From NCBI RefSeq assembly GCF_014466955.1, contig NZ_AP023396.1:5704001-5768000 (forward strand): a stretch of 64,000 bases of DNA. The letters are read 5' to 3'. Within the stretch, counting starts at the first letter, position 1. Every line of letters starts with the position of its first letter. A model generated the notes under the pieces. That model was not told the origin of the DNA. It did not search any database and saw only the letters and a program-made list of their open reading frames with translations. This DNA comes from Nocardia wallacei. Its GTDB lineage: Bacteria > Actinomycetota > Actinomycetes > Mycobacteriales > Mycobacteriaceae. This document shows positions 1 through 64,000 of this stretch, piece after piece. Made by a program: the position numbers and the translations under genes.

Positions 1-62
1 ACCGCACCGCCGTCCTACTGACTCCCACCCGTATCTACAGCAACAGCTGAAGCCGCCCGATC

Positions 63-79
63 GACGTAATGATTACGTC
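63..79. promoter_or_regulatory. 17-bp palindrome upstream of the fic gene
   Basis: GACGTAAT-G-ATTACGTC is a perfect inverted repeat with 8-nt arms and a one-base centre. It ends 16 nt before the fic start codon, in an AT-richer patch. Its position fits an operator overlapping a short-leader promoter. No regulator gene sits beside it, so the binding protein is unknown; autoregulation by the Fic protein's winged-helix tail is one possibility. Confidence 0.4.
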
Positions 80-95
80 ATAGTAGTCTGGCATC

Positions 96-1232
96 ATGCT
101 GTTTCCGACGCCCACCCTGACTGCCATCGATGAACACGTCTTGGCCGAGGTGGATCGGATGCGAGCCGACCTGCGTCACGAAGTTCGGTCGAAGCCAGGT
201 AAGTGGGTCGGCGGCCTACGCAAATTCCTGACAGCAGATGCTGTCGCGGCGTCGAACTCCATCGAGGGGTTCAAAGTTTCGACGGTCGACGTCGAAGACC
301 TGATCGCAGGTGAACGGGATGTCGAGGTTTCCGAGGAGGACAAGGCCGAAACGCTCGCCTACGAGCGAATGATGACCTACATACAGACGCTGCACGATGT
401 GGATGACTTCGCCTACAGCAAAGGTTTGCTGAATTCGCTGCACTGGATACTGCAGGGGCACCGGCACACCGAGCGACGACCGGCCGGCCAATGGCGGCGC
501 GGACCGGTCTATGTCACCGACGCCCGCGATCCGAGCATCGCCGCGTACACCGCACCGGACGCGGATCGAGTGCCTTCGTTGATGGCGGAACTCGTGGACT
601 GGCTCGAAACAGACGACGGCACACACCCGCTCGTCCGCGCGGCAATGGCCCATCTGCACCTTGTCTCCATCCACCCCTGGGCGGACGGCAACGGGCGAAT
701 GTCGAGGTCCCTGCAAACGTTGTTGATCGCTCGGGAAAGCGTTCTCGCGCCGGAGTTTTCGTCCATCGAAGCTTGGCTGGGTAGGCCCGGCAATACCTGG
801 GAGTACTACCAGGTTCTCGGTCGGCGCGGCAATATCTATCAACCGGATCAGGATGTATCAGAATGGATCAGGTTCAATCTGACCGCCTATCACCAGCAGG
901 CGCAGACGGTCCACGCCCGGTGGGTTCGGGCCGCCACCGTGTGGTCGATGCTGGAAGAGTACCTAGCAGGTATCCGCATAGACGAACGGGCGGTCAGCGC
1001 GCTGCATGATGTAGCTCTGTCCGGCCGGATCCGGCGAACACGCTACGAACTGGCCGAGGGGCTGAGTTTGCAGCAGGCCCAACGTGATCTGCGTGATCTC
1101 GTCACGCTCGGCGTCCTCGAGCCCGTCGGGCGCACCAGGGCCCGCTTCTACCAGGCGGGACCCGATTACCCGGCGGATGTGCTGGAGGTCGCCAGGACCC
1201 CGACCACGCTGACCGATCCCTATCGTCGTTAG
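96..1232 (+). CDS. Fic family protein (putative AMP-transferase)
   Basis: This 378-aa protein carries the Fic active-site motif HPWADGNGRMSR (residues 193-204), matching HPFx(D/E)GNGRxxR with Trp in place of Phe. Fic enzymes usually transfer AMP from ATP to protein side chains. Residues 53-58 (SNSIEG) fit the (S/T)xxxE(G/N) inhibitory-helix motif placed N-terminally, as in class II Fic proteins, so it is probably self-inhibited. The last 100 residues look like a winged helix, the common Fic_N-Fic-wHTH chromosomal type. The ATG at 96 has no clear ribosome-binding site, and a palindrome lies just upstream. No antitoxin gene is adjacent. The target is unknown. Confidence 0.9.
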   Translation: MLFPTPTLTAIDEHVLAEVDRMRADLRHEVRSKPGKWVGGLRKFLTADAVAASNSIEGFKVSTVDVEDLIAGERDVEVSEEDKAETLAYERMMTYIQTLHDVDDFAYSKGLLNSLHWILQGHRHTERRPAGQWRRGPVYVTDARDPSIAAYTAPDADRVPSLMAELVDWLETDDGTHPLVRAAMAHLHLVSIHPWADGNGRMSRSLQTLLIARESVLAPEFSSIEAWLGRPGNTWEYYQVLGRRGNIYQPDQDVSEWIRFNLTAYHQQAQTVHARWVRAATVWSMLEEYLAGIRIDERAVSALHDVALSGRIRRTRYELAEGLSLQQAQRDLRDLVTLGVLEPVGRTRARFYQAGPDYPADVLEVARTPTTLTDPYRR

Positions 1233-1241
1233 TGGGGTGGG

Positions 1242-2902
<1,661 letters not shown>

Positions 2903-2962
2903 TCCGGCGCCTGCCTGCGCATAGAATGGCTGGTCGTCGGCTAGGTGGTGGGAGGCGTTGGT

Positions 2963-3616
2963 GTGACGCGGTTGTCCGGCGTCTACGACGCGTCCAAGCC
3001 GGGATTGCCGCGGGGGCGCAGCAGCCTCCCGGCCGAACAGGCGCGTGAGGAGCAGCGCTCCCGGCTGCTGCGCGGGGTGATCTCGGCGGTGGCGGAGAAG
3101 GGGTACGCCGCCACCACGGTCGCGGATATCGTTGCGCGCGCGAGGGTTTCGCGACGGGAGTTCTACCAGCACTTCACCGACAAGCAGCAGTGCTTCCTCG
3201 ACGCCGCGCTGGCCGGCGCGGAGGTGGTGTTCGCCGCGCTGGAACCGCCCGCGGAACAGATCGACCCGCTGGACATGCTGCGGCGTAGCATCCGCGGATA
3301 TCTCGGATTGTGTTCCGCCGAGCCGGAATTCACGCGCTGTCTGATCATCGAGCTGCCGGGCATGGGGGAACTGGGGCTGGCGCTGCGCAATGTCGGCTAT
3401 CAGCGGATCGCGGATATCCTGCGGGAGTGGCACGTTCGGGCGCGGGAGGTTCGCCCCGAGTGGCCCCCGGTGCCGGGCGCGATGTTCACCGCGGCGGTGG
3501 GGGCGATAGAGGAACTGGTACTGGGGCCGATCAGCGCCGGGTGCCCGGACGAGCTGCCCGAACAGGAGCAGTCGGCGGTGGAGGTGCTGCTGCGGCTGTT
3601 CGCCGTGCCGGAGTGA
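2963..3616 (+). CDS. TetR/AcrR family transcriptional regulator
   Basis: 217 aa from the GTG at 2963, preferred over in-frame GTGs at 2945/2948 because GGAGG (2951-2955) lies 7 nt upstream. The helix-turn-helix is at residues 50-71 (TTVADIVARARVSRREFYQHF). The C-terminal ligand domain is all-helical and not assignable. It follows the hydroxyacyl-CoA dehydrogenase and is convergent with the mce operon, so it could control either lipid-metabolism unit. The ligand is unknown. Confidence 0.9.
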   Translation: MTRLSGVYDASKPGLPRGRSSLPAEQAREEQRSRLLRGVISAVAEKGYAATTVADIVARARVSRREFYQHFTDKQQCFLDAALAGAEVVFAALEPPAEQIDPLDMLRRSIRGYLGLCSAEPEFTRCLIIELPGMGELGLALRNVGYQRIADILREWHVRAREVRPEWPPVPGAMFTAAVGAIEELVLGPISAGCPDELPEQEQSAVEVLLRLFAVPE

Positions 3617-3618
3617 GG

Positions 3619-4671
3619 TCAGCGGGTGGGCAGCGCGCCGTCCAGGCCGCCGACGTCGGTGATCTGCCAGCCGCCGTTGCTGTCGACGGTCACGTTGTAG
3701 GTGACCGTCATCTGACCGCCCTTGGGGTTCTGGGCATTGGTCGAGGTGACGTCGACGAAGACATTGACCTTGTACACACCACCGGACACCGAGGCGACCT
3801 TCGCCGCGATCGGCACGGCCGTGGAGGTCCACTTCAACGGCAGCAGAATCTCCTCCAGCTTCGGCGCCGTGGCGTCGAACTTGTTCGCCAGCTGCGGACT
3901 CGTATTCGCCTTGAGCTTGCTCACCCAAGCCGCCACATTCTGATGGTCGATGGTCGACGCCCCGACCGCGTAATCCGTCGCCACCTGCTCGGCGTGCCGC
4001 TCCCCCACCTCCCCCGCCCGCACCCCGTCCAACTCGTCCCGCGCCGCCCACCACCCGAAACCGGCCACGGCCAGCGCGGCCACCAACACCGCAACCCCAA
4101 CCGCCACACCGATGGCCGAGACCGACACCGACACGGTCCGGCCCGTGCCGCCCCGCCGCTCCCGCCCGGTCCCAGCCGATTCAGCGTCGACTACCGCATG
4201 TGCCGCCGCTCCGGCCCGTCCCGCGGCCGCCCGGCGTCCACCGCGACTGCCCCCACCACGGCCCTTCCCACCCGCACGCCCGGCCCCCGCCTCGCCCGCG
4301 CCACTGTCCGCCTCGCCACCCGGCGAGCCGACTTCCTTCCCCACCGCTTCCGCGTCACCCGCCTCGGCCGCACCACCGTGCTTTCCGCCAGGATCCCCGC
4401 CCACCCCCGAGTCCGCGCCGCGAGTCGCCCCCGAGGCCGACCGGCCCGCGTCCTTGTCCGAAATACCCTGTTGCCCAAGGGCTTTGTCATCGCCCGCGCC
4501 TACCGAACCCGCAGCTCCGGAACCGGCGGCGGCCTCGACCGGCTCCCCGCCCGATTCGGCGACGACCGCGCCGAGCGGCTCGGCCGGTGTGGCGTTGCCG
4601 GTCTCGCCCGGGAGCGGTTCGCCTGCCACGGCGTCGGAGATTGCGTTGTCCGAGTTGGGTTCTGCGGGCAT
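3619..4671 (-). CDS. Mce-associated membrane protein (Mas-like)
   Basis: A 350-aa protein in three parts. The first 180 residues are low-complexity and rich in Gly, Ala and Glu. One transmembrane helix follows around 185-205 (AVGVAVLVAALAVAGFGWW). The rest is a folded extracytoplasmic domain of the SnoaL/NTF2-like kind found in Mce-associated proteins. It is the last gene of the mce operon, 27 nt after mceF. Family members are thought to stabilise or assist the Mce transporter. The unusually long disordered head is the odd part; a shorter downstream start is possible. Confidence 0.8.
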   Translation of the reverse strand: MPAEPNSDNAISDAVAGEPLPGETGNATPAEPLGAVVAESGGEPVEAAAGSGAAGSVGAGDDKALGQQGISDKDAGRSASGATRGADSGVGGDPGGKHGGAAEAGDAEAVGKEVGSPGGEADSGAGEAGAGRAGGKGRGGGSRGGRRAAAGRAGAAAHAVVDAESAGTGRERRGGTGRTVSVSVSAIGVAVGVAVLVAALAVAGFGWWAARDELDGVRAGEVGERHAEQVATDYAVGASTIDHQNVAAWVSKLKANTSPQLANKFDATAPKLEEILLPLKWTSTAVPIAAKVASVSGGVYKVNVFVDVTSTNAQNPKGGQMTVTYNVTVDSNGGWQITDVGGLDGALPTR

Positions 4672-4698
4672 GGGTGATTCCTTTGCGCGGGTCCGGAG

Positions 4699-5661
4699 TC
4701 AGTTGAGGGCGATGCGGAGGTGGATGGCGCCGTCGTCGGGGTCGGTGGAGGCCAGGGCCGCGGAGATGAGGGCGCCCAGGTCGATGCGCGGGACCACCCC
4801 CACGACGGTGTCCACCAGCGGCCGCAGGATGGGGGCCAGCGGGGCCAGCTGCGGGCCGATCTCGTCGACCCAGGTGCCGAGCCGGTGGACGAAGGGCACC
4901 AGACCCATGTCCTCCTGATACATGCGGGGCGCGTCGCCGGTGCGGAACAGCCGGCCGATCGACTCGGCGATATCGTCCACGCGCTGGCCGAATTCGATGA
5001 GCGGCGGGCGGGCGACCGTCATCGCGGGCCCGGCGTCGGCCATCTGCGGGGCGATGCTCTGCAGGTCGCGCAGCAGTTCCCCGACCTCGGGCGACCGGTC
5101 GGCGATGGCGGCGGCGAGCAACCCGGTGGACCGCGACAGTTCGGGTATCACCGCCTCGGTCCCGGTCAATGCCGTGGTGAAGGTGTCGACGAGCGCGTTG
5201 GCGGCGGCCGGATCGATCCGCCCCAGCACCCGGGTGACCAGCCGGGCCAGCTCCGGGATCGACAGCGGCGGACGCACGAGTGCCGTATCGACCGCCTCGC
5301 CGTCACGCAGGTTCCGCCCGCCCGGCGTCCGCGGCGCGAACTCCACGTAGGGCTCGCCGAGCCAGGACAGGTTCTCGATGGTGACGAGGCTGTCGGCCGG
5401 AACCTGGTACGCCGCACGGATATCCATCGTCACCCGTACCCCGGCGGCGGTGGAGTCGACCGCGGCGATCTCCCCCACCTCGATACCGGACAGCAGCACC
5501 GGCGACCCGGTCGCGAGACCACCGGAGTCGGGCACCCGCATGGTGACGGTGGTGTACTGCGCGAACGGATCCGCGCCCACGACACCGAACGCGAGGTAGG
5601 CCGAACCCACCACCGACACCACGGCGATCGCGCCGAGCGACAACACCGAACGCGCCTTCAT
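4699..5661 (-). CDS. mceF: MCE family protein, position F
   Basis: 320 aa starting at the ATG 5659-5661, which overlaps the mceE stop by 4 nt. One N-terminal transmembrane helix (residues 5-27) precedes the MCE domain (about 35-115). A long helical tail carrying repeated heptads follows. The six Mce proteins assemble a periplasmic tunnel that carries lipids or sterols to the YrbE permease. This one is shorter than typical MceF (about 400-500 aa) and lacks the usual extended C-terminus. Confidence 0.9.
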   Translation of the reverse strand: MKARSVLSLGAIAVVSVVGSAYLAFGVVGADPFAQYTTVTMRVPDSGGLATGSPVLLSGIEVGEIAAVDSTAAGVRVTMDIRAAYQVPADSLVTIENLSWLGEPYVEFAPRTPGGRNLRDGEAVDTALVRPPLSIPELARLVTRVLGRIDPAAANALVDTFTTALTGTEAVIPELSRSTGLLAAAIADRSPEVGELLRDLQSIAPQMADAGPAMTVARPPLIEFGQRVDDIAESIGRLFRTGDAPRMYQEDMGLVPFVHRLGTWVDEIGPQLAPLAPILRPLVDTVVGVVPRIDLGALISAALASTDPDDGAIHLRIALN

Positions 5662-6719
5662 CGCACCACTCCGATCATCCGCAGCGTCCGCAGGATGTGT
5701 TCGACCTGCTCGTCGGCGGGCACCGGCGGCCCCTGCTCGGGTGTCACCGTCACCCCGCGCAACCGCACCTTCGGCCCGTGCTCGACGAACGGGATGATCT
5801 TGTCGCGGATCACCGCGACCAGGGCGTTGAGATTCGACGGCGCTTGCAGATCCAGTGGCCGGCTGGTGAACAGCAGCGGGAAGATCGCCCCGAGCGCACC
5901 GTCGGCGGACTGTGCCACGGGCGCGAGCCAGGTGAGCGCGTGCGCCACCGGAGCCATGCCGCCGAGCACGCCGATGACATTGACGATGGTGGCGACGGAG
6001 GCCGACAACTGTTCCACGGCGGGTTCGGTGAGCAGCTCGGCGAGGGTGTCGCGCCGGCGATTCATCACCTCGGAGTCCTTGGTGAAACCGTTCAGCAGAT
6101 GGTCGACCTGATCCAGATTGGCCGACAGATCCGCGGCGTCGGCGCCGAGCACCTGGAAGATGCGCGCGGTCTGCGCCGGATCCTCCGGCAGCACGCCGTT
6201 GAGGTCGGTGATCAGGTCCTGCAGGTGGTCGATCGCGCCGCCCTGCACGAAGGTCGCGACCCCCGCCAGGGTGTCCTCGACGCGGACCGCGGGCCGGGTC
6301 TGGCCGACGGGAATGGTGTCGCCGTCGTGCAGGAGCCGCCCGAACCCGTCCGGCGGCGTGGTCAGCGCGATGTGGATGTCGCCGAGCAGCGTGTTCTGCC
6401 GCAGCACCGCGGTCGTCGTGGTGGGCAGCTGAACGTCGTCGTCGATCTCGGCGTCGACGATCACGTGCCCGCCGGGCCCGCGATCCGGCTGTGCCAGTGC
6501 GATATTCGTGGCGACGCCGACCTGTGCGCCGTTGGCGATCACCTTCGCCCGCGCGGGCAGATTCAGCACATCGGTGAACTCGATGCGCACGTGATAGCTG
6601 GGCCCGGCCACCCCGGCACCGGGCAGCGGCAGCTCCGCCGGATCGAAGGCGCAAGCCCCGCAAGCCGATACGGCCACGATCAGCGCGGCCGAGGCCGCGC
6701 GGCGCAGTCCCGCCCTCAT
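5658..6719 (-). CDS. mceE: MCE family lipoprotein, position E
   Basis: 353 aa starting at the ATG 6717-6719, overlapping mceD by 4 nt. A lipoprotein signal peptide ends in VSAC with Cys20 as the predicted lipidated residue, as expected for the MceE (LprK-like) slot. The MCE domain (about 45-125) contains the conserved run NTLLGDIHIAL. It is the membrane-anchored lipoprotein subunit of the lipid-import tunnel. The position in the gene order and the lipobox together fix the assignment. Confidence 0.92.
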   Translation of the reverse strand: MRAGLRRAASAALIVAVSACGACAFDPAELPLPGAGVAGPSYHVRIEFTDVLNLPARAKVIANGAQVGVATNIALAQPDRGPGGHVIVDAEIDDDVQLPTTTTAVLRQNTLLGDIHIALTTPPDGFGRLLHDGDTIPVGQTRPAVRVEDTLAGVATFVQGGAIDHLQDLITDLNGVLPEDPAQTARIFQVLGADAADLSANLDQVDHLLNGFTKDSEVMNRRRDTLAELLTEPAVEQLSASVATIVNVIGVLGGMAPVAHALTWLAPVAQSADGALGAIFPLLFTSRPLDLQAPSNLNALVAVIRDKIIPFVEHGPKVRLRGVTVTPEQGPPVPADEQVEHILRTLRMIGVVR

Positions 6720-7831
6720 CGCGCACCCGCCGAGGCCAGGACCATCCGCACCAGGTCGACGTTCGCCATGTCGTCGGCCGCCGAACATCGGCCCGGCGCG
6801 ACCAGATCGACCGCGGCACAGATCTTCTCGGCGTCCGGCGTGGGAATCGCGACTCGCGGCGGCGCGAAGGTGAGTCCCGGCGCGCCGGTACGGGGGTCGA
6901 GGATCGCGGTGAACGCGCCGGTGATCACGGGAACCATGTCGAGGATCTGGCGCAGGGTGGCGATGTGCGCGCCGAGGAACCGGATCAGCGGCACCGACGC
7001 GTCCAGCAACAGGAAGATCGGATCCCCGAACATCGTGGTGATGTCGTTCAGCATGGGCAGCACTCGGCGGAAGTGGTCGATGATGACGGTGGTCTCGCTG
7101 AACAACTCGTTGTTCACCTGCCGCAGGATCTGCTCCAGCCCCAGCACCATCGCGTCGATCGTGCCCCAGTGTGTGGACACGCTGTCGGCCAGCGCCGAGA
7201 GGCTGTCGACGATGCCCGACAGTCGGCCGATGGCCGCGTCGGGATGGTCCAGCGCGGTACCGAGCTTGCCGATGACGGCGTTGAGCTGCGGCCCGGTGCC
7301 CGCCGTCGCCGCGTTCAATTGGGTTACCAGACGGCCGATCTCGTCGTTCTGCTCGGGTTCGGGCCCGAGCAGCTGTTCGGACAGCTCGGCCACGGCGTGC
7401 AGCGTCTCGGTCAGGCTCTTCGGCGTCAGCGTTCGGGTGAGACACTGCCCGGGATCCCACCGATCGGGCACGGCGCCGCTGTTGAGCACGGCCAGATCGC
7501 GGTCGGTGGTGACATTGCGCGACAGTGTCGTCGCGGCGGCATCGGCCAGGACCGGGTGCGCGGCGTCCACGGCGAACTCGACCCGCACCTTGTCCCCGGC
7601 GGGCCGGACATCGGTGACCGTGCCGACGGGAATGCCCCGCATCGTGACGTGATTGCCCGCGTACAGTCCGATGCTGTCGGGCATCAGCGCACAGTAGGAC
7701 ACCGTCTTGCGCAACGGATTCGCGACGACGAGATAGCCGACCACGGCGACCACGACCAGTACCAGCGCACCGGCCACCGACATCGTCACCCGCGAACCGA
7801 GCACGGTGTGCAGAGCGTGTCGTCGGATCAT
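6716..7831 (-). CDS. mceD: MCE family protein, position D
   Basis: 371 aa with one N-terminal transmembrane helix (residues 17-37) and an MCE domain at about 40-120 (GLYAGNHVTMRGIPVGTV is its diagnostic strand pair). A helical barrel-forming tail follows. The start ATG shares one base with the mceC stop (TGATG), and the stop overlaps the mceE start by 4 nt, so translation of C, D and E is coupled. Substrate specificity of this paralogous mce cluster cannot be read from the sequence. Confidence 0.92.
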   Translation of the reverse strand: MIRRHALHTVLGSRVTMSVAGALVLVVVAVVGYLVVANPLRKTVSYCALMPDSIGLYAGNHVTMRGIPVGTVTDVRPAGDKVRVEFAVDAAHPVLADAAATTLSRNVTTDRDLAVLNSGAVPDRWDPGQCLTRTLTPKSLTETLHAVAELSEQLLGPEPEQNDEIGRLVTQLNAATAGTGPQLNAVIGKLGTALDHPDAAIGRLSGIVDSLSALADSVSTHWGTIDAMVLGLEQILRQVNNELFSETTVIIDHFRRVLPMLNDITTMFGDPIFLLLDASVPLIRFLGAHIATLRQILDMVPVITGAFTAILDPRTGAPGLTFAPPRVAIPTPDAEKICAAVDLVAPGRCSAADDMANVDLVRMVLASAGAR

Positions 7832-8886
7832 CAGCAGGCCTTTCCGGGTACCGGGACGCAGATCTGCCCGAGCAGCGTCCCGCCATCGACCGGCTGCTCG
7901 GCCACCACGGTCGCGGCGGGATCGCCGACCTGTACCCGGCCGTCGGGCAGCACCAGCCCGGTCAGGTGCTCGCCGATGCCGTGCACGGAATCGACCAGGC
8001 CGCTGAGCTTTTCACCGATGCTCTCCAGCTCGTCGATGGCATCGGCCAGCTGGCGGGCCATCGGCTTCAGCGTCGTCTCCCAGGACGGTTGCAGCGCCGC
8101 GACGCGGCCGAACACCGAACGCAACAGCTGCACGGCCTCGCGCACCTCGGCCCGCTTGTCCCCGAGCAGCGTCTCGAGCAGGGTGATCTTCTCGATCATG
8201 CGGCGCAGCTGGCCCTTTCCGAGATTCACCACGCCGAGGTACTCCTGGGCGACCGCGATACCCTTCGACACGTCGGCGCGCTGGCGATTCAGGACGTCGA
8301 CGAGATGCTCTGCGCCGGTGAGCATTTCCCGGATACTGCTGGGCGCCTGGGTGAGCGAGTCGGCGAGCGCCGTGAGGTTCTCGCGCAGCGTGCCGCCGTC
8401 GATGCCCCGGACGGGGTCCACCGCGTCCTGGAAGGTCTCCATGAGGCTGTACGGCAGCCGCACGTGGTCGGCCGGAATCGCCCGGCTGCCGAGCGGTGTC
8501 GTCCCCGCCGGGAACAGGGCCACGTAGTGGCCTCCGACCAGGGTGAGCATCCGCACGTCCAGCGTGGTCTCGCTGCCCACGAAGACGTCGTTGTCCACGG
8601 TGAACCGCATGATCACCTTGTCCGGTCGCAGTTCGAGTTCGTCGACCTCGCCCACCGAGATACCGGCCAGCCGCACGTCGTCACCTGCCTTCACGGTCTC
8701 GGCCTCGGTGAGTTCGGCGGTGTAGGTGGTGCGGCCGAACGGGATCGCGTACACCGCGGCGGTCACCAGCAGCGCGAGGACCACCAGTACCGCGCCGAGC
8801 GCGCCGAGCCCGAATTCCCTGCGCCGCGTGCTGATCTCGTCTCGGCCGTAGAGCACCCGGCGCACCGTGCGGGTCACGCGTTGCAT
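7831..8886 (-). CDS. mceC: MCE family protein, position C
   Basis: 351 aa from the ATG 8884-8886, which lies inside the end of mceB (13-nt overlap). A basic N-terminus and one transmembrane helix (about 28-50) precede the MCE domain (KAGDDVRLAGISVGEVDEL). The long helical region ends with a Cys-containing C-terminus. It is a subunit of the periplasmic lipid-transfer tunnel. Length is normal for the family. Confidence 0.92.
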   Translation of the reverse strand: MQRVTRTVRRVLYGRDEISTRRREFGLGALGAVLVVLALLVTAAVYAIPFGRTTYTAELTEAETVKAGDDVRLAGISVGEVDELELRPDKVIMRFTVDNDVFVGSETTLDVRMLTLVGGHYVALFPAGTTPLGSRAIPADHVRLPYSLMETFQDAVDPVRGIDGGTLRENLTALADSLTQAPSSIREMLTGAEHLVDVLNRQRADVSKGIAVAQEYLGVVNLGKGQLRRMIEKITLLETLLGDKRAEVREAVQLLRSVFGRVAALQPSWETTLKPMARQLADAIDELESIGEKLSGLVDSVHGIGEHLTGLVLPDGRVQVGDPAATVVAEQPVDGGTLLGQICVPVPGKAC

Positions 8887-9881
8887 ATCGACACCCGCTG
8901 TCCGTCGAGCAGGATCTGCAACGGCCGCGGCACGGCCGCATTCCCCTTGCTGCACACCGGCGACGAGCCCGGAATGCGCTGCGGTATCGACGCGTCCAGC
9001 GCGGCCAGCGCCGCGGGCAACCGGCTCAGCACGTCGACGACCAGCTGCGGGTCCGGAATCAGCAGGCGCAGAATGGCTTCGATGTCCGGGTTGTCGTTCT
9101 CGGTGAACCCCAGGGTGGCCAGCAGGCTGTCGGCCGGTCGCAGCACCGGCGGCGCGGTGAGCGAGAAGTCGATCAGGCCCACCACATTGCGCTGCAGGGA
9201 GTCGAAGATGTCGGCGGCGTTGCCGAGCAGCGTGATCAACGGCGCCGAGGCGCCGCCGATCTTGTCGTTGATCTGGGACATATTGCGTATCAAGGTGGTG
9301 ATGACCCGCTGGCGGTCGGTGACGTAACCGGCCAGTTCCCCGATGGCGTCCAGGGCCGGGCCGACGCCGCTGCCGTTGCCCTCGATCACCGCGAGCATGC
9401 TCGTGGTGAACTTGTTGAGCTTCTCCGGCGACAGCGTGGCCAGCACCGGTTTCAGCCCGTTGAACAGGCTGGTCACATCGAACGAGGGCACGGTGTGCGC
9501 GACGCCGACGGTGGCGCCCGCACGCAGCGGCGCACCGGGCTCGGGCGCGTGCTGCACGTCGATGTAGCGCTGCCCCACCAGGTTCTGATACCGGACGGCG
9601 AGTTTGCTGTTGTCGAACAACGGCGCCGAGGTCGCGAGATCGAATCGCACCTTCGCCTTGTCGCCCTGCAGCGCAATATTTTTCACCTGGCCCACCGCGA
9701 TCCCGCGCAGCCGCACCTCGTCTCCGGCGCGCAGGCCGTTGACATCGGTGAACAGCGCTGTGTACGTGCGGGTCTCGCCGTCCACCGGCTGTCTGATGAC
9801 CGAGACGATCGCCACCAGCAGCAGCCCGATCACCGCGGCGAACAGGGCGAACCGCCAGGCGGCGCCGCGCGTTGTCTTCAT
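8874..9881 (-). CDS. mceB: MCE family protein, position B
   Basis: 335 aa. One transmembrane helix (10-30) is followed by the MCE core GLRAGDEVRLRGIAVGQV and a helical tail ending in a Cys-rich patch (PVCSKGNAAV, SICNA). It overlaps mceA upstream by 4 nt and mceC downstream by 13 nt. The role is the same as the other tunnel subunits, and position in the operon assigns the letter. Confidence 0.92.
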   Translation of the reverse strand: MKTTRGAAWRFALFAAVIGLLLVAIVSVIRQPVDGETRTYTALFTDVNGLRAGDEVRLRGIAVGQVKNIALQGDKAKVRFDLATSAPLFDNSKLAVRYQNLVGQRYIDVQHAPEPGAPLRAGATVGVAHTVPSFDVTSLFNGLKPVLATLSPEKLNKFTTSMLAVIEGNGSGVGPALDAIGELAGYVTDRQRVITTLIRNMSQINDKIGGASAPLITLLGNAADIFDSLQRNVVGLIDFSLTAPPVLRPADSLLATLGFTENDNPDIEAILRLLIPDPQLVVDVLSRLPAALAALDASIPQRIPGSSPVCSKGNAAVPRPLQILLDGQRVSICNA

Positions 9882-10912
9882 CGTCCACCTCCGTCGGGAA
9901 GCGCGGCCGCCCCGACCGCGATCACGGGGATGTTGCGCAGGTCCACATCGGCCTGCAGCACCGGGCCGTCGGGAGTGTCGGGCAGCGCGGCGCCCATGCG
10001 CTCGATCAGCTCGCGCACCTCCGCGCCGGAGCGCCGCGGCTCCGGCACCATTCGCGCGACCACCTGCAGCACCGGTATCGCCAGCTCGGTGTAACCCGCG
10101 AAGCCGGTCTCGGCGTAGCGCAGCGCCCGCGCCACCTCGGGCAGCAATTGGTCGATCACCATCGAGATGCCACCGTCGATCCGTACGCGATCGTTGCGCA
10201 GCGTCTCGATCCGGTACACGCGGTCGAGCAGGTCGACGAGGGAGTCCATGAAGTCTCCGCCACCCTCGAGCGTGGTGCCGAACCGCCCGAGGATCAGCGA
10301 CAGCGGCACATCCTGCACCTCGGTGACGGTGCGGGCCAGCGTGACGACCGATTCCAGGAAGGGGGTGAAGGCCCGGGTGTCGGCGGCCAGGGTGGCCAGC
10401 AGCGTCACCATGCGCGGGGTGAGCACGGCATCACCGACCTGCGACAGGCTGCGCAGCAGGTTGCCCATGGTGGCGTCGTACACCGCGTCGGACGCCGACA
10501 GGTTCAACACCGTGTCCGGCCGCAGCGGCGGACCACCCGGTCCCCGGCGCAGCTCGATCTCGCTGATGCCGAACAGGTTTCCGGTCGCGTAGTCCACGCG
10601 CAGGCTGGTGTCCAGGCCGGGCAGGCGCGCGGAATCCAGTCGGAGCGTGATGTTCTGGGTGCCGCGCTCGCCGGGCACGATGCCGGTGACGCGGCCGACC
10701 CGCACACCGTCGAGCCGGACCTCGGTGCCCGCGGTGACGCCGTCCCCGATGCGGCTGGTGCGCAACACGATCCGGAGTCCGGGCTCCGCACGCACCGCGC
10801 GATAGGTCACCGTCACGAGCGCGACCAGCACCACCACCGCGAGGGCCAGCGCACCGACGGCCAGCGCGCGGTGACGATCGACGGTCACTCCGGGAATCCC
10901 ATAGTTCGGCAT
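9878..10912 (-). CDS. mceA: MCE family protein, position A
   Basis: 344 aa with a transmembrane helix at about 18-38 and the MCE domain at about 45-125 (GVTAGTEVRLDGVRVGRVTG). A helical tail follows. It is the first Mce subunit after the two permease genes, 6 nt downstream of yrbEB. Some MceA proteins contribute to host-cell entry in pathogens; that is family knowledge and nothing here tests it. Confidence 0.92.
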   Translation of the reverse strand: MPNYGIPGVTVDRHRALAVGALALAVVVLVALVTVTYRAVRAEPGLRIVLRTSRIGDGVTAGTEVRLDGVRVGRVTGIVPGERGTQNITLRLDSARLPGLDTSLRVDYATGNLFGISEIELRRGPGGPPLRPDTVLNLSASDAVYDATMGNLLRSLSQVGDAVLTPRMVTLLATLAADTRAFTPFLESVVTLARTVTEVQDVPLSLILGRFGTTLEGGGDFMDSLVDLLDRVYRIETLRNDRVRIDGGISMVIDQLLPEVARALRYAETGFAGYTELAIPVLQVVARMVPEPRRSGAEVRELIERMGAALPDTPDGPVLQADVDLRNIPVIAVGAAALPDGGGR

Positions 10913-10918
10913 CGGCGC

Positions 10919-11773
10919 TCACCCCGTGAAACTGACCGCGGAGTCGATGCCCCACAGCATGATCGACAGCACCATGTCGATGGCGATGATCGCCACCGAA
11001 CTCGCGCGCACGGCCCGGCCCGACGCGATCCCCACCCCTTCCGGACCGCCCGCGGCGAAGAATCCGTAGTAGGAGTGCACCAGGATGACCACGGTCGCGA
11101 AGACCGCCACCTTGACCACCGCGGCCACCACGTCGAAGCCGGAGACGAACTGGAAGAAGTAGTGGTCGTAGACCCCCGCCGACTGCCCGTGCACCAGCGT
11201 GATCAGCCCCCGGCACGCCAGATACGACAGGATCAGCGCGATCAGGAAGGTCGGCACCATCGCCACCGCGCCGGCGATCACCCGGGTCGTCACCACGAAC
11301 GGCACCGACCGCAGTCCCTGGGCCTCGATGGCGTCGATCTCCTCGCTGATCCGCATGGCCCCGATCTCGGCGGTCATCCGGCAGCCCGCCTGACCGGCGA
11401 AGCCGACCGCCGCCGCGATCGGCGCCAGCTCCCGGGTGATGGCGTAGGCGGACACGATGCCGGTCACCGGGCCCATGCCGAGAATGTCGAGGGTGGCGAA
11501 GGATTCGATCGCGACCGACGCGCCCATCACCAGGCCCAGCACGATCATCATCGGCACCGTGCCGCCGCCCACGATCACCGAGCCCGCACCCCAGGTCATA
11601 TTCGAGATCGCGCGCATCGTCTCCGCGCCGTAGCGGCGCAGCGTCAGCGGAATCGCCGAGAGCACCTGCCAGGTGAAGGCCAGCGCGAATCCGAGCGACT
11701 CGATCCAGGACAGCCCGAACCGGTGGCCGCGCAGCCGTCGCAATCCCTTGGGGGCGTAGCTCGATGCCGTCAT
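10919..11773 (-). CDS. yrbEB: YrbE/MlaE-type permease B of the mce transporter
   Basis: 284 aa with five to six hydrophobic segments. It has the MlaE-family core: GQAGCRMTAEIGAMRISEEI (about 128-147) is the conserved loop that contacts the MceG/MlaF ATPase. It forms the inner-membrane permease together with YrbEA. Its start shares one base with the yrbEA stop. No ATPase gene is nearby, as usual in actinobacteria, where one MceG serves all mce operons. Confidence 0.93.
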   Translation of the reverse strand: MTASSYAPKGLRRLRGHRFGLSWIESLGFALAFTWQVLSAIPLTLRRYGAETMRAISNMTWGAGSVIVGGGTVPMMIVLGLVMGASVAIESFATLDILGMGPVTGIVSAYAITRELAPIAAAVGFAGQAGCRMTAEIGAMRISEEIDAIEAQGLRSVPFVVTTRVIAGAVAMVPTFLIALILSYLACRGLITLVHGQSAGVYDHYFFQFVSGFDVVAAVVKVAVFATVVILVHSYYGFFAAGGPEGVGIASGRAVRASSVAIIAIDMVLSIMLWGIDSAVSFTG

Positions 11774-12615
11774 CAGGCCAGCCTCGTCGGCAGGAACATG
11801 GCGGTGATCTGCGTGATGACCAGGTTCACCAGCACGATCGACACCACCGACAGCACCACCGCCGCGTTCACCGCGTCGGTGACCCCGCGCGGTCCGCCCT
11901 TGGCCTCCAAGCCGCGCTGGCAGGCGATCACCACCACCAGGAATCCGAAGATCATCGCCTTCACCAGCGAGATCCAGACGTCGGCGAGCGTGGTGAACGA
12001 TCCGAACGTCGTCCAGTAGCTACCCGGCGTGACGTTCTGGCCGCCGACCGCCACCGTGTACCCGGCCAGCACGCCCACGAAGATGATCAGCACGTTCAGC
12101 AGCGGCGCCACCACCAGCATGGCGATGATCCGCGGAATCACCAGGCGGTGTATGGGACTGATGCCCATGGTGGTCAGCGCGTCGATCTCCTCGCGGATGG
12201 TGCGCGCGCCCAGATCCGCCGCGATCGCCGCCGCGCCGGCCCCGCCGAGCAGGAAGCCCGTCGCCAGCGGCGCGCCCTGTTTGATGACCCCCAGCCCGCC
12301 GGTCGCGCCCAGTAGCGAATCCGCGCCGAGCGTGCGAATCAGGTTGCCCACCTGTACCGACACGATGACGCCGAACGGAATGGCCATCAGGATCGCCGGA
12401 ATCGCGGTCACCGTGACCAGCCACCAGCCCTGCACGATAGCCTCGCGCCAGTGCAATCGGCCGCGCACGAGGTCGGTAACCGCGCCGAGCACCGCCTCCT
12501 CGGCGATGCGCACCGCGCGCCCGAAGGTGCGCACCGCGGACACCGCGGTGTCGGAGAAGTTCCGTCGCAGCACTCGTGCGGCGGAGGGGAGCGGATTCGG
12601 AACGGTAACTGTCAC
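11773..12615 (-). CDS. yrbEA: YrbE/MlaE-type permease A of the mce transporter
   Basis: 280 aa starting at a GTG (12613-12615). It is the first gene of the nine-gene minus-strand mce operon. The MlaE-type ATPase-contact loop is IAADLGARTIREEIDALT. It is paired with YrbEB as the ABC-type permease that pulls lipid from the Mce tunnel. The 280-bp region upstream (12616-12895), shared with a divergent gene, must hold the operon promoter. I saw no convincing -10/-35 pair there. Confidence 0.93.
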   Translation of the reverse strand: MTVTVPNPLPSAARVLRRNFSDTAVSAVRTFGRAVRIAEEAVLGAVTDLVRGRLHWREAIVQGWWLVTVTAIPAILMAIPFGVIVSVQVGNLIRTLGADSLLGATGGLGVIKQGAPLATGFLLGGAGAAAIAADLGARTIREEIDALTTMGISPIHRLVIPRIIAMLVVAPLLNVLIIFVGVLAGYTVAVGGQNVTPGSYWTTFGSFTTLADVWISLVKAMIFGFLVVVIACQRGLEAKGGPRGVTDAVNAAVVLSVVSIVLVNLVITQITAMFLPTRLA

Positions 12616-12895
12616 AACGGCTTCGTTCGACGGCTGGGCGGTACGGCGTTCATTGGTACGAAATATTTCCTTTGGCCGACGCCGGATCGGCTCAACGCTG
12701 GAGGTGTCCCAATTCCGGACCGCGCGAGCGCCGCGTCGTCACAATGCGGCGGCCGCGCGGGCGGGCGCGTGTCGGTCCCGGACGGTAGTATCGGCATCCG
12801 GTCGCCGGGTTCGGTGACCGAACGAAATGTCTGGCCGGGCACGGCCATTCAGGGGATGTGTCGGCACAATACTGCCGACGGAATGTGGGGAATCG

Positions 12896-13438
12896 ATGAC
12901 AGTCGACAAGTTCGCCGCCGCGGCCCTACTCGCGATCGGCGCCACCGCCGCCACCGCCGGCATCGTGCACGCCCAACCGGCACCCGCCACCGAGATCGCC
13001 GTGCGGGCCACCGATCACGGCATCGGCTACACGACCGCACCGACCGCGGACCACCTGGGCGTGACCACCACCGTCGAGTCGGGGCGGTTCGTCGCCGCTC
13101 CCGACGCCACCTCGATCGCGCTCACCGACGCCACGGGCGCCACCGTCGCGGTCGTGCCGCTGGGCCTGCAGACCGCCGCCGGAGCGGTCGGGATCACCCC
13201 GCGCATCGACAACGACGGCCGCACCCTCACCCTCACACCGCACTCGGCCACGGCGGCGCAGTCGATCGACGAAGCCGCCGACACCCTGGCCCGCAAGCAA
13301 TACAACGCCGGTGTCGGCGCGCTCATCGGCGCCGGTATCGGCGCGGTGATCGGGTTCTTCCTCGGCGGCGTCGGCGCGCTGGTCACCGTCCCGATCGGGG
13401 CCGGCCTCGGCGCGCTGATCGGCTACTCCACCCCGTAG
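12896..13438 (+). CDS. Secreted glycine-zipper protein
   Basis: 180 aa from the ATG 12896, preceded by GTGGGG. A signal peptide ends near residue 27 (IVHAQP). A beta-rich middle follows. The C-terminal 45 residues are a glycine zipper made of GAGIG/GAGLG-type GxxxG repeats, long enough to insert in a membrane. Such exported glycine-zipper proteins are common in Nocardia and have no established function. It is divergent from the mce operon and followed by a strong hairpin terminator. A damaged homologue lies at 47524-47830. Confidence 0.8.
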   Translation: MTVDKFAAAALLAIGATAATAGIVHAQPAPATEIAVRATDHGIGYTTAPTADHLGVTTTVESGRFVAAPDATSIALTDATGATVAVVPLGLQTAAGAVGITPRIDNDGRTLTLTPHSATAAQSIDEAADTLARKQYNAGVGALIGAGIGAVIGFFLGGVGALVTVPIGAGLGALIGYSTP

Positions 13439-13454
13439 CGCGCATCGGCATCAC

Positions 13455-13500
13455 CACCCGCGGCCCGGCCGCCGGATATCCGGTGGCCGGGCCGCGGGTG
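13455..13500 (+). terminator. Strong hairpin after the glycine-zipper gene
   Basis: Two perfectly complementary 16-nt arms (13455-13470 and 13485-13500) flank a 14-nt segment that is itself nearly palindromic (CCGGATATCCGG). It starts 17 nt after the stop codon and is followed by a short non-T tail. It is probably an intrinsic terminator of the GC-rich actinobacterial type. Confidence 0.75.
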
Positions 13501-13654
13501 TATACCGCACGCGGAAACCTTGGTGCAGTTCCCAATTCGCGGCCGATACCGGGAACGGTCACCACATAATTTCGCCGAACCTCCCTCGGCGTAGCTCCTC
13601 TCGTCTTCTCCTGGATCGCACAGCGATTCGTCCTCGGTGCGATCAGGAGTCACC

Positions 13655-14527
13655 ATGTCGAACGAGGAAACAGCGTTCACGGCCGCGGGTCGCCGCGACT
13701 TCCTGCGGTACGCGGCGAGTTTCGCGGCCGCCGCGGGTATCGGCGCGGCGGCAGCGCCGATCGGCGCACGATCACCGGGCCCGCTCGGCGCCTTCGAGGC
13801 CCTGGTGCTCGACTCGGTTCGCGGCGTCTGCGTGATGGTGTTCCCGGGACCGGACGAATGGTCCCGGGTACAGGGCGTGACGTGGCCGGGCCGCGGGCCG
13901 ATCGAGTCCGGTGGCGGCGAGTTCATCGTCGAGCTGTTCGACCAGTACCTCGCTACCGGCGACCAGCTGACCAGGCCGCTGGCCGCCGCGCTCGCCGCCG
14001 GACTGAACGACCTCGGCATACCCGCGGCCCCGCTGCTCGGGGTGTCACCGGAGCAGGGGCGCACCCTGGACCAGGCGCTGGGATTCGCCTACTCCGATCG
14101 CACACTGCCGTTGTCTCTGCTGGTAGGGCTGGTGCTGACCTTCGGTGCGCTGCTGATCGCGCCCGCCAGCCTGGTCGGACCGCTCGGGTCGCCGTTCGCC
14201 CGCCTGAGCCTGCGCGACAAGTGCCGGGTGATCGAGTTGCTCGAACGGCCCCTACCGGCCCTGGTCGGCCTGATCGACGGCGGACTGCCCGGCCCGCTGC
14301 GCGGTTCGGCGAGCGGCTTCCTGCGATTCGCGGGCGGGATCCTGTTGGAAGGCACCGCCTTCGGCGTGCATTCGGAGATGGCCATGTTCGACCCGGTGGC
14401 ACGGGCCGTCGTCGGGCGGCCGCCGTCGTGGGAACTCACCGGCTACCGCCCGGCCGGCCTGCTCGAGGGCCACGACGAGCTGATCGGCTACTACCAAGGC
14501 CGTACGGAGGTGCCCGCGGATGCGTGA
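13655..14527 (+). CDS. Tat-signal protein, partner of the GMC oxidoreductase
   Basis: 290 aa from the ATG 13655, with AGGAGT 5 nt upstream. The N-terminus has a twin-arginine export signal (GRRDFLRYAASFAAAAG). The rest resembles the gluconate 2-dehydrogenase subunit 3-like proteins often encoded beside GMC dehydrogenases. Its stop overlaps the GMC start by 8 nt. The pair is therefore probably translated together, and the GMC subunit, which has no signal of its own, may be exported with this one. No catalytic motif is visible. Exact function unknown. Confidence 0.75.
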   Translation: MSNEETAFTAAGRRDFLRYAASFAAAAGIGAAAAPIGARSPGPLGAFEALVLDSVRGVCVMVFPGPDEWSRVQGVTWPGRGPIESGGGEFIVELFDQYLATGDQLTRPLAAALAAGLNDLGIPAAPLLGVSPEQGRTLDQALGFAYSDRTLPLSLLVGLVLTFGALLIAPASLVGPLGSPFARLSLRDKCRVIELLERPLPALVGLIDGGLPGPLRGSASGFLRFAGGILLEGTAFGVHSEMAMFDPVARAVVGRPPSWELTGYRPAGLLEGHDELIGYYQGRTEVPADA

Positions 14528-16322
14528 CGTCATCGTGATCGGAGCGGGCGGCGGCGGGCCTGTCATCGCCGCCGAACTGGCCGGGCGCGGCCTGGATGTG
14601 CTGTTACTGGAGGCGGGCCCGCGCCACGGCGCGCCGAGCGAGCAGTGGTCGCACGCCGAGAACGACGCCAACAACCCCAACCACGGTTTCCTGCGGTTCG
14701 GCCCGCAGGACCGGCGCCAGCCCGCATGGTTCCGGGAGTGGGCGTCGAACGTCTACGCCTGGCAGCTGGCCGGGGTCGGCGGGACCACCGCGCACTACTT
14801 CGCCAACAGCCCGCGCCCGTACCCGGGCGTATTCCAGGGCTATTCGGGTCCCGACGCGGCCGCCTACGATCGCGCGCACGAATTCCCGTTCCCCTACGCG
14901 GAATTCGTGCCGTATCTGGAGTGGGTGGAGGCGACGCTGCCGGTGCAGACCGCGGCCATGGGCACCAAGGAGCAGCTGACCTTCCGCGGCTGCGAGAACG
15001 TCGGGCTGCCGGTGCAGACCACCCGCACCACCACCGGGGCCTCGTTCCGGCCCCAGCAGAACGCCATCCTGCAACCCGGCGGCAATGCCGGGCGCAGCGA
15101 TCGCGCCGACCTGCTGACCTATCCGGACGCGACCGGCTGCACCTTCTGCGGGCACTGTTTCCAGGGCTGCTACGAGCCGATCGGGGCGCCACGCAACCGC
15201 GCCGCCAAACGCTCCACCGACAACAGCTATGTGCCGCTGGGCCTCGCCGCCGACGCCGTCCGTCCCGGCGGCCGGGCCGTCGAACTGCTCGCCGACAGCT
15301 TCGTACAGCAGATCCACACCGAACAGCACGGCGGCGAGCTGGTCGCGACCGGCGTCACCTGGCGCGACAATTCCAGCGGCGCGCGGTTCACCGAGGACGC
15401 CCGCGTGGTGGTGCTCGCGGGCGGCTCGACCGAGAGCCCGCGGCTGTGGCTCAACAGCGGGCTGCCCAACCCCAACGACTGGGTGGGGCGCGGGCACACC
15501 GACCACTTCCTGGACTGGGTCGTCGGCAGTTTCGACGAGTACACCGGTAACTCCAAGGGCGCCAACTCCTCGGCCCGCGTCGACTTTCCGGGCCACGGCG
15601 GCATCGAGAACGTCGGGCTGACCCCGGCCATCCAGGCGTTCTCGATGGCCCTGTCCGACAGCGGCGTACGCGGCGTCTACGACAACGGCCGCGCCCCGCT
15701 GGGTCCCTGGGACGGCCCGGCCGGGCGGCTGGTCGGCACGGAGCTGATGGAACTGCTTTCCGGCGGCATCGACCATCTGCTGAACTTCCTCGTCCTCACC
15801 GACGACCACGTCGAGCCGCGGAACCGGATCAGCCTGTCGCTGTTCCCCGCCGACGAGAACGGCGCCCCCGCCAAGATCGATGTCGCACGGCGGCAACGCG
15901 ATCCGCGGACGCTGGCGAACCGGGAGTTCATGGCCGCCCGCGCCGCGGAGATCATGCGGGCGGCCGGGGCGCGCAAGGTGTACCGGGTGGACTGGGCGCC
16001 ATTGCTGCTGCACGTGCACTCGTCTATGCGGATGGGCGCCTCGCCCGCGGACTCGGTGCTCGGCGCCGACGCGCAGGCCCGCTGGGTCCGGCGGCTCTAC
16101 ATCGCCGACAATTCGGCACTGCCGAACGCCCTGGGCGGGCCGAATCCGACCCTGTCCACCCAGGCGCTGGCGACCCGCACCGCCGAGCACATCTTCCGCG
16201 ACTACTTCGGCGGCGACACCTGGGTCGACAAGGAGTCGCCGATCGTCAGCACCGATGCGCGGATCTCCGCGCGCCTGACCGACCTCGGCGACCCGGGCGT
16301 CACAGCAGGAGCAGGCCGATAG
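14520..16322 (+). CDS. GMC family FAD-dependent oxidoreductase with a four-Cys cluster
   Basis: 600 aa. The N-terminal FAD site (IGAGGGGPVIAAELAGRG) and the C-terminal GMC region (HVHSSMRMG, then GGPNPTLSTQALATRT) are intact, so it should oxidise an alcohol or sterol-like substrate. Residues 207-217 hold four cysteines spaced CxxCxxCxxxC, reminiscent of a metal or Fe-S site and unlike soluble glucose or cholesterol oxidases. That suggests a membrane-linked dehydrogenase that passes electrons on. It is co-translated with the preceding Tat protein. Substrate unknown. Confidence 0.85.
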   Translation: MRDVIVIGAGGGGPVIAAELAGRGLDVLLLEAGPRHGAPSEQWSHAENDANNPNHGFLRFGPQDRRQPAWFREWASNVYAWQLAGVGGTTAHYFANSPRPYPGVFQGYSGPDAAAYDRAHEFPFPYAEFVPYLEWVEATLPVQTAAMGTKEQLTFRGCENVGLPVQTTRTTTGASFRPQQNAILQPGGNAGRSDRADLLTYPDATGCTFCGHCFQGCYEPIGAPRNRAAKRSTDNSYVPLGLAADAVRPGGRAVELLADSFVQQIHTEQHGGELVATGVTWRDNSSGARFTEDARVVVLAGGSTESPRLWLNSGLPNPNDWVGRGHTDHFLDWVVGSFDEYTGNSKGANSSARVDFPGHGGIENVGLTPAIQAFSMALSDSGVRGVYDNGRAPLGPWDGPAGRLVGTELMELLSGGIDHLLNFLVLTDDHVEPRNRISLSLFPADENGAPAKIDVARRQRDPRTLANREFMAARAAEIMRAAGARKVYRVDWAPLLLHVHSSMRMGASPADSVLGADAQARWVRRLYIADNSALPNALGGPNPTLSTQALATRTAEHIFRDYFGGDTWVDKESPIVSTDARISARLTDLGDPGVTAGAGR

Positions 16323-16443
16323 CCGCGGCGGCGACCAGCAGGACCCACACGGCCATGACGCCGTTCGCGGAAGTCGTGGAACCGAAGCACTCGGCCACCC
16401 GAATCGGTCGATGGTCTCTGGTCACCGGATCAGAGGTGTTCAT
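16300..16443 (-). CDS. Small single-helix membrane protein
   Basis: A 47-aa protein with a polar N-terminus and one C-terminal transmembrane helix (VMAVWVLLVAAAAIGLLLL). The ATG at 16443 was chosen because an AGAGG stands about 10 nt upstream. A longer reading starting at 16503 is possible. The 3' end overlaps the end of the GMC gene by 23 nt on the opposite strand. Short tail-anchored proteins like this are common in actinomycetes. No function can be given. Confidence 0.45.
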   Translation of the reverse strand: MNTSDPVTRDHRPIRVAECFGSTTSANGVMAVWVLLVAAAAIGLLLL

Positions 16444-16644
16444 TGTGATCATCCTCTCGGGACTCGCCATGTCGACGCGCACTGCGTCCTCATCGATCGC
16501 CATACCCGCCCACGTTGCGTACCAACAGGTTTGAAGTTCGCAATGCTGTGACCCCGCTCACCGCCGGCGGCGATCCGGCAAATGCCCGGACCGGTCGGTC
16601 ATTCGACCTGCGGGACCGGCGGCGGGTGCGTAGGATCGGACAGC

Positions 16645-16670
16645 GTTGCCCGAAAGATGCTCCAGGGCAA
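16645..16670 (+). promoter_or_regulatory. Cluster element 1: TTGCCC-N13-GGGCAA
   Basis: This lies in the 327-bp intergenic region 16504-16830, which I see as otherwise empty. TTGCCC (16646-16651) and GGGCAA (16665-16670) form an inverted repeat with a 13-nt spacer. The left part reads GTTGCCCGAA and the right arm runs into TACGTTTG. The same element with identical spacing precedes the next P450 (18203-18229), and its left arm recurs upstream of the MetE-like gene. It sits 160 nt before the P450 start and is a candidate operator. Confidence 0.55.
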
Positions 16671-16830
16671 TACGTTTGCTAGACCTCGGGATACCGTCGG
16701 TGCGATCCGGCGTCAGGGTGGGGCGGTCGAAGCAGTGCCTTATCCGCGCGCGGCGAGTCGGCGGCGTCCCCGGTGACGTTCCCACCGCCGGACCCGCAAC
16801 CGTCCGGCCGCAGTCAGTAAGGAGCTCCCG

Positions 16831-18078
16831 ATGTTGGAGTCTGTGTCGCATCCGATCGTCCTGAATCCCGACGGCGTGGACATTCAGGGCGAGTCCGCCC
16901 GCATCCGCGCGCAGGGGCCCGTCACCGCGGTCGCGCTACACGACGGTGTGCGCGCCTGGTCCGTGACCGACCAGGCCATCCTCCGGGATCTGCTGCGCGA
17001 CAAGCGCGTATCCAAGGACCCGCGGCAGCACTGGCCCGCCTTCCGGGAGGGCCGCATCACCCCGGCCTGGGGTCTGTTCACCTGGGTGGCGGTGACCAAC
17101 ATGTTCACCGCCTACGGCGCGGACCACACCCGCCTGCGCCGGCTGGTCCAGCCCGCGTTCACCCAGCGGCGCACCGACGCGATGCGACCGCGCATCGAGG
17201 CGATCACCGCCGACCTGCTGGATCGGCTCGCGCAGACGCCGCCCGGCGAAGCGGTCGACCTCCGCGAGGAATTCGCCTACCCGCTGCCCATCCGGGTCAT
17301 CTCCGAACTGATGGGCGTGCCCGAGTCGCTCAATCCCGGCCTGCGCACCTGCGTCGACGGCATCTTCGACACCTCCCTGACACCCGAGCAGGCCCAGGCC
17401 AATTTCGCCGAGATGCAGCGCATCCTGCGCGAGCTGGTGGAATATCGGCGCGGCACTCCCGGTGACGATATGACCAGCGTGCTCATCGCGCACCGCAGCG
17501 AGGAGGACGGCTCGGCACTGACCGAACAGGAACTCGTCGACACCCTGCTGCTGGTGATCAGCGCCGGACACGAGACCACTGTGAATTTGCTGGATCAGGC
17601 GATCTACCTCCTGCTGACCCGGCCGGACCAGCTGGCGCAGCTGGAGTCCGGCGCGGTCGACTGGAAGAACGATCTGGTCGAGGAGGTGCTGCGGTACGAG
17701 GCGCCGGTCGCGCATCTGCCGCTGCGCTACGCCGTCGAGGACATCGATATCGAGACCGCCGACGGCGTCGTCCACATCGGCCGCGGCGAACCGATTCTCG
17801 CCTCCTACGCCGCGGCCAATCGCGACCCGAAGGTGCACGGCGACACCGCCGACCAGTTCGATGTGACGCGAATCAACAAGGCGCACATGGCCTTCGGCTA
17901 CGGCGCGCACCTGTGCCTGGGCGCGCCGCTGGCCCGGCTGGAGGCCGAGGTGGCGCTGCCCGCCCTCTTCCGCCGCTTCCCCGGCATGCGGCTGGCTGCC
18001 GACCGGTCGGAACTGGGCACGGTGGCGAGTTTCATCTCCAACGGCCACAAACGACTGCCCGTGCGGCTGACCGCCTGA
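16831..18078 (+). CDS. Cytochrome P450 (canonical)
   Basis: 415 aa with AAGGAG just upstream. It has the I-helix SAGHETT, a K-helix ExxR within EEVLR, and the heme loop FGYGAHLCLG with Cys362 as thiolate ligand. All are canonical for a soluble class I bacterial P450 (CYP105/107-like). It needs a ferredoxin and reductase, neither of which is in the window. It opens the halogenase locus and shares an upstream element with the next P450. The substrate is unknown; a phenolic made by neighbouring enzymes is a reasonable guess. Confidence 0.93.
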   Translation: MLESVSHPIVLNPDGVDIQGESARIRAQGPVTAVALHDGVRAWSVTDQAILRDLLRDKRVSKDPRQHWPAFREGRITPAWGLFTWVAVTNMFTAYGADHTRLRRLVQPAFTQRRTDAMRPRIEAITADLLDRLAQTPPGEAVDLREEFAYPLPIRVISELMGVPESLNPGLRTCVDGIFDTSLTPEQAQANFAEMQRILRELVEYRRGTPGDDMTSVLIAHRSEEDGSALTEQELVDTLLLVISAGHETTVNLLDQAIYLLLTRPDQLAQLESGAVDWKNDLVEEVLRYEAPVAHLPLRYAVEDIDIETADGVVHIGRGEPILASYAAANRDPKVHGDTADQFDVTRINKAHMAFGYGAHLCLGAPLARLEAEVALPALFRRFPGMRLAADRSELGTVASFISNGHKRLPVRLTA

Positions 18079-18202
18079 CCCTCGCGGCACCGTCCGAACG
18101 GTCCGGTCGCCATGTTCCCGGCGGCGGCCGGACCGGCCGGTCAGCGCTGCGGATTCACGATTAGCCTGCGGGATGCTCCGAGGGTAGCTACGATGTAGGG
18201 CT

Positions 18203-18229
18203 GTTGCCCGAATTGTTCTCAGGGGCAAC
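18203..18229 (+). promoter_or_regulatory. Cluster element 2: GTTGCCC-N13-GGGCAAC
   Basis: A perfect 7-nt inverted repeat (18203-18209 and 18223-18229) with the same 13-nt spacer as element 1. Both share the left-arm text GTTGCCCGAA and a following GTTTG. It begins 142 nt upstream of the P450 start at 18345. Repetition at matching places before two genes of one locus supports a shared operator. Confidence 0.6.
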
Positions 18230-18344
18230 AGGTTTGACTCATCATGGGTTTGTTTTGCCGCGAGCGCCGGACGCACCCCGGCCGTCGGCTGAGAGAGGGC
18301 GCCGATGCCCGCATTACGTCTTGTCTACCGTTTGGAGATCATCT

Positions 18345-19586
18345 GTGACCGGTTCTCGTCCACCAGGCGCCTTCATGGACTCGCCGTTGTTCATCGAGGG
18401 GCAGCGATTCTCGATGTACACACCGGAATTCGCCGCCGACCCCCATCCCGCGTACCGGGAAATGCGCCGCCAGCACGGTTCGCTGGTACCCGTCATGCTC
18501 GCGCCCGGTGTGCCGGCCACCTTGGTGATCGGTTACCGCGCCGCGCTGGAGATCCTCAACGACCCGGGGCATTTCCCGGCCGATCCCCGCGCATGGCAGC
18601 AGTCCGTCCCTGAGAACTGCCCGCTGCTGCCGATGCTGGAGTGGCGGCCCAACGCGCTGCGCACCGACGGCCGCGAGCACGACCGCTACCGGGAGGCCAA
18701 TACCGCCGCGATCGACGGCATCGACCTGAACGCGATGCACACGGTGGTCGAGCGGATCGCGATCGGGCTGATCAACACGTTCTGCGAGGAGGGCTACGCC
18801 GATCTGCTCGAGCAGTACATCTACACGCTGGTTCGCAGCACGCTCGACCACATGCTGGGCTGCACCGCCGATGTCGGCGAACGGGTCGCCACCGGCAGCG
18901 CGATGATGTTCGACGCCCAGGGCGACGCCGAGGCCGGTAACCGGATGCTGCTCGAGGCGCTGCAGGAACATATCGCCTACAAGCGCGCGCATCCCGGAAA
19001 CGACATCACCAGCCGGTTGATCGGCCATCCCGCCGGGCTCGACGACGCGGAGATGGTGCACCAACTGGTCACGCTGTACGCGGCCGGTGTCGAGCCGGGG
19101 GTCCATCTGATCGCGAACACGCTGCGCATCATGCTCACCAACGACCGCCTCGGCGGCGATCTGGTCGGTGGCAGCCTGTCGACCCGTGACGCGCTCGACG
19201 AGGTCCTGTTCACCGATCCGCCGCTGGCGAACTACTGCGTCAGCTACCCGCGCCAGCCCATCCTCATCAACGACGTCTGGCTGCCGGCGAACCAACCGGT
19301 CGTGATCAGCATGGCCGCCGTCGGCGCGGACCCGTCCGTCACCGGGGGCGACCGCACCGGCAACCGGTCGCATCTGGCGTGGAGCGCCGGGCCGCACGCC
19401 TGCCCCGCCCGCTCGGTGGCCTACCTCATCGCGCAGGACGCGATCGACCAGCTGCTCGACGCCCTGCCCGACATCCGCCTGGCCGTGCCGGTCGAGGAAC
19501 TGACCTGGCGGCCGGGCCCGTTCCACCGGGCGCTGGTGTCGCTGCCGGTGGCGTTCCCGAAATCCGCACCGTTCAACCTGGGCTGA
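18345..19586 (+). CDS. Non-canonical cytochrome P450 lacking ExxR (CYP157-like)
   Basis: 413 aa from the GTG 18345, with GGAG at 18334-18337. The heme loop is WSAGPHACPAR with Cys353. The K-helix reads DEVLF where ExxR should be, so the otherwise invariant Arg is missing. The I-helix AGVEPG has the acid but lacks the usual Thr. Loss of ExxR is known for the CYP157 family of Streptomyces conservons, and the segment VMLAPGVPATLVIGY also fits that group. No conservon genes are present here. It is convergent with a paralogue. It may be a peroxygenase-like or coupling enzyme, or a structural partner. Confidence 0.88.
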   Translation: MTGSRPPGAFMDSPLFIEGQRFSMYTPEFAADPHPAYREMRRQHGSLVPVMLAPGVPATLVIGYRAALEILNDPGHFPADPRAWQQSVPENCPLLPMLEWRPNALRTDGREHDRYREANTAAIDGIDLNAMHTVVERIAIGLINTFCEEGYADLLEQYIYTLVRSTLDHMLGCTADVGERVATGSAMMFDAQGDAEAGNRMLLEALQEHIAYKRAHPGNDITSRLIGHPAGLDDAEMVHQLVTLYAAGVEPGVHLIANTLRIMLTNDRLGGDLVGGSLSTRDALDEVLFTDPPLANYCVSYPRQPILINDVWLPANQPVVISMAAVGADPSVTGGDRTGNRSHLAWSAGPHACPARSVAYLIAQDAIDQLLDALPDIRLAVPVEELTWRPGPFHRALVSLPVAFPKSAPFNLG

Positions 19587-19654
19587 GGACACCGGGCGCC
19601 CCGCGGCCCGCACATTCCCCGCGGCCGCGGCGGCGGTGGTCGGCGGCCTCCGGT

Positions 19655-20926
19655 TTACATGACGGGCAGCGGCGGCGACGGCGAGAAGGTGACCGGCAGA
19701 TCCACCAGGGCGCGGTGGAACGGCCCGGGCCGCCACACCAAATCCCTTTCGGCCCTTGCCATTTGCATGTCCGGAATGGCGTCGAAGAGCTGATCGATGC
19801 CGGGTTGCACGGTCAGCCGCGCTACGTCCTGCGCCGGGCAGCGGTGCGGCCCGGCGCTCCACGCCAGGTGCGAGCGATTGCCGATGCTGCTCTCACCCAA
19901 CTCCGTGCCGCGGATCTCCGGATCGTTGTTGCAGGCGGCCAGGCTGATCACCACCGGCTTGTGCGCGGGCAGCCACACCCCGTCGACCATGATCGGCTGG
20001 CGCGGGTAGGTGGTGCAGAAGTTCGCCATCGGCGGGTCGTTGAACAGCACCTCGTCGATCGCGTCCACGGTCGACAGGTTCCGGCCGAGCACGTTCTGGC
20101 TCTGGAACCGGTCGTCGGTCATCATCAGCCGCAGCGCGTTGGTGATCAGGTTGCGCTGCGCCTCGAATCCCGCGCCGTAGAAACTCATCAGCTGCGCGAA
20201 GACCTCGTCGTCGTTGAGTTCGTACTGCGGGTCGGCCAGCACCGAGGTGACGTCGTTGCCGCCGTACTCGCGCTTGAGCTGGATGAGTTCCATGAGCGCC
20301 ATCTTCAGCGTCTGCATGCCCTCGGGACGGCCCTCGAACCGCTCGGCCATGCCCTGGGCCACCCGCGTCCCGATGTCGGGCGGGCAGCCGACCATATCGT
20401 TGATCACATCGAGCACGAGCGGAAAGGCGTACTGCGTCACCAGATCCGCGTAGCCGTTGCCGCAGAAGTTGTTGATCAGCGGCCGGGCCAGCCGCTCGAC
20501 CGTGGCGGGCACGGCGTGCAGGTTGATGTTGTTGATGGCGGCGACCGAGGGCCGCCGGTACCGTTCGTGCGCGGCGCCGCTGTTGTACCGCGCGGCGGGC
20601 AGGTAGGCCATCATCGGGCGGACCGGCGAATCCGCGGGGATGGTGTCCTGCCAGGTGCGGGGGTCGGTGGGAAAGTGCTCCGGATCGTTGAGAATCCGTA
20701 CGGCGGTGGCGTATCCGATCACCAGGGTGGCCGGCACGCCGGGCGCGAGCATGACCGGGACCAGGGAGCCATAGCGTTCCCGCCAGTTGCGGTAGGCGCC
20801 GTGCGGGTCGTCGACGAACTCCTGGGTGTACATGGGTACCCCGTCGTCGATGTCACCGGAGGCCGCGTGCTGGACGGGGCACATTCCGGTCGCGGTGGTG
20901 TAGGAGGGGGGCTGTGGTGTGGTCAA
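19655..20926 (-). CDS. Non-canonical cytochrome P450 lacking ExxR, paralogue
   Basis: 423 aa. I placed the start at the TTG 20926 because GGAG lies 8 nt before it; a TTG at 20944 is the alternative. It is closely similar to the convergent P450 at 18345, sharing VMLAPGVPATLVIGY and HLAWSAGPH. The heme ligand is Cys363 in WSAGPHRCPAQ. The K-helix is DEVLF (Arg missing), and the I-helix is AGFEAQ (Thr missing). Two such P450s facing each other suggest an inverted duplication followed by divergence. Confidence 0.88.
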   Translation of the reverse strand: MTTPQPPSYTTATGMCPVQHAASGDIDDGVPMYTQEFVDDPHGAYRNWRERYGSLVPVMLAPGVPATLVIGYATAVRILNDPEHFPTDPRTWQDTIPADSPVRPMMAYLPAARYNSGAAHERYRRPSVAAINNINLHAVPATVERLARPLINNFCGNGYADLVTQYAFPLVLDVINDMVGCPPDIGTRVAQGMAERFEGRPEGMQTLKMALMELIQLKREYGGNDVTSVLADPQYELNDDEVFAQLMSFYGAGFEAQRNLITNALRLMMTDDRFQSQNVLGRNLSTVDAIDEVLFNDPPMANFCTTYPRQPIMVDGVWLPAHKPVVISLAACNNDPEIRGTELGESSIGNRSHLAWSAGPHRCPAQDVARLTVQPGIDQLFDAIPDMQMARAERDLVWRPGPFHRALVDLPVTFSPSPPLPVM

Positions 20927-21231
20927 AGACGTGACTCCAGACAAGCGAACTGAGGTAAGCGATCAGTGAGCGCGGGCACGTAAAACACGTAATACCGGCC
21001 GCGTGCCGCGAGCGAATACCGCGGCGCGCCGGGTCGCTGAGGGGTCGAAACTGCAGCCTCCATGACCCGTCGACCGGAAACCTGGCGACTCGCCCACGGG
21101 TAGCAACATAGCAACGATCGCGATCGCGTGCGGCGGCATCATCCCAGAGCTGGCCCGAACTCACCATCGACGCGCGGATGTAGCTGCGCGCCGACCCGGC
21201 ACGCCGCGGCCCAGAACCGGCCGTGCCCTGC
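20927..21231 (-). other. Intergenic region upstream of the minus-strand P450
   Basis: About 305 bp without a recognisable gene. It contains a direct repeat CACGTAAAACACGTAA near 20976-20992 and an outer inverted pair GGCACG/CGTGCC around it. This could be an operator for the P450 gene. It lacks the GTTGCCCGAA element found elsewhere in the locus. Confidence 0.35.
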
Positions 21232-22992
21232 TCAGGTTGCTCGCAGCTCGACCAGGGCCGCCATCACGCTGTGCAGAATGTGCGTTTCGCCCCATCCGCC
21301 GAATTCGGTGGCGGCGGACGCGCATTCGAGATGCAGCCCGCCGGGAACCGTACCGACCGCCCGGCAAACGCGGAGGAACTCCGCGATCGCGGCGCCGACC
21401 TCACCGACGCGAGAGCCGCTGTTGCCGTTACGGGTTCGCCCGCGGGCCCGCATCGGGTCGGCCATCCAGCACACCGGTGTCGACCGCGCGGCGGCCGCCT
21501 CGATCAGCCGCGGCAGCCAGTCGCCGATCGGCTCGGCGCCCAGGCGCGCCACGAGGGTGAGCCGCCCCGCCTGTTTGCCGGGATTCAGCTCCAGGCACAG
21601 CCGCTCGACCTCGCGGGGCGTGGTCTCCGGCCCCACCGATACGGCCACCGCGTTGCGGACCCGGGCGGCGAACCTGGTGTGCGCCTGCGTATTTCGAGCC
21701 CGGTCGCCGATCCAGACCAGCTGCGTCGAGCAGTCCCACCAGTCCGGGCCGTGGCGGGTGAGCGCGGCGGCGTACCGCAGCGTCGGCGCCTCGTGCGAGA
21801 TCCGCAGCCGCGTCATCGAGCTGAACAGCTCGCGCGCGGCCGTCGGCGCGGCGGCGGCCAGCGGCAACAGCCCGGCGACCTCGCGGAACACGTCACGGGC
21901 CACCTGATCGGTGGACCGGTCGGCGGCATGGCGCAGCAGATCCGCGCTCGCCGCCACCGGCGCGTGCCGGGTACGCCAGTAATTGACCGCGGCCGCGGCG
22001 TGAAAGTAGGTCTGCAACAACGGATCCGGCGTCTCCGCGGCCGTGCCGAGGCGGCCGGACAGGTGGCTCACCGGCACCACCCGGACTTCCGCGCCGAGCC
22101 CGTGGGCGAGCACCGCGGTGGCGGCGTGGACGAGCGCGCGCCGGGCCGCGAGCGAACGGGTGTCGCAGACCAGGGGCGCGTCGTCGCCGTCACCGAGATG
22201 CAGCACGAAGGCCCGGCCGCGGGTGGCCGCGGCCAGGTCGCCGATCAGCGCCTCGCAGTCGCTCGGGTCGACCAGCGGGGGCAGCGCCCGCAGCCGCTCG
22301 ACGCTGCCCGGCGGCGCCTCGTCCTGCGGGACCGCCGATTCCCACAGCGCCGTCGCCGGGTCGGCCGCGTCCGGCTCGGGGGTATCGGGCTCGTCGGACC
22401 AGGGCAGGTCGCCGTCGGCGGCGATCTCGGCGCAGTCCGGCGGAATCACGTCCGGGTTGAAGGACTCCCGGATGTAGCACAGCGGCCGATCACCGAGCAC
22501 TATGACGTAGGCCTTGGCGGCGCACAGGCGGCCGTCCGGCCACCGTGCCACGCCCGCGCGCAACACCTGCCGCCGCTGGGACACCCCGCGCGACACCAGG
22601 GTGTACCCGATCGGCATCTGCACGTCGTCCACCCCGCATGCGGCGGCCGGGCCGCTGACGGTGACGACGTGGTTGACCGACACGGTCACCAGGTCGGGGT
22701 CGATCAGGCACGAGCGGCGGACGATGACCCGGTCGGCGCCCGACACCTGCAGGGCATCGGTGACCGCGGCCGGAATCCGCGCGGCCGCGACGTCGTCCTG
22801 CCGCAGCACCCGCACCTGGAGTTCGGTACGCAGGATCGCCTCCAGCACCGGCATCGTGAAGCCGTCACTGGCCAGCAGCATCCTGGTGAGCGGATGCGCG
22901 AATTGCGCGATTTCGTCTCTGGGGGACCGCGCCCCCGAATCGCCGGGCGACTGGTCGCCTGGCGATTCGGGGACGGAGTGAACGATGGTCAC
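21232..22992 (-). CDS. Chorismate lyase-like domain fused to a degenerate class II DAHP synthase domain
   Basis: 586 aa from a GTG. Residues 30-182 match the DUF98/Rv2949c chorismate pyruvate-lyase family, with the conserved acid E176 in YIRESF; this would release 4-hydroxybenzoate from chorismate. Residues 235-585 match class II DAHP synthase, for example VWIGDRAR, GRLTLVARLG, ADPM and PGGLHLE. Compared with the mycobacterial enzyme, the metal Cys is Gly269, the metal His is Arg515, the Asp ligand region is deleted and the PEP Lys is Ser452. Only E556 of the metal set remains. The second domain is therefore probably non-catalytic. The gene is 24 nt after the halogenase. Confidence 0.85.
   Translation of the reverse strand: MTIVHSVPESPGDQSPGDSGARSPRDEIAQFAHPLTRMLLASDGFTMPVLEAILRTELQVRVLRQDDVAAARIPAAVTDALQVSGADRVIVRRSCLIDPDLVTVSVNHVVTVSGPAAACGVDDVQMPIGYTLVSRGVSQRRQVLRAGVARWPDGRLCAAKAYVIVLGDRPLCYIRESFNPDVIPPDCAEIAADGDLPWSDEPDTPEPDAADPATALWESAVPQDEAPPGSVERLRALPPLVDPSDCEALIGDLAAATRGRAFVLHLGDGDDAPLVCDTRSLAARRALVHAATAVLAHGLGAEVRVVPVSHLSGRLGTAAETPDPLLQTYFHAAAAVNYWRTRHAPVAASADLLRHAADRSTDQVARDVFREVAGLLPLAAAAPTAARELFSSMTRLRISHEAPTLRYAAALTRHGPDWWDCSTQLVWIGDRARNTQAHTRFAARVRNAVAVSVGPETTPREVERLCLELNPGKQAGRLTLVARLGAEPIGDWLPRLIEAAAARSTPVCWMADPMRARGRTRNGNSGSRVGEVGAAIAEFLRVCRAVGTVPGGLHLECASAATEFGGWGETHILHSVMAALVELRAT
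22933..22972 (-). repeat. 40-bp palindrome at the start of the fusion gene
   Basis: Twenty-nt arms centred at 22952/22953, with one G-T mismatch pair. It falls 20 nt inside the fusion gene, encoding a low-complexity stretch (residues 8-19, with SPGD repeated) before the first conserved residue. It can form a strong hairpin between the halogenase and the fusion domain. It may tune the second cistron, or the true start may lie beyond it. Confidence 0.6.
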
Positions 22993-23016
22993 GACAACAT
23001 CCGTGTCCGAGGACCG

Positions 23017-24498
23017 CTACACGGCCTCGGCGTCGCGCTTCGGCGGGATGAACGGCCGGACCACGCCCTCCATTTCCGCGGCCGTGCGCGGCCGGTTGGT
23101 GAGGCCGAGCACGGGCGCGGTGGTGATGCGCACGTCACCCATCACCGTGTCCGCACCCAGCGGGTCGCGCCAGATGTTCCATACCGGGGACATGTCCAGA
23201 TGCCCCATGTACTTGATGTTCACGCCGTCCTCGTCGAGGTGCTCGGCCTCGGCGACGATGGTGTCGGTCTCGATGCGCCGCTGTTCGCCCGCCGACTCGC
23301 TCACGTCGGTCAGCCCGGCCATGATCCGGGTGAACGATTCCTCCGGTGTGTCACCGGCTTTCACGTCGGTCAGCGTGCTGGCGTGCGAGAAGTACTCGTT
23401 GGCCCCGATGTACTGCTCGTACATGCGCGACACCAGCACCAGGAAGCGCTCGTAGGCACGGCGATAGGTGTAGTCGAAGAACGCCAGTGCCTCCGCCTCG
23501 GGCATCTCCCCGCGCAGCGCGGTGGCGATGGATGCCGCGGCGCACAGCCCGCCGTACGTCGCCAGGTGCACGCCGGTGGACAGCAGCGGGTCCAGGAAGC
23601 ACGCCGAGTCGCCGACGATGGCGTAGCCGGGACCGCAGAACCGGTCGGACACATAGGAGTAGTCCTGCTCCGCCCGTACCTCGGTGACCTGGCGGGCGCC
23701 CTCGAGCATCACCGCCAGCTTCGGGTTCTTGCGGATGGAGTCGTGATAGAACGCCTCCCGCGAGCCGAGTTCGCGCACCCGCGCCCCGGCGACCGTGGTG
23801 GGAACCACGTAGCCGACGCTGTAGCGGCCGTCCGCCAGCGGGATGTGCCAGAACCAGCCGCCCTCGTCGGTCGAGACCACGTTGATCGCGCCCTCGGGAC
23901 TGTCGGGGTGCAGGTGCGCGCCCTCCCAGTAGGACCAGACCGCGATGTTGCGAAAAGCCTTGTGCTGCTTGCGCATATCGAAGTACCGACGAGACAGCAG
24001 CCCGGCCCGGCCGGATGCGTCGACGAGGAAGTCGAAGGTGGTGGTGCGGACCTGATCGTCACCGGCGAGGGTCCATTCGACCGCGGTCGGGCGGTCGTCG
24101 TCGAACACCACGTTCTGCACCGTGGCCTGCTCGATCACCTCGGCGCCCTGCTTGGCGGCGTTGCGGAGCAGGATGTTGTCGAATTCCGCGCGGTCGACCT
24201 GCCAGGACCATGCCTCGGCGTCGACGAGCTTGGACCAGTCCAGCAGCCAGGTGTCGTCCTTCCACTGGAAATATCCACCGCGCTTCACCTGGAACCCGTG
24301 GGCGGCAACCTCGTCGTACGCACCGGAAAGGCGCAGCGTCGACAGGCACGACGCCAGCAGCGATTCCCCGATGTGGTACCTCGGAAATTGGTCCTTTTCC
24401 AGGAGTGTTACTCGAATGCCCGAGCGTGCGAGCAGGGCTGCCGTGGTCGACCCGGCGGGGCCTCCACCTACTACTAGGACGTGCGGATTGTTCCCCAT
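23017..24498 (-). CDS. FADH2-dependent halogenase
   Basis: 493 aa from the ATG 24496-24498, with GGGAG 6 nt upstream. FAD site GGGPAGS (residues 11-17), then FPRYHIGES (38-46). The halogenase signature WxWxIP is WFWHIP (215-220). The later segment GDSACFLDPLLSTGVHLA is typical of the CndH/CmlS/PltA branch rather than free-tryptophan halogenases. It should use FADH2, O2 and chloride or bromide to halogenate an electron-rich aromatic ring. The needed flavin reductase is not in the window. With the next gene it forms a two-gene operon. Confidence 0.9.
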   Translation of the reverse strand: MGNNPHVLVVGGGPAGSTTAALLARSGIRVTLLEKDQFPRYHIGESLLASCLSTLRLSGAYDEVAAHGFQVKRGGYFQWKDDTWLLDWSKLVDAEAWSWQVDRAEFDNILLRNAAKQGAEVIEQATVQNVVFDDDRPTAVEWTLAGDDQVRTTTFDFLVDASGRAGLLSRRYFDMRKQHKAFRNIAVWSYWEGAHLHPDSPEGAINVVSTDEGGWFWHIPLADGRYSVGYVVPTTVAGARVRELGSREAFYHDSIRKNPKLAVMLEGARQVTEVRAEQDYSYVSDRFCGPGYAIVGDSACFLDPLLSTGVHLATYGGLCAAASIATALRGEMPEAEALAFFDYTYRRAYERFLVLVSRMYEQYIGANEYFSHASTLTDVKAGDTPEESFTRIMAGLTDVSESAGEQRRIETDTIVAEAEHLDEDGVNIKYMGHLDMSPVWNIWRDPLGADTVMGDVRITTAPVLGLTNRPRTAAEMEGVVRPFIPPKRDAEAV

Positions 24499-24628
24499 AG
24501 CAAACTCCCTGGAAACTGCCGACAACAAGAACGCGCGCGTCTACACCGGCGACCGGACCCACTCCGGGCTCCAGGCTGGCCAGCAACCCGAACCAAGCAT
24601 TGCCGCTGGATAACTAGAAGACGTAGCG

Positions 24629-24665
24629 CAATAGTTATTGTAGGAAACGATCATTGAAAGCTCAA
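24629..24665 (-). promoter_or_regulatory. Promoter of the halogenase operon with overlapping palindrome
   Basis: On the minus strand TTGAGC (24660-24665) and TACAAT (24637-24642) are separated by exactly 17 nt, a good sigma-70-type promoter 140 nt upstream of the halogenase start. A 12-bp perfect palindrome, CAATAGTTATTG (24629-24640), overlaps the -10 box and the expected start of transcription. A repressor could sit there. The patch is clearly AT-richer than its surroundings. Confidence 0.6.
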
Positions 24666-25070
24666 GTGCAAGAACATTTTTCGGCGGTCGACAGCGCCCC
24701 GCGCGGGGTGCTGAAAGGTAGCGGATATCCACAGAGGGCGCGGCGTGCCGCGCTGTCGCCCACGGCATGTCGGTATCGATGCCGAAGGAATCAGGGAAAC
24801 CCGGAAGTACTACCGAGCCGAACGCTTCGCCGGGAACGTCACCGGAGGGACGGAAGGCCTGGCCGGAAGCGGCAACGAACATCTCGTCTCGTCATCACCC
24901 GCTCTTCCTCGTAAACATCGGTTTGGCGGCCTCGATCCAGGGTACGGCCATCGACGTCCGCACGGGGGCGTTGCGGGCAAATCGGTCGAAAGTCTGTGTT
25001 CGCACTATTGCGAATGCGCAGCACAGGCTCCGCCCCAGGGCGATTCGTCGATACGGCGGTGTTCGGCTGT
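24666..25070. other. Intergenic region between halogenase promoter and MetE-like gene
   Basis: About 400 bp between the end of the MetE-like gene and the halogenase promoter. I see no open frame with family features and no tRNA. Short frames here have poor composition and no ribosome-binding sites. Confidence 0.5.
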
Positions 25071-26198
25071 CTACCCGCGTGGACCGGCGGCGAGGGCGAC
25101 CGTCGTCGCGGCGGCCTGTTCCGCCTCCGCCACCGAGCATCGGCCCAGGCCACAGGCGGTCGCTATGCCGTAGGCCGGGCGGCCCGCCGCCGCCTCGAAC
25201 AGGTCACGGGCGCGGGCACTCTCGTCGCCCGGGTCCGAGGAGGCCACCCCGGCGATCACCCGCCAGCCCGGATCGAGTTCGCGCAGCGGCGCGTAGAAAC
25301 CCGGGTCCAGCGGCGCCGGCTCGGCGCCGAACGCGCACGGCACGTGCACCGGCGGCAGCGGGACCCCCGCCTTGTGCAGTCGTCGCGCGGTGTGATTGAG
25401 CAGCGTGACCGCCGGGGCGAGATCGCGCGGCGACAGCAGGCTCTTGTGCTGATAGTCGCCGTAGCACAGGTGCACGACCCGGTCCGCGCCGATCGCTTCC
25501 ATGCGCCCGAGGAACCCGGCGAGCTGCCCGGCGACGAGTGGCGCCACCGCCCACTGGGAGCGCAGCTGCTGGGCTTTGACCATGCTGAGCAACGCGAGCG
25601 GCGACTCCACCTGCCAGACGACGCTGTCGCCGTAGCGCTGCTGGACCTCGGTCATCTCCCGCAGCACCGCCTCGGTGAACACCGGCAGATTGCGCAGCGC
25701 GGCGATGACGACTCCGCTGTGCCGCAGCGCCCTTCCGACCGGCAACCCGGCCGAAACCGCCGCCCCGGCGAAGACGAACATCGCCAGATCCAGCGGATTC
25801 GGCTGACTAATCTGCACTTTTACTCCAGCCAGCGCCGGTCGCTCGCTCCGCAGCGTCTGCCAGGCCGCGACGACGTCGCCGATGCGCTCGACGCGGTCCA
25901 TGGCCACGTGCTCGGGCTGCAGCTTACGGCCCTGTCGCACACCGTAGCTGGGGAAAGCGCTGTAATCGGCGTAGTCACCGGCTGCGACGATCTCGAAGAC
26001 ATCATGCTTTTCACGGGTCCGTAGGTACTCGATGATCCAGTCGGGGTCCAGATCACACGGCACGCCCGTCACCGGGTTGCCCGCGGCGTGGTCGGCGAAC
26101 CACTGCAGTACGGCCCTGTTTCCCGTCATCAATTCTCTCGGAAGAGACCCGACAAAGTGTGCGTACCTGGCCTGATGCGGCTCTGCTGTGCTGTTCAT
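25071..26198 (-). CDS. MetE/UROD superfamily zinc enzyme (methionine synthase II-like)
   Basis: 375 aa from the ATG 26196-26198. The N-terminal HFVGSLPRE and the C-terminal zinc-site pieces HLC (H243, C245) and ACGLGR (C349) match the C-terminal catalytic barrel of cobalamin-independent methionine synthase and its relatives, such as epoxyalkane:CoM transferase. Those enzymes use zinc-activated thiols as methyl or alkyl acceptors. It lacks the N-terminal half of true MetE (about 750 aa), so it is probably not the housekeeping enzyme. An element shared with the P450 promoters lies upstream, tying it to the halogenase locus. Substrate unknown. Confidence 0.8.
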   Translation of the reverse strand: MNSTAEPHQARYAHFVGSLPRELMTGNRAVLQWFADHAAGNPVTGVPCDLDPDWIIEYLRTREKHDVFEIVAAGDYADYSAFPSYGVRQGRKLQPEHVAMDRVERIGDVVAAWQTLRSERPALAGVKVQISQPNPLDLAMFVFAGAAVSAGLPVGRALRHSGVVIAALRNLPVFTEAVLREMTEVQQRYGDSVVWQVESPLALLSMVKAQQLRSQWAVAPLVAGQLAGFLGRMEAIGADRVVHLCYGDYQHKSLLSPRDLAPAVTLLNHTARRLHKAGVPLPPVHVPCAFGAEPAPLDPGFYAPLRELDPGWRVIAGVASSDPGDESARARDLFEAAAGRPAYGIATACGLGRCSVAEAEQAAATTVALAAGPRG

Positions 26199-26336
26199 GC
26201 GGGCCCTGCCATCCGTTGCTCGAGCCGGGCGCTCGGCCCGGCCACGTCGTTCGTCAGCCTTTCCAGGGTACCCGCGCATACCGCCCCGCTACTCCCGTTC
26301 CTGAGAGACGACCGCATCGCACCAGCTCGGCGCGGT

Positions 26337-26379
26337 TTCGGGCAACCTCCCAATAGCATTAGCGGGCAACGGTTTTCAC
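26337..26379 (-). promoter_or_regulatory. Cluster element 3 upstream of the MetE-like gene
   Basis: On the gene's strand the sequence contains GTTGCCCG twice in direct orientation (complement of 26363-26370 and 26339-26346). The second copy reads GTTGCCCGAA exactly as in elements 1 and 2. It is preceded by AAAACC, similar to the CAAAC flank of the other two. It ends about 140 nt before the start codon, the same range as the others. The direct rather than inverted arrangement is a difference. Confidence 0.5.
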
Positions 26380-26517
26380 GACCAACCGCGAACCGGGCGC
26401 GAACATCGGCCGAACGCGCCGGGTCCGGCTCCGGCTCCCGGCAACCGCATCGACGGCCCCCGAACGCCATCCGGCGGCACCGGAATCGCCACGGTGCCGC
26501 CGGAGTGAGCCGGAGCG

Positions 26518-27864
26518 CTACCCCGCCGCCAGCGGGGTGAGGCAGCTCGCCGGCGGATCGACGAAGATGCACAGCGACGGCGCGTGCGAGGGCCGGTACC
26601 CGGCGGGGACGCCGCCCTCGGCGACGATCCGCGAATAGGCGCCCACGGCGTCGGTGGGGCGGCGGGTGAGCGACGGATCGGTGCGCACGTCGACCGTGTA
26701 GAGGCCGAAACGTGGTGTGTAGCTGCCCCATTCGTAGTTGTCGGTGATGCTCCAGTAGTTGTAGCCGATGACGTTCATCCCGTCGGCCTTGGCGCGCTGC
26801 AGCCAGTACACGGTGTCGCGGAGGTGATCAGCGCGGGTGTAGCCGTCGGCGCGGGGCAGGCCGTTCTCGGTGGGCATGCCGTTCTCCACGACGTAGAGCG
26901 GCTTGCCCGGAAAGCGCTTCGAATAGTGTTGCAGCGCATAGTAGATGCCCTCCGTACGCAACGGCATCTCCCAGATGCGCGGCCCCGGCAGGGTCGGGAT
27001 CGCCGAGCCGCTGGCCCGGGAGATGGCGCCGAGCAGCGACTGCGCCGGATCGAAGCCGAAATAGTAGTCCACGCCCACGAAGTCGAGCCGGGCCGCGACC
27101 CGGTCGGCGAACGCGCCGTTGACCTGGTCCTCGGAACCGGCGACGTAGCCGACGTTGGCGGTCACCTGCGCGCCGGGCTGCACCTGGTGGATGTAGTCGT
27201 AGATGTCGTTGTGGGCCTGGACGATTCGGTCCTGCATGCTGCCCGCGTCGGCGGCGCCGCCGCGGATCTCGTGCTGGATGTAGGCCGCGGGTTCGTTCAC
27301 GGTGACCCACAACGGGTTTCGCGAGGCGTAGCGGTCGACCACCGCGCGCATATTGGCCAGCCAGTCGCCGACCATGCCCGCGCCGCGCCAGCCGCCGCGA
27401 TCCGCCGCCCAGCCGGGGTACACCCAGTGATCGAGGGTGATCATCGGCCGCATACCCGCCGCGACGATATTCGCCACGACGTCGTCGTAGAAGCGGAAGG
27501 CGTTCTCGTCCCAGACGCCGGGCTCGGGCTGCAGTCGCGCCCATTCGACACCCACCCGGAACACCCGCACGCCCATGTCGGCGGCCAGGCGAATGTCCGA
27601 CGCGTACCGCTCGGTGAAGTCGACCGAATCCTGTAGTGGCTCGAAGCCGGGGTTCTTGGCGATGTAGCGCGTCCAATTACTGTCCGGCGCACGGCCTTCG
27701 GACTGGAATCCGGAACTCGCCACACCCCACAGGAAACCCGCGTCGAGTGGTGTCAGGGCGGCCGCCCGCAACGGCGGGGCGGCCAGGGACTGCGTACCGA
27801 GCAGCAGAGTCGACGCGATGACGACGAACGCGGCCAGGACACATCGTTGAAACCGAGATCGCAT
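26518..27864 (-). CDS. Secreted glycoside hydrolase family 1 enzyme
   Basis: 448 aa with an N-terminal signal peptide (hydrophobic core AAFVVIASTLLLG, cleavage near Ala29). The barrel carries the GH1 acid/base TVNEP and the nucleophile in VVENGMP. The opening GFLWGVASSGFQSEG is also typical GH1. It should hydrolyse beta-glucosides or related beta-glycosides outside the cytoplasm. Most bacterial GH1 enzymes are cytoplasmic, so the signal peptide is notable. The 3' end is extended by a short Cys-containing tail. It appears monocistronic. Confidence 0.9.
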   Translation of the reverse strand: MRSRFQRCVLAAFVVIASTLLLGTQSLAAPPLRAAALTPLDAGFLWGVASSGFQSEGRAPDSNWTRYIAKNPGFEPLQDSVDFTERYASDIRLAADMGVRVFRVGVEWARLQPEPGVWDENAFRFYDDVVANIVAAGMRPMITLDHWVYPGWAADRGGWRGAGMVGDWLANMRAVVDRYASRNPLWVTVNEPAAYIQHEIRGGAADAGSMQDRIVQAHNDIYDYIHQVQPGAQVTANVGYVAGSEDQVNGAFADRVAARLDFVGVDYYFGFDPAQSLLGAISRASGSAIPTLPGPRIWEMPLRTEGIYYALQHYSKRFPGKPLYVVENGMPTENGLPRADGYTRADHLRDTVYWLQRAKADGMNVIGYNYWSITDNYEWGSYTPRFGLYTVDVRTDPSLTRRPTDAVGAYSRIVAEGGVPAGYRPSHAPSLCIFVDPPASCLTPLAAG

Positions 27865-28004
27865 CGGCTCAGCGTAACGGCCCGCACCCGGTCGACGCCG
27901 GAGATCGCGGCTAGTCGATACAGCCGCAAAGGTTTCCGCGATTGACCGCCGCCCGACCGGGTAGCCGAGACAACGACACGCCTCAGCGAGGAAAGGAGTC
28001 CCTG

Positions 28005-28418
28005 GTGGTAGACGAAATCAGGGCGGCGCCGGCCCGGGAACGCCCGGTGGGCGAGCTGGTCGGCGACGCCTCCGAGCAACTGTCCCGCCTGGTCCGCGAC
28101 GAGATGCGGCTGGCCGTCGCCGAGCTGCAGCAGAAGGGTAAGCGCACCGGAGTCGGGGCGGGCCTGTTCGGCGTCGCAGCCGTGCTGGCGTTCTACGGCG
28201 GCGCGGCCCTGGTGGCCTGTGTCGTGCTGGCGCTGGCGTCGGCGCTCGCCGGGTGGCTGGCGGCGCTGCTCGTCGGTGTGGCGCTGCTGCTGGTCGCGGG
28301 AGTGACGGCGCTGATCGGGGTCAAGCAGGTGCGCGCCGCGACGCCACCGGTCCCGCAGGAGGCAGTGAGCGGCGTGCAGACCGATATCGAGACGATGAAG
28401 GAAGGACTGCGCCGATGA
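28005..28418 (+). CDS. Actinobacterial Holin-X-like membrane protein
   Basis: 137 aa from the GTG 28005, with GAAAGGAG at 27991-27997. An amphipathic N-terminal helix (VGELVGDASEQLSRLVRDE) precedes two close transmembrane segments. This is the Holin-X (PF07332) layout. Despite the name these are chromosomal envelope proteins of unknown role, often found with DUF3618 proteins, as here. It overlaps the next gene by ATGA. Confidence 0.85.
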   Translation: MVDEIRAAPARERPVGELVGDASEQLSRLVRDEMRLAVAELQQKGKRTGVGAGLFGVAAVLAFYGGAALVACVVLALASALAGWLAALLVGVALLLVAGVTALIGVKQVRAATPPVPQEAVSGVQTDIETMKEGLRR

Positions 28419-28795
28419 CCGGATCACATCGCGACACGGACGCCGAGGCGGCGACGCCGACCGAACCGGATGCCATCAGACGCGACATCGAGCGGACCCG
28501 CGCGGAACTCGGCGAGACTGTGGACGCATTGGCGCACAAGGCCGACGTCTCCGCCCGCGCCAAGGAGAAACTGCACGACACCTCGACCGCCGCACAGGCC
28601 AAGGCGAGTGAGTTGTCGGCACGGGCCGAGGACGCCGCCGGCCGGGCGATCGCCACGACCGAGGCGCGCGCCGACCAGGCCGGCGCGGCCGTGCGCCGTC
28701 GTCCGCTACCCGCCGCCGCGGCGGCCGCCGCGGCCGCGCTCCTGGTCACCTGGCGTCTGATGCGGCGCCGCAACCGCAAAGAACGGGCGTCGTGA
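28415..28795 (+). CDS. DUF3618 family protein
   Basis: 126 aa. The N-terminal signature IRRDIERTRAELGETVDALA is the DUF3618 hallmark. An Ala/Lys-rich coiled-coil middle and one C-terminal transmembrane helix with an Arg-rich tail follow. It is translationally coupled to both neighbours. These proteins occur in stress- or envelope-related operons; the biochemical role is unknown. Confidence 0.88.
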   Translation: MTGSHRDTDAEAATPTEPDAIRRDIERTRAELGETVDALAHKADVSARAKEKLHDTSTAAQAKASELSARAEDAAGRAIATTEARADQAGAAVRRRPLPAAAAAAAAALLVTWRLMRRRNRKERAS

Positions 28796-29055
28796 TGAAG
28801 CTGCTCTACAAACCGCTGGGCATGCTCGTCGGCGTCCTGGGTGGCCTGGCCGCGTCCGCCGTTTTCGCGCACACCTGGAAGCTGCTGACCGGCGAGGACG
28901 ACGCGCCCGCCGCCACCGACCGCGACCGCGGCTGGGGCGAAATCGTGGCCGCGGCCGCCCTGCAGGGCGCGGTCTTCGCCACCGTGCGAGCCGTCATCGA
29001 CCGCGGCGGCGCCGCCGGGTTCCGCAAGGTCACCGGCACCTGGCCAGCGGACTGA
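28795..29055 (+). CDS. DUF4235 family membrane protein
   Basis: 86 aa from the ATG 28795, which shares one base with the previous stop; a GTG one codon earlier is possible. The N-terminus KLLYKPLGMLVGVLGG and the distal segment VAAAALQGAVFATVRAVIDR are the two conserved hydrophobic parts of DUF4235. It completes the three-gene envelope operon. Function unknown. Confidence 0.85.
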   Translation: MKLLYKPLGMLVGVLGGLAASAVFAHTWKLLTGEDDAPAATDRDRGWGEIVAAAALQGAVFATVRAVIDRGGAAGFRKVTGTWPAD

Positions 29056-29076
29056 AAGACATACGACGCGTTGCAA

Positions 29077-29121
29077 CGACGACGCCGGGCCGTCCCCTGT
29101 GGGGGCAGCCCGGCGTCGTCG
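29077..29121. terminator. Bidirectional hairpin between the DUF4235 and katG genes
   Basis: Arms 29077-29090 and 29108-29121 (14 nt, perfect; CGACGACGCCGGGC and its complement) enclose a 17-nt loop that can pair further (CCCC/GGGG). It lies between two convergent genes, so it probably terminates both transcripts. Confidence 0.75.
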
Positions 29122-29127
29122 GTGGAA

Positions 29128-31847
<2,720 letters not shown>

Positions 31848-31911
31848 TCTGGAACGAGTCAAGCATTTGATTCGGAACGGGCGATGTCCCCGAGTGCGCG
31901 CGGGAAAGTGC

Positions 31912-32847
31912 CTACCAGGATTCGATCAAGGGCGCGTCGTGCTCGTGCCGCCGCCACTGCTCGGTGAGGCGGCCGAGCCGCGCGGGCGAGGCCATGCCGC
32001 AGACGGACGCGATCTTGTCGCCACGAACCTCGAGCACGGCGACGCCCACCACGCGGTCGTCGAGCACGGCGATGACCGCCGGGGCGCCGTTGATCACTCC
32101 GGTATGGATGGCCGGGGAGCCGCCGGCGAGTTTGCGTTTCGCCGGAGTCGGTTTGAACGCGGCACGGGTCGCGGCGGCGAACCGCTCCGGAACCGAGTAC
32201 CGCAGCAGCTTGTCGTTCAGCCCCGCTCCGTCGGAGACCGCGGTCGCGTCGGCGGTCAGCAGCGCCACCAGCCGTTCGGTCCGGCCCGAGGCGGCGGCAT
32301 CGACGAACGCCGCCGCGATCCGGTGCGCCGCGGCGCGATCGACCCGCGTCGTACCGCGCGCGGCGGCGAGGTGTCGCCGGGCCCGATGCGCGTGCTGCTG
32401 ACTCGCGGACTCGGTGATGTCGAGTATCTGCGCGATCTCGGCGTGACCGTACGAAAACGCTTCGCGCAGAACATAAACCGCCCGTTCGACCGGCGACAGC
32501 CGCTCCATCAGCAGCAGCACCGCCAGGCTGACCGATTCGCGCTGCTCGACGGTGTCGGCCGGACCCAGCATCGGGTCGCCGTCGAGCAGCGGTTCGGGCA
32601 TCCACGCGCCGACCGCGCGCTCACGCCGCACCTTCGCCGAGCGGAGCCGGTCGACCGCCAGATTGGTGACGATCTTGGTCAGCCAGGCCTCCGGCGCCAC
32701 GATGTGGTCGCGGTCGGCGGCCTGCCAGCGGAGGAAGGCGTCCTGCACCGTGTCCTCGGCGTCGGCGGCCGAGCCGAGCAGGCGATAGGCGATCGAGGCC
32801 AGCCGGTCTCGGCTGGCCTCGAAACGCGCCACGGTGGCAGTGTCCAT
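31912..32847 (-). CDS. sigJ: ECF sigma factor with SnoaL-like tail (SigJ-type)
   Basis: 311 aa. Region 2 ([22 protein letters not shown]) and region 4 ([22 protein letters not shown]) are clear. The last 120 residues form a SnoaL/NTF2-like domain, the mark of the ECF41/SigJ class, which lacks a classical anti-sigma factor and is regulated by this tail. It starts 10 nt after the flavoprotein gene and sits just before furA-katG. In mycobacteria SigJ is linked to peroxide resistance, which fits the neighbours. Confidence 0.88.
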
Positions 32848-32857
32848 GCGCGACACC

Positions 32858-34045
32858 CTAAGCGGCGACGGCCTTCGCCGACCGCTCCCGGGTGGTCGCC
32901 AGGCGGTGCTTGCGGCCGGGCATCCCGTAGGTCGGGCGGCTGATGCTCCAGGCGGCGGTCGAGAGGATCGCCGACTTGAAGCGGGCGGCCGGCCGGCCGA
33001 GCAGCGCCCAGGATTTCGATCGCGCGTCACCGTCGACCATCTGGAAGATCCCGTCCCGCCGCCCGAGGCTGATGTGGTTGCCGACGTAGGCCAGCGTGGT
33101 CGTCGAGACCTTGCGCCCCGTCAGATCCCCGATGATCGTCGCGGTCGCCTGCATGCCGGTGTATCCCGCCGAGGCGCACGACATCGGCAGTGGCCGCCCG
33201 TTCTCGCCGATCACGAACACGCTGTCACCGGCGACGTAGACGTCCGGATGCGACACCGACCGCATCCAGCGATCGACCGTGATCCGGCCGTCCGGCTCCA
33301 CCGCGATCCCGCCCGCCGCGGCTATCGGATGGGCGGCGAACCCGGCCGCCCACACCGTCGCGTCGGCGGCATACACGGTGCCGTCCGCGACGACGACTCC
33401 GTGTTCGGTCACCCGCTCGACGGTGGCGTGCTCGTGCACCGCGATCCCGAACCGATCGAACGCGCGCAGCAGGTGACGACGGGCCCGCGGCCCCAGCCAA
33501 CCGCCCAGTTCGCCGCTCGTCACGAGGCTGACCCGCAGGCCCGGCCGGGATTCCGCGATCTCGGTAGCGGCTTCGATCGCGGTCAGGTTGCCACCGACGA
33601 CCAGCACTTTCCCGTTCTCTCCCAGCTCGTCCAGCCGAGCCCGCAGGCGCAGCGCGGCCGGTCGGCTCGCGACGTGGAAGGCGTGCGTGTCGACACCTGG
33701 AATCCCATGTTCGGCGGCGGTGCTGCCGAGCGCGTAGACCAGGCTGTCGTATTCCAGCCGCTCGACACCCGCGTCGTCGGCGACCACGACGGCCCGGCGG
33801 TCGGCGTCGACGGCGGTCACGCGCGCCACCCGCAACCGAATCCCGGTGCCCGCGAACACATCCGCCAGCGGCCGGTACGGCAGCTCCTGCCCCGCCGCGA
33901 GCTGATGCAACCGCAGCCGCTCGACGAAGTCGGGCTCGGCATTGACGACGGTGATCTCGAAGTCGTCGGAATGCAGCCGCCGCGCAAGATATCCCGCGAC
34001 GTAAGCTCCGGCGTATCCGGCCCCGAGAACAATAATGCGATGCAT
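32858..34045 (-). CDS. NAD(P)/FAD oxidoreductase, type II NADH dehydrogenase-like
   Basis: 395 aa from the ATG 34043-34045, preceded by CAGGAGCGG. It has the N-terminal FAD motif VLGAGYAGAYVAGYLARR, a second dinucleotide site VVGGNLTAIEAATEIAE and the C-terminal FAD motif DVYVAGDSV. This is the NDH-2/AifA-like fold. It is co-transcribed with the ECF41 sigma gene, matching the usual pairing of ECF41 sigma factors with small oxidoreductases. It is probably the sigma factor's own target. Electron acceptor unknown. Confidence 0.88.
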   Translation of the reverse strand: MHRIIVLGAGYAGAYVAGYLARRLHSDDFEITVVNAEPDFVERLRLHQLAAGQELPYRPLADVFAGTGIRLRVARVTAVDADRRAVVVADDAGVERLEYDSLVYALGSTAAEHGIPGVDTHAFHVASRPAALRLRARLDELGENGKVLVVGGNLTAIEAATEIAESRPGLRVSLVTSGELGGWLGPRARRHLLRAFDRFGIAVHEHATVERVTEHGVVVADGTVYAADATVWAAGFAAHPIAAAGGIAVEPDGRITVDRWMRSVSHPDVYVAGDSVFVIGENGRPLPMSCASAGYTGMQATATIIGDLTGRKVSTTTLAYVGNHISLGRRDGIFQMVDGDARSKSWALLGRPAARFKSAILSTAAWSISRPTYGMPGRKHRLATTRERSAKAVAA

Positions 34046-34164
34046 GGTCCGCTCCTGTCTGTTGCGTGCACACCCTGAACGAGACAGCCTCCGGTTTCCT
34101 GACAAGCTGTCCCCTATGGCGTGCATCACGACGGGTGCCATGCCAGGATTCGGAGACCCATGCC

Positions 34165-34575
34165 ATGTCGAAACCGACGCCCGTACCAGACCGAACGACG
34201 GCCCGCAGGCACGTACTCGCGCTGTTTCTCATGTTGATCGCGGGAGTGTTCGTGGGAGCGGTCGTGACGACCGTCATCGCGATCGCCCTGTTCATGCATC
34301 GCACCGAAACGGTTCACACGTACCCGGCATCGCCGCGCGGCGGTGGTTACGCCGCAGCGGTGAAACGCGTCCACAGCCCCATGGACCTCGACAGCTACGA
34401 GATCTGGCTCGGACCGTACCTCGACGACGACGTGCCGCGCGGTCACGTCGTGGCGATACCGCTGGCCTGGAGCACCGAGCCACATATCGAATGGACTCCC
34501 GACACGGTCGTCATGCGTTTCGAGCCCGGCGGCGAGATTCGCGTTCCCATGACGATGGTGCTGGACAATCGATAG
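34165..34575 (+). CDS. Membrane-anchored hypothetical protein
   Basis: 136 aa from the ATG 34165, with CGGAG at 34151-34155. One transmembrane helix (about 15-38, LFLMLIAGVFVGAVVTTVIA) is followed by a small extracytoplasmic domain rich in Asp, Trp and Pro. It is divergent from the flavoprotein operon. I do not recognise the family. Just after it, two copies of a 16-nt CCCCGCTCTGCCCTCG unit stand in tandem. Confidence 0.65.
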   Translation: MSKPTPVPDRTTARRHVLALFLMLIAGVFVGAVVTTVIAIALFMHRTETVHTYPASPRGGGYAAAVKRVHSPMDLDSYEIWLGPYLDDDVPRGHVVAIPLAWSTEPHIEWTPDTVVMRFEPGGEIRVPMTMVLDNR

Positions 34576-34704
34576 CCCTGCCCCGCTCTGCCCTCGTCCC
34601 CGCTCTGCCCTCGCGCAGCGGTCGCCGCGTTCCGTGTCCGGAGTTAGCATGTGGCCGCAGGATTCGGCTCCGGTGATCGTTGGCGGTAAAGGAAGTCCGA
34701 GCGG

Positions 34705-35907
34705 ATGGATCGCCGGAAGAAGGGGATCACCCGGCGCGGTTTTCTCGTAGCGGCGGGCGCGTCGGTCGCGCTGACCACCATGGCGCAGCCGACGCGGGCC
34801 GTGTCCATCACGCGGCAGGTGTCCGCCGCTCCGGTGCGGCCCGGAGAACGTGCGAATCTGGCGGAACAGGCGACGGTGCAGCGCCATGTGCGCGCGCTGT
34901 GGGGTCGGCCGCGAAGACAGCTCGGTATGCTCGTCTGGCCGGCGTCCCTGCTGGACCAGTCCTTCGCCCGCTGGTGCTACTGGTGGCAGGCCCACCTCCT
35001 CGACTGCGCCGTGGACGCCGCGCACCGCGACCGCACCCCCGAACGCCTCGATCGCGTCGTCGCCCTGGCGCAGGGCATCCGAACCCGCAATCTCACCGGC
35101 TGGACCAACCGCTACTACGACGACATGTCCTGGCTCGCACTGGCACTCGAACGCGCCGACCGCCTGCTCGGCCTCCGGTTCGGTGACGCCATCGGCGAGC
35201 TGCGCGCCGCCCTGCTCGACGGCTGGAACCCCGTCGGCGCGGTGCCCTGGCGTTCCGACGACGATTTCTACAACACTCCCGCGATCGGACCGGCGGGGAT
35301 CTTCCTGGCTCGTTCGGGCGAATTATCCCGCGCTACAATGCTTTCCGAATTTCTGCACACACGCCTACGCGATCCCGGCAGCGGCCTGGTCCTCGACGGC
35401 GTCCATGAGCCCGGCGGCCGACTCGAACGCACCGTCCACACCTACTGCCAGGGCGTAGCCATCGGTCTGGTAACCGAATTGGCCACGCGCACAGGCGCAT
35501 CGATCCACCACCACCGCGCGGGCGAACTCGTCGACGCGACCGGGAAGCACCTGACGAACGCCGGAGTGATCACCGCCGCCGCCGGTGACGACTCGGGCCT
35601 GTTCATGGGCATCCTCGCCCGCTACCTCGCCGAAACCGCACTCGCCCTGGGCAATACCACCGCCGCCGACATCGTCCACGCCTCCGCCCGAGCGGCCTGG
35701 AGGCATCGCGCCGAAGTCCAGGACCTGCCCTTCTTCGGCATGGACTGGACCCGTCCCGTCACCCTCCCCACCCACCCGGAAACCCGCCCCGGCCTCACCC
35801 ACTCCCCCGCCGCCTCGTCGGCGAACCTCAGCCGCGACCTCTCCGTCCAGCTCAGCGGCTGGATGCTCCTGGAGGCCGACCACCGCCTCACCGCCGCGGG
35901 GCTGTGA
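34705..35907 (+). CDS. Tat-exported GH76-like glycoside hydrolase
   Basis: 400 aa. The Tat signal KGITRRGFLVAAGASVALTT is followed by an (alpha/alpha)6-type protein. The motif RYYDDMSWLALAL carries the paired Asp typical of GH76 alpha-1,6-mannanases, and later repeats (WRSDDDFYNT, GDDSGLFMGILARYL) fit the family. It may act on mannose-containing cell-envelope glycans such as lipoarabinomannan-like polymers. Assignment rests on the DD motif and the helical repeat pattern. Confidence 0.75.
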   Translation: MDRRKKGITRRGFLVAAGASVALTTMAQPTRAVSITRQVSAAPVRPGERANLAEQATVQRHVRALWGRPRRQLGMLVWPASLLDQSFARWCYWWQAHLLDCAVDAAHRDRTPERLDRVVALAQGIRTRNLTGWTNRYYDDMSWLALALERADRLLGLRFGDAIGELRAALLDGWNPVGAVPWRSDDDFYNTPAIGPAGIFLARSGELSRATMLSEFLHTRLRDPGSGLVLDGVHEPGGRLERTVHTYCQGVAIGLVTELATRTGASIHHHRAGELVDATGKHLTNAGVITAAAGDDSGLFMGILARYLAETALALGNTTAADIVHASARAAWRHRAEVQDLPFFGMDWTRPVTLPTHPETRPGLTHSPAASSANLSRDLSVQLSGWMLLEADHRLTAAGL

Positions 35908-36305
35908 GCCCGCGCCAGCGCCGCAGGCCCGAGCACCTCGGCAACGGGCAACACCGCCCCCAGCCGCTCCGCGACGACAACCTCCACCACCGAAACCCGC
36001 CCGCACACCTCCCGAACCACCTCCGCCACAACAACTTCGGGCCAGTGACAATCACGAATCCCCCACCCGCACAGCCCCGCCCCCACCCCGCAGGACACAT
36101 CCTCGACCCCGGCGAAACCACCACACTCAGTCCACCGGGCGAAAACGAGACCTGAACTCCCGCAAGCTCCGCCCACAGCCCCGCGCGTGTGTCAGCACCG
36201 CATCAATCGTCATGAAAAATCCCCTCCCCGCAATGAGCATCGGTGACAATCTCGCACTGACATCCCTCTCACCCCACGTCGCACCCTCAGCTTCCTCGGC
36301 CGCGG
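35908..36305. other. Intergenic region, no gene seen
   Basis: About 400 bp between two convergent genes. The sequence is rich in CCA/CCG runs, giving proline-rich frames that look like composition artefacts. I see no RNA gene. The cytosine-rich skew on the plus strand (35990-36130) is unusual. Confidence 0.5.
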
Positions 36306-37226
36306 TTACTGCGTAGTCCCCGCCCGCACCCCGCTGACGTAGACAACATCCCCCATCCGCAATTCGTCGTCGCCGATCGGTGCAAGTCCGTTGGCGGCGA
36401 ACAGCGCTCGACAACCAACCGTGTTCAGCACCCAGCCTCGATCGACCAGGTACGGTGCCGCCTCGTTACGTTCACCGAAGTACCGCAGCCTCGCATGGTC
36501 GAGATCGAATCCCTGCGCACGCCAGCGTTCGGAGAGCCGACGCAGCCCTTCCTTCGTCTCGGCATCGTCACCCGGCCGCGGATTGGGCCGACTCTCGGTA
36601 GCCACCCGGCTCCCCGGCACGCTGAGTTCGGTGATGGTGTCCAGCAGCCGATCCTGCGCCGCGGGCGGCAGATAGCCCAGCAACCCTTCGGCGCTCCACG
36701 CCGTCCGACTCGCCGGATCGAATCCGGCGTCACACAAGGCGGCGGGCCAATCGTCGCGCAGATCGACCGCGACTACTCGCCGATCGGCAGTGGGCTCAGC
36801 ACCCAGCTCGGCCAGCGCACGAGTCTTGAACTCGAGAACCTTCGGCTGATCGACCTCGTACACCACGACCCCATCCGGCCATGGCAGCCGATACGCCCGG
36901 GAATCCAGCCCCGAGCCCAGAATCACCATCTGCTCGATACCCGCCTCGACCGCCTCGAGAAAGAACTCGTCATAGAACCGGGTACGCACCTTGGCCCCAT
37001 CGATCGCCACCTGCTCGACCGAATCCTCAGCCGCCACTTCGCCGCTCGCCAGCCGAGTCAGGAAGTCGATGCCGACCGCCCGAACGAGCGGCTCCGCGAA
37101 CGGGTCATTGATACGCGCCGGATCCATCCGAGTCGCAATAGCCCGCACCGCCGCAGCCATGGTCGCGGTCGCACCGACACTGGATGCCGCGTCCCACGAG
37201 TCGCCATCATGTCTGATGAAAGTCAT
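36306..37226 (-). CDS. SAM-dependent methyltransferase, TIGR00027/LCM family
   Basis: 306 aa from the ATG 37226, with GGAGG 3-4 nt upstream. It has the family-specific opening [20 protein letters not shown], the SAM site [17 protein letters not shown] and the later EGLLGYLPP. This is the large mycobacterial-type family of putative O-methyltransferases related to leucine carboxyl methyltransferase. The substrate is unknown for nearly all members. A short gene lies just upstream on the same strand. Confidence 0.9.
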
Positions 37227-37237
37227 GTTCCTCCCGC

Positions 37238-37516
37238 TCAACTATTTCCGGTCGAAGGGTCCGTCCGCGCGAGCACGTCGAGGTAGTCGATGAATCGCGG
37301 CGTCGGCCGGATCGTGACGCCGTCCTCGCTGGAGCGAGTGATGGCGGCCAGATCCAGAGTTCCGTTCTGCCACCAGTACACCCACGAGTTGATCGGCCAC
37401 GGGCACCGACATCCCCCTCCCGCAGCGACCGACCACACGATTCGACCGAACTGTCCGATCCCCTCGTCCTCGAGCGCGGCGATCCAGGTGTCGGGGTCGG
37501 CTGTACGCCGGGACAA
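37238..37516 (-). CDS. Hypothetical small protein, possibly truncated
   Basis: 92 aa with coding-like GC3 and a Trp/Tyr-rich core ([16 protein letters not shown]). It ends 11 nt before the methyltransferase start, so the two may be co-transcribed. No ribosome-binding site is visible at the TTG 37516, and the frame stays open further upstream. It could be the 3' remnant of a longer gene. I do not recognise the family. Confidence 0.4.
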
Positions 37517-37693
37517 TCGCGGCAGTGTCCCCGATCCCTTCTGCGACGAAGTGCGTCGCCCTTCGATCCCCGCATCGAGTCCGAACCATCATCTCTCGAA
37601 ACCACCGGCCCCTGAACGTGTTTCGTGCCTCGCACCCGGGATCATTTGATTATTCTCATAATTGAACATTGTTCGAAGGCTCGAGGGGGAAAT

Positions 37694-39655
37694 ATGCCTG
37701 ACATCAACCGTGAGAGACGTCGTAGGTGGATCGAGCAGCGACTGGCCGCGGTCCCGAATCTGACCGCTGAGCAGCGCCGATTCCTCTCGATCCCCTTGAT
37801 GGAGCGCCACTGGCACGTCCTGATCGACCGCACGACACCCCGGAATGACCGGCCACGGGCGTTCGCGGTCGGACCGACCGGGGTGTATGCCTTGGTGTTC
37901 ACCGAACAGGTATCGGACCGAGAGTGGCTGCGCGGCATCCGAATCCGTGCCGAGGAGGTCTTCGCCGGTGTGGCGGCGGGGCGTAGCCACTATGTGCCGC
38001 ACATGCTGGAGGTCATGCTGCTCATGCCGCGCGCGGTCCACGTCGCCGCGCACGATCCGTTCGTCTCGGTGGACGAATCCACGATGCGACACGCGTTGCG
38101 CAGCGGCGAGAATACCCTGTCGACCCGGTGGATCGGTCATATCGCCGCCACGGTCGCCGGACGAAGCGACCGCTTCGATTGGATCGATGCGGAAGCGGCA
38201 CCGGCCGCCGAACCGGTTGTGTCCGAAGGGTTGTTGGATGTCACCGAATTGCGTGAAGACGAGCGCAGCAAGATGCTCGGCAGGCCGTTTCAGGAATGGA
38301 TGACCTTCCTGGACCCCGACCAGATCGGCCTGGTGAACGTCAACTTCAACGGTCCCGCGCGCTTCAGCGGCCCTGCGGGCACCGGCAAATCGGTGGTCGC
38401 GCTACATCGAATGGCCCGCTTCGCCAAACTGAATCCCGGTCGACTGCTGTTCACCAGCTTCGTGAAAACCCTTCCCTCCTACCACGAGTCGGCGTTCCTA
38501 CGGCTGGCTCCCCAGGCGACCGACCGTGCCGAGTTCATCGGCTTGCACGCATGGACGATGCGTTTCCTGAAACGTCGCGGCGTGACCTACCGCGTCGGCG
38601 ACGACGAGGTGTACGAAGACGCGTTCGCCCGCGCCTGGAGCAAGGCGCGTCACGTGCTCGGCAGGATCAACGACACCGACTACCAGTATTGGAAGGACGA
38701 GGTCGGGCGTGTGATCAAGGGCCGTGGCCTGCGAACCGTGGAGCAATACCAGGCGGTCGGCCGGGCGGGTCGCGAGGGTGTCGCCCTGGGCCCGAACCAG
38801 CGGGCCGACGTGTGGACCTTGTTCTATGAGCCCTACCAGGCACGACTGGCCGAGCGCGGAATCGTCGACTTCAACGACGTCATCAGCCAGGCCGTAGCCG
38901 AGTTGCGCGATCGCCCCCTGGACGATTCCGAGGACTACGCGCTGGTCGTGGTCGACGAGGTGCAGGATTTCACCTTGCTCGAACTGACGTTGGTCCATCA
39001 CATCGCCGGCGGCGGACCGGAAGCTCAACTACTTCTGGTCGGCGACGGGCAGCAACAGGTGTACGCCGGTGGCTGCAAACTCTCCGAGGCCGGCATCCCC
39101 CTTCCGGGTGGCCGTGGACGAGTATTGCGGACCAACTACCGCAACCGCGCAGCGGTGCTTCGATTCGCCCAGCGCGTCGAGGCCGGCAACACGGTCGACG
39201 ACCTCGACGGCGGCCCCGGATTCGTGCTGCGAGACAGCGATGCCGTATTGCCCGGCGGCAACGCCGTGGAGAAGGTGGTGCGGCGAGCCGACATCGACGC
39301 AGAACTGGTACGCGCGATCCAGGAATCCGGCTTCGCCGATTCGGACGTCGCAGTGATCGTCGGCAACCGACGCGATGCCCTGCACTACCAACGGCTCCTC
39401 GAGGGAGCCGGTCTCCCGGTGTTACCACTGGACCGATACGACGGCAGCCAGCACGCCCGGATCAAGGTCGGCACCGTACACCGCGCGAAAGGCATGGATT
39501 TCGCCGCCGTCTTCCACATCACCGAGAAACAGCAGAAGCCGCTGACCGAACTCACCGGCGGCGCCCGCGACCGCGCCGAACTACTGACCCGGCAAGCCCT
39601 CGTCGCCATGAGCCGCCCCCGCGACTATCTGTGGGTGGCGTATTTGACGGACTGA
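37694..39655 (+). CDS. UvrD-like superfamily 1 helicase with NERD-like N-terminus
   Basis: 653 aa from the ATG 37694, with a GAGGGGG leader. Walker A GPAGTGKSVVALH, motif II VVVDEVQDF, motif IV region TNYRNRAAVLRF, motif V GTVHRAKGMDF and motif VI VAMSRPRDYL make a complete SF1 helicase. The first 150 residues (FAVGPTGVYALVFT) resemble a nuclease-related NERD domain. Its catalytic residues are not obvious, so it may only bind DNA. Solitary NERD-UvrD proteins are often found in defence or repair contexts. Neighbours give no clue. An AT-rich promoter-like patch precedes it. Confidence 0.85.
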   Translation: MPDINRERRRRWIEQRLAAVPNLTAEQRRFLSIPLMERHWHVLIDRTTPRNDRPRAFAVGPTGVYALVFTEQVSDREWLRGIRIRAEEVFAGVAAGRSHYVPHMLEVMLLMPRAVHVAAHDPFVSVDESTMRHALRSGENTLSTRWIGHIAATVAGRSDRFDWIDAEAAPAAEPVVSEGLLDVTELREDERSKMLGRPFQEWMTFLDPDQIGLVNVNFNGPARFSGPAGTGKSVVALHRMARFAKLNPGRLLFTSFVKTLPSYHESAFLRLAPQATDRAEFIGLHAWTMRFLKRRGVTYRVGDDEVYEDAFARAWSKARHVLGRINDTDYQYWKDEVGRVIKGRGLRTVEQYQAVGRAGREGVALGPNQRADVWTLFYEPYQARLAERGIVDFNDVISQAVAELRDRPLDDSEDYALVVVDEVQDFTLLELTLVHHIAGGGPEAQLLLVGDGQQQVYAGGCKLSEAGIPLPGGRGRVLRTNYRNRAAVLRFAQRVEAGNTVDDLDGGPGFVLRDSDAVLPGGNAVEKVVRRADIDAELVRAIQESGFADSDVAVIVGNRRDALHYQRLLEGAGLPVLPLDRYDGSQHARIKVGTVHRAKGMDFAAVFHITEKQQKPLTELTGGARDRAELLTRQALVAMSRPRDYLWVAYLTD

Positions 39656-39676
39656 CCGCCCGCACGGCTGTCAGGC

Positions 39677-40567
39677 TCACGATTGCCGCCCCGTGCGGTG
39701 GGGGATGGCGAGGAGATCGAGAAACGCGGCGGCCGCGGGCGAGCATCCGGTTCGGCTCCAGATGCCGTACTCCACGCGAGCGGGCGCGTCGGAGACCTCG
39801 AGAGCGACGACGCCGGCGAGCTGAGGGGCATACGCGGAGGGGAGCATGGCCACCGCGAGTCCCGGCTGCACGAGCCGGGTGATGTAGTCGGCGGTGGTGA
39901 CCTCGAAGGCGACATCGCGATCCAGTCCCGCGGCGGCGAAAGCCTGATCGGACTGGACGCGTCCGGCAGTGTCGGCCGGCAGGTCTACGAACACCTCCGC
40001 CGACAGCCGCCGCAGATCCACGGTCGACTCGCCGGCGAGCGGATGATCCGGCGCCACAATGGCGACCAGCCTGTCGCGCGCGAGTTCGCGGGCGGCCACA
40101 CCGCGCGGGCGGCCGGTGGTCGGCAACCCGAGAAACGCGACGTCGAGAACACCGTGCTCGACCTGTTCGATGAGGTCGTCACTGGCGCCGACACGCAGGT
40201 CGATGCGGACGTGCGGATAACGCTCGCGAAAGTCACGCAGCGCACCGGGTATATCGACGGCCGCCACGGTCGGGATCAATCCGAGGGCCAAGCGCCCTCG
40301 CACCTGACCGATCGCCGCGGCGACCTCGGCGACCGCTCGCTCGGCGGCGTCGACGCTCTGGCGCGCCGAAGGCAGAAACGCGGCTCCCGCCGGAGTCAGC
40401 CGCACCCGGCGACTGGTCCGATCGAACAACCTCGCGCCGAGTTCCCGTTCCAGGCGGGCGATCTGGTGACTGAGAGCGGACTGCACGACCAGGCAGCGTT
40501 CGGCGGCCCGGGTGAAGTTGTTCGTCTCGGCAACGGCGAGGACGTAGCGCATCTGCTGCAGTTCCAT
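39677..40567 (-). CDS. LysR family transcriptional regulator
   Basis: 296 aa from the ATG 40567. N-terminal winged HTH (MRYVLAVAETNNFTRAAERC, then HQIARLERELGARLFDRT) and a full-length periplasmic-binding-like effector domain. It is divergent from the EamA gene across 79 bp, the usual place for a LysR protein to control its neighbour and itself. Inducer unknown. Confidence 0.93.
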   Translation of the reverse strand: MELQQMRYVLAVAETNNFTRAAERCLVVQSALSHQIARLERELGARLFDRTSRRVRLTPAGAAFLPSARQSVDAAERAVAEVAAAIGQVRGRLALGLIPTVAAVDIPGALRDFRERYPHVRIDLRVGASDDLIEQVEHGVLDVAFLGLPTTGRPRGVAARELARDRLVAIVAPDHPLAGESTVDLRRLSAEVFVDLPADTAGRVQSDQAFAAAGLDRDVAFEVTTADYITRLVQPGLAVAMLPSAYAPQLAGVVALEVSDAPARVEYGIWSRTGCSPAAAAFLDLLAIPHRTGRQS

Positions 40568-40646
40568 ACATCGATCGTGGATCGAGATCGTTGCGGTGAC
40601 AAGCATGTGTTGGACTCATGAATAGTTTCCCAGCAGACTTCGAAGT

Positions 40647-41570
40647 ATGAAAAGCCTTGCACTACAGGGTGTTTCCGGCGTTCCCCGCGTCGCATCGACG
40701 GCGCTCGCCCCTGCCGCGTGGGGGACGACCTACATCGTGACCACCGAACTGCTGCCGCCGGGCCATCCGCTGTTCGCGGCGCTGCTCCGGGCGCTGCCCG
40801 CGGGTCTGATCGTGCTGCTGTTCACCCGGGCCCTGCCGAAGGGCGTGTGGTGGGCGAAGGCCGCGGTGCTCGGAGTGTTGAACATCGGCCTGCTCAACGC
40901 GCTGTTGTTCATGGCGGCCGAACGTCTGCCCGGCGGCGTGGCCGCAACGCTGGCAGCCGCACAACCGCTGATCGTGGCCTTGCTGGCCGTCCCCGTGCTG
41001 CGCGAGCGCCTGACCGTCCGGCGGCTCGCCTGGGGAGTGACCGGGGTGATCGGCGTCGGACTGGTGGTGATCGGCCCGGACGCGACGTTGAATCCGATCG
41101 GAGTCGCGGCGGGTCTGGGCAGCGCGGCGTCGATGGCTCTCGGGCTGACCCTGACCAAGCGGTGGGGGCGGCCCGCCGACACCACGCCGACCGCCTTCGT
41201 GGGGTGGCAGCTCACCGCGGCGGGTGTATTTCTGCTGCCGGTCACCTACCTCGTCGAGGGCACACCTCCGGCGATCGACGCCCCGGCTGCCCTCGGGTAC
41301 CTGTGGCTTGGCCTGGTCGGCGGTCTGGTCGCCTATGTGCTGTGGTTCCGTGGCATCGCCCTCCTGCCGGTGGCCTCCGTCGCGGTACTCGTACTGCTCT
41401 CGCCGCTGGTCGCGGCGGTTCTCGGTGCCGCGGTCCTGGGCGAGACACTCGGACTGGTCCAGCTGGCGGGGTTCGGGCTCGCGCTCGCCGCGATCGTCGC
41501 GGGGCAGCTGCCGACGCCGGGCCGCCTGCCGGTCGCGACGACGCCCGCACTGGAACGAGCCGTTCGATGA
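40647..41570 (+). CDS. EamA (DMT) family transporter
   Basis: 307 aa with ten predicted transmembrane segments in two EamA repeats. GLLNALLFMAAERLPGGVAA and GGLVAYVLWFRGIALLPVAS are the matching halves. These carriers usually export amino acids, metabolites or small toxic compounds (RhaT/YdcZ-like). It is the first gene of a three-gene operon with 4-nt overlaps, divergent from lysR. Confidence 0.9.
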   Translation: MKSLALQGVSGVPRVASTALAPAAWGTTYIVTTELLPPGHPLFAALLRALPAGLIVLLFTRALPKGVWWAKAAVLGVLNIGLLNALLFMAAERLPGGVAATLAAAQPLIVALLAVPVLRERLTVRRLAWGVTGVIGVGLVVIGPDATLNPIGVAAGLGSAASMALGLTLTKRWGRPADTTPTAFVGWQLTAAGVFLLPVTYLVEGTPPAIDAPAALGYLWLGLVGGLVAYVLWFRGIALLPVASVAVLVLLSPLVAAVLGAAVLGETLGLVQLAGFGLALAAIVAGQLPTPGRLPVATTPALERAVR

Positions 41571-42433
41571 CAGCGGACAGAGTCTTTCTGGTCCTCGGCG
41601 CGACGGGGAACCAGGGCGGCGCGGTCGCCCGCGCGCTGCTCGGCAACGGGCGGCGGGTCCGCGCTTTCGTCCGCGATCCGCATACCGCGGCGGCGGCCGA
41701 ACTCGCGAGGCTGGGTGCGGAGCTTGTCACCGGAGATCTCGACCGGGCGCGGTCGCTGCGTGCAGCCGCCCGCCGTGTGCACGGAATATTCAGTGTGCAG
41801 GCCGTCGATCCGGCCGATCCGCGTCCGGAAACCGAAGTGCGGCAAGGCAAGAGCGTTATCGACGCCGCGGTCGCCGAGGGGGTGGGGCATGTGATTTACA
41901 GCTCGATCGCCGCATACCGTTCCGGCGTCCCACATTTCGACACCAAGACAGTCATCGAACAGTACCTCGACACCGCAGGGCTGCCCGCGACCGTAGTCCG
42001 GCCGGTGTTCTTCATGGAGAACTGGAGATACCTGCTGGCGAAACCGGACAACGGCGTCCGTGTCGGCACGGTGCCACTGGACCCGGACACGCGACTTCAG
42101 ATGGTCGCCGCCACCGACATCGGGCGTATCGTCGCAGACGCGTTCGAGCGGCCGGGAGAGTACATCGGCGAGAAGCTCGAAATAGCCGGTGACGAACTGA
42201 CGGTGCGGCAGATCGCCGCGGCGTGCACCGAAGCGGACGGTGTGCCCACCCGGGTAGAGCGCCCGGACCGCTTGCCTCCCGCGGTGGCGGACATGTTCGC
42301 GTGGTTGGACGAGCACGGCTACCGGACCGACATCACAGCACTCCGCCGTCGCTTCCCACAGCTGCTGACGTTCGAGACATGGTTGCGGACCGAGGCGCGG
42401 CCTGCCCCGGCTCGGACAGGAACCGCGTCGTGA
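41567..42433 (+). CDS. NmrA/SDR-a family NAD(P)-binding protein
   Basis: 288 aa. Rossmann site FLVLGATGNQGGAVARALL. The atypical-SDR segment HFDTKTVIEQYL carries a Lys where classical SDRs have YxxxK. It is NmrA-like, either a quinone/NADPH sensor or a reductase. Coupled by ATGA to the transporter gene upstream and by GTGA to the beta-propeller gene downstream. Confidence 0.88.
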   Translation: MTADRVFLVLGATGNQGGAVARALLGNGRRVRAFVRDPHTAAAAELARLGAELVTGDLDRARSLRAAARRVHGIFSVQAVDPADPRPETEVRQGKSVIDAAVAEGVGHVIYSSIAAYRSGVPHFDTKTVIEQYLDTAGLPATVVRPVFFMENWRYLLAKPDNGVRVGTVPLDPDTRLQMVAATDIGRIVADAFERPGEYIGEKLEIAGDELTVRQIAAACTEADGVPTRVERPDRLPPAVADMFAWLDEHGYRTDITALRRRFPQLLTFETWLRTEARPAPARTGTAS

Positions 42434-43356
42434 AGGCCCGTTTCGTCGTCTCCATCGTTCTCGTCGTGCTCGGCGTGGGGATACCGGCGCCCGCGCCGAC
42501 GGCAGCCGCGGATACCTTGCCGACCGTCATCGAGCTGCCCGCGGGTTTCCGGCCCGAAGGGATCGCGATCGGAAAGCTGCCCGAAGCATTCGTCGGTTCG
42601 ATGGCCGACGGCAGCGTCTACCGTGTCGACCTGACCACGGGGCGCGGCGCGATCCTGAGCCGCGGGCCCGGCACACCCGCGCTCGGTCTCGGACTGGACG
42701 ATCGCGGGCGGTTGTTCGTCGCCGGCGGTCCCGCGGGCGACGCTCGCATCGTGGACACCCGCACCGGCACCGTGCTGGCGACCTACCAACTCGGTACGCC
42801 CCCGGAGACATTCGTCAACGATGTCGCGTTCACCTCGACCGGCGCATGGTTCACCGACTCCCGCTCACCGGTGCTGTATCACCTGCCTCTCGACACCGAC
42901 GGCACGCTACCCGCTCCCACGGCCGTGGAACGAATCCGACTGACGGGCGACATCGCTTACGCCCCAGACGAATTCAACGCCAACGGCATCGTGGCCGCCC
43001 CGGCGGGTACCGGGCTGATCATCGTACAGTCCGCGACCGGCCGACTGTTCCACGTCGACCCCGAGACCGGCACCACACACGGAATCGATCTCGGCTCCGA
43101 ATCGGTACCCGACGGAGACGGCCTGCTCATCACCGGCGACACCCTCTACGTCGTCCAGAACCGATTCGACACCATCGCCGAAATCGCCCTCCACCGTGGC
43201 GGCCTCACCGGCACCCTGCTCCGGCGACTCACCGACCCACACCTCGAACAGCCCTCGACAATCGCCGCCCACGCCGGACGGTTCTATCTCCCGAACACCC
43301 GCTTCGCCACATCCCCGGCACCCACGACTCCCTACACCGTGGCCGTCCTCGACTGA
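42430..43356 (+). CDS. Secreted SMP-30/gluconolactonase-like beta-propeller protein
   Basis: 308 aa from the GTG 42430. A signal peptide (FVVSIVLVVLGVGIPAPAPT, cleavage near TAAA) precedes a six-bladed-propeller pattern of the SMP-30/LRE type: PEGIAIG, GLGLDDRGRLFVAG, NDVAFTSTGAWFTDS, NGIVAAPAGTGLIIV. The Asn/Asp metal positions (FVNDV, FNANGI) are present. It may be a periplasmic lactonase or a sensor of the same substrate the operon handles. Confidence 0.82.
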   Translation: MKARFVVSIVLVVLGVGIPAPAPTAAADTLPTVIELPAGFRPEGIAIGKLPEAFVGSMADGSVYRVDLTTGRGAILSRGPGTPALGLGLDDRGRLFVAGGPAGDARIVDTRTGTVLATYQLGTPPETFVNDVAFTSTGAWFTDSRSPVLYHLPLDTDGTLPAPTAVERIRLTGDIAYAPDEFNANGIVAAPAGTGLIIVQSATGRLFHVDPETGTTHGIDLGSESVPDGDGLLITGDTLYVVQNRFDTIAEIALHRGGLTGTLLRRLTDPHLEQPSTIAAHAGRFYLPNTRFATSPAPTTPYTVAVLD

Positions 43357-43705
43357 CTCAACGCTTTCCACACGCTCACAATCCTCGATGACTCGCTGAC
43401 GGCGGCGGGCGAAGTCGGCCTGACGGGCGCGAATCATGGCGTCGACCATGGTTTGCGCGCTCCCGTCCGGGCGAATATCGGGGAGGGGTGGCCGGATCGG
43501 TGGCCTCCTCCGAGGGCATCATTCGGCTTGGCCCAGTCGTCGGCGGCGCTGGGGAGCCGTTCCCGGTTGCGCAGCAGATCTGCCGGGCAGGACTCCAAGT
43601 CCGGTAGGTAGGAGACGTCGGTGGAGAAGTGCGCGCGGCCGGCGCAGCGGAACCGGGCCGGGCCGAGCGCCAACCCGAGGCCGCACCTCGAATACGAGGC
43701 CGTTG
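43357..43705 (-). other. Intergenic region with a possible decayed minus-strand frame
   Basis: About 350 bp. On the minus strand a short stretch (about 43470-43640) reads like real protein, for example HFSTDVSYLPDLESCPADLL, with high GC3. It has no start, no ribosome-binding site and no continuous family match. It may be the end of a decayed gene. Confidence 0.3.
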
Positions 43706-44098
43706 TCAGGGTGGGTAGCAGTCGTAGCTTTCCTGCCGCAGGACCCGGCCGGTGTCGTCGTAGGTGAGAAACAGCGCCACCTCGGCGTGGAGGAGGCTGC
43801 CCGCGCGGTGGCCTGCGACGTGCTGTGCGAGGACGCCGGTCCATCGCAGTCGCACGGCGACACGGTGTGCCTGGCTGATCATGTCCCGGATGTCGTATCG
43901 CTGCGACGCGAACAGTCGCCTTCCGGCCAGAGATGCCTCGAGCAGCGCTGCCAGGTCGCGGGTCCGGCCCGCCGGGACGACGCGGCTGGGGTGTTCGATG
44001 TGGGTCGCCGCCGGATGGAAGAAGGGTCGCAGCTGGTCTCCCGCGACGCCGCCTTCGAGAGCGGCGAGCAGCGCACGGGCCTTGTCCTCGAAACCCAT
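43706..44098 (-). CDS. SnoaL-like (NTF2-fold) protein
   Basis: 130 aa from the ATG 44098, which lies inside the shared palindrome. An alpha+beta cone-fold pattern (FFHPAATHIEHPSRV, then HAEVALFLTYDDTGRVLRQESY) matches SnoaL-like polyketide cyclase/nuclear-transport-factor-2 relatives. No ribosome-binding site is possible in the 36-nt gap to the divergent marR gene, so translation is probably leaderless. It is likely the target of the MarR protein. Ligand or substrate unknown. Confidence 0.78.
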   Translation of the reverse strand: MGFEDKARALLAALEGGVAGDQLRPFFHPAATHIEHPSRVVPAGRTRDLAALLEASLAGRRLFASQRYDIRDMISQAHRVAVRLRWTGVLAQHVAGHRAGSLLHAEVALFLTYDDTGRVLRQESYDCYPP

Positions 44099-44140
44099 GT
44101 ACACAACCATAGTTGTGCAACTATGGTTGTGTACATGGGT
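44093..44140. promoter_or_regulatory. 48-bp perfect palindrome covering both divergent start codons
   Basis: Two perfectly complementary 23-nt arms (44093-44115 and 44118-44140) are separated by TG. Each arm contains the half-operator-like ACAACCATAGTTG or its complement. The palindrome includes the ATG codons of both the SnoaL-like gene and marR. A MarR dimer, or two, bound here would block both genes at once. Confidence 0.85.
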
Positions 44141-44623
44141 GAGGTGACTCTGGAGAACTTGGACATCGCGACCCTTGCGATGCTGACCGGTGAGGCTGCA
44201 CGCGCTCGTATGACCGCACGGATCAGGGCGCTGGGGTTTTCGGGTATCCGCTCCGCGCACGGGTACGTTTTCCAGCACCTGATCGACCGCGCTCCGACGG
44301 TCGGAGAACTCGCCGAGCAGCTCGGCGTGACTCAGCAGAGAGCATCGAAACTGGTCAGTGAACTCGAATCCCTCGGTTACGTCCGCCGCCACGGTGATCC
44401 GGCCGATTCGCGGGTCCGCCGCATCGCGCTCACCGAGCGCGGTACCGACTGCGTCGCGGCCGCACGCCGGCTCCGCGCGCAATGGCACGCGGCGCTGGCC
44501 CGGCGGCTCGGGACGAGCGCGATGACCGCGCTCACCACCGGTCTGGCCGCATTCGCCGACCAGCTCGGCATCGAGGAGCCGGTGCGTGAGCGGCGGGTGG
44601 CGCTGCCACCACACGAACGGTGA
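44135..44623 (+). CDS. MarR family transcriptional regulator
   Basis: 162 aa from the ATG 44135; an in-frame ATG at 44123, also in the palindrome, is possible. The winged helix is typical: PTVGELAEQLGVTQQRASKL then YVRRHGDPADSRVRRIALTERG. It is divergent from a SnoaL-like gene with both starts buried in a 48-bp palindrome, so autoregulation and control of that gene are very likely. Effector unknown. Confidence 0.93.
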   Translation: MGEVTLENLDIATLAMLTGEAARARMTARIRALGFSGIRSAHGYVFQHLIDRAPTVGELAEQLGVTQQRASKLVSELESLGYVRRHGDPADSRVRRIALTERGTDCVAAARRLRAQWHAALARRLGTSAMTALTTGLAAFADQLGIEEPVRERRVALPPHER

Positions 44624-44657
44624 CGCCGTTACCGGCAGGCACAGCAGGAGCGGGGCG

Positions 44658-45173
44658 ATGACGCGATTCGGCTTGGGACGCAACGGCGCATGGTCGGCGC
44701 TGGCCGCAGGCGTCGCCACGCTCGGTGTCCTCGAGACCGCTGTGCTGCATTTTCTCGCGCGCGCGTATCTGCCCGCAGCGGCCGCGGTCACGGTCGACAC
44801 GGTCGCGGTGGCCGTCACGCTGCTGGCGATCCTCGCCTTCGCTTCACCCCTGTGGGGATCGTTTCGCCTGGACTCCACCGCATTGCGGCTGCGTTTCGGC
44901 TGGCTCGCCTCGGTCCGTATCCCGCTGCCGGACATCGATACGATCCGCCCTGCCACAGCCGGCCTGCGTCACCCGGTCACGCTCGGCCTCGATTACGACC
45001 AGCGATCCGGGCTGCTGAGCGTGGTGCGCTCCCCGTCGTCCCCGCTCGTACGCATCGAGTTGACGACTCCGATCCGCGCCCGCACCCAAGGCTGGAAACA
45101 TGTCCGAGTGCGCACCGTTCTCGCCACCATCGACGACCCGGACCTGTTGCGGCAGTGCGTGTCCGGCGCCTGA
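44658..45173 (+). CDS. Two-helix membrane protein with PH-like domain
   Basis: 171 aa from the ATG 44658, with AGGAGCGG upstream. Two transmembrane segments (about 13-33 and 42-62) precede a beta-rich soluble domain (RLRFGWLASVRIPLPDIDTI) like bacterial PH-type domains that follow two helices. It lies 34 nt after marR on the same strand. Function unknown. Confidence 0.7.
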   Translation: MTRFGLGRNGAWSALAAGVATLGVLETAVLHFLARAYLPAAAAVTVDTVAVAVTLLAILAFASPLWGSFRLDSTALRLRFGWLASVRIPLPDIDTIRPATAGLRHPVTLGLDYDQRSGLLSVVRSPSSPLVRIELTTPIRARTQGWKHVRVRTVLATIDDPDLLRQCVSGA

Positions 45174-45492
45174 TAGCCCGGCTCGTTTCACTGCTGGGCG
45201 GTGCTATTCGCCAGCTGCGCTATCCGCTGTCAGATCACAGCGCTGATGCGGAACGAGCCGGCGCTGGGTCGTGTCCCGCACCGTCTCCTTGCGGCCGAGA
45301 TGGCGTCTGCACCAGGGGAACACCCTGGCCACCGTGGTGGCCGGACACGCGCTGGCACGGCGGCGCTGGCCGCTGGGGTACGATCAAGATCATGGCGTGA
45401 CGTCGAATTCGACCACATCCGGTGAGCTACGGCACCGTTCGAGCCAACCCGCTCCGGTGCTGCTCTGTCGACTATCCGCCATGGAGAATGTC

Positions 45493-46242
45493 ATGACCGA
45501 CGAACAATTCTGCGACATGGTCGCCGCACACCTGGCCGCCCTGCCCACCGTGGAAGCGGTCACACTCGGCGGCTCCCGCGCCATCGGCACCCACACCCCC
45601 GACAGCGACTGGGATTTCGCCATCTACTACCGTGGCCGCTTCTCTCCTGACCGACTGCGTGAGATCGGTTGGCCCGGAACGGTTTCCGAGATCGGCGCAT
45701 GGGGTGGTGGGGTGTTCAACGGCGGTGCCTGGCTCACCATCGACGGCCGGGCCGCCGACATCCACTATCGCGATCTCGACGTCGTCGAACACGAAATCGC
45801 CGAGGCACGCCGAGGCCGGTTCCATTGGGAGCCACTGATGTTCCACCTGGCCGGGATTCCCAGCTATCTGCTGATCGCGGAACTGGCCCTCAACAAAGTC
45901 TTGCACGGACAACTCCCACGACCGCAGTATCCCCAAGCCCTGCGCATCGCCGCACCGCCGATCTGGCGCGACAAAGCAGAACTGACACTGCGCTATGCCC
46001 GCACCGCCTACGCCGCGCGCGGCCAGGTCACCGAATTCGCGGGCGCACTCGCCACCGCGGGCATGCAGACCGCGCACGCTGTACTCGCCGCACGTGGCGA
46101 ATGGGTCACCAACGAGAAACGGCTCCTACACCGAGCGGGGCTACGCGAACTCGACGACATCATCGCCGGACTCCGTCCCGAACGAGCGACCCTCGACCAG
46201 GCGCTCTCCCGCACGCAAATTCTGCTGCGCTCAGCGGAATAG
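45493..46242 (+). CDS. Nucleotidyltransferase-like protein
   Basis: 249 aa from the ATG 45493, with GGAG at 45483-45486; an ATG at 45481 is an alternative. The active-site pattern GGSRAIGTHTPDSDWDF (residues 26-42) matches the pol-beta-type GSx(n)SDxD motif with D39 and D41 in place, like aminoglycoside or DUF4037-type nucleotidyltransferases. The C-terminal helical domain is not assignable. It may modify a small molecule, RNA or protein. No HEPN partner is adjacent. Confidence 0.8.
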   Translation: MTDEQFCDMVAAHLAALPTVEAVTLGGSRAIGTHTPDSDWDFAIYYRGRFSPDRLREIGWPGTVSEIGAWGGGVFNGGAWLTIDGRAADIHYRDLDVVEHEIAEARRGRFHWEPLMFHLAGIPSYLLIAELALNKVLHGQLPRPQYPQALRIAAPPIWRDKAELTLRYARTAYAARGQVTEFAGALATAGMQTAHAVLAARGEWVTNEKRLLHRAGLRELDDIIAGLRPERATLDQALSRTQILLRSAE

Positions 46243-46681
46243 CAGCGACCTCTCCGTGTCAGGTGTGCGCTGCCGTTCGAACGCCGGTGAGCGTTCAGCG
46301 GTGCGAGGATCCCACCGAAATCCCAGGCGATGAACTGGCGAGCGACCCGGCCGCCTCACCCACGGGGTTCCGCCGGGAGCGGCGAGTGTTCGATTCCGCA
46401 GATCCGCTTGCCAGGTCGTAAGTACGGAAGGTCGCTACAGCCTGCGCAATCCGCAAGAGCTTGCTGGGACCGTTTGCGCCCCAGGCGCATCGAAGAGTGG
46501 TGAAGGAGATGCCTTCAAGCTGGGGAGCCCCTATATCTTCGAAATCTTCGAAGGAACCGGGAGGAGTAAGGACGAGGCCACAATAGACGCATGGAATAAG
46601 GCCCAAACCGCAGTGCCCCAACGCAAATGGTGAAGCGCTGGCGTCGTGGTCACGCAGAAACGCTCACAGGAAGGAACCTGC
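46243..46681. other. Intergenic region, no gene seen
   Basis: About 440 bp with lower GC than its surroundings between about 46430 and 46640. No frame shows coding character or a ribosome-binding site apart from the AGGAAGGA (46668-46675) of the next gene. Confidence 0.5.
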
Positions 46682-47140
46682 GTGGAGGACGATGAGCGTC
46701 GAGTGTGGGAACTCGCAGTGGAGTTGGGGCTACCCGACGCCACCGGGGTCGGTGCCCTCGACGGGGAGGGGATCCATCCGATTGCACTGCTGCTCGAAGA
46801 GAGTGCCCATCGGATCCGTGGAATCAACCGCATCCCCTGCTTTACCGCATTCGGTCCCGTCGTGGAACTCGACGAGTTCGCTCAACGAGCATGGGGGGAA
46901 TCGTACGACCCGGCACGTATTCCCGTCGAATGCCGCCTCAGCGTCTACGTGACTGATACCGAACTGGACGAACTGGCGCGGGCAGTCACGGATGATCTCG
47001 GCCTGGACCATGACGGCAATTCGACAACGGTAGGCCGGAAGGTCGCAGTGAGTCTGAGGCCGATCTCGTTGGAGTTGCACGAAAACCGCTTCTACCAGCA
47101 CCTCGTCGATCAGTACGAAAACCGCCCTGGCGCAGACTGA
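46682..47140 (+). CDS. Hypothetical protein
   Basis: 152 aa from the GTG 46682, with AGGAAGGA 6 nt upstream. Acidic, soluble, no signal or membrane segment, with a Trp-rich start (RRVWELAVELGLPD). Base composition is slightly AT-richer than the neighbours. I do not recognise the family. Its closeness to the secretion-related unit and decayed gene at 47.5-51 kb makes an immunity or regulatory role thinkable, without evidence. Confidence 0.65.
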   Translation: MEDDERRVWELAVELGLPDATGVGALDGEGIHPIALLLEESAHRIRGINRIPCFTAFGPVVELDEFAQRAWGESYDPARIPVECRLSVYVTDTELDELARAVTDDLGLDHDGNSTTVGRKVAVSLRPISLELHENRFYQHLVDQYENRPGAD

Positions 47141-47523
47141 TACAGCCGCCAATTCGATCGGAACTCTGACGGTGCGGTCATCCGTCGGTACGCAGCAATC
47201 GTGACAGGCTCTCCCCCGCACGTGCAGCCGACCTGAGGTCGTGCCGACGCTGGACCAGCTTGACCGGTCCAGCAAGACGGCCGCAGCTGCGCGACCCGCT
47301 CGCAGAGCAGGTCATTATTCGGATAGCGTTTCTCTCATGAGCAGGCGTCAATCGGCGTGGTCGTGGAGGCTGAGCACCCATGGTTGATTCGTCCCTCATC
47401 GAGCAACTCACCACGTTGGAGGACTGACAACGCTGGCACTGACCGCCAACAGTGCAGCCGCGCAAGCAAATTCGGGGACCTTCGGCCCTATACCGAGACA
47501 GTTCCGGCCGAAAGGATCTTCTA
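47141..47523. other. Intergenic region, no gene seen
   Basis: About 380 bp of mixed composition upstream of a decayed glycine-zipper gene. Short minus-strand frames end in coding-like text near 47180 but have no start. I see no RNA gene. Confidence 0.4.
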
Positions 47524-47830
47524 ATGCTGAAGTACGTCGTCGGCGCAATCGCCGCCATGGTCCTACTCCTCGGCTTCGGCCCCACAACGGCAACAGCGCA
47601 GCCTGTCCCGTCGTCCTCACGCAGACCGCGACGGAGGTATCCATGCCTCCGGGAGACACCGTGGAGGTGCGGACCGGCCTAGGGCCGGGATCGGAGCCGT
47701 CCTCGGCGGGCTCGCGGGTCTACCCTTCTTCGTCCTCGGAGCAGTCCCCGGCGCGGTAATCGGAGCGTTGATCGGCGCTGGCATCGGGGCGGCGTCCTGG
47801 TACATCGCAAACGCATATGTCGGCGGCTGA
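47524..47830 (+). pseudogene. Frameshifted secreted glycine-zipper protein
   Basis: The ATG 47524 opens a clean signal peptide (MLKYVVGAIAAMVLLLGFGP, cleavage after TATAQ). The frame is then lost. A second frame reads a beta-type segment (CPVVLTQTATEVSMPPGDTV), and a third reads a glycine zipper (GAVPGAVIGALIGAGIGAAS) ending at TGA 47830. Together they rebuild a shorter homologue of the gene at 12896-13438. Two shifts are needed, one near 47600 and one near 47680. Decay is the simplest reading; sequencing error or programmed shifting cannot be excluded. Confidence 0.75.
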
Positions 47831-48109
47831 CGACATGGATGGACTATGAAGTCCTTTATCGAAGTACGGACTGAGCTCAGCCCGAGTCGCCGAGACGCCC
47901 CTACGGCGCAACTTAATCTCCACCATCGCCCACGAACGGCGGTCCAACAGCGCGAGTACTGGAGCACGACTTTGGCTGGATCCGTCGCGGCAGCGGGCCC
48001 GCTCCGGCCACCCTCACTACGGGAACCACGATCTCGCGCCTCTCCACGCACGACGGCGGACATGAAGTTGCACGATCTGAATTCCATTCAGCCTGGGGCG
48101 GTTTCGTGG

Positions 48110-48979
48110 TCAACCAGTCAGGTCACCTCGCCGCATTCGCTCAATCACGGCATCCGACGTCAGTTCATCCCGGGCTTCCGGGTGTTGCCAGTAGAAGTGG
48201 ATCAGGTGGTAGACGAGCGCCGAGTCGATATCGAACTCCAGGGTGTAGATCTCGAGCACCCCTGCGCTCTTGCGTTTCCGCGCCCACCGATCCGGCTTGT
48301 CGATGGTTATCGAGTTCGGTCGTGCGGGCAGTCTGATCGTTGCGAATCGAGGTTGCGGCACGGCAGCCACCTCGATGACATTCTTCCATTCGACGATCTG
48401 CCGCATGTGGCCGTCGCCGAGTTCGATTCCGGACGGGGTCAGTATGATTCGTTTACCGTTCTTGGCCGCAGTGAGCGTCCTGGCGAGCAGCCAGACGAAC
48501 AGTGCGGAGGCCAACAGCAACGCCAATGCGCCCAGATAGCCGCGAACGGCCTGTCCCGATGTCGAATAGTCCTCGAACAGGCGGATCACGACCTGAGGGA
48601 TCGCGAACACTAGTCCCGCGACCAACCACGCCGTGGTGATCAGCGGAAACCAGCGCCATGCCGGCACGATGAGACCGGTATCGCCGGTCCTGGATTGTCC
48701 CGTCAGTGCGGCGGAGGTTCGGCGTGTGCGAACGATGCGGACGGGAATCAGGGCGGTGGCCACCAGAAACAACGTGGCGGCGATGCCGAAGAGTGCCTGT
48801 TGTCCGTTACCGCTCACGATCGCGGCGAGCGTCATCACCAGAGCGATCAGCGTGAACAGGATGAGGATAGGGAGCGTTGCGAAAACTATGACCCGGCGGC
48901 GACTTTCCGGTCCGAAACCGTCTGGCCACGGAAGTGGCGATGACTGATCGATGCGGGACTCGCCTGGGGGCATTGTCAT
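48110..48979 (-). CDS. Four-helix membrane protein, candidate immunity protein
   Basis: 289 aa. Four transmembrane segments lie in the first 185 residues (VFATLPILILFTLIALVMTL, IAATLFLVATALIPV, TTAWLVAGLVFAIPQVVI, GALALLLASALFVWLLA). A soluble C-terminal domain of PH-like beta pattern follows. The start shares one base with the stop of the WxG/glycine-zipper protein upstream, so the two are co-translated. Position and topology suit an immunity protein protecting the inner membrane. I do not recognise a named family. Confidence 0.72.
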   Translation of the reverse strand: MTMPPGESRIDQSSPLPWPDGFGPESRRRVIVFATLPILILFTLIALVMTLAAIVSGNGQQALFGIAATLFLVATALIPVRIVRTRRTSAALTGQSRTGDTGLIVPAWRWFPLITTAWLVAGLVFAIPQVVIRLFEDYSTSGQAVRGYLGALALLLASALFVWLLARTLTAAKNGKRIILTPSGIELGDGHMRQIVEWKNVIEVAAVPQPRFATIRLPARPNSITIDKPDRWARKRKSAGVLEIYTLEFDIDSALVYHLIHFYWQHPEARDELTSDAVIERMRRGDLTG

Positions 48980-50850
48980 CACTTCACTGCCTTCACGATG
49001 TTCTCTCCTGCCCATCCGCCGACACCACTACCTACGAAACCGCCGATGATCGCGCCGCCGATGGCGCCAGGCGGTCCGAGCCACGCCCCTCCGGCTGCAC
49101 CTGTAGCCGCACCCAGGCCAATACTCCCGAGAGCCGATCCGGCACCAGAGCCGACTGCTTCCCAGCCGTCCTTGCCGTGTTGCCAGTCGTCGTAGGACTG
49201 GTACGCGGAGAAGCCGATCGAGGCCAGCGGGCCACCGACTTTGCCCGCCCTCGACAGCATGTCGGTCTGCGACCCGAGCCGGGCGGCGTCGTCACCCAGT
49301 TCCATGGCGTGGGCTGCCTGCTGTCCGGCGTGTCCGCTACCAGGGTTCTGCAGGGCCATGCCCCCGAGGTTTCGCGATTGTTGGGCCAACAGCCCTGCCT
49401 CGTGGGCAAGGGATTTGCCGCCCTGGACTGCTCCCTCGGCGGTGCCGCTCGCTGCCGCGTCACCCGCGGTCGCGAACGGATGTTTGCCGGTTCCGTCGAT
49501 GGTGGAGGACACGGGGTTGTTCCCCGCTACTGCTTCAGACCAAGATCGCACCATGTCCCAGGGGCCAGCGGCCGGTTTTCCCGGTTCCGGAGGCTTGGTT
49601 TGCAGGACCGAACCATCGGAAAAATTGACCAGAGTCGAGCCGTCGGGCTGTTGGGTCAGGTGACCCCATTTCCCTTCGCCGAATTGCATATTCACCGAAC
49701 CGTCCGGGCCGATGAATCCCTTGTATCCGGCACTGTTGGACACGCCGACAAGTTGTTCCTGGCCATCGGCGCCGATCACGTTCGAGTAGGTCACCGTCGC
49801 GCCGTTCGGTGCGGTCCACGAACGGTTTACCTGATCACCGTTCTTTGCCTCGGTGATGACGCCGCGGCTGTCGGGCAGCTGGGTCGAAGTCGACACCAGG
49901 CTGCGGCCATTGGGACCCACAGTGTAAGTCTCGGTCACACCGGGCGACTTCGGGACCTGTTCCAGCTTCGTGGTGGACCCGTCCGGATGCGTCACCACGG
50001 TGTCGATGACACCGGAGCCATCCGACCGGGGCGTGGCGACCGACGCGGTGATCGTCCCGTCCGGGTTCCGGGTAGTCGTGTGCACTGTCCCGTCGGGGTC
50101 GGTGATCGATTCGATGAAATTCGGCGGGCCGCCGTTCTCGGGCGGCTTCAATGTAATCGTCTTGCCGTCGGCAGTGGTGACTTCGACCGGGCGGCCTTCC
50201 TCCAAGGCTTGGATCGCACCGGTCGGTGTGAATCCGGGGGGCGCAATGAGGCCCTGACCGGGATTCAAGGCGCGCAGGGTCTTCGACGGAGCTTCCTGGA
50301 CAACCAGAGTGTTGAGTTCGGACTTGGCGGTAGCCAGCTTCGCCCGCACGCCATCAGCGACGCCGGCGGCGTGCCGCAGCGCGCCCAGCATGTCAAGAGT
50401 GTGCCGTCCGGCCTCGGTCGTCACCGCGAGCACGGCAGCCTGGACATCACCGCGGTCACCGCCCGCTTGTTCGAGTTGCCGCACCTTCTCCCGCGCGGTC
50501 ACGATGCCGGTGTCGCCGACTTCGAATCCCGCGCCGACGTACCCGTTGCGCTTGTTGATTACGAAGTTTTTCGCATCCTGCAGCTCGGTCTGGCTCACGG
50601 ACAACGCGTCCTTGATGGTGCTGATCTTGCCGGAGATGTGGCTACCGGCCGTCTTCTCATTCACCACCCGACGGGCCGCCGCGTCGGCGCCGGCACCCTT
50701 CCACGACTCGGCCAGATCGTCCTGCTCGATCAACATCGACCGCAGCTTCTCGTCGAGCTTGGTCACCAGCGTGCCCAATGCAGTTGCACCTGTACCGAGA
50801 GTGTCCGGCTTCCAGCCCTCGACGTCAGGTACTCGCAGCGGACCGGTCAT
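48979..50850 (-). CDS. WxG-type secreted protein with glycine-zipper C-terminus, candidate toxin
   Basis: 623 aa. The N-terminal 180 residues are helical with a WxG turn (W50-K-G52), as in type VII secretion substrates. Residues 200-430 are beta-rich repeats containing NPDGT, HPDGS, GPDGS and QPDGS. The last 60 residues form a glycine zipper (GSIGLGAATGAAGGAWLG, then GGAIIGGFVGSGVGGWAG) able to enter membranes. It overlaps an ESX-like small gene upstream by 4 nt and a membrane protein downstream by 1 nt. The layout resembles LXG toxins such as TspA of Staphylococcus; homology is not claimed. Confidence 0.78.
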   Translation of the reverse strand: MTGPLRVPDVEGWKPDTLGTGATALGTLVTKLDEKLRSMLIEQDDLAESWKGAGADAAARRVVNEKTAGSHISGKISTIKDALSVSQTELQDAKNFVINKRNGYVGAGFEVGDTGIVTAREKVRQLEQAGGDRGDVQAAVLAVTTEAGRHTLDMLGALRHAAGVADGVRAKLATAKSELNTLVVQEAPSKTLRALNPGQGLIAPPGFTPTGAIQALEEGRPVEVTTADGKTITLKPPENGGPPNFIESITDPDGTVHTTTRNPDGTITASVATPRSDGSGVIDTVVTHPDGSTTKLEQVPKSPGVTETYTVGPNGRSLVSTSTQLPDSRGVITEAKNGDQVNRSWTAPNGATVTYSNVIGADGQEQLVGVSNSAGYKGFIGPDGSVNMQFGEGKWGHLTQQPDGSTLVNFSDGSVLQTKPPEPGKPAAGPWDMVRSWSEAVAGNNPVSSTIDGTGKHPFATAGDAAASGTAEGAVQGGKSLAHEAGLLAQQSRNLGGMALQNPGSGHAGQQAAHAMELGDDAARLGSQTDMLSRAGKVGGPLASIGFSAYQSYDDWQHGKDGWEAVGSGAGSALGSIGLGAATGAAGGAWLGPPGAIGGAIIGGFVGSGVGGWAGENIVKAVK

Positions 50851-51137
50851 TGCAGGCCCCGCATCGCTTGCAGACGACCTGCGAAGTCCTGGTCCTGAAT
50901 CTCGTACTTGTCACCGGCACCGCGGGCGATCTCCGACATCTCCGCCGGTCGCGATGCGAAACTGACCAACGCGCCCTTGATCGCGTCGCACACCTCCGTC
51001 AGAGCGCCCTCCACGGTGGTGCCGGGAAACGAGCCGTCCGCGCCCATGGTGACACCGTCGGCCAGGCTCTCGATCTCCCCTGATAACCCGTCCAGCCATT
51101 TCGACCATGTACGCAGTGCGTCCGGATCAACCTGCAC
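50847..51137 (-). CDS. ESX/WXG100-like small secretion partner
   Basis: 96 aa from the GTG 51135-51137, with GGAGGGGGAG upstream. A helical hairpin with a central turn and a VDPDALRTW start, the size and pattern of EspC/WXG100-like type VII partners. The stop overlaps the start of the 623-aa protein (ATGA). It probably pairs with that protein's helical N-terminus for export. No ESX core secretion genes are in the window. Confidence 0.8.
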   Translation of the reverse strand: MQVDPDALRTWSKWLDGLSGEIESLADGVTMGADGSFPGTTVEGALTEVCDAIKGALVSFASRPAEMSEIARGAGDKYEIQDQDFAGRLQAMRGLQ

Positions 51138-51247
51138 GTGCTCCCCCTCCTCACCGACAGCCGTAGCCCCAGGCCCTGGAATCAGGGACTGATGATACAG
51201 CCGGTATGGAGGTGAGACCGATCATACTGCGGCCCGGACCACGACAA

Positions 51248-51445
51248 CTATCGCATGGCAACCATCAGGGTGTGGTTCGCCGTCACAGCTGTCTCGTGGC
51301 CGCGCAAGTGCTCGATGCTCGGAACGGCGGCGGTGTCGTACGGTGCGACCGCGGCGGGCAACTCGGCGATGCACATGTCCGCACGGAACTCGACCAGTTC
51401 ACCCGCGACGATCTCAAAACCGGCATCGCCGCCCGGACCGACCAT
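51248..51445 (-). CDS. Possible short hypothetical protein
   Basis: 65 aa from the ATG 51443-51445, with coding-like GC3 but no proper ribosome-binding site (GGGAG is 14 nt away). Ala/Val/Glu-rich with no family features. It lies in the 410-bp gap 51138-51547 upstream of the secretion unit; the rest of that gap appears empty. Confidence 0.3.
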   Translation of the reverse strand: MVGPGGDAGFEIVAGELVEFRADMCIAELPAAVAPYDTAAVPSIEHLRGHETAVTANHTLMVAMR

Positions 51446-51547
51446 GGCGGACCAGGGACTCCCGCCGCCGTACGCTCAACGCGCTACGCGCCATGAGTGA
51501 AATGACCGGTACGGCAGTCGGTTTCGAATCTTCGGCCATTGGTTGCC

Positions 51548-51853
51548 CTACGGGATGCGCCCGGAGTCCGGCTTGATATGCCGGGCCTTCACGAGGACCT
51601 GATAGGTGACGCGCTTCCGTGGACAGTCCTCGCGGTTATACGCCAGGTGCTGCTGCATGATCCGGTGGGCTGCCGCGACCGTCACCGGGTACTCCGGCAC
51701 CTCGTGTGTCCACCCCACGGCCCATAGAACTTGTGTCGACGCCTCGCTGTCGTGCCGCTCGTACTCGCGTTCAGCGCGAAGCAGCGGGTACACCACTCCC
51801 CCAGTGACCACAAGCAGCGCCGCGATCACCAACCAAAGCGCCCCGAGGTTCAT
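51548..51853 (-). CDS. Small membrane-anchored hypothetical protein
   Basis: 101 aa from the ATG 51851-51853, with GGCAGG upstream. One N-terminal transmembrane helix (LWLVIAALLVVTGGVVYPLL) and a soluble tail. It lies on the same strand as the ESX-like unit, about 410 bp upstream of it. Family unknown. Confidence 0.55.
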   Translation of the reverse strand: MNLGALWLVIAALLVVTGGVVYPLLRAEREYERHDSEASTQVLWAVGWTHEVPEYPVTVAAAHRIMQQHLAYNREDCPRKRVTYQVLVKARHIKPDSGRIP

Positions 51854-52163
51854 ACCTGCCCATCTGACAGGGAAGTATCGTCCAGCGGGCGAAACTCATA
51901 CGGGGGCAGGCAGTTTCGACATCAACGATGCACATCAGCGCGTGCAGCTGGATCGTATCGAGATGGGTCGGCGACGGTACGATCACGGCGTCGACGTCAG
52001 CGTCACGCACCTGGTCGACAAGCGGAAGCACGGACGGTCCAGGCCAGCCACAGGCGATAGCCGAGTTGGCGTGCCAGCCTGCGGATTCTGGCGTTCTCCA
52101 ACTCCGACCATGCGCTGACCGAAATGTCTACCCAGGAAGCCCTGCCCGGGGCGGGTGACGAGT

Positions 52164-52209
52164 GGGCGCAGAGGGGTTCGAACCCCCGACCGCTGGTGTG
52201 TAAAACCAG
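52164..52209 (-). tRNA. 3' fragment of tRNA-Val(TAC): attachment site of an integrated element
   Basis: On the minus strand this reads as the anticodon arm (CTGGT-TTTACAC-ACCAG, anticodon TAC), variable loop, T arm with TTCGAAC, and 3' acceptor half TGCGCCC. The 5' half (D arm and GGGCGCA) is absent: sequence to the right of 52209 is unrelated. A 46-nt 3' tRNA remnant is the typical scar on one side of a tRNA-integrated element. The intact gene should lie at the other end, beyond 64000. Confidence 0.85.
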
Positions 52210-52904
52210 TATGTCCGTCAACATCTGAATAGCTTTGCTTCCTGCGTCTTTGGCGCGAACCGAACGTGCACTACAAGGCGGTTTCTGAACACAGGACGTG
52301 GACACGAAAGAACATTGAATCCCATCAATGGACACGTGTCTGCCCCATGTTTTGCCCCACACAAAGCCCTCGGTGCCCCATGTGCTTCCAAGACCAGATA
52401 GCCCGAGGGCGATTGGAGGTGCTGCGGAAGCCCACCACCGACGGATTATGAGTCCATTGCCTCAGAACACTGCCCTGACCTGCGTATATACTGCTCACAG
52501 GCGAGCAAAGTCGTAAAATCTAGAGCTGTTGAACGGCAGTCTTAGCGATCTTGTTCACTACGCCAGCGTCGTTGGCTCAAGCCCAGTATCGCGCACCAAC
52601 ATCTACGCAGTTCAGATCCGGCATTCGCCGGGCCGGGCCTGCCTTGCTTCGTGCCAGAACGAGACTCCTCCGCCATTCACTGCCCGACAGGGCTGCCGAG
52701 AACTCGGTGGCTGAGCGTAGTTCCGCGTTGGCAGATCCAGGGCGACCTCCGCGTACCAGGACGCCTAAGAGTCCCCGCAGGAGTACCACGAGTGCCGTAG
52801 GGCCAGCAGCTAATCTACCGCCTAGCACGGGCTTCGAAGCCAACGACCGTCGTGGACTACAAAGATTTTTCTTTGCTTTCAGAGTTAGACTGGAAGAGAA
52901 AAGC
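52210..52904. other. Element left-end non-coding region
   Basis: About 700 bp between the attachment site and the ATPase gene. Composition drops gradually from GC-rich to AT-rich. No gene, RNA or integrase remnant is recognised. AT-rich patches (GTATATACT near 52485-52493) could serve as promoter for the cassette. Confidence 0.45.
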
Positions 52905-54362
52905 ATGTATAGTAGCCGTTCGGACTTAGCTCTGAGCTGTCACGACGAAGGACGAAACGTGCGTTTACGATTGGTTAATACCGGTACGGTCCGAGAGGCC
53001 ACCGTGGACCTGCGAGACCTCGTTGTTGTCATGGGTTATAACGGTTCGGGGAAATCTACTATTGCGACAGTGCTTTATGCAGCAGTAAAATCCGCGTCAA
53101 GGGGTCGACGCAGAGGTCCGGTCGCAGGTTCTCAACGAAGCATCCGAGCTTCGAGAGCTATTCGTAGTCAGGGACGAGAATTTCGTAGGGAAGCCAACAG
53201 AATTCTAGAATCTGCACCGGAGCTTGACTACGATGAGTTCGCAAACCGCATTGTAGATGCTGCGGGTTTGATTTATCGATCGATTTTGCAGGAGTTTGGC
53301 GCTGCCTTAGCACATGAAATTGCCGCAGGATTTGGTTGCTCCGTCGAAGACCTGCCGACAAGGAATGTCCAAGGCAAGAGACTTCCCATGCGAATCATCG
53401 TGACGAGCGAAAATCCACAGTGGGCTGTTACACTTCGAGTTCGAAGGAAAGACGTATTCGTCGAAGCAGAAGTGCAATCCGAGATCACATTGTCCGACAT
53501 CGACAATGACGATTATATCAGCTATCTGGCGGAGCGCGTTTCTACAAGCAAAATTCCACTGTCGTCGTTTATATCGGCCAAAATTTTGGACTATGTCTTC
53601 GCTGATATCCCTCCTGCTGCCCACTTCCTTCCGGCTGCCCGTGCCGGACTCCTACAGTCCCATCGCCTAGTTGCTGCAACAATGGTTCAGCAAAGTCCAT
53701 TCATTGGTATCTCTGATCAAATTGCCTTGCCAAGCCTTTCCGGTGTTGTGGCAGATTTTGTCGCGGAAATTCTCTTGGGAGAAAGGAGGAGTGACCGCGC
53801 GTTTACTCAACTGGCTCGAAAGCTAGAGCAAACGGTACTCGGCGGGCGAGTAGAACGCTTGGGCTCCACATCAGAGTATCCCGAGATTCAATACTCGGAC
53901 AGAACCGGTGACTACCCGTTACACCGCACGAGTTCTATGGTATCCGAGCTAGCCACCCTCGTACTTCTACTCAAATCTCATGTTTCTAGCGGTGAGCTGC
54001 TAATTGTGGAGGAACCCGAGAGCCATTTGCACCCTCGGGCCCAGGCACAGCTTGCAGGGGTGCTTTATGAGGCTTCCCAAAAAGGTTTGAAGGTTATGTT
54101 AACGACCCACAGCGACTACTTCGTCTCAGAGCTTAACATAAAGATATCCGAAGAAGGCTCCACGAGGAGTTCTGGTATCTCGAACGGTAGAGTGGTGGCA
54201 TATTGGGCCAACCGCATTCCTGATGACGGTACACGGCTGGAAAAATTGCCGGTAGATCCACTTGACGGCATATCTCAAATGTCGTTCACCGAAGTCGCGG
54301 AGGCCCAGTATGGGAGGCAAGTCCAACTGCAAACCAACGCGGCAAAAAAAGCGGAGGAGTAA
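52905..54362 (+). CDS. OLD/AAA_21-type ATPase without TOPRIM domain
   Basis: 485 aa from the ATG 52905 (GGAAGAGAA upstream); longer readings are not supported. Walker A GYNGSGKST (44-52), Walker B LLIVEEPESHLHP (365-377) and switch His TTHSD (400-404) form an SMC/ABC-like split ATPase of the OLD/AAA_21 class. The protein ends about 80 residues after the switch, so the TOPRIM nuclease of OLD proteins is missing. The nuclease may be supplied by the next gene, which overlaps it by 53 nt. GC is far below that of the neighbours, a sign of recent transfer. Probably a phage-defence sensor ATPase. Confidence 0.85.
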   Translation: MYSSRSDLALSCHDEGRNVRLRLVNTGTVREATVDLRDLVVVMGYNGSGKSTIATVLYAAVKSASRGRRRGPVAGSQRSIRASRAIRSQGREFRREANRILESAPELDYDEFANRIVDAAGLIYRSILQEFGAALAHEIAAGFGCSVEDLPTRNVQGKRLPMRIIVTSENPQWAVTLRVRRKDVFVEAEVQSEITLSDIDNDDYISYLAERVSTSKIPLSSFISAKILDYVFADIPPAAHFLPAARAGLLQSHRLVAATMVQQSPFIGISDQIALPSLSGVVADFVAEILLGERRSDRAFTQLARKLEQTVLGGRVERLGSTSEYPEIQYSDRTGDYPLHRTSSMVSELATLVLLLKSHVSSGELLIVEEPESHLHPRAQAQLAGVLYEASQKGLKVMLTTHSDYFVSELNIKISEEGSTRSSGISNGRVVAYWANRIPDDGTRLEKLPVDPLDGISQMSFTEVAEAQYGRQVQLQTNAAKKAEE

Positions 54363-54813
54363 AGGCGGAGAATCCTTCCCTTGGTGCGATTGTTGCATGG
54401 TAAATAAGGTGCAGGATTCTGGCACCGATGCCAAGACCCCTACGGTAGACCGCTCAGGTGAAGATATTGATTGGCAGATAGCCTCTGGTACATTAATACA
54501 GAAGAATCATGACACCACTGGCAAATTGTGCGATTTTCTGGTATCGCGCGAGTCGAGGGATCGCGCCTACATTACCGTAGAACTGAAAAGTAGAGTCCAG
54601 GACGTCCGGTCGATTATTGAGCAAGTTCAAAATGGTGCAAATATTCTTAACCAGTGCGGCGAAGATTCTCAGCAGTTCTTCGCAGTTCTAATTAAATCCA
54701 GAGGCATCAGCCCGCACGCCTACAAAATCCTCAAGGCGGCCAGAATAAACTATAGGGGTAGAAAATTCATGATTCGTGTCGAAAAATCCGGATTCGATCT
54801 ATCACAACTATGA
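54310..54813 (+). CDS. PD-(D/E)xK nuclease-like partner protein
   Basis: 167 aa from the ATG 54310, chosen for GCGGAGG (54297-54303) inside the ATPase gene; a start at 54400 would lack a ribosome-binding site. The basic N-terminus has CxCC (26-29). The core reads CDFLV (D75), then TVELKSR with E91-x-K93, then EQVQ. This is the order and spacing of a PD-(D/E)xK nuclease active site with its trailing Gln. It is AT-rich like the ATPase. The pair looks like a two-gene defence cassette in which the ATPase controls a nuclease. Confidence 0.7.
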   Translation: MGGKSNCKPTRQKKRRSKGGESFPWCDCCMVNKVQDSGTDAKTPTVDRSGEDIDWQIASGTLIQKNHDTTGKLCDFLVSRESRDRAYITVELKSRVQDVRSIIEQVQNGANILNQCGEDSQQFFAVLIKSRGISPHAYKILKAARINYRGRKFMIRVEKSGFDLSQL

Positions 54814-54973
54814 TTGTTCGAAACATGGATAACGAGCGGTCTCCCGTTGATTCGTCACCGAACGCAATCACTCATCTGTTTCTCAAAATTCTTCTCCACC
54901 ACGGGCGTGTCGCCGATGTTCTGCCGGTGAAGCAACGGCCCCCGGGCGATCCGCTCCACGGTGGACGAGAACC

Positions 54974-55453
54974 TCACCTCGGCGATTGATCCGGCGTGCC
55001 GCACCGCCGCCGACGATCGGCATCGCGATCGCGAGCCCTGCCATGCCCTTGCCGGTTGTTGAGTACATCGACCACATCGCGGGTGCGGTACGCGCGCCGC
55101 TTCCCCGTGCTGCTGTCCTGATAAGAGGCGTGCTCATCAAGGAAGGCCCGGTACTGAGTGACGGTCTTCCCGTCGACACCCAACAACCGTGCTATCGCGC
55201 CGAGCGTCCGATACTCGTCGGGGTCGATGGGCATCTCGTAGGCCGCCGGCCGACGCTCGTCCTGCCAGCGGGCCAGCCACGCATCGACCGCAGCACTGTC
55301 GTACTCGCGGGCACGCGGGCCGCTGCCGGTCCGCGCACGCTCCTGCTCGGCGGCGGGGAAGTCCGGGCGTGTGGCCCAATGGTTCTGCACGGTTTGCAGG
55401 CTGAGATTGCGTTCCGCAGCCCATTCGGCGAGCGTGACCAGCCGTCGACTCAT
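54974..55453 (-). CDS. Double helix-turn-helix DNA-binding protein
   Basis: 159 aa. The N-terminal HTH (VTLAEWAAERNLSLQTVQNH) and a second one (TLGAIARLLGVDGKTVTQY) flank a basic linker. The pattern resembles excisionase- or AlpA-like proteins of actinobacterial integrative elements. It is the leftmost minus-strand gene of the element, about 160 bp from the cassette. It may act as excision factor or element regulator. Confidence 0.7.
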   Translation of the reverse strand: MSRRLVTLAEWAAERNLSLQTVQNHWATRPDFPAAEQERARTGSGPRAREYDSAAVDAWLARWQDERRPAAYEMPIDPDEYRTLGAIARLLGVDGKTVTQYRAFLDEHASYQDSSTGKRRAYRTRDVVDVLNNRQGHGRARDRDADRRRRCGTPDQSPR

Positions 55454-55654
55454 CCTCCTATTGTGGTTGCCTGCGTAGCCGATTCGGTGGCGGGAGCCGG
55501 CCGTCTCGATCACCCCGGTTCTCCTTCCCGTGTACGGGCCCGCGGCCGGCGTTACGCTGGCGGTGCCCTCCTTCGTGGGTGGGCGCCGGGCGGCCGGTAT
55601 GTCCGACCGCGACCTGTCCGGTCGCGGGTTACCGGCCGCCCATCCCCTTGCTGG

Positions 55655-57253
55655 TTACCGGCTCCAGCGGTCGATGTCCTCGCCGGTGATCGCTTCGACC
55701 AACGCCGATATCAGGATCTCCGCGACCGGTGGCGTGACGGCGTTGCCGTACTGGCGGACCTGCTCGCGGTTGTTGCCGAGCACGGTGTATCCGGTCGTGA
55801 AGGCCATCGCGTCGCCGATCTCGCGGGGCTTGAGCATGCGGAACCGGACATCGTCGATCGTCGTTTCGCTGATCGCGTCGACGAGCGCGTACCGGTCTCG
55901 GGTGGACTGCGTCCCCATCGGGCGGTCCACCGGCCGCGCGGCACCGGTGCCGTAGTACGGGACCAACAACGCGTCCCGCAGCTGCGGCGGCACACCACCG
56001 GGAGGCACCACCAGGCCGTGATGGTTGCCGCTGGCGGTCACCGTGGCGAGGGCTTCGGTCACCGCGCGGGCGTCGCTGCCGCCGCCGCGTAGTTCGGCGA
56101 CGAACGGCAGGAACGCCAGCGCGGTCTCCGCCCGTGTCGTCTGCACCCGCTGCGGCCACGTGGCCGGGCGGGCCTGCTTGCCGTCGCGGCCCTCCACCGG
56201 CACCAGCAGCGGCGGAATCATCACCCCGTCGTTCTCCCGCGTGGTGCGCGCCGCAAACGGCAGCGTCACCGGCACCGGGGCCTCGCGCCAGGTGCCGCCG
56301 GTCGGTACGACCATCGGCATCGACGCGTACCGGCGCAGCCCAGCCTTGATCCGCTCCATCGTCTTCGGCGCCAGCGGGCCGACACCGATGACCTCCTTGG
56401 TCTTCTTGTCCCGGAACGTCTTGATCGGCTTGTCCCCGATCCGCTCCCCCGGCTCACTCCAGTCGATCGCGGCGGCGGCGGGCATCGTCGGTGGCTCCAC
56501 CACCGCGTTGCGGCAGCGCACGCGCGGGCAGCGGTAGTGGTACTGCTGGCGGTACCGGCCCATATCGCTGCCCTGGTTCTTGAACACCTGGAGCGCGGCC
56601 ACCCACTCCTCGCACGTCGTGCAATACGCCAACGGCCGCAACCACTTCGACCAATCCGGCTCACGCCCAAGCCCGGTATCCCAATACGCCACATACAGCC
56701 GGTCGCGGGACTGCGGCGCCACCGGCGTGCGGGTCGGCTGGGCGTGCATCGAGTTCATCGCGATCACCCGCGTCCGGTACCCCAAGGCGCGGATCTCGCC
56801 CAGCCAGCGGTCCCACTGATCCCACGCACGGACCTCGACGACGTTCTCGACCACCCCGGCGCGGACCTTGCCGCCACGCTCGATCACTCCCCGCAGATAC
56901 ATCGGCACCTCTTCCATCAGCGCCCGGCTGCGGTCGGCCGCCTCGTCGCGTGGGGTGTCGAACAGGTCGCCCTGCATCGTCCGGTCGTAGTCGCGGGTCT
57001 TGCCGCGCGCTGAGGACCATTGCGGGCATTCCGGGCTCGCCCAGAACAGATCGGCCACGGGCCAGCGCGCGACCTTGTCCTTCGCTTCGCGGATGTCGCC
57101 CAGGTAGTGGTCGGTGTCCGGGAAGTTCGACGCGTGCGTTTCGATCGCGCGGTCCCAGTGGTTCGCCGCGCGGCTCACCCGCACGCCCGGCACGGCGTGC
57201 GCGCCCTGCGAGCTGCCTCCCGCTCCGCAGAACCAGTCCATCAACTCCAGCAT
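55655..57253 (-). CDS. DNA cytosine-C5 methyltransferase
   Basis: 532 aa from the ATG 57253 with a GGAAGGGAC leader. Motif I DWFCGAGGSSQG (6-17), motif IV SPECPQWS with catalytic Cys76, motif VI ENV, motif VIII QSRDRLYVAYW and motif X YGNAVTPPV are all present. Motif IV has SPECP in place of the usual GPPCQ. A Cys4 pair (CTTCEEW and CPRVRC) is inserted after motif VIII, where the target-recognition region lies. No restriction enzyme is adjacent, so it is probably an orphan that protects the element. Confidence 0.88.
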   Translation of the reverse strand: MLELMDWFCGAGGSSQGAHAVPGVRVSRAANHWDRAIETHASNFPDTDHYLGDIREAKDKVARWPVADLFWASPECPQWSSARGKTRDYDRTMQGDLFDTPRDEAADRSRALMEEVPMYLRGVIERGGKVRAGVVENVVEVRAWDQWDRWLGEIRALGYRTRVIAMNSMHAQPTRTPVAPQSRDRLYVAYWDTGLGREPDWSKWLRPLAYCTTCEEWVAALQVFKNQGSDMGRYRQQYHYRCPRVRCRNAVVEPPTMPAAAAIDWSEPGERIGDKPIKTFRDKKTKEVIGVGPLAPKTMERIKAGLRRYASMPMVVPTGGTWREAPVPVTLPFAARTTRENDGVMIPPLLVPVEGRDGKQARPATWPQRVQTTRAETALAFLPFVAELRGGGSDARAVTEALATVTASGNHHGLVVPPGGVPPQLRDALLVPYYGTGAARPVDRPMGTQSTRDRYALVDAISETTIDDVRFRMLKPREIGDAMAFTTGYTVLGNNREQVRQYGNAVTPPVAEILISALVEAITGEDIDRWSR

Positions 57254-57401
57254 CGCTGTGTCCCTTCCGATTTCGTGGGTGGAAGGAAGTGGTCGAGGTG
57301 TCCGGCCGCCACCACTTCCAATCAACAGTTTACCCGTTTTTAGTCAACAAACGACCCGCTTTCGAATCGAGTACTACTCCAATGTCCTTGATGCGTATGC
57401 G

Positions 57402-58106
57402 TCAACCTCGCCCGTTCTCGGAACCACGGTCCTGCTCGTCGTCGGGCGCGGTGAACGGTTCCTGGCAGACGCCGCACAGGATCGGCCCGGCGTCGATGGT
57501 CTTCTTGTGGGCGCGGACGCGCCGGACCGGTGAGCACATGCAGACCAGCGCGCGGCCGTTGCGAGCGGCCTTCTCTCCGTTCTCGTCGCCGCCGTCGCCG
57601 TCGTCACCGTTCCCGCCGGCGGGCTGGTGCTCGGATCGGCGGTGCGCGACGATCGCCGCCGCCAGTGCCGCGATCTCGCGTTCGTGCCGCGCCGCGGTCG
57701 CGTCCGGCACGACGGTGCCCGACCAGCCGCGCTGATTGTCGCGGGTCACGGTCAGCCCGAGTTCCTGTGCGATGTCGCGGAATTTCTTGTTGTGGTAGGC
57801 GCCGGCCCGGCTGGTGTCGGTGACGCCGCGCGTCTGAGCGATGCCGTGCGCGGCTTCGTGCAGCAGTGTGCCGAGCACGTCCCGGGCCCCGAATGCGAGA
57901 CCTTCACCGCCGACGAATAACTCCGGCAGCACCTGCTGACCGTGCTTCCACCGGTCCGGCCCGAAGTGACCGAGCTTGAGCCCGCGCCGGCCGACCGACC
58001 CCGCGGCCATTGTCACGACCACGTCCGGGATATCCGGGTATCGCGCACGCAGATTCGCCCACACCGATTCGATTGCGGCAACCAAAGAGCCAGCGATGGC
58101 AGTCAT
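57402..58106 (-). CDS. SprT-like zinc metalloprotease domain protein
   Basis: 234 aa from the ATG 58106, with GGGAGGG 5 nt upstream. The zinc site HEAAH lies within TLLHEAAHGIAQTRG, followed by the SprT-like YHNKKFRDIAQELGL. A disordered Gly/Asp linker leads to a C-terminal four-Cys ribbon (CMC, then CGVC). Such proteins are frequent on actinobacterial plasmids and integrative elements; the substrate is unknown. The upstream region holds repeated TACGMRTCA motifs. Confidence 0.8.
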   Translation of the reverse strand: MTAIAGSLVAAIESVWANLRARYPDIPDVVVTMAAGSVGRRGLKLGHFGPDRWKHGQQVLPELFVGGEGLAFGARDVLGTLLHEAAHGIAQTRGVTDTSRAGAYHNKKFRDIAQELGLTVTRDNQRGWSGTVVPDATAARHEREIAALAAAIVAHRRSEHQPAGGNGDDGDGGDENGEKAARNGRALVCMCSPVRRVRAHKKTIDAGPILCGVCQEPFTAPDDEQDRGSENGRG

Positions 58107-58132
58107 CGCACCCTCCCAGAATGTATTGATGA

Positions 58133-58329
58133 TTACGCGTCAATTCTACCGGAATAGCCTGCTCAACAACAGATTTGATGGTTACGAATCAGCCGGAATT
58201 TGAGGCGTAAGAATCAATTTGATTTGAGTCATACGCATCAATTCAGCGTGGGCCGATCTCTCCTTTGTGGTCCTTTCCCCATCTCCCGGTCTACATGCCC
58301 GGCGAGCCGATTCCTGATGCGTACGAATC
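58133..58329. repeat. Dispersed TACGMRTCA-type repeats upstream of the SprT-like gene
   Basis: Copies are TTACGCGTCA (58133), TTACGAATCA (58182), CGTAAGAATCA (58206, one base different), ATACGCATCA (58231) and GTACGAATC (58321). The surrounding DNA is AT-rich for this window. They lie between 27 and 220 nt upstream of the start codon, so they could be operators for an element-encoded regulator. Confidence 0.5.
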
Positions 58330-58547
58330 TAAACTATCCGCGCCCAGCCCGTCACCTCCCTTTGTGGTCGATGCTCGAAAACTGCGCGACCGCGCCACGT
58401 CTTGACCACGGCACTGAGCGCGTCCTGACGCGCGAACACGCATCCGCAGGATGCGCCGATATGCCAACGCGCCCAGCTCTACCAACGCGACGTACGCACC
58501 CAACCCCTCCTTTGTGGTCCCTCTCTTGTGGTCTCTACTTTGTGGTT
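58263..58547 (+). repeat. Five direct copies of CTTTGTGGTC-type repeat
   Basis: CTTTGTGGTC occurs at 58263, 58360 and 58510. CTTGTGGTC is at 58525, and CTTTGTGGTT at 58538. All are in the same orientation, and the last three are 13-15 nt apart. They fall in the 730-bp non-coding stretch 58107-58840. Confidence 0.6.
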
Positions 58548-58588
58548 CTCCCTCTTCTGATTCCTTTCCTTCCCAACTGTTTGGTGGT

Positions 58589-58665
58589 GGTTTCCCCCTC
58601 GCCCGGCCGACACTCTCTGTGAACAGCGAAGCCACAGAGAGTGTCGGCCGGGCGAGGGGGAAACC
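58589..58665. repeat. 33-bp-arm perfect inverted repeat (hairpin)
   Basis: Arms 58589-58621 and 58633-58665 are perfectly complementary with an 11-nt loop. Pairing extends outward about 11 nt with two to three mismatches. Each arm holds the run CTCGCCCGGCCGACACTCTC or its complement. It is far longer than a terminator needs. A replication-initiation or nicking structure, or a transcriptional barrier, is possible. Confidence 0.8.
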
Positions 58666-58719
58666 AGCGCCAAACACCCACGTCACAGGCTTAGCCGATC
58701 GGAATCTGATCGGAAAACC

Positions 58720-58773
58720 ATTCCGATCCATTCCGCATTCATTCCGAAACGATTCCGCATTGGTTCCGCATCG
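58720..58773 (+). repeat. Phased 11-bp iterons, consensus ATTCCGCATTG
   Basis: Five tandem units start at 58720, 58730, 58741, 58752 and 58763: one 10-nt step, then three of 11 nt. Each begins (A/G)TTCCG. Spacing close to one helical turn puts all copies on the same face of the DNA, the usual arrangement of initiator-binding iterons or multi-site operators. Inverted CGGAA copies flank them on both sides. Confidence 0.75.
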
Positions 58774-58797
58774 GAAATCGTTGCTGGACACAGCAAT

Positions 58798-58827
58798 AGG
58801 CCCGTCCGGCAGCTGCCGGACGGGCCT
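58798..58827 (-). terminator. 30-bp perfect palindrome after the DUF5131 gene
   Basis: Fifteen-nt arms with no spacer (AGGCCCGTCCGGCAG and its complement) lie 13 nt past the end of the DUF5131 gene. A probable transcription terminator that closes the element's minus-strand operon; no T-tract is present. Confidence 0.7.
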
Positions 58828-58840
58828 ACGTGGTCGTGGT

Positions 58841-59686
58841 TTAGCGGGTTCGGAGCGGCGGCATCTCGTCGTGGATGCGGTCATCGAACACGCGCCCGTT
58901 CTGTTTCGGAGTCCGGCCTCCCCACTGCTTGAAGAAGAACGGGATACCGGCGTCGGCGCAGTCGTCACGCAGGTCACGCACCCATTCCGGCCGCATCGGG
59001 CGGGCACCCGGACCAGATTCGCCGCCTACGATCACCCATCCGATCGCTGGCGCCGGTGCCCAGTTCGAACACGGTCCCCTGCAGCCGCATTCGCTGCGGT
59101 CCGCGTCGTCCGGGCGGCGGCAACCACAACGACCGGGGCACTCGTCCGAGTACAGGTGGCCGACCAGGTCGAGCGGTCCCAGCAGCGGCTCGCACGACAG
59201 GAACCGCACCGCGGCCGGGATTCTCACCAAATGCTCGACCCTGGTCACAGCATTCTGGTTCTCCACCGAGACACCCATCCACAGGTTCGCCGGCCACTCC
59301 ATCCGCTCCGCCAGTCGGCGCGCCCGCAGCGACCGTTTCGTGAGCACCTGGTAGGTGTGCTGCGGGGTCTCGCGGATCACGTCGAATACATCGCGGGTGA
59401 ACACCTCCGGCACGTGGGCGTGGAACAGGTCGGACATGCTGTTGACGAACACCAGCCGCGGCGCCCGCCACCGGCTCGGAATGTCCAGGGCCGCAGGGTG
59501 AATCGTGACGCCGAACCCGGGTCCGGAGGTGCGCGGGTCGCCGTCGGCCTGGTATTTGGGTGCGCCCATCGCTTTGAGCCGTTTCGCCATCGCCATCGCG
59601 TAGCAGTGATCGCAGCCGGTGCTGACGCGGTCGCAGCCAGTGACCGGGTTCCAGGTCGTCTCGGTCCATTCGATCCCGGTGCTCAT
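58841..59686 (-). CDS. DUF5131 (phage Gp37/Gp68) family protein
   Basis: 281 aa from the ATG 59686, with AAGGAGAC upstream. The N-terminal EWTETTWNPVTGCDRVSTGC and CDHCYA place three cysteines at 18, 25 and 28. With GGESGPGARPM and FFFKQWGG, these are the family's hallmarks. The fold is related to radical-SAM barrels and the cysteines may hold a cluster. An extra Cys-rich insert (CPGRCGCRR, then CGCRGPC) lies at about 183-206. The reaction is unknown; homologues are common in phages and mobile elements. Confidence 0.88.
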   Translation of the reverse strand: MSTGIEWTETTWNPVTGCDRVSTGCDHCYAMAMAKRLKAMGAPKYQADGDPRTSGPGFGVTIHPAALDIPSRWRAPRLVFVNSMSDLFHAHVPEVFTRDVFDVIRETPQHTYQVLTKRSLRARRLAERMEWPANLWMGVSVENQNAVTRVEHLVRIPAAVRFLSCEPLLGPLDLVGHLYSDECPGRCGCRRPDDADRSECGCRGPCSNWAPAPAIGWVIVGGESGPGARPMRPEWVRDLRDDCADAGIPFFFKQWGGRTPKQNGRVFDDRIHDEMPPLRTR

Positions 59687-60702
59687 GCAGTTGTCTCCTT
59701 GTTCGCTGTCGCGGTGACGACATGCAAGCTGCGTCCGGCGTCGCTGCTGTCGGGGGCGGTGGCGCCCTCGGCGACGATCCGCGCGACGGTGGAGTGGTGC
59801 AGCCCGAACGCCTTGCCGACTTCTCGGGTCGACGACACCCGTCGGTACATCTCGCGAATACGGTTGTCGCGGTCGGCGTCGCTGCCGTTGTCGATTGCTG
59901 TCGTGTCCTGTCGCGATGACCGTTGCGGCAGTGGCGCGCTGTCGAATCCTGGTCCGCCGCTGTCGCATGACGTGTCCACTGCGAGGGTGGGCATGCTCTC
60001 GCGGTGCTGCGGCGGTGCGTCGTTCACGGTGGTGGTCGCCGGGTGGTGTTCGCCACTTTCGGAGAGCAGGGCGAAGCCGCAGGCGACCATGAGCCCGTCC
60101 AGTACCAGGGGACCGACTCCGGCCCCGACCTGTCCGTATCCCCAGCTGTCGAGGACGTCGTGGACGTGGCCGTAGGAGATGACCGCGGATCCTGCGGCGA
60201 CGGTGCCGACGCCGGCGTAGCGGGCCAGCAGCCATGCCAGCCCGGGGCGCCACCGCACCCGGGACAGCACTTCGACCGACAGCAGCAGGCACACCGGCCA
60301 CACCGCCGACCCGACTTGCGGTGCGACACCCGGTGCCCAGCCCGGCGGCATGTGATCGGCGGGAAGCCACGTGTGCAGCCAGTTCATCACGATCGAGAAC
60401 ACAGAGCCGAACACGAACCCTGCCCACGCCACGAACCGGCCACCACGCGGTGCGTCGCCGGTGTCGCTCGCGCGACGGGATTTTCGACGGTGCGGCGACG
60501 GCGCGACAGCCGTGTCGCCATGCATCGCGTCGGCCGCCATTCCGTCGGCAGTCTTGGTGACCGGTGCCGCGGCGATTGTCGTTTCGTCAGTAAGGCGCTG
60601 TGGGTTTGCCTCGACCGATGCGACGGGGGCTGTCGCGAGCGACACCGGCTCGTCGGCTGCTCCCTGCGCGGCGGCGGGGTGCTGGCCGTTGGAGATGGTC
60701 AT
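59683..60702 (-). CDS. DUF2637 membrane protein with C-terminal HTH (spread/transfer type)
   Basis: 339 aa. The disordered N-terminus (1-88) is followed by about four transmembrane segments (90-225: GFVFGSVFSIVMNWL, WPVCLLLSVEVLSRV, VGTVAAGSAVISYGH, LVLDGLMVACGFALL). A C-terminal HTH-like segment (REMYRRVSSTREVGKAFGLH) ends the protein. DUF2637 proteins are encoded in actinobacterial integrative elements and some phages. The stop overlaps the DUF5131 start by 4 nt. Confidence 0.82.
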   Translation of the reverse strand: MTISNGQHPAAAQGAADEPVSLATAPVASVEANPQRLTDETTIAAAPVTKTADGMAADAMHGDTAVAPSPHRRKSRRASDTGDAPRGGRFVAWAGFVFGSVFSIVMNWLHTWLPADHMPPGWAPGVAPQVGSAVWPVCLLLSVEVLSRVRWRPGLAWLLARYAGVGTVAAGSAVISYGHVHDVLDSWGYGQVGAGVGPLVLDGLMVACGFALLSESGEHHPATTTVNDAPPQHRESMPTLAVDTSCDSGGPGFDSAPLPQRSSRQDTTAIDNGSDADRDNRIREMYRRVSSTREVGKAFGLHHSTVARIVAEGATAPDSSDAGRSLHVVTATANKETTA

Positions 60703-60738
60703 CGGGGTCCCTTCTTCTTGTGGTCTGGCCGGTATCCG

Positions 60739-61773
60739 TCACCGGGTGCGGGCGGTGAATCGCTGCCGCGGCGGGCCGTGGTCTCGTTCGGGTGGTTGAC
60801 GGAAGTGCCGGTCCAGGTACGGCAGCGGGGCCAGGTCCTCGATGCGGTGGCCGCTGTCGAGGTGGTCCGTGAGGTCTTTGCCAGCGGCGGCTTGCAGGAC
60901 CCGGATCTCTCCGACGTGGCCGTGCAGGGTTTCGGCGACTTTTGCGGCGTGCCGGTACCCGACGGGGTCGCGGTCGGCGACGATGATCACCCGGCCCGCG
61001 CCGTGCAGCCATTTCGCGTGGTCGTGGGTCCATTTCCCGGCACCCATGGCGTTGCAGGTCGCGACCTGCCCCGCTGCTATAGCGCGGTCGACGTCCTTCT
61101 CGCCCTCGCAGACGTAGATCTCTCGGCCGCGTTGGACGGCGTCGATGAGTTCGGGGAGCCGGTACGGGATGGGCGCGAATCCGGTGTGTTCCCAGTCGGT
61201 CCCGGTCCATCGGGCCTGCCAGAACCCTTTCGCGTAGCCGTGCTGGTGCGGGGTCTGCATGCGGGTGACCGCGCCCTCCACCCGGCCGTCGGGCCACCGA
61301 TACAGCGCGGTATCAACGGTCTCGGCCGGCCCGGTCTGCTCCCCCAGCTCCCGCCGCGCGGGCGGCGGGAGTCGGGCGTAGTCGATCGCCTTGTCCACCA
61401 GTGACTTCCGCGACCGCTGCTGCACCGGCTGTGCCGGTGCGTGCCGCTTCGATGGCTGCCAGGTGCGGCGGCGGTCGTCGCGTTCGGGGAGCCGGTCCCA
61501 CAGGTCGCGCACCCGCAAACCGATCTGCTGCAGCACGTCTTCGTCGTCGCAGCGCGCCCAGCAGCGCACGATGGTCTTGCCCTGCCGGGCGTCGTAGCGC
61601 ACGCCGAGACTCGGGTTGTGGTGGCCGCCGTCGCCCTCGTGTACCGGGCACAGGTAGTTCGTCCACTGCTCGGGGTTGCGCGGATACGGGGGCGGGCCGA
61701 CGCGGCGGGTCAGCGCGTCGGTGACGATCTCGTAGGAACGGCCCTGCTCGTTGTGGTCGCGCATGGCCGTCAC
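60739..61773 (-). CDS. Zinc-finger/TOPRIM primase-like protein
   Basis: 344 aa from the GTG 61771-61773 (GTGA overlap with the previous gene); an ATG at 61764 is also possible. A zinc-binding N-terminus (CPVHEGDGGHHNPSL, then CWARC) precedes a TOPRIM domain with the acidic pair motifs VCEGEKDVDRA and VADRDPVGYRHA. This is the DnaG-like layout seen in replication proteins of mobile elements. It probably primes element replication. The RNA-polymerase core region between the two parts is short. Confidence 0.82.
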   Translation of the reverse strand: MTAMRDHNEQGRSYEIVTDALTRRVGPPPYPRNPEQWTNYLCPVHEGDGGHHNPSLGVRYDARQGKTIVRCWARCDDEDVLQQIGLRVRDLWDRLPERDDRRRTWQPSKRHAPAQPVQQRSRKSLVDKAIDYARLPPPARRELGEQTGPAETVDTALYRWPDGRVEGAVTRMQTPHQHGYAKGFWQARWTGTDWEHTGFAPIPYRLPELIDAVQRGREIYVCEGEKDVDRAIAAGQVATCNAMGAGKWTHDHAKWLHGAGRVIIVADRDPVGYRHAAKVAETLHGHVGEIRVLQAAAGKDLTDHLDSGHRIEDLAPLPYLDRHFRQPPERDHGPPRQRFTARTR

Positions 61774-62132
61774 CGGGTTCTCGGGATCGGTGACCGGGCA
61801 CGCTCTCGGCCGGTGAGCTGGCGGGCCTGGTACTGGCTGCGGTGCTCGGCATCCGACAGCCCGGCGTCATGGCCGTGGGCGCGCTGGTCCTCGACGCGGT
61901 CGAGGAACTCGGTCATGACCGCGGGATGCTGCCGCCAATCGGCGTACGCGGTCTTGAGGTAGGCCCACTGGTGGCCGTGCGGACCGAACAGCCACCGCTT
62001 GCTGATCTCCAGCTCCGCATCCCGGTCACGGTGCCGATCCTCGCCGGTGACACCCGGCGTCTCGGCGGTCCGGCGGAGGCCGATCACAGCGGCGAAATCC
62101 GCGCGCATGGCTTCCTCGTGCTCGCGATGCAT
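61770..62132 (-). CDS. Small element protein, tandem paralogue 2
   Basis: 120 aa. Shares with the upstream neighbour the opening MxREHEEAMRxxF and the core WLFGPHGHQWAYLKTAYADW, followed by R-x2-P-x2-M. Mostly helical, charged, no membrane segment. It sits 2 nt after its paralogue and overlaps the primase start. No known function; a DNA- or primase-binding role is only a guess from position. Confidence 0.72.
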   Translation of the reverse strand: MHREHEEAMRADFAAVIGLRRTAETPGVTGEDRHRDRDAELEISKRWLFGPHGHQWAYLKTAYADWRQHPAVMTEFLDRVEDQRAHGHDAGLSDAEHRSQYQARQLTGRERARSPIPRTR

Positions 62133-62134
62133 GA

Positions 62135-62497
62135 CTATCGGCCTCTCTCGGCCCTGCTGCGGGTCCGCTCGGTCTCCACGAGCCGACCGGCCTGCTCCAC
62201 GCTGCGGTACTGGACGTCGGTGAATCCGCCGTTGTCACCGGTGGCGCGGCCGTGGCGCAGGTTTTCGGTCAACCGGCGCATGGTGTCGGGGCGGTCGCGC
62301 CAGTCGTGGTAGGCGTCATCGAGGAACTGCCAGTGCTCGGCGTGGGGGCCGTTCAGCCACCGCTGGTTGTACTGGCGGCTGTGGTCGTAGAGGGCGTCCA
62401 TCTGCTGCTCGGTCACCCCGGACCGATAGGCGGAGTGGTTGAGTTCGACGCGTTCGGCGAACTCGCGGCGCATCGCTTCTTCGTGTTCGCGTTCCAT
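62135..62497 (-). CDS. Small element protein, tandem paralogue 1
   Basis: 120 aa, the same length as the next gene. Core WLNGPHAEHWQFLDDAYHDW and opening EREHEEAMRREF align with it without gaps. Similarity is moderate, so the duplication is old. It starts 3 nt after the coiled-coil gene. Unknown function. Confidence 0.72.
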   Translation of the reverse strand: MEREHEEAMRREFAERVELNHSAYRSGVTEQQMDALYDHSRQYNQRWLNGPHAEHWQFLDDAYHDWRDRPDTMRRLTENLRHGRATGDNGGFTDVQYRSVEQAGRLVETERTRSRAERGR

Positions 62498-62500
62498 GGG

Positions 62501-64000
62501 TTATCGGCTCCTTTCGATGCCGTTGCGGCCCGGCCGTCCGTGCCCGTTGCCGCTGCCGTTGATGTGTTCGGTGACCGCGTCGCGGGGCATCGGCTGGGTG
62601 TTGCCCAGCTCCTCGTCGGCGGCGATCCGTGCCGGGCTGCCGTACCGGTCGTGTTCGGGGGTTTGGCGGGCGAGTTTCTGCACCGCTTCGTCGCGTTCGG
62701 TTTTGAACCGGTCGCGTTCGGACTTGTAGCGGTCGCGGTCGATCTGCACCTTGACCAGGCGTAACCCGTTCTGCCGCAGGTCTTCCAGTTCCCGGGTCTG
62801 GCGCAGGTTCGTGTTCTTCAGCGACTCCACCTGTGCCTGGGCGGCCTCCCACTTCCGCTTGTGGTCGTCGCGGTCGGCGGTGACCGCGTCCACGCCGCGC
62901 TGCAAGATCTCCGCGCGCCGTTTCAGCTGATCGCGTTCGGCGACAACACCTCTCAACTCCGCGATCTGCCGCTCCAGCTCCGCCAGCCGATCCGCCTGCG
63001 ACCCGCCCGCCGCAGCGGGCGGCATAGGTGCGGCGCCGTCGTCCCGTTCCCGACCGGCCGCAGCGGTGACGGCGCGCTGGCGGGCGGGGTGCCCGTTGGT
63101 CTGCTCGCGCCAGGCGGTGACCTCGTCGGTGACGAACCCGCTCGCGCCTTCGACGGTGAACAGCGGCTCCTCGCTGCCCCGCTCGGTGGCGGTGACCTGG
63201 ATCGGGTGATCCGGGCCGGACGGCATCGCGGACACGGTGCGCGCCGCCCAGGCGGCGGCGTCGGCCTCGGTCGGGTGCAGCCCGAGCCGGTGGTGGCCGT
63301 CGACGGTGCGGACGGCGGTCTCGATGCGGGAATTCGCTGCGGCGGTGTTGAACTCGCGGGTGATGTCCTCCTCGGTCAGTCCCGCCTGCTTCGCCCGCGC
63401 CGCGGCGGTACGGCGGGCTGCGTCCAGCTCCGCCCGGCCGTCGGCATCCGCGTGCGGGGAATACCAAGTCCAATGCGCCTGCGCCAGCCGGATCTCCTGC
63501 ACCGCCTCGGCCTGCTCGCCAGTCAACGGCGCGTCCGCGGCCCGTCGCTGGTTCGTGCCGGGCGGTGACGGCGTACCGGTGGTGGTTTGCACGGGGCGAG
63601 TGGCGGTCTCGGCGGTGACCCTGTCTCCGGAGTCCGGGCCGTTGCGGCGCGGGCCCGGCGCCGCGTGACTGTGCTGCGGCGGGGTCCAGGTCACCTGCGG
63701 CGGGGCGGGGGGACGCTGGTAGGCGGGCTGGCGTTCGATCCCGGCGGCGGCCTGGGCGCGGGCGACCTGCGCGCGGTAGCGCAGGGCATCGATGCCCTTC
63801 ACCTTCCGCGCCGGGCCGAACAGGTTGCCCAGCTCGTACTCGGGGAAGCGTGTGGCCGCGGCCAGCCCGTCCAGAGCGATGCCCTGCTCGGTCGTAGTGA
63901 GCGCGTTCGACCGCAGAATGCGGTCCTCCATGTCGCTGTAGCGGCGGCCCAGCGCGGTCCGGTCCTGCTGCCGCTGCCCGGCGTCGGTGCGTGGATCGGC
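62501..64000 (-). CDS. Coiled-coil element protein, 5' end outside the window
   Basis: The frame stays open to the right edge (499 codons visible), so the start is not seen. The text RQQDRTALGRRYSDMEDR before the internal ATG 63931 looks coding. A proline-rich middle precedes a DUF-like segment, then a long coiled coil (LAELERQIAELRGVVAERDQ through about 90 residues). Repeats of RDRxKxER near the end are notable. It could be the tail of a larger mobilisation or partition protein; the identity is not established. Confidence 0.7.
   Translation of the reverse strand, partial: ADPRTDAGQRQQDRTALGRRYSDMEDRILRSNALTTTEQGIALDGLAAATRFPEYELGNLFGPARKVKGIDALRYRAQVARAQAAAGIERQPAYQRPPAPPQVTWTPPQHSHAAPGPRRNGPDSGDRVTAETATRPVQTTTGTPSPPGTNQRRAADAPLTGEQAEAVQEIRLAQAHWTWYSPHADADGRAELDAARRTAAARAKQAGLTEEDITREFNTAAANSRIETAVRTVDGHHRLGLHPTEADAAAWAARTVSAMPSGPDHPIQVTATERGSEEPLFTVEGASGFVTDEVTAWREQTNGHPARQRAVTAAAGRERDDGAAPMPPAAAGGSQADRLAELERQIAELRGVVAERDQLKRRAEILQRGVDAVTADRDDHKRKWEAAQAQVESLKNTNLRQTRELEDLRQNGLRLVKVQIDRDRYKSERDRFKTERDEAVQKLARQTPEHDRYGSPARIAADEELGNTQPMPRDAVTEHINGSGNGHGRPGRNGIERSR

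Follow-up and report, generated by a model that had tools for sequence, protein, structure and literature searches.

A conserved gene cassette of Nocardia with a candidate carrier-free route to a small halogenated aromatic compound

The window, a stretch of 64,000 nucleotides from Nocardia wallacei, carries a compact gene group at approximately 19655-26279, which forms a conserved unit within the examined locus, as revealed by comparing gene order across 47 Nocardia loci. On the minus strand are METE (25071..26279), a core-MetE-like barrel protein; HAL (23017..24528), an FADH2-dependent halogenase resembling CndH, RadH and CmlS; a 586-aa fusion protein; and P450c (19655..20944), a CYP157-like member of the cassette without the ExxR motif. 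The fusion consists of an Rv2949c-like chorismate pyruvate-lyase domain, LyN (22378..22992; residues 1-205), and a class II DAHP synthase domain that has lost its metal site (21232..22350). On the plus strand are P450b (18204..19586), a divergent paralogue of P450c and an occasional cassette member, and P450a (16831..18078), a canonical P450 that adjoins the cassette and probably lies outside it. As the first-pass annotation had claimed, NRPS, PKS and carrier protein genes were absent from the 20 ORFs scanned at 4.7-33.0 kb (ten at 14.5-28.4 kb, ten at 4.7-14.5 and 29.1-33.0 kb), and no flavin reductase was seen among these neighbours; the remaining window was scanned in part (six further ORFs).

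The presence of an FADH2-type halogenase with a WFWHIP motif was confirmed. HAL matched PF04820 above the cut-off (E 4.3e-37). In a phmmer search of the PDB, its top solved relatives after 8zop (248 bits) were 3e1t, which we take to be CndH (239 bits), RadH (8gu0, 221 bits) and CmlS (3i3l, 209 bits), a kinship judged by bit scores and not by a tree, with 3e1t and RadH scoring alike. CndH, RadH and CmlS differ in their substrates, and that of CndH may be carrier-bound. Tryptophan halogenases scored below 30 bits each, and 7ctq, a peptidyl tryptophan dihydroxylase and presumably QhpG, scored 43 bits. The catalytic lysine and the W-x-W-x-I-P region align with those of RadH, CndH and CmlS. Both WxWxIP and the lysine context GFQ[IV]K (GFQVK in the window) were kept in all 47 HAL loci. 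Judged by sequence, HAL is not CmlS itself, with 249 bits against a cut-off of 900 in the NCBIfam CmlS equivalog model. The NCBIfam model of the monooxygenase QhpG gave 229.5 bits against a cut-off of 240. In their source records, some HAL relatives are called, for example, 'flavin-dependent monooxygenase QhpG'. The start of HAL may sit some codons further in, because its relative P0190 has 493 aa.

A chorismate-lyase-like domain was present as claimed, not as a separate protein but as the N-terminal third of the fusion. Foldseek matched the whole fusion model to the DUF98 protein 2nwi (E 4.9e-8, TMt 0.79; aligned range not printed), and this match probably belongs to the LyN domain of the model. 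PF01947 matched 10 of 15 stand-alone LyN relatives at E <= 0.1 (best E 1.7e-4) and gave a best E of 7.6e-5 among 39 fusions; it had no match in the window fusion at E 0.1. The LyN reaction is not assured, because the three stand-alone relatives with bit scores shown fell below the PF01947 cut-off (17.0-19.8 bits vs 22). The motif RExFxP was found in 45 of 45 LyN sequences. A profile of stand-alone LyN reached 2nwi at E 0.7, in the sixth of six rows; chains of the pur operon repressor and of mycocerosic acid synthase ranked above it.

The C-terminal remainder of the fusion has the class II DAHP synthase fold. Its metal ligands C, H, E and D read G, R, E and F in the window protein, so that one of four is kept. 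With the metal site lost, a role of this domain as an active flux booster in the window protein was rejected. Intact CHED was found in 22 of 90 aligned rows. It occurred in 3 of 64 rows of the Nocardia group, which holds duplicates (the window's own protein about four times, and repeated protein ids at some loci), compared with 19 of the 26 others (P0163-P0189 without P0179; rows divided by id number), which include two Mycobacterium, one Actinomadura and one Spirillospora. Among related bacteria, the DAHP synthase domain of the fusion is caught in different states of decay, being intact in some, eroded in others and absent in still others.

The MetE-like enzyme also stood up to analysis. METE has 402 aa from the first start codon, and its model, a barrel with MesD/MetE as fold match, is closest to core methionine synthases. 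As in those enzymes, H-x-C ends beta-5 and a Cys follows beta-8: H270, C272 and C376, the His, Cys and Cys zinc ligands, were invariant in 52 METE sequences and sit where the corresponding strands end. Unlike in MesD/MetE, the fourth ligand, Glu, seems to be replaced, probably by H312: the end of beta-6 has no invariant acid, and H312 is invariant (52 sequences). METE also differs in lacking any PDB sequence match at E 10. Pfam gave no match for the window protein, and PF01717 matched 1 of 52 relatives (E 0.0017). METE is a probable zinc thiol-alkyltransferase.

All three claimed P450s were present, and only P450a was canonical (PF00067, E 5.7e-27). It had relatives of only 31-38% identity, in 3 other loci of the 47. 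P450b occurred in nine of the 47 loci (window included), always on the strand opposite HAL, and is 54% identical to P450c. In both P450b and P450c, EVLF replaces ExxR and the I-helix Thr is absent; the I-helix of P450c reads YGAGFEAQ. The pattern DE[VI]LF was found in 27 of 32 P450c sequences and was absent in five. CYP157 has EVLW at the position of EVLF (PMC3599690, in the portion available), likewise without the K-helix Arg of ExxR. By its K-helix, P450c is CYP157-like. The P450c family was matched in all 150 Nocardia genomes, with at least 11 matches in the richest ones. This genome encodes twelve members, P450b and P450c among them, and two of the twelve lie within about 0.7 kb of a DUF742 gene. 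The window differs from CYP157 conservons in having no conservon DUF742 gene.

HAL (at least 66% identity) was detected in 46 of 150 Nocardia genomes, at 47 loci. The cassette comprises METE, HAL, the chorismate-lyase-like protein, a cation/H+ antiporter and P450c; the antiporter is missing at the examined locus. Neighbourhoods were counted within fetched stretches of at most 20 kb around each HAL locus. The lyase adjoined HAL in 45 of the 47 loci, on the same strand and with gaps of -3 to 153 bp. METE was found in 34 loci, P450c in 33 (every time on the HAL strand) and the antiporter in 29, while 13 stretches were without METE and 14 without P450c. Three loci had METE on the opposite strand, at 59-61% identity, and these copies are probably paralogues. 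Among the matches listed, all 37 genomes with a METE of at least 66% identity were also HAL-positive (hand count; one METE, in G009, partial). METE and P450c lay together at a separate place in 12 HAL-bearing genomes, and P450c was orthologous in all seven of these that were placed in the tree. P450c grouped in a single clade with METE-linked copies at other places, with support 0.996. Genomes G030 and G132 kept METE and P450c without HAL, and G183 had METE without HAL or P450c. HAL, the lyase, METE and P450c therefore travel together across Nocardia, as the first-pass annotation had expected of its six-gene set, from which P450a drops out and P450b is mostly missing. Homologues were not scattered independently. 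Because one gene order recurs across the genus, the cassette is more than chance, although the 47 loci are related and not independent. GH1, GMC oxidoreductase and Holin-X genes were rejected as members; counting the window, they occurred at 4, 1 and 2 of the 47 loci, respectively.

A scan of genome contigs gave five Nocardia loci. The longest contigs were of equal length for HAL and fusion matches (85336, 930680, 65153, 15205 and 5135), which suggests linkage, short of proof. In a sample of 394 genomes, four congeneric genomes were listed, and among these HAL at threshold was found only in the window's own. Relatives of cassette proteins were seen in Mycobacterium heidelbergense, Spirillospora and Kribbella. 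Values of dN/dS, computed for nine hand-chosen pairs, indicated strong purifying selection on HAL (0.04-0.11, nine pairs). They were 0.11-0.30 for LyN (nine pairs), 0.11-0.28 for METE (five pairs), 0.09-0.13 for P450c (three pairs) and 0.10-0.13 for the antiporter (three pairs). Alignments held 20 of 34 METE rows (A1), 15 of 45 LyN rows (A2), the window METE with 51 of 120 listed proteins (A3) and the window fusion with 38 of 69 (A4). The rough procedure for placing start codons ran into a stop within six METE stretches, one LyN stretch and one antiporter stretch; the six METE were dropped from A1.

The best reading of these genes is carrier-free synthesis of 4-hydroxybenzoate, followed by halogenation. 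Going by its fold, LyN would cleave chorismate to 4-hydroxybenzoate; the fused DAHP synthase domain, catalytically dead here, probably boosted flux once. The motifs of HAL suggest that, together with a flavin reductase encoded elsewhere, it would halogenate the free phenol beside the hydroxyl. METE might then move an alkyl group using a zinc-activated thiol, P450c, as a CYP157-like heme protein, might tailor or bind the product, and the antiporter of many species could conceivably act in export or self-protection. For the product, the halide and the last steps of the pathway we go by inference. On balance, we consider it fairly probable that these genes form a conserved cassette which makes a small halogenated aromatic without carrier proteins.

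HAL could instead act on a thioester or a larger scaffold from a distant cluster, with LyN merely feeding an unrelated pool of 4-hydroxybenzoate. The similar scores of 3e1t and RadH would fit this, as would 12 halogenase loci (42-51% identity) in ten genomes of other actinomycete genera, whose fetched stretches contained neither LyN nor METE. The close same-strand pairing of HAL and LyN in Nocardia argues against it, and we regard it as rather unlikely. That HAL is a flavin hydroxylase, and the benzoate product hydroxylated and not halogenated, could be read from its near-cut-off match to the QhpG model and from the QhpG names of some relatives. However, 7ctq scored far below the top halogenase, and the WxWxIP motif, invariant together with the Lys context, has been suggested to block monooxygenase action (PMC5945002, in the portion available), which makes this a quite improbable reading. 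Least credible of all is that the genes lie together by accident, or survive as remnants with no shared role: the decaying DAHP synthase domain and the two genomes that retain METE and P450c without HAL are set against a conserved gene order and dN/dS values of 0.04-0.30 over all five proteins.

The ambigol cluster of the cyanobacterium Fischerella follows a carrier-free chlorophenol logic, as proposed for the cassette; we know of no METE-like gene in it. Bmp5, the decarboxylating halogenase of the bmp pathway, is of a different type from HAL. Marine bmp-type bromophenol clusters lead from chorismate to 4-hydroxybenzoate and include a flavin halogenase and a P450 (PMC10579414, in the portion available), all of which the cassette would share. 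In contrast to them, it has a DUF98-like lyase, fused in the window to a dead DAHP synthase domain, a CndH/RadH/CmlS-like halogenase, a non-ExxR P450, METE and an antiporter. The adjacent lyase, halogenase and P450 genes would also suit a bmp-like route, in which a P450 couples the halogenated phenols to biaryls or diaryl ethers. Such coupling by a set of three P450s was not supported: P450a, the sole canonical enzyme, is not retained alongside the other cassette genes, and P450c, the conserved one, has neither ExxR nor the I-helix Thr, its family being present in all 150 Nocardia genomes. Bmp-like coupling was therefore rejected as the main reading, and we judge it unlikely.

The halogenase PltM acts on free phenols, as proposed for HAL, and its product is a transcriptional regulator (PMC6424973, in the portion available); it scored only 44 bits to HAL. 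In 11 of the 47 loci, all in one clade, a CvnA-like kinase gene lay directly downstream of HAL and the fusion, with a CvnB-like roadblock gene clustered in eight of them. Together with the CYP157-like P450 in the operon, this kinase gene hints that the product might serve the genus as a signal via conservon-type G-protein systems. On this view it would be a halogenated 4-hydroxybenzoate finished by chemistry unprecedented in pathways of this sort, with a zinc thiol-alkyltransferase from a new core-MetE-like family acting together with an ExxR-less P450. We offer this as a long shot.

No description of the cassette was found in searches of open-licence papers, including term-searched Nocardia papers (main text), in line with the first-pass annotation, which was aware of no actinobacterial pathway of such composition. 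If the favoured reading, 4-hydroxybenzoate synthesis followed by halogenation, is true, a halogenated aromatic would be made by about three in ten of the Nocardia species sampled, and it goes unmentioned in the Nocardia papers term-searched. The cassette would be a direct route to that compound and to the reaction of a nearly Pfam-less MetE-like family, and it offers a catalytic context for CYP157-like P450s.

Six genes occupy 16.8-26.3 kb of the window, which lies at C1:5704001-5768000 of the 7.89 Mb host genome. Two cytochromes P450, P450a (16831-18078) and P450b (18204-19586), are encoded on the plus strand. The minus strand carries a third, P450c (19655-20944), a 586-aa fusion of a chorismate-lyase-like N-terminal domain (LyN) with a class II DAHP synthase (DAHPS) domain (21232-22992), the predicted FADH2-type halogenase HAL (23017-24528) and the MetE-like barrel protein METE (25071-26279). 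Counted from first start codons, a gap of 24 bp separates HAL from the fusion, and METE is upstream of HAL at a distance of 542 bp; the true starts may be further inside. Elsewhere in the window, MlaD and MlaE (Mce-type) transporter genes were found at 7831-12615. The region 46000-62000, where G+C drops to 0.54 at 52-54 kb near genes for a DNA cytosine methylase (55655-57325) and a Toprim protein (60739-61773), may be a mobile element.

HAL shares 97% identity with the halogenase on a Nocardia wallacei contig, which places the window in Nocardia, probably near that species. Of 150 Nocardia genomes, 46 carry HAL at ≥66% identity, at 47 loci in total, and ten others had only relatives at 36-49% (E 1e-60). 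For the comparison, up to 20 kb was taken around each locus (less where a contig ended) and 29 kb for the window; the loci are mutually related, and the counts are not independent events. At 45 of these loci LyN adjoins HAL on the same strand, at distances of -3 to 153 bp; the exceptions are a contig end (L082) and a second HAL copy in one genome (L110). METE is inside the stretch at 34 loci, 31 times on the HAL strand; the three opposite-strand copies (59-61%) are probably paralogues. P450c is present at 33 loci, always on the HAL strand. The first-pass annotation had treated all six genes as one pathway. Co-occurrence held for these four; P450b is an occasional member (9 loci), and P450a-like genes are at 4 loci, window counted. 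At 29 loci there is a Na+/H+ exchanger-family antiporter (PF00999; ≥30% identity), 28 times on the HAL strand; the window locus lacks it, and a 59% relative is encoded elsewhere in that genome. The commonest order is METE, HAL, LyN, antiporter, P450c, with the last two swapped at some loci. This cassette is conserved. A cation/H+ antiporter relative also turns up in the 20-kb stretch of more distant halogenases (L111, L112, L119, L156, L157 and L121, the last at G000:C1:5112717-5115314 in the window's own genome).

In 12 HAL-bearing genomes, METE and P450c are adjacent at a separate place. A 44-tip tree, covering seven of these and two HAL-less genomes (G030, G132), put their P450c in one clade with the HAL-linked copies (support 0.996); two of the tips duplicate the window gene, and one has no link to either METE or HAL. 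By hand count, HAL is present in each of the 37 genomes for which a METE at ≥66% is listed. Against METE occurring only with HAL stand G030 and G132, with METE (60-61%) beside P450c and no HAL, and G183, which kept METE but has no P450c in the stretch. At L127 and L128, METE and P450c adjoin with neither halogenase nor lyase.

The best solved-structure matches to HAL were 8zop (248 bits, titled merely 'Halogenase'), 3e1t (239, which we take to be CndH), RadH (221) and CmlS (209). 5buk (presumably Mpy16), ChlB4 and PltA chains scored 127-153 bits, PltM 44 and tryptophan halogenases <30. HAL could act on a free or a carrier-bound substrate: free phenols are the substrates of RadH, and that of CndH may be carrier-bound. 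All 47 copies have GFQ[IV]K, which lines up with the RadH, 3e1t and CmlS Lys region, and W-x-W-x-I-P (WFWN 29, WFWH 13, WIWH 4, WLWH 1); GGGPAGS is exact in 44. In PMC5945002, WxWxIP is suggested to block monooxygenase action, and the Lys is reported as essential in BrvH. Two model scores speak against HAL being a halogenase. The model for the monooxygenase QhpG reached 229.5 bits, slightly below its cut-off of 240, and that for CmlS 249, far below 900.

Of the four metal residues of the fusion's DAHPS domain (21232-22350), three are gone; among relatives the domain may be intact, eroded or absent. Other lyase-DAHPS proteins (L044, L045) lie beside ketosynthase III-like and AMP ligase-like genes, as judged by eye.

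P450c retains the heme Cys, but EVLF replaces the ExxR motif and its Arg, and the I-helix, which reads YGAGFEAQ in 30 of 32 copies, has no Thr. EVLW and similar are reported for CYP157, a family linked to conservons, in PMC3599690. A conservon-type family is the probable origin of P450c, because its K-helix is CYP157-like, relatives occur in 150/150 Nocardia genomes, and two of the window genome's 12 family places (P450c and P450b included) are beside DUF742 genes. In one Nocardia clade, 11 loci carry a kinase gene directly downstream of HAL and the fusion, joined in eight by a roadblock gene (L105:4352-6757, L039:5574-5990 and equivalent positions in related loci). The single kinase copy scanned has NIT and HATPase domains; the pair resembles CvnA and CvnB of conservons.

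By fold and motif, LyN would most likely convert chorismate to 4-hydroxybenzoate, which HAL would halogenate. More tentatively, METE might then perform a thiol-dependent alkyl transfer, P450c might modify or bind the product, and the antiporter might serve in export or protection. Coupling into biaryls, part of the bmp-like route first proposed, may occur but is not indicated. Among the open-licence literature matches listed, marine and cyanobacterial pathways appeared and no description of the cassette in Nocardia; the main text of the open-licence Nocardia papers examined lacked the searched terms. The Nocardia cassette would be a variant of the known carrier-free routes to halogenated phenols, set apart by its lyase architecture, a CndH/RadH/CmlS-like halogenase and two putative tailoring enzymes of uncharacterised families.
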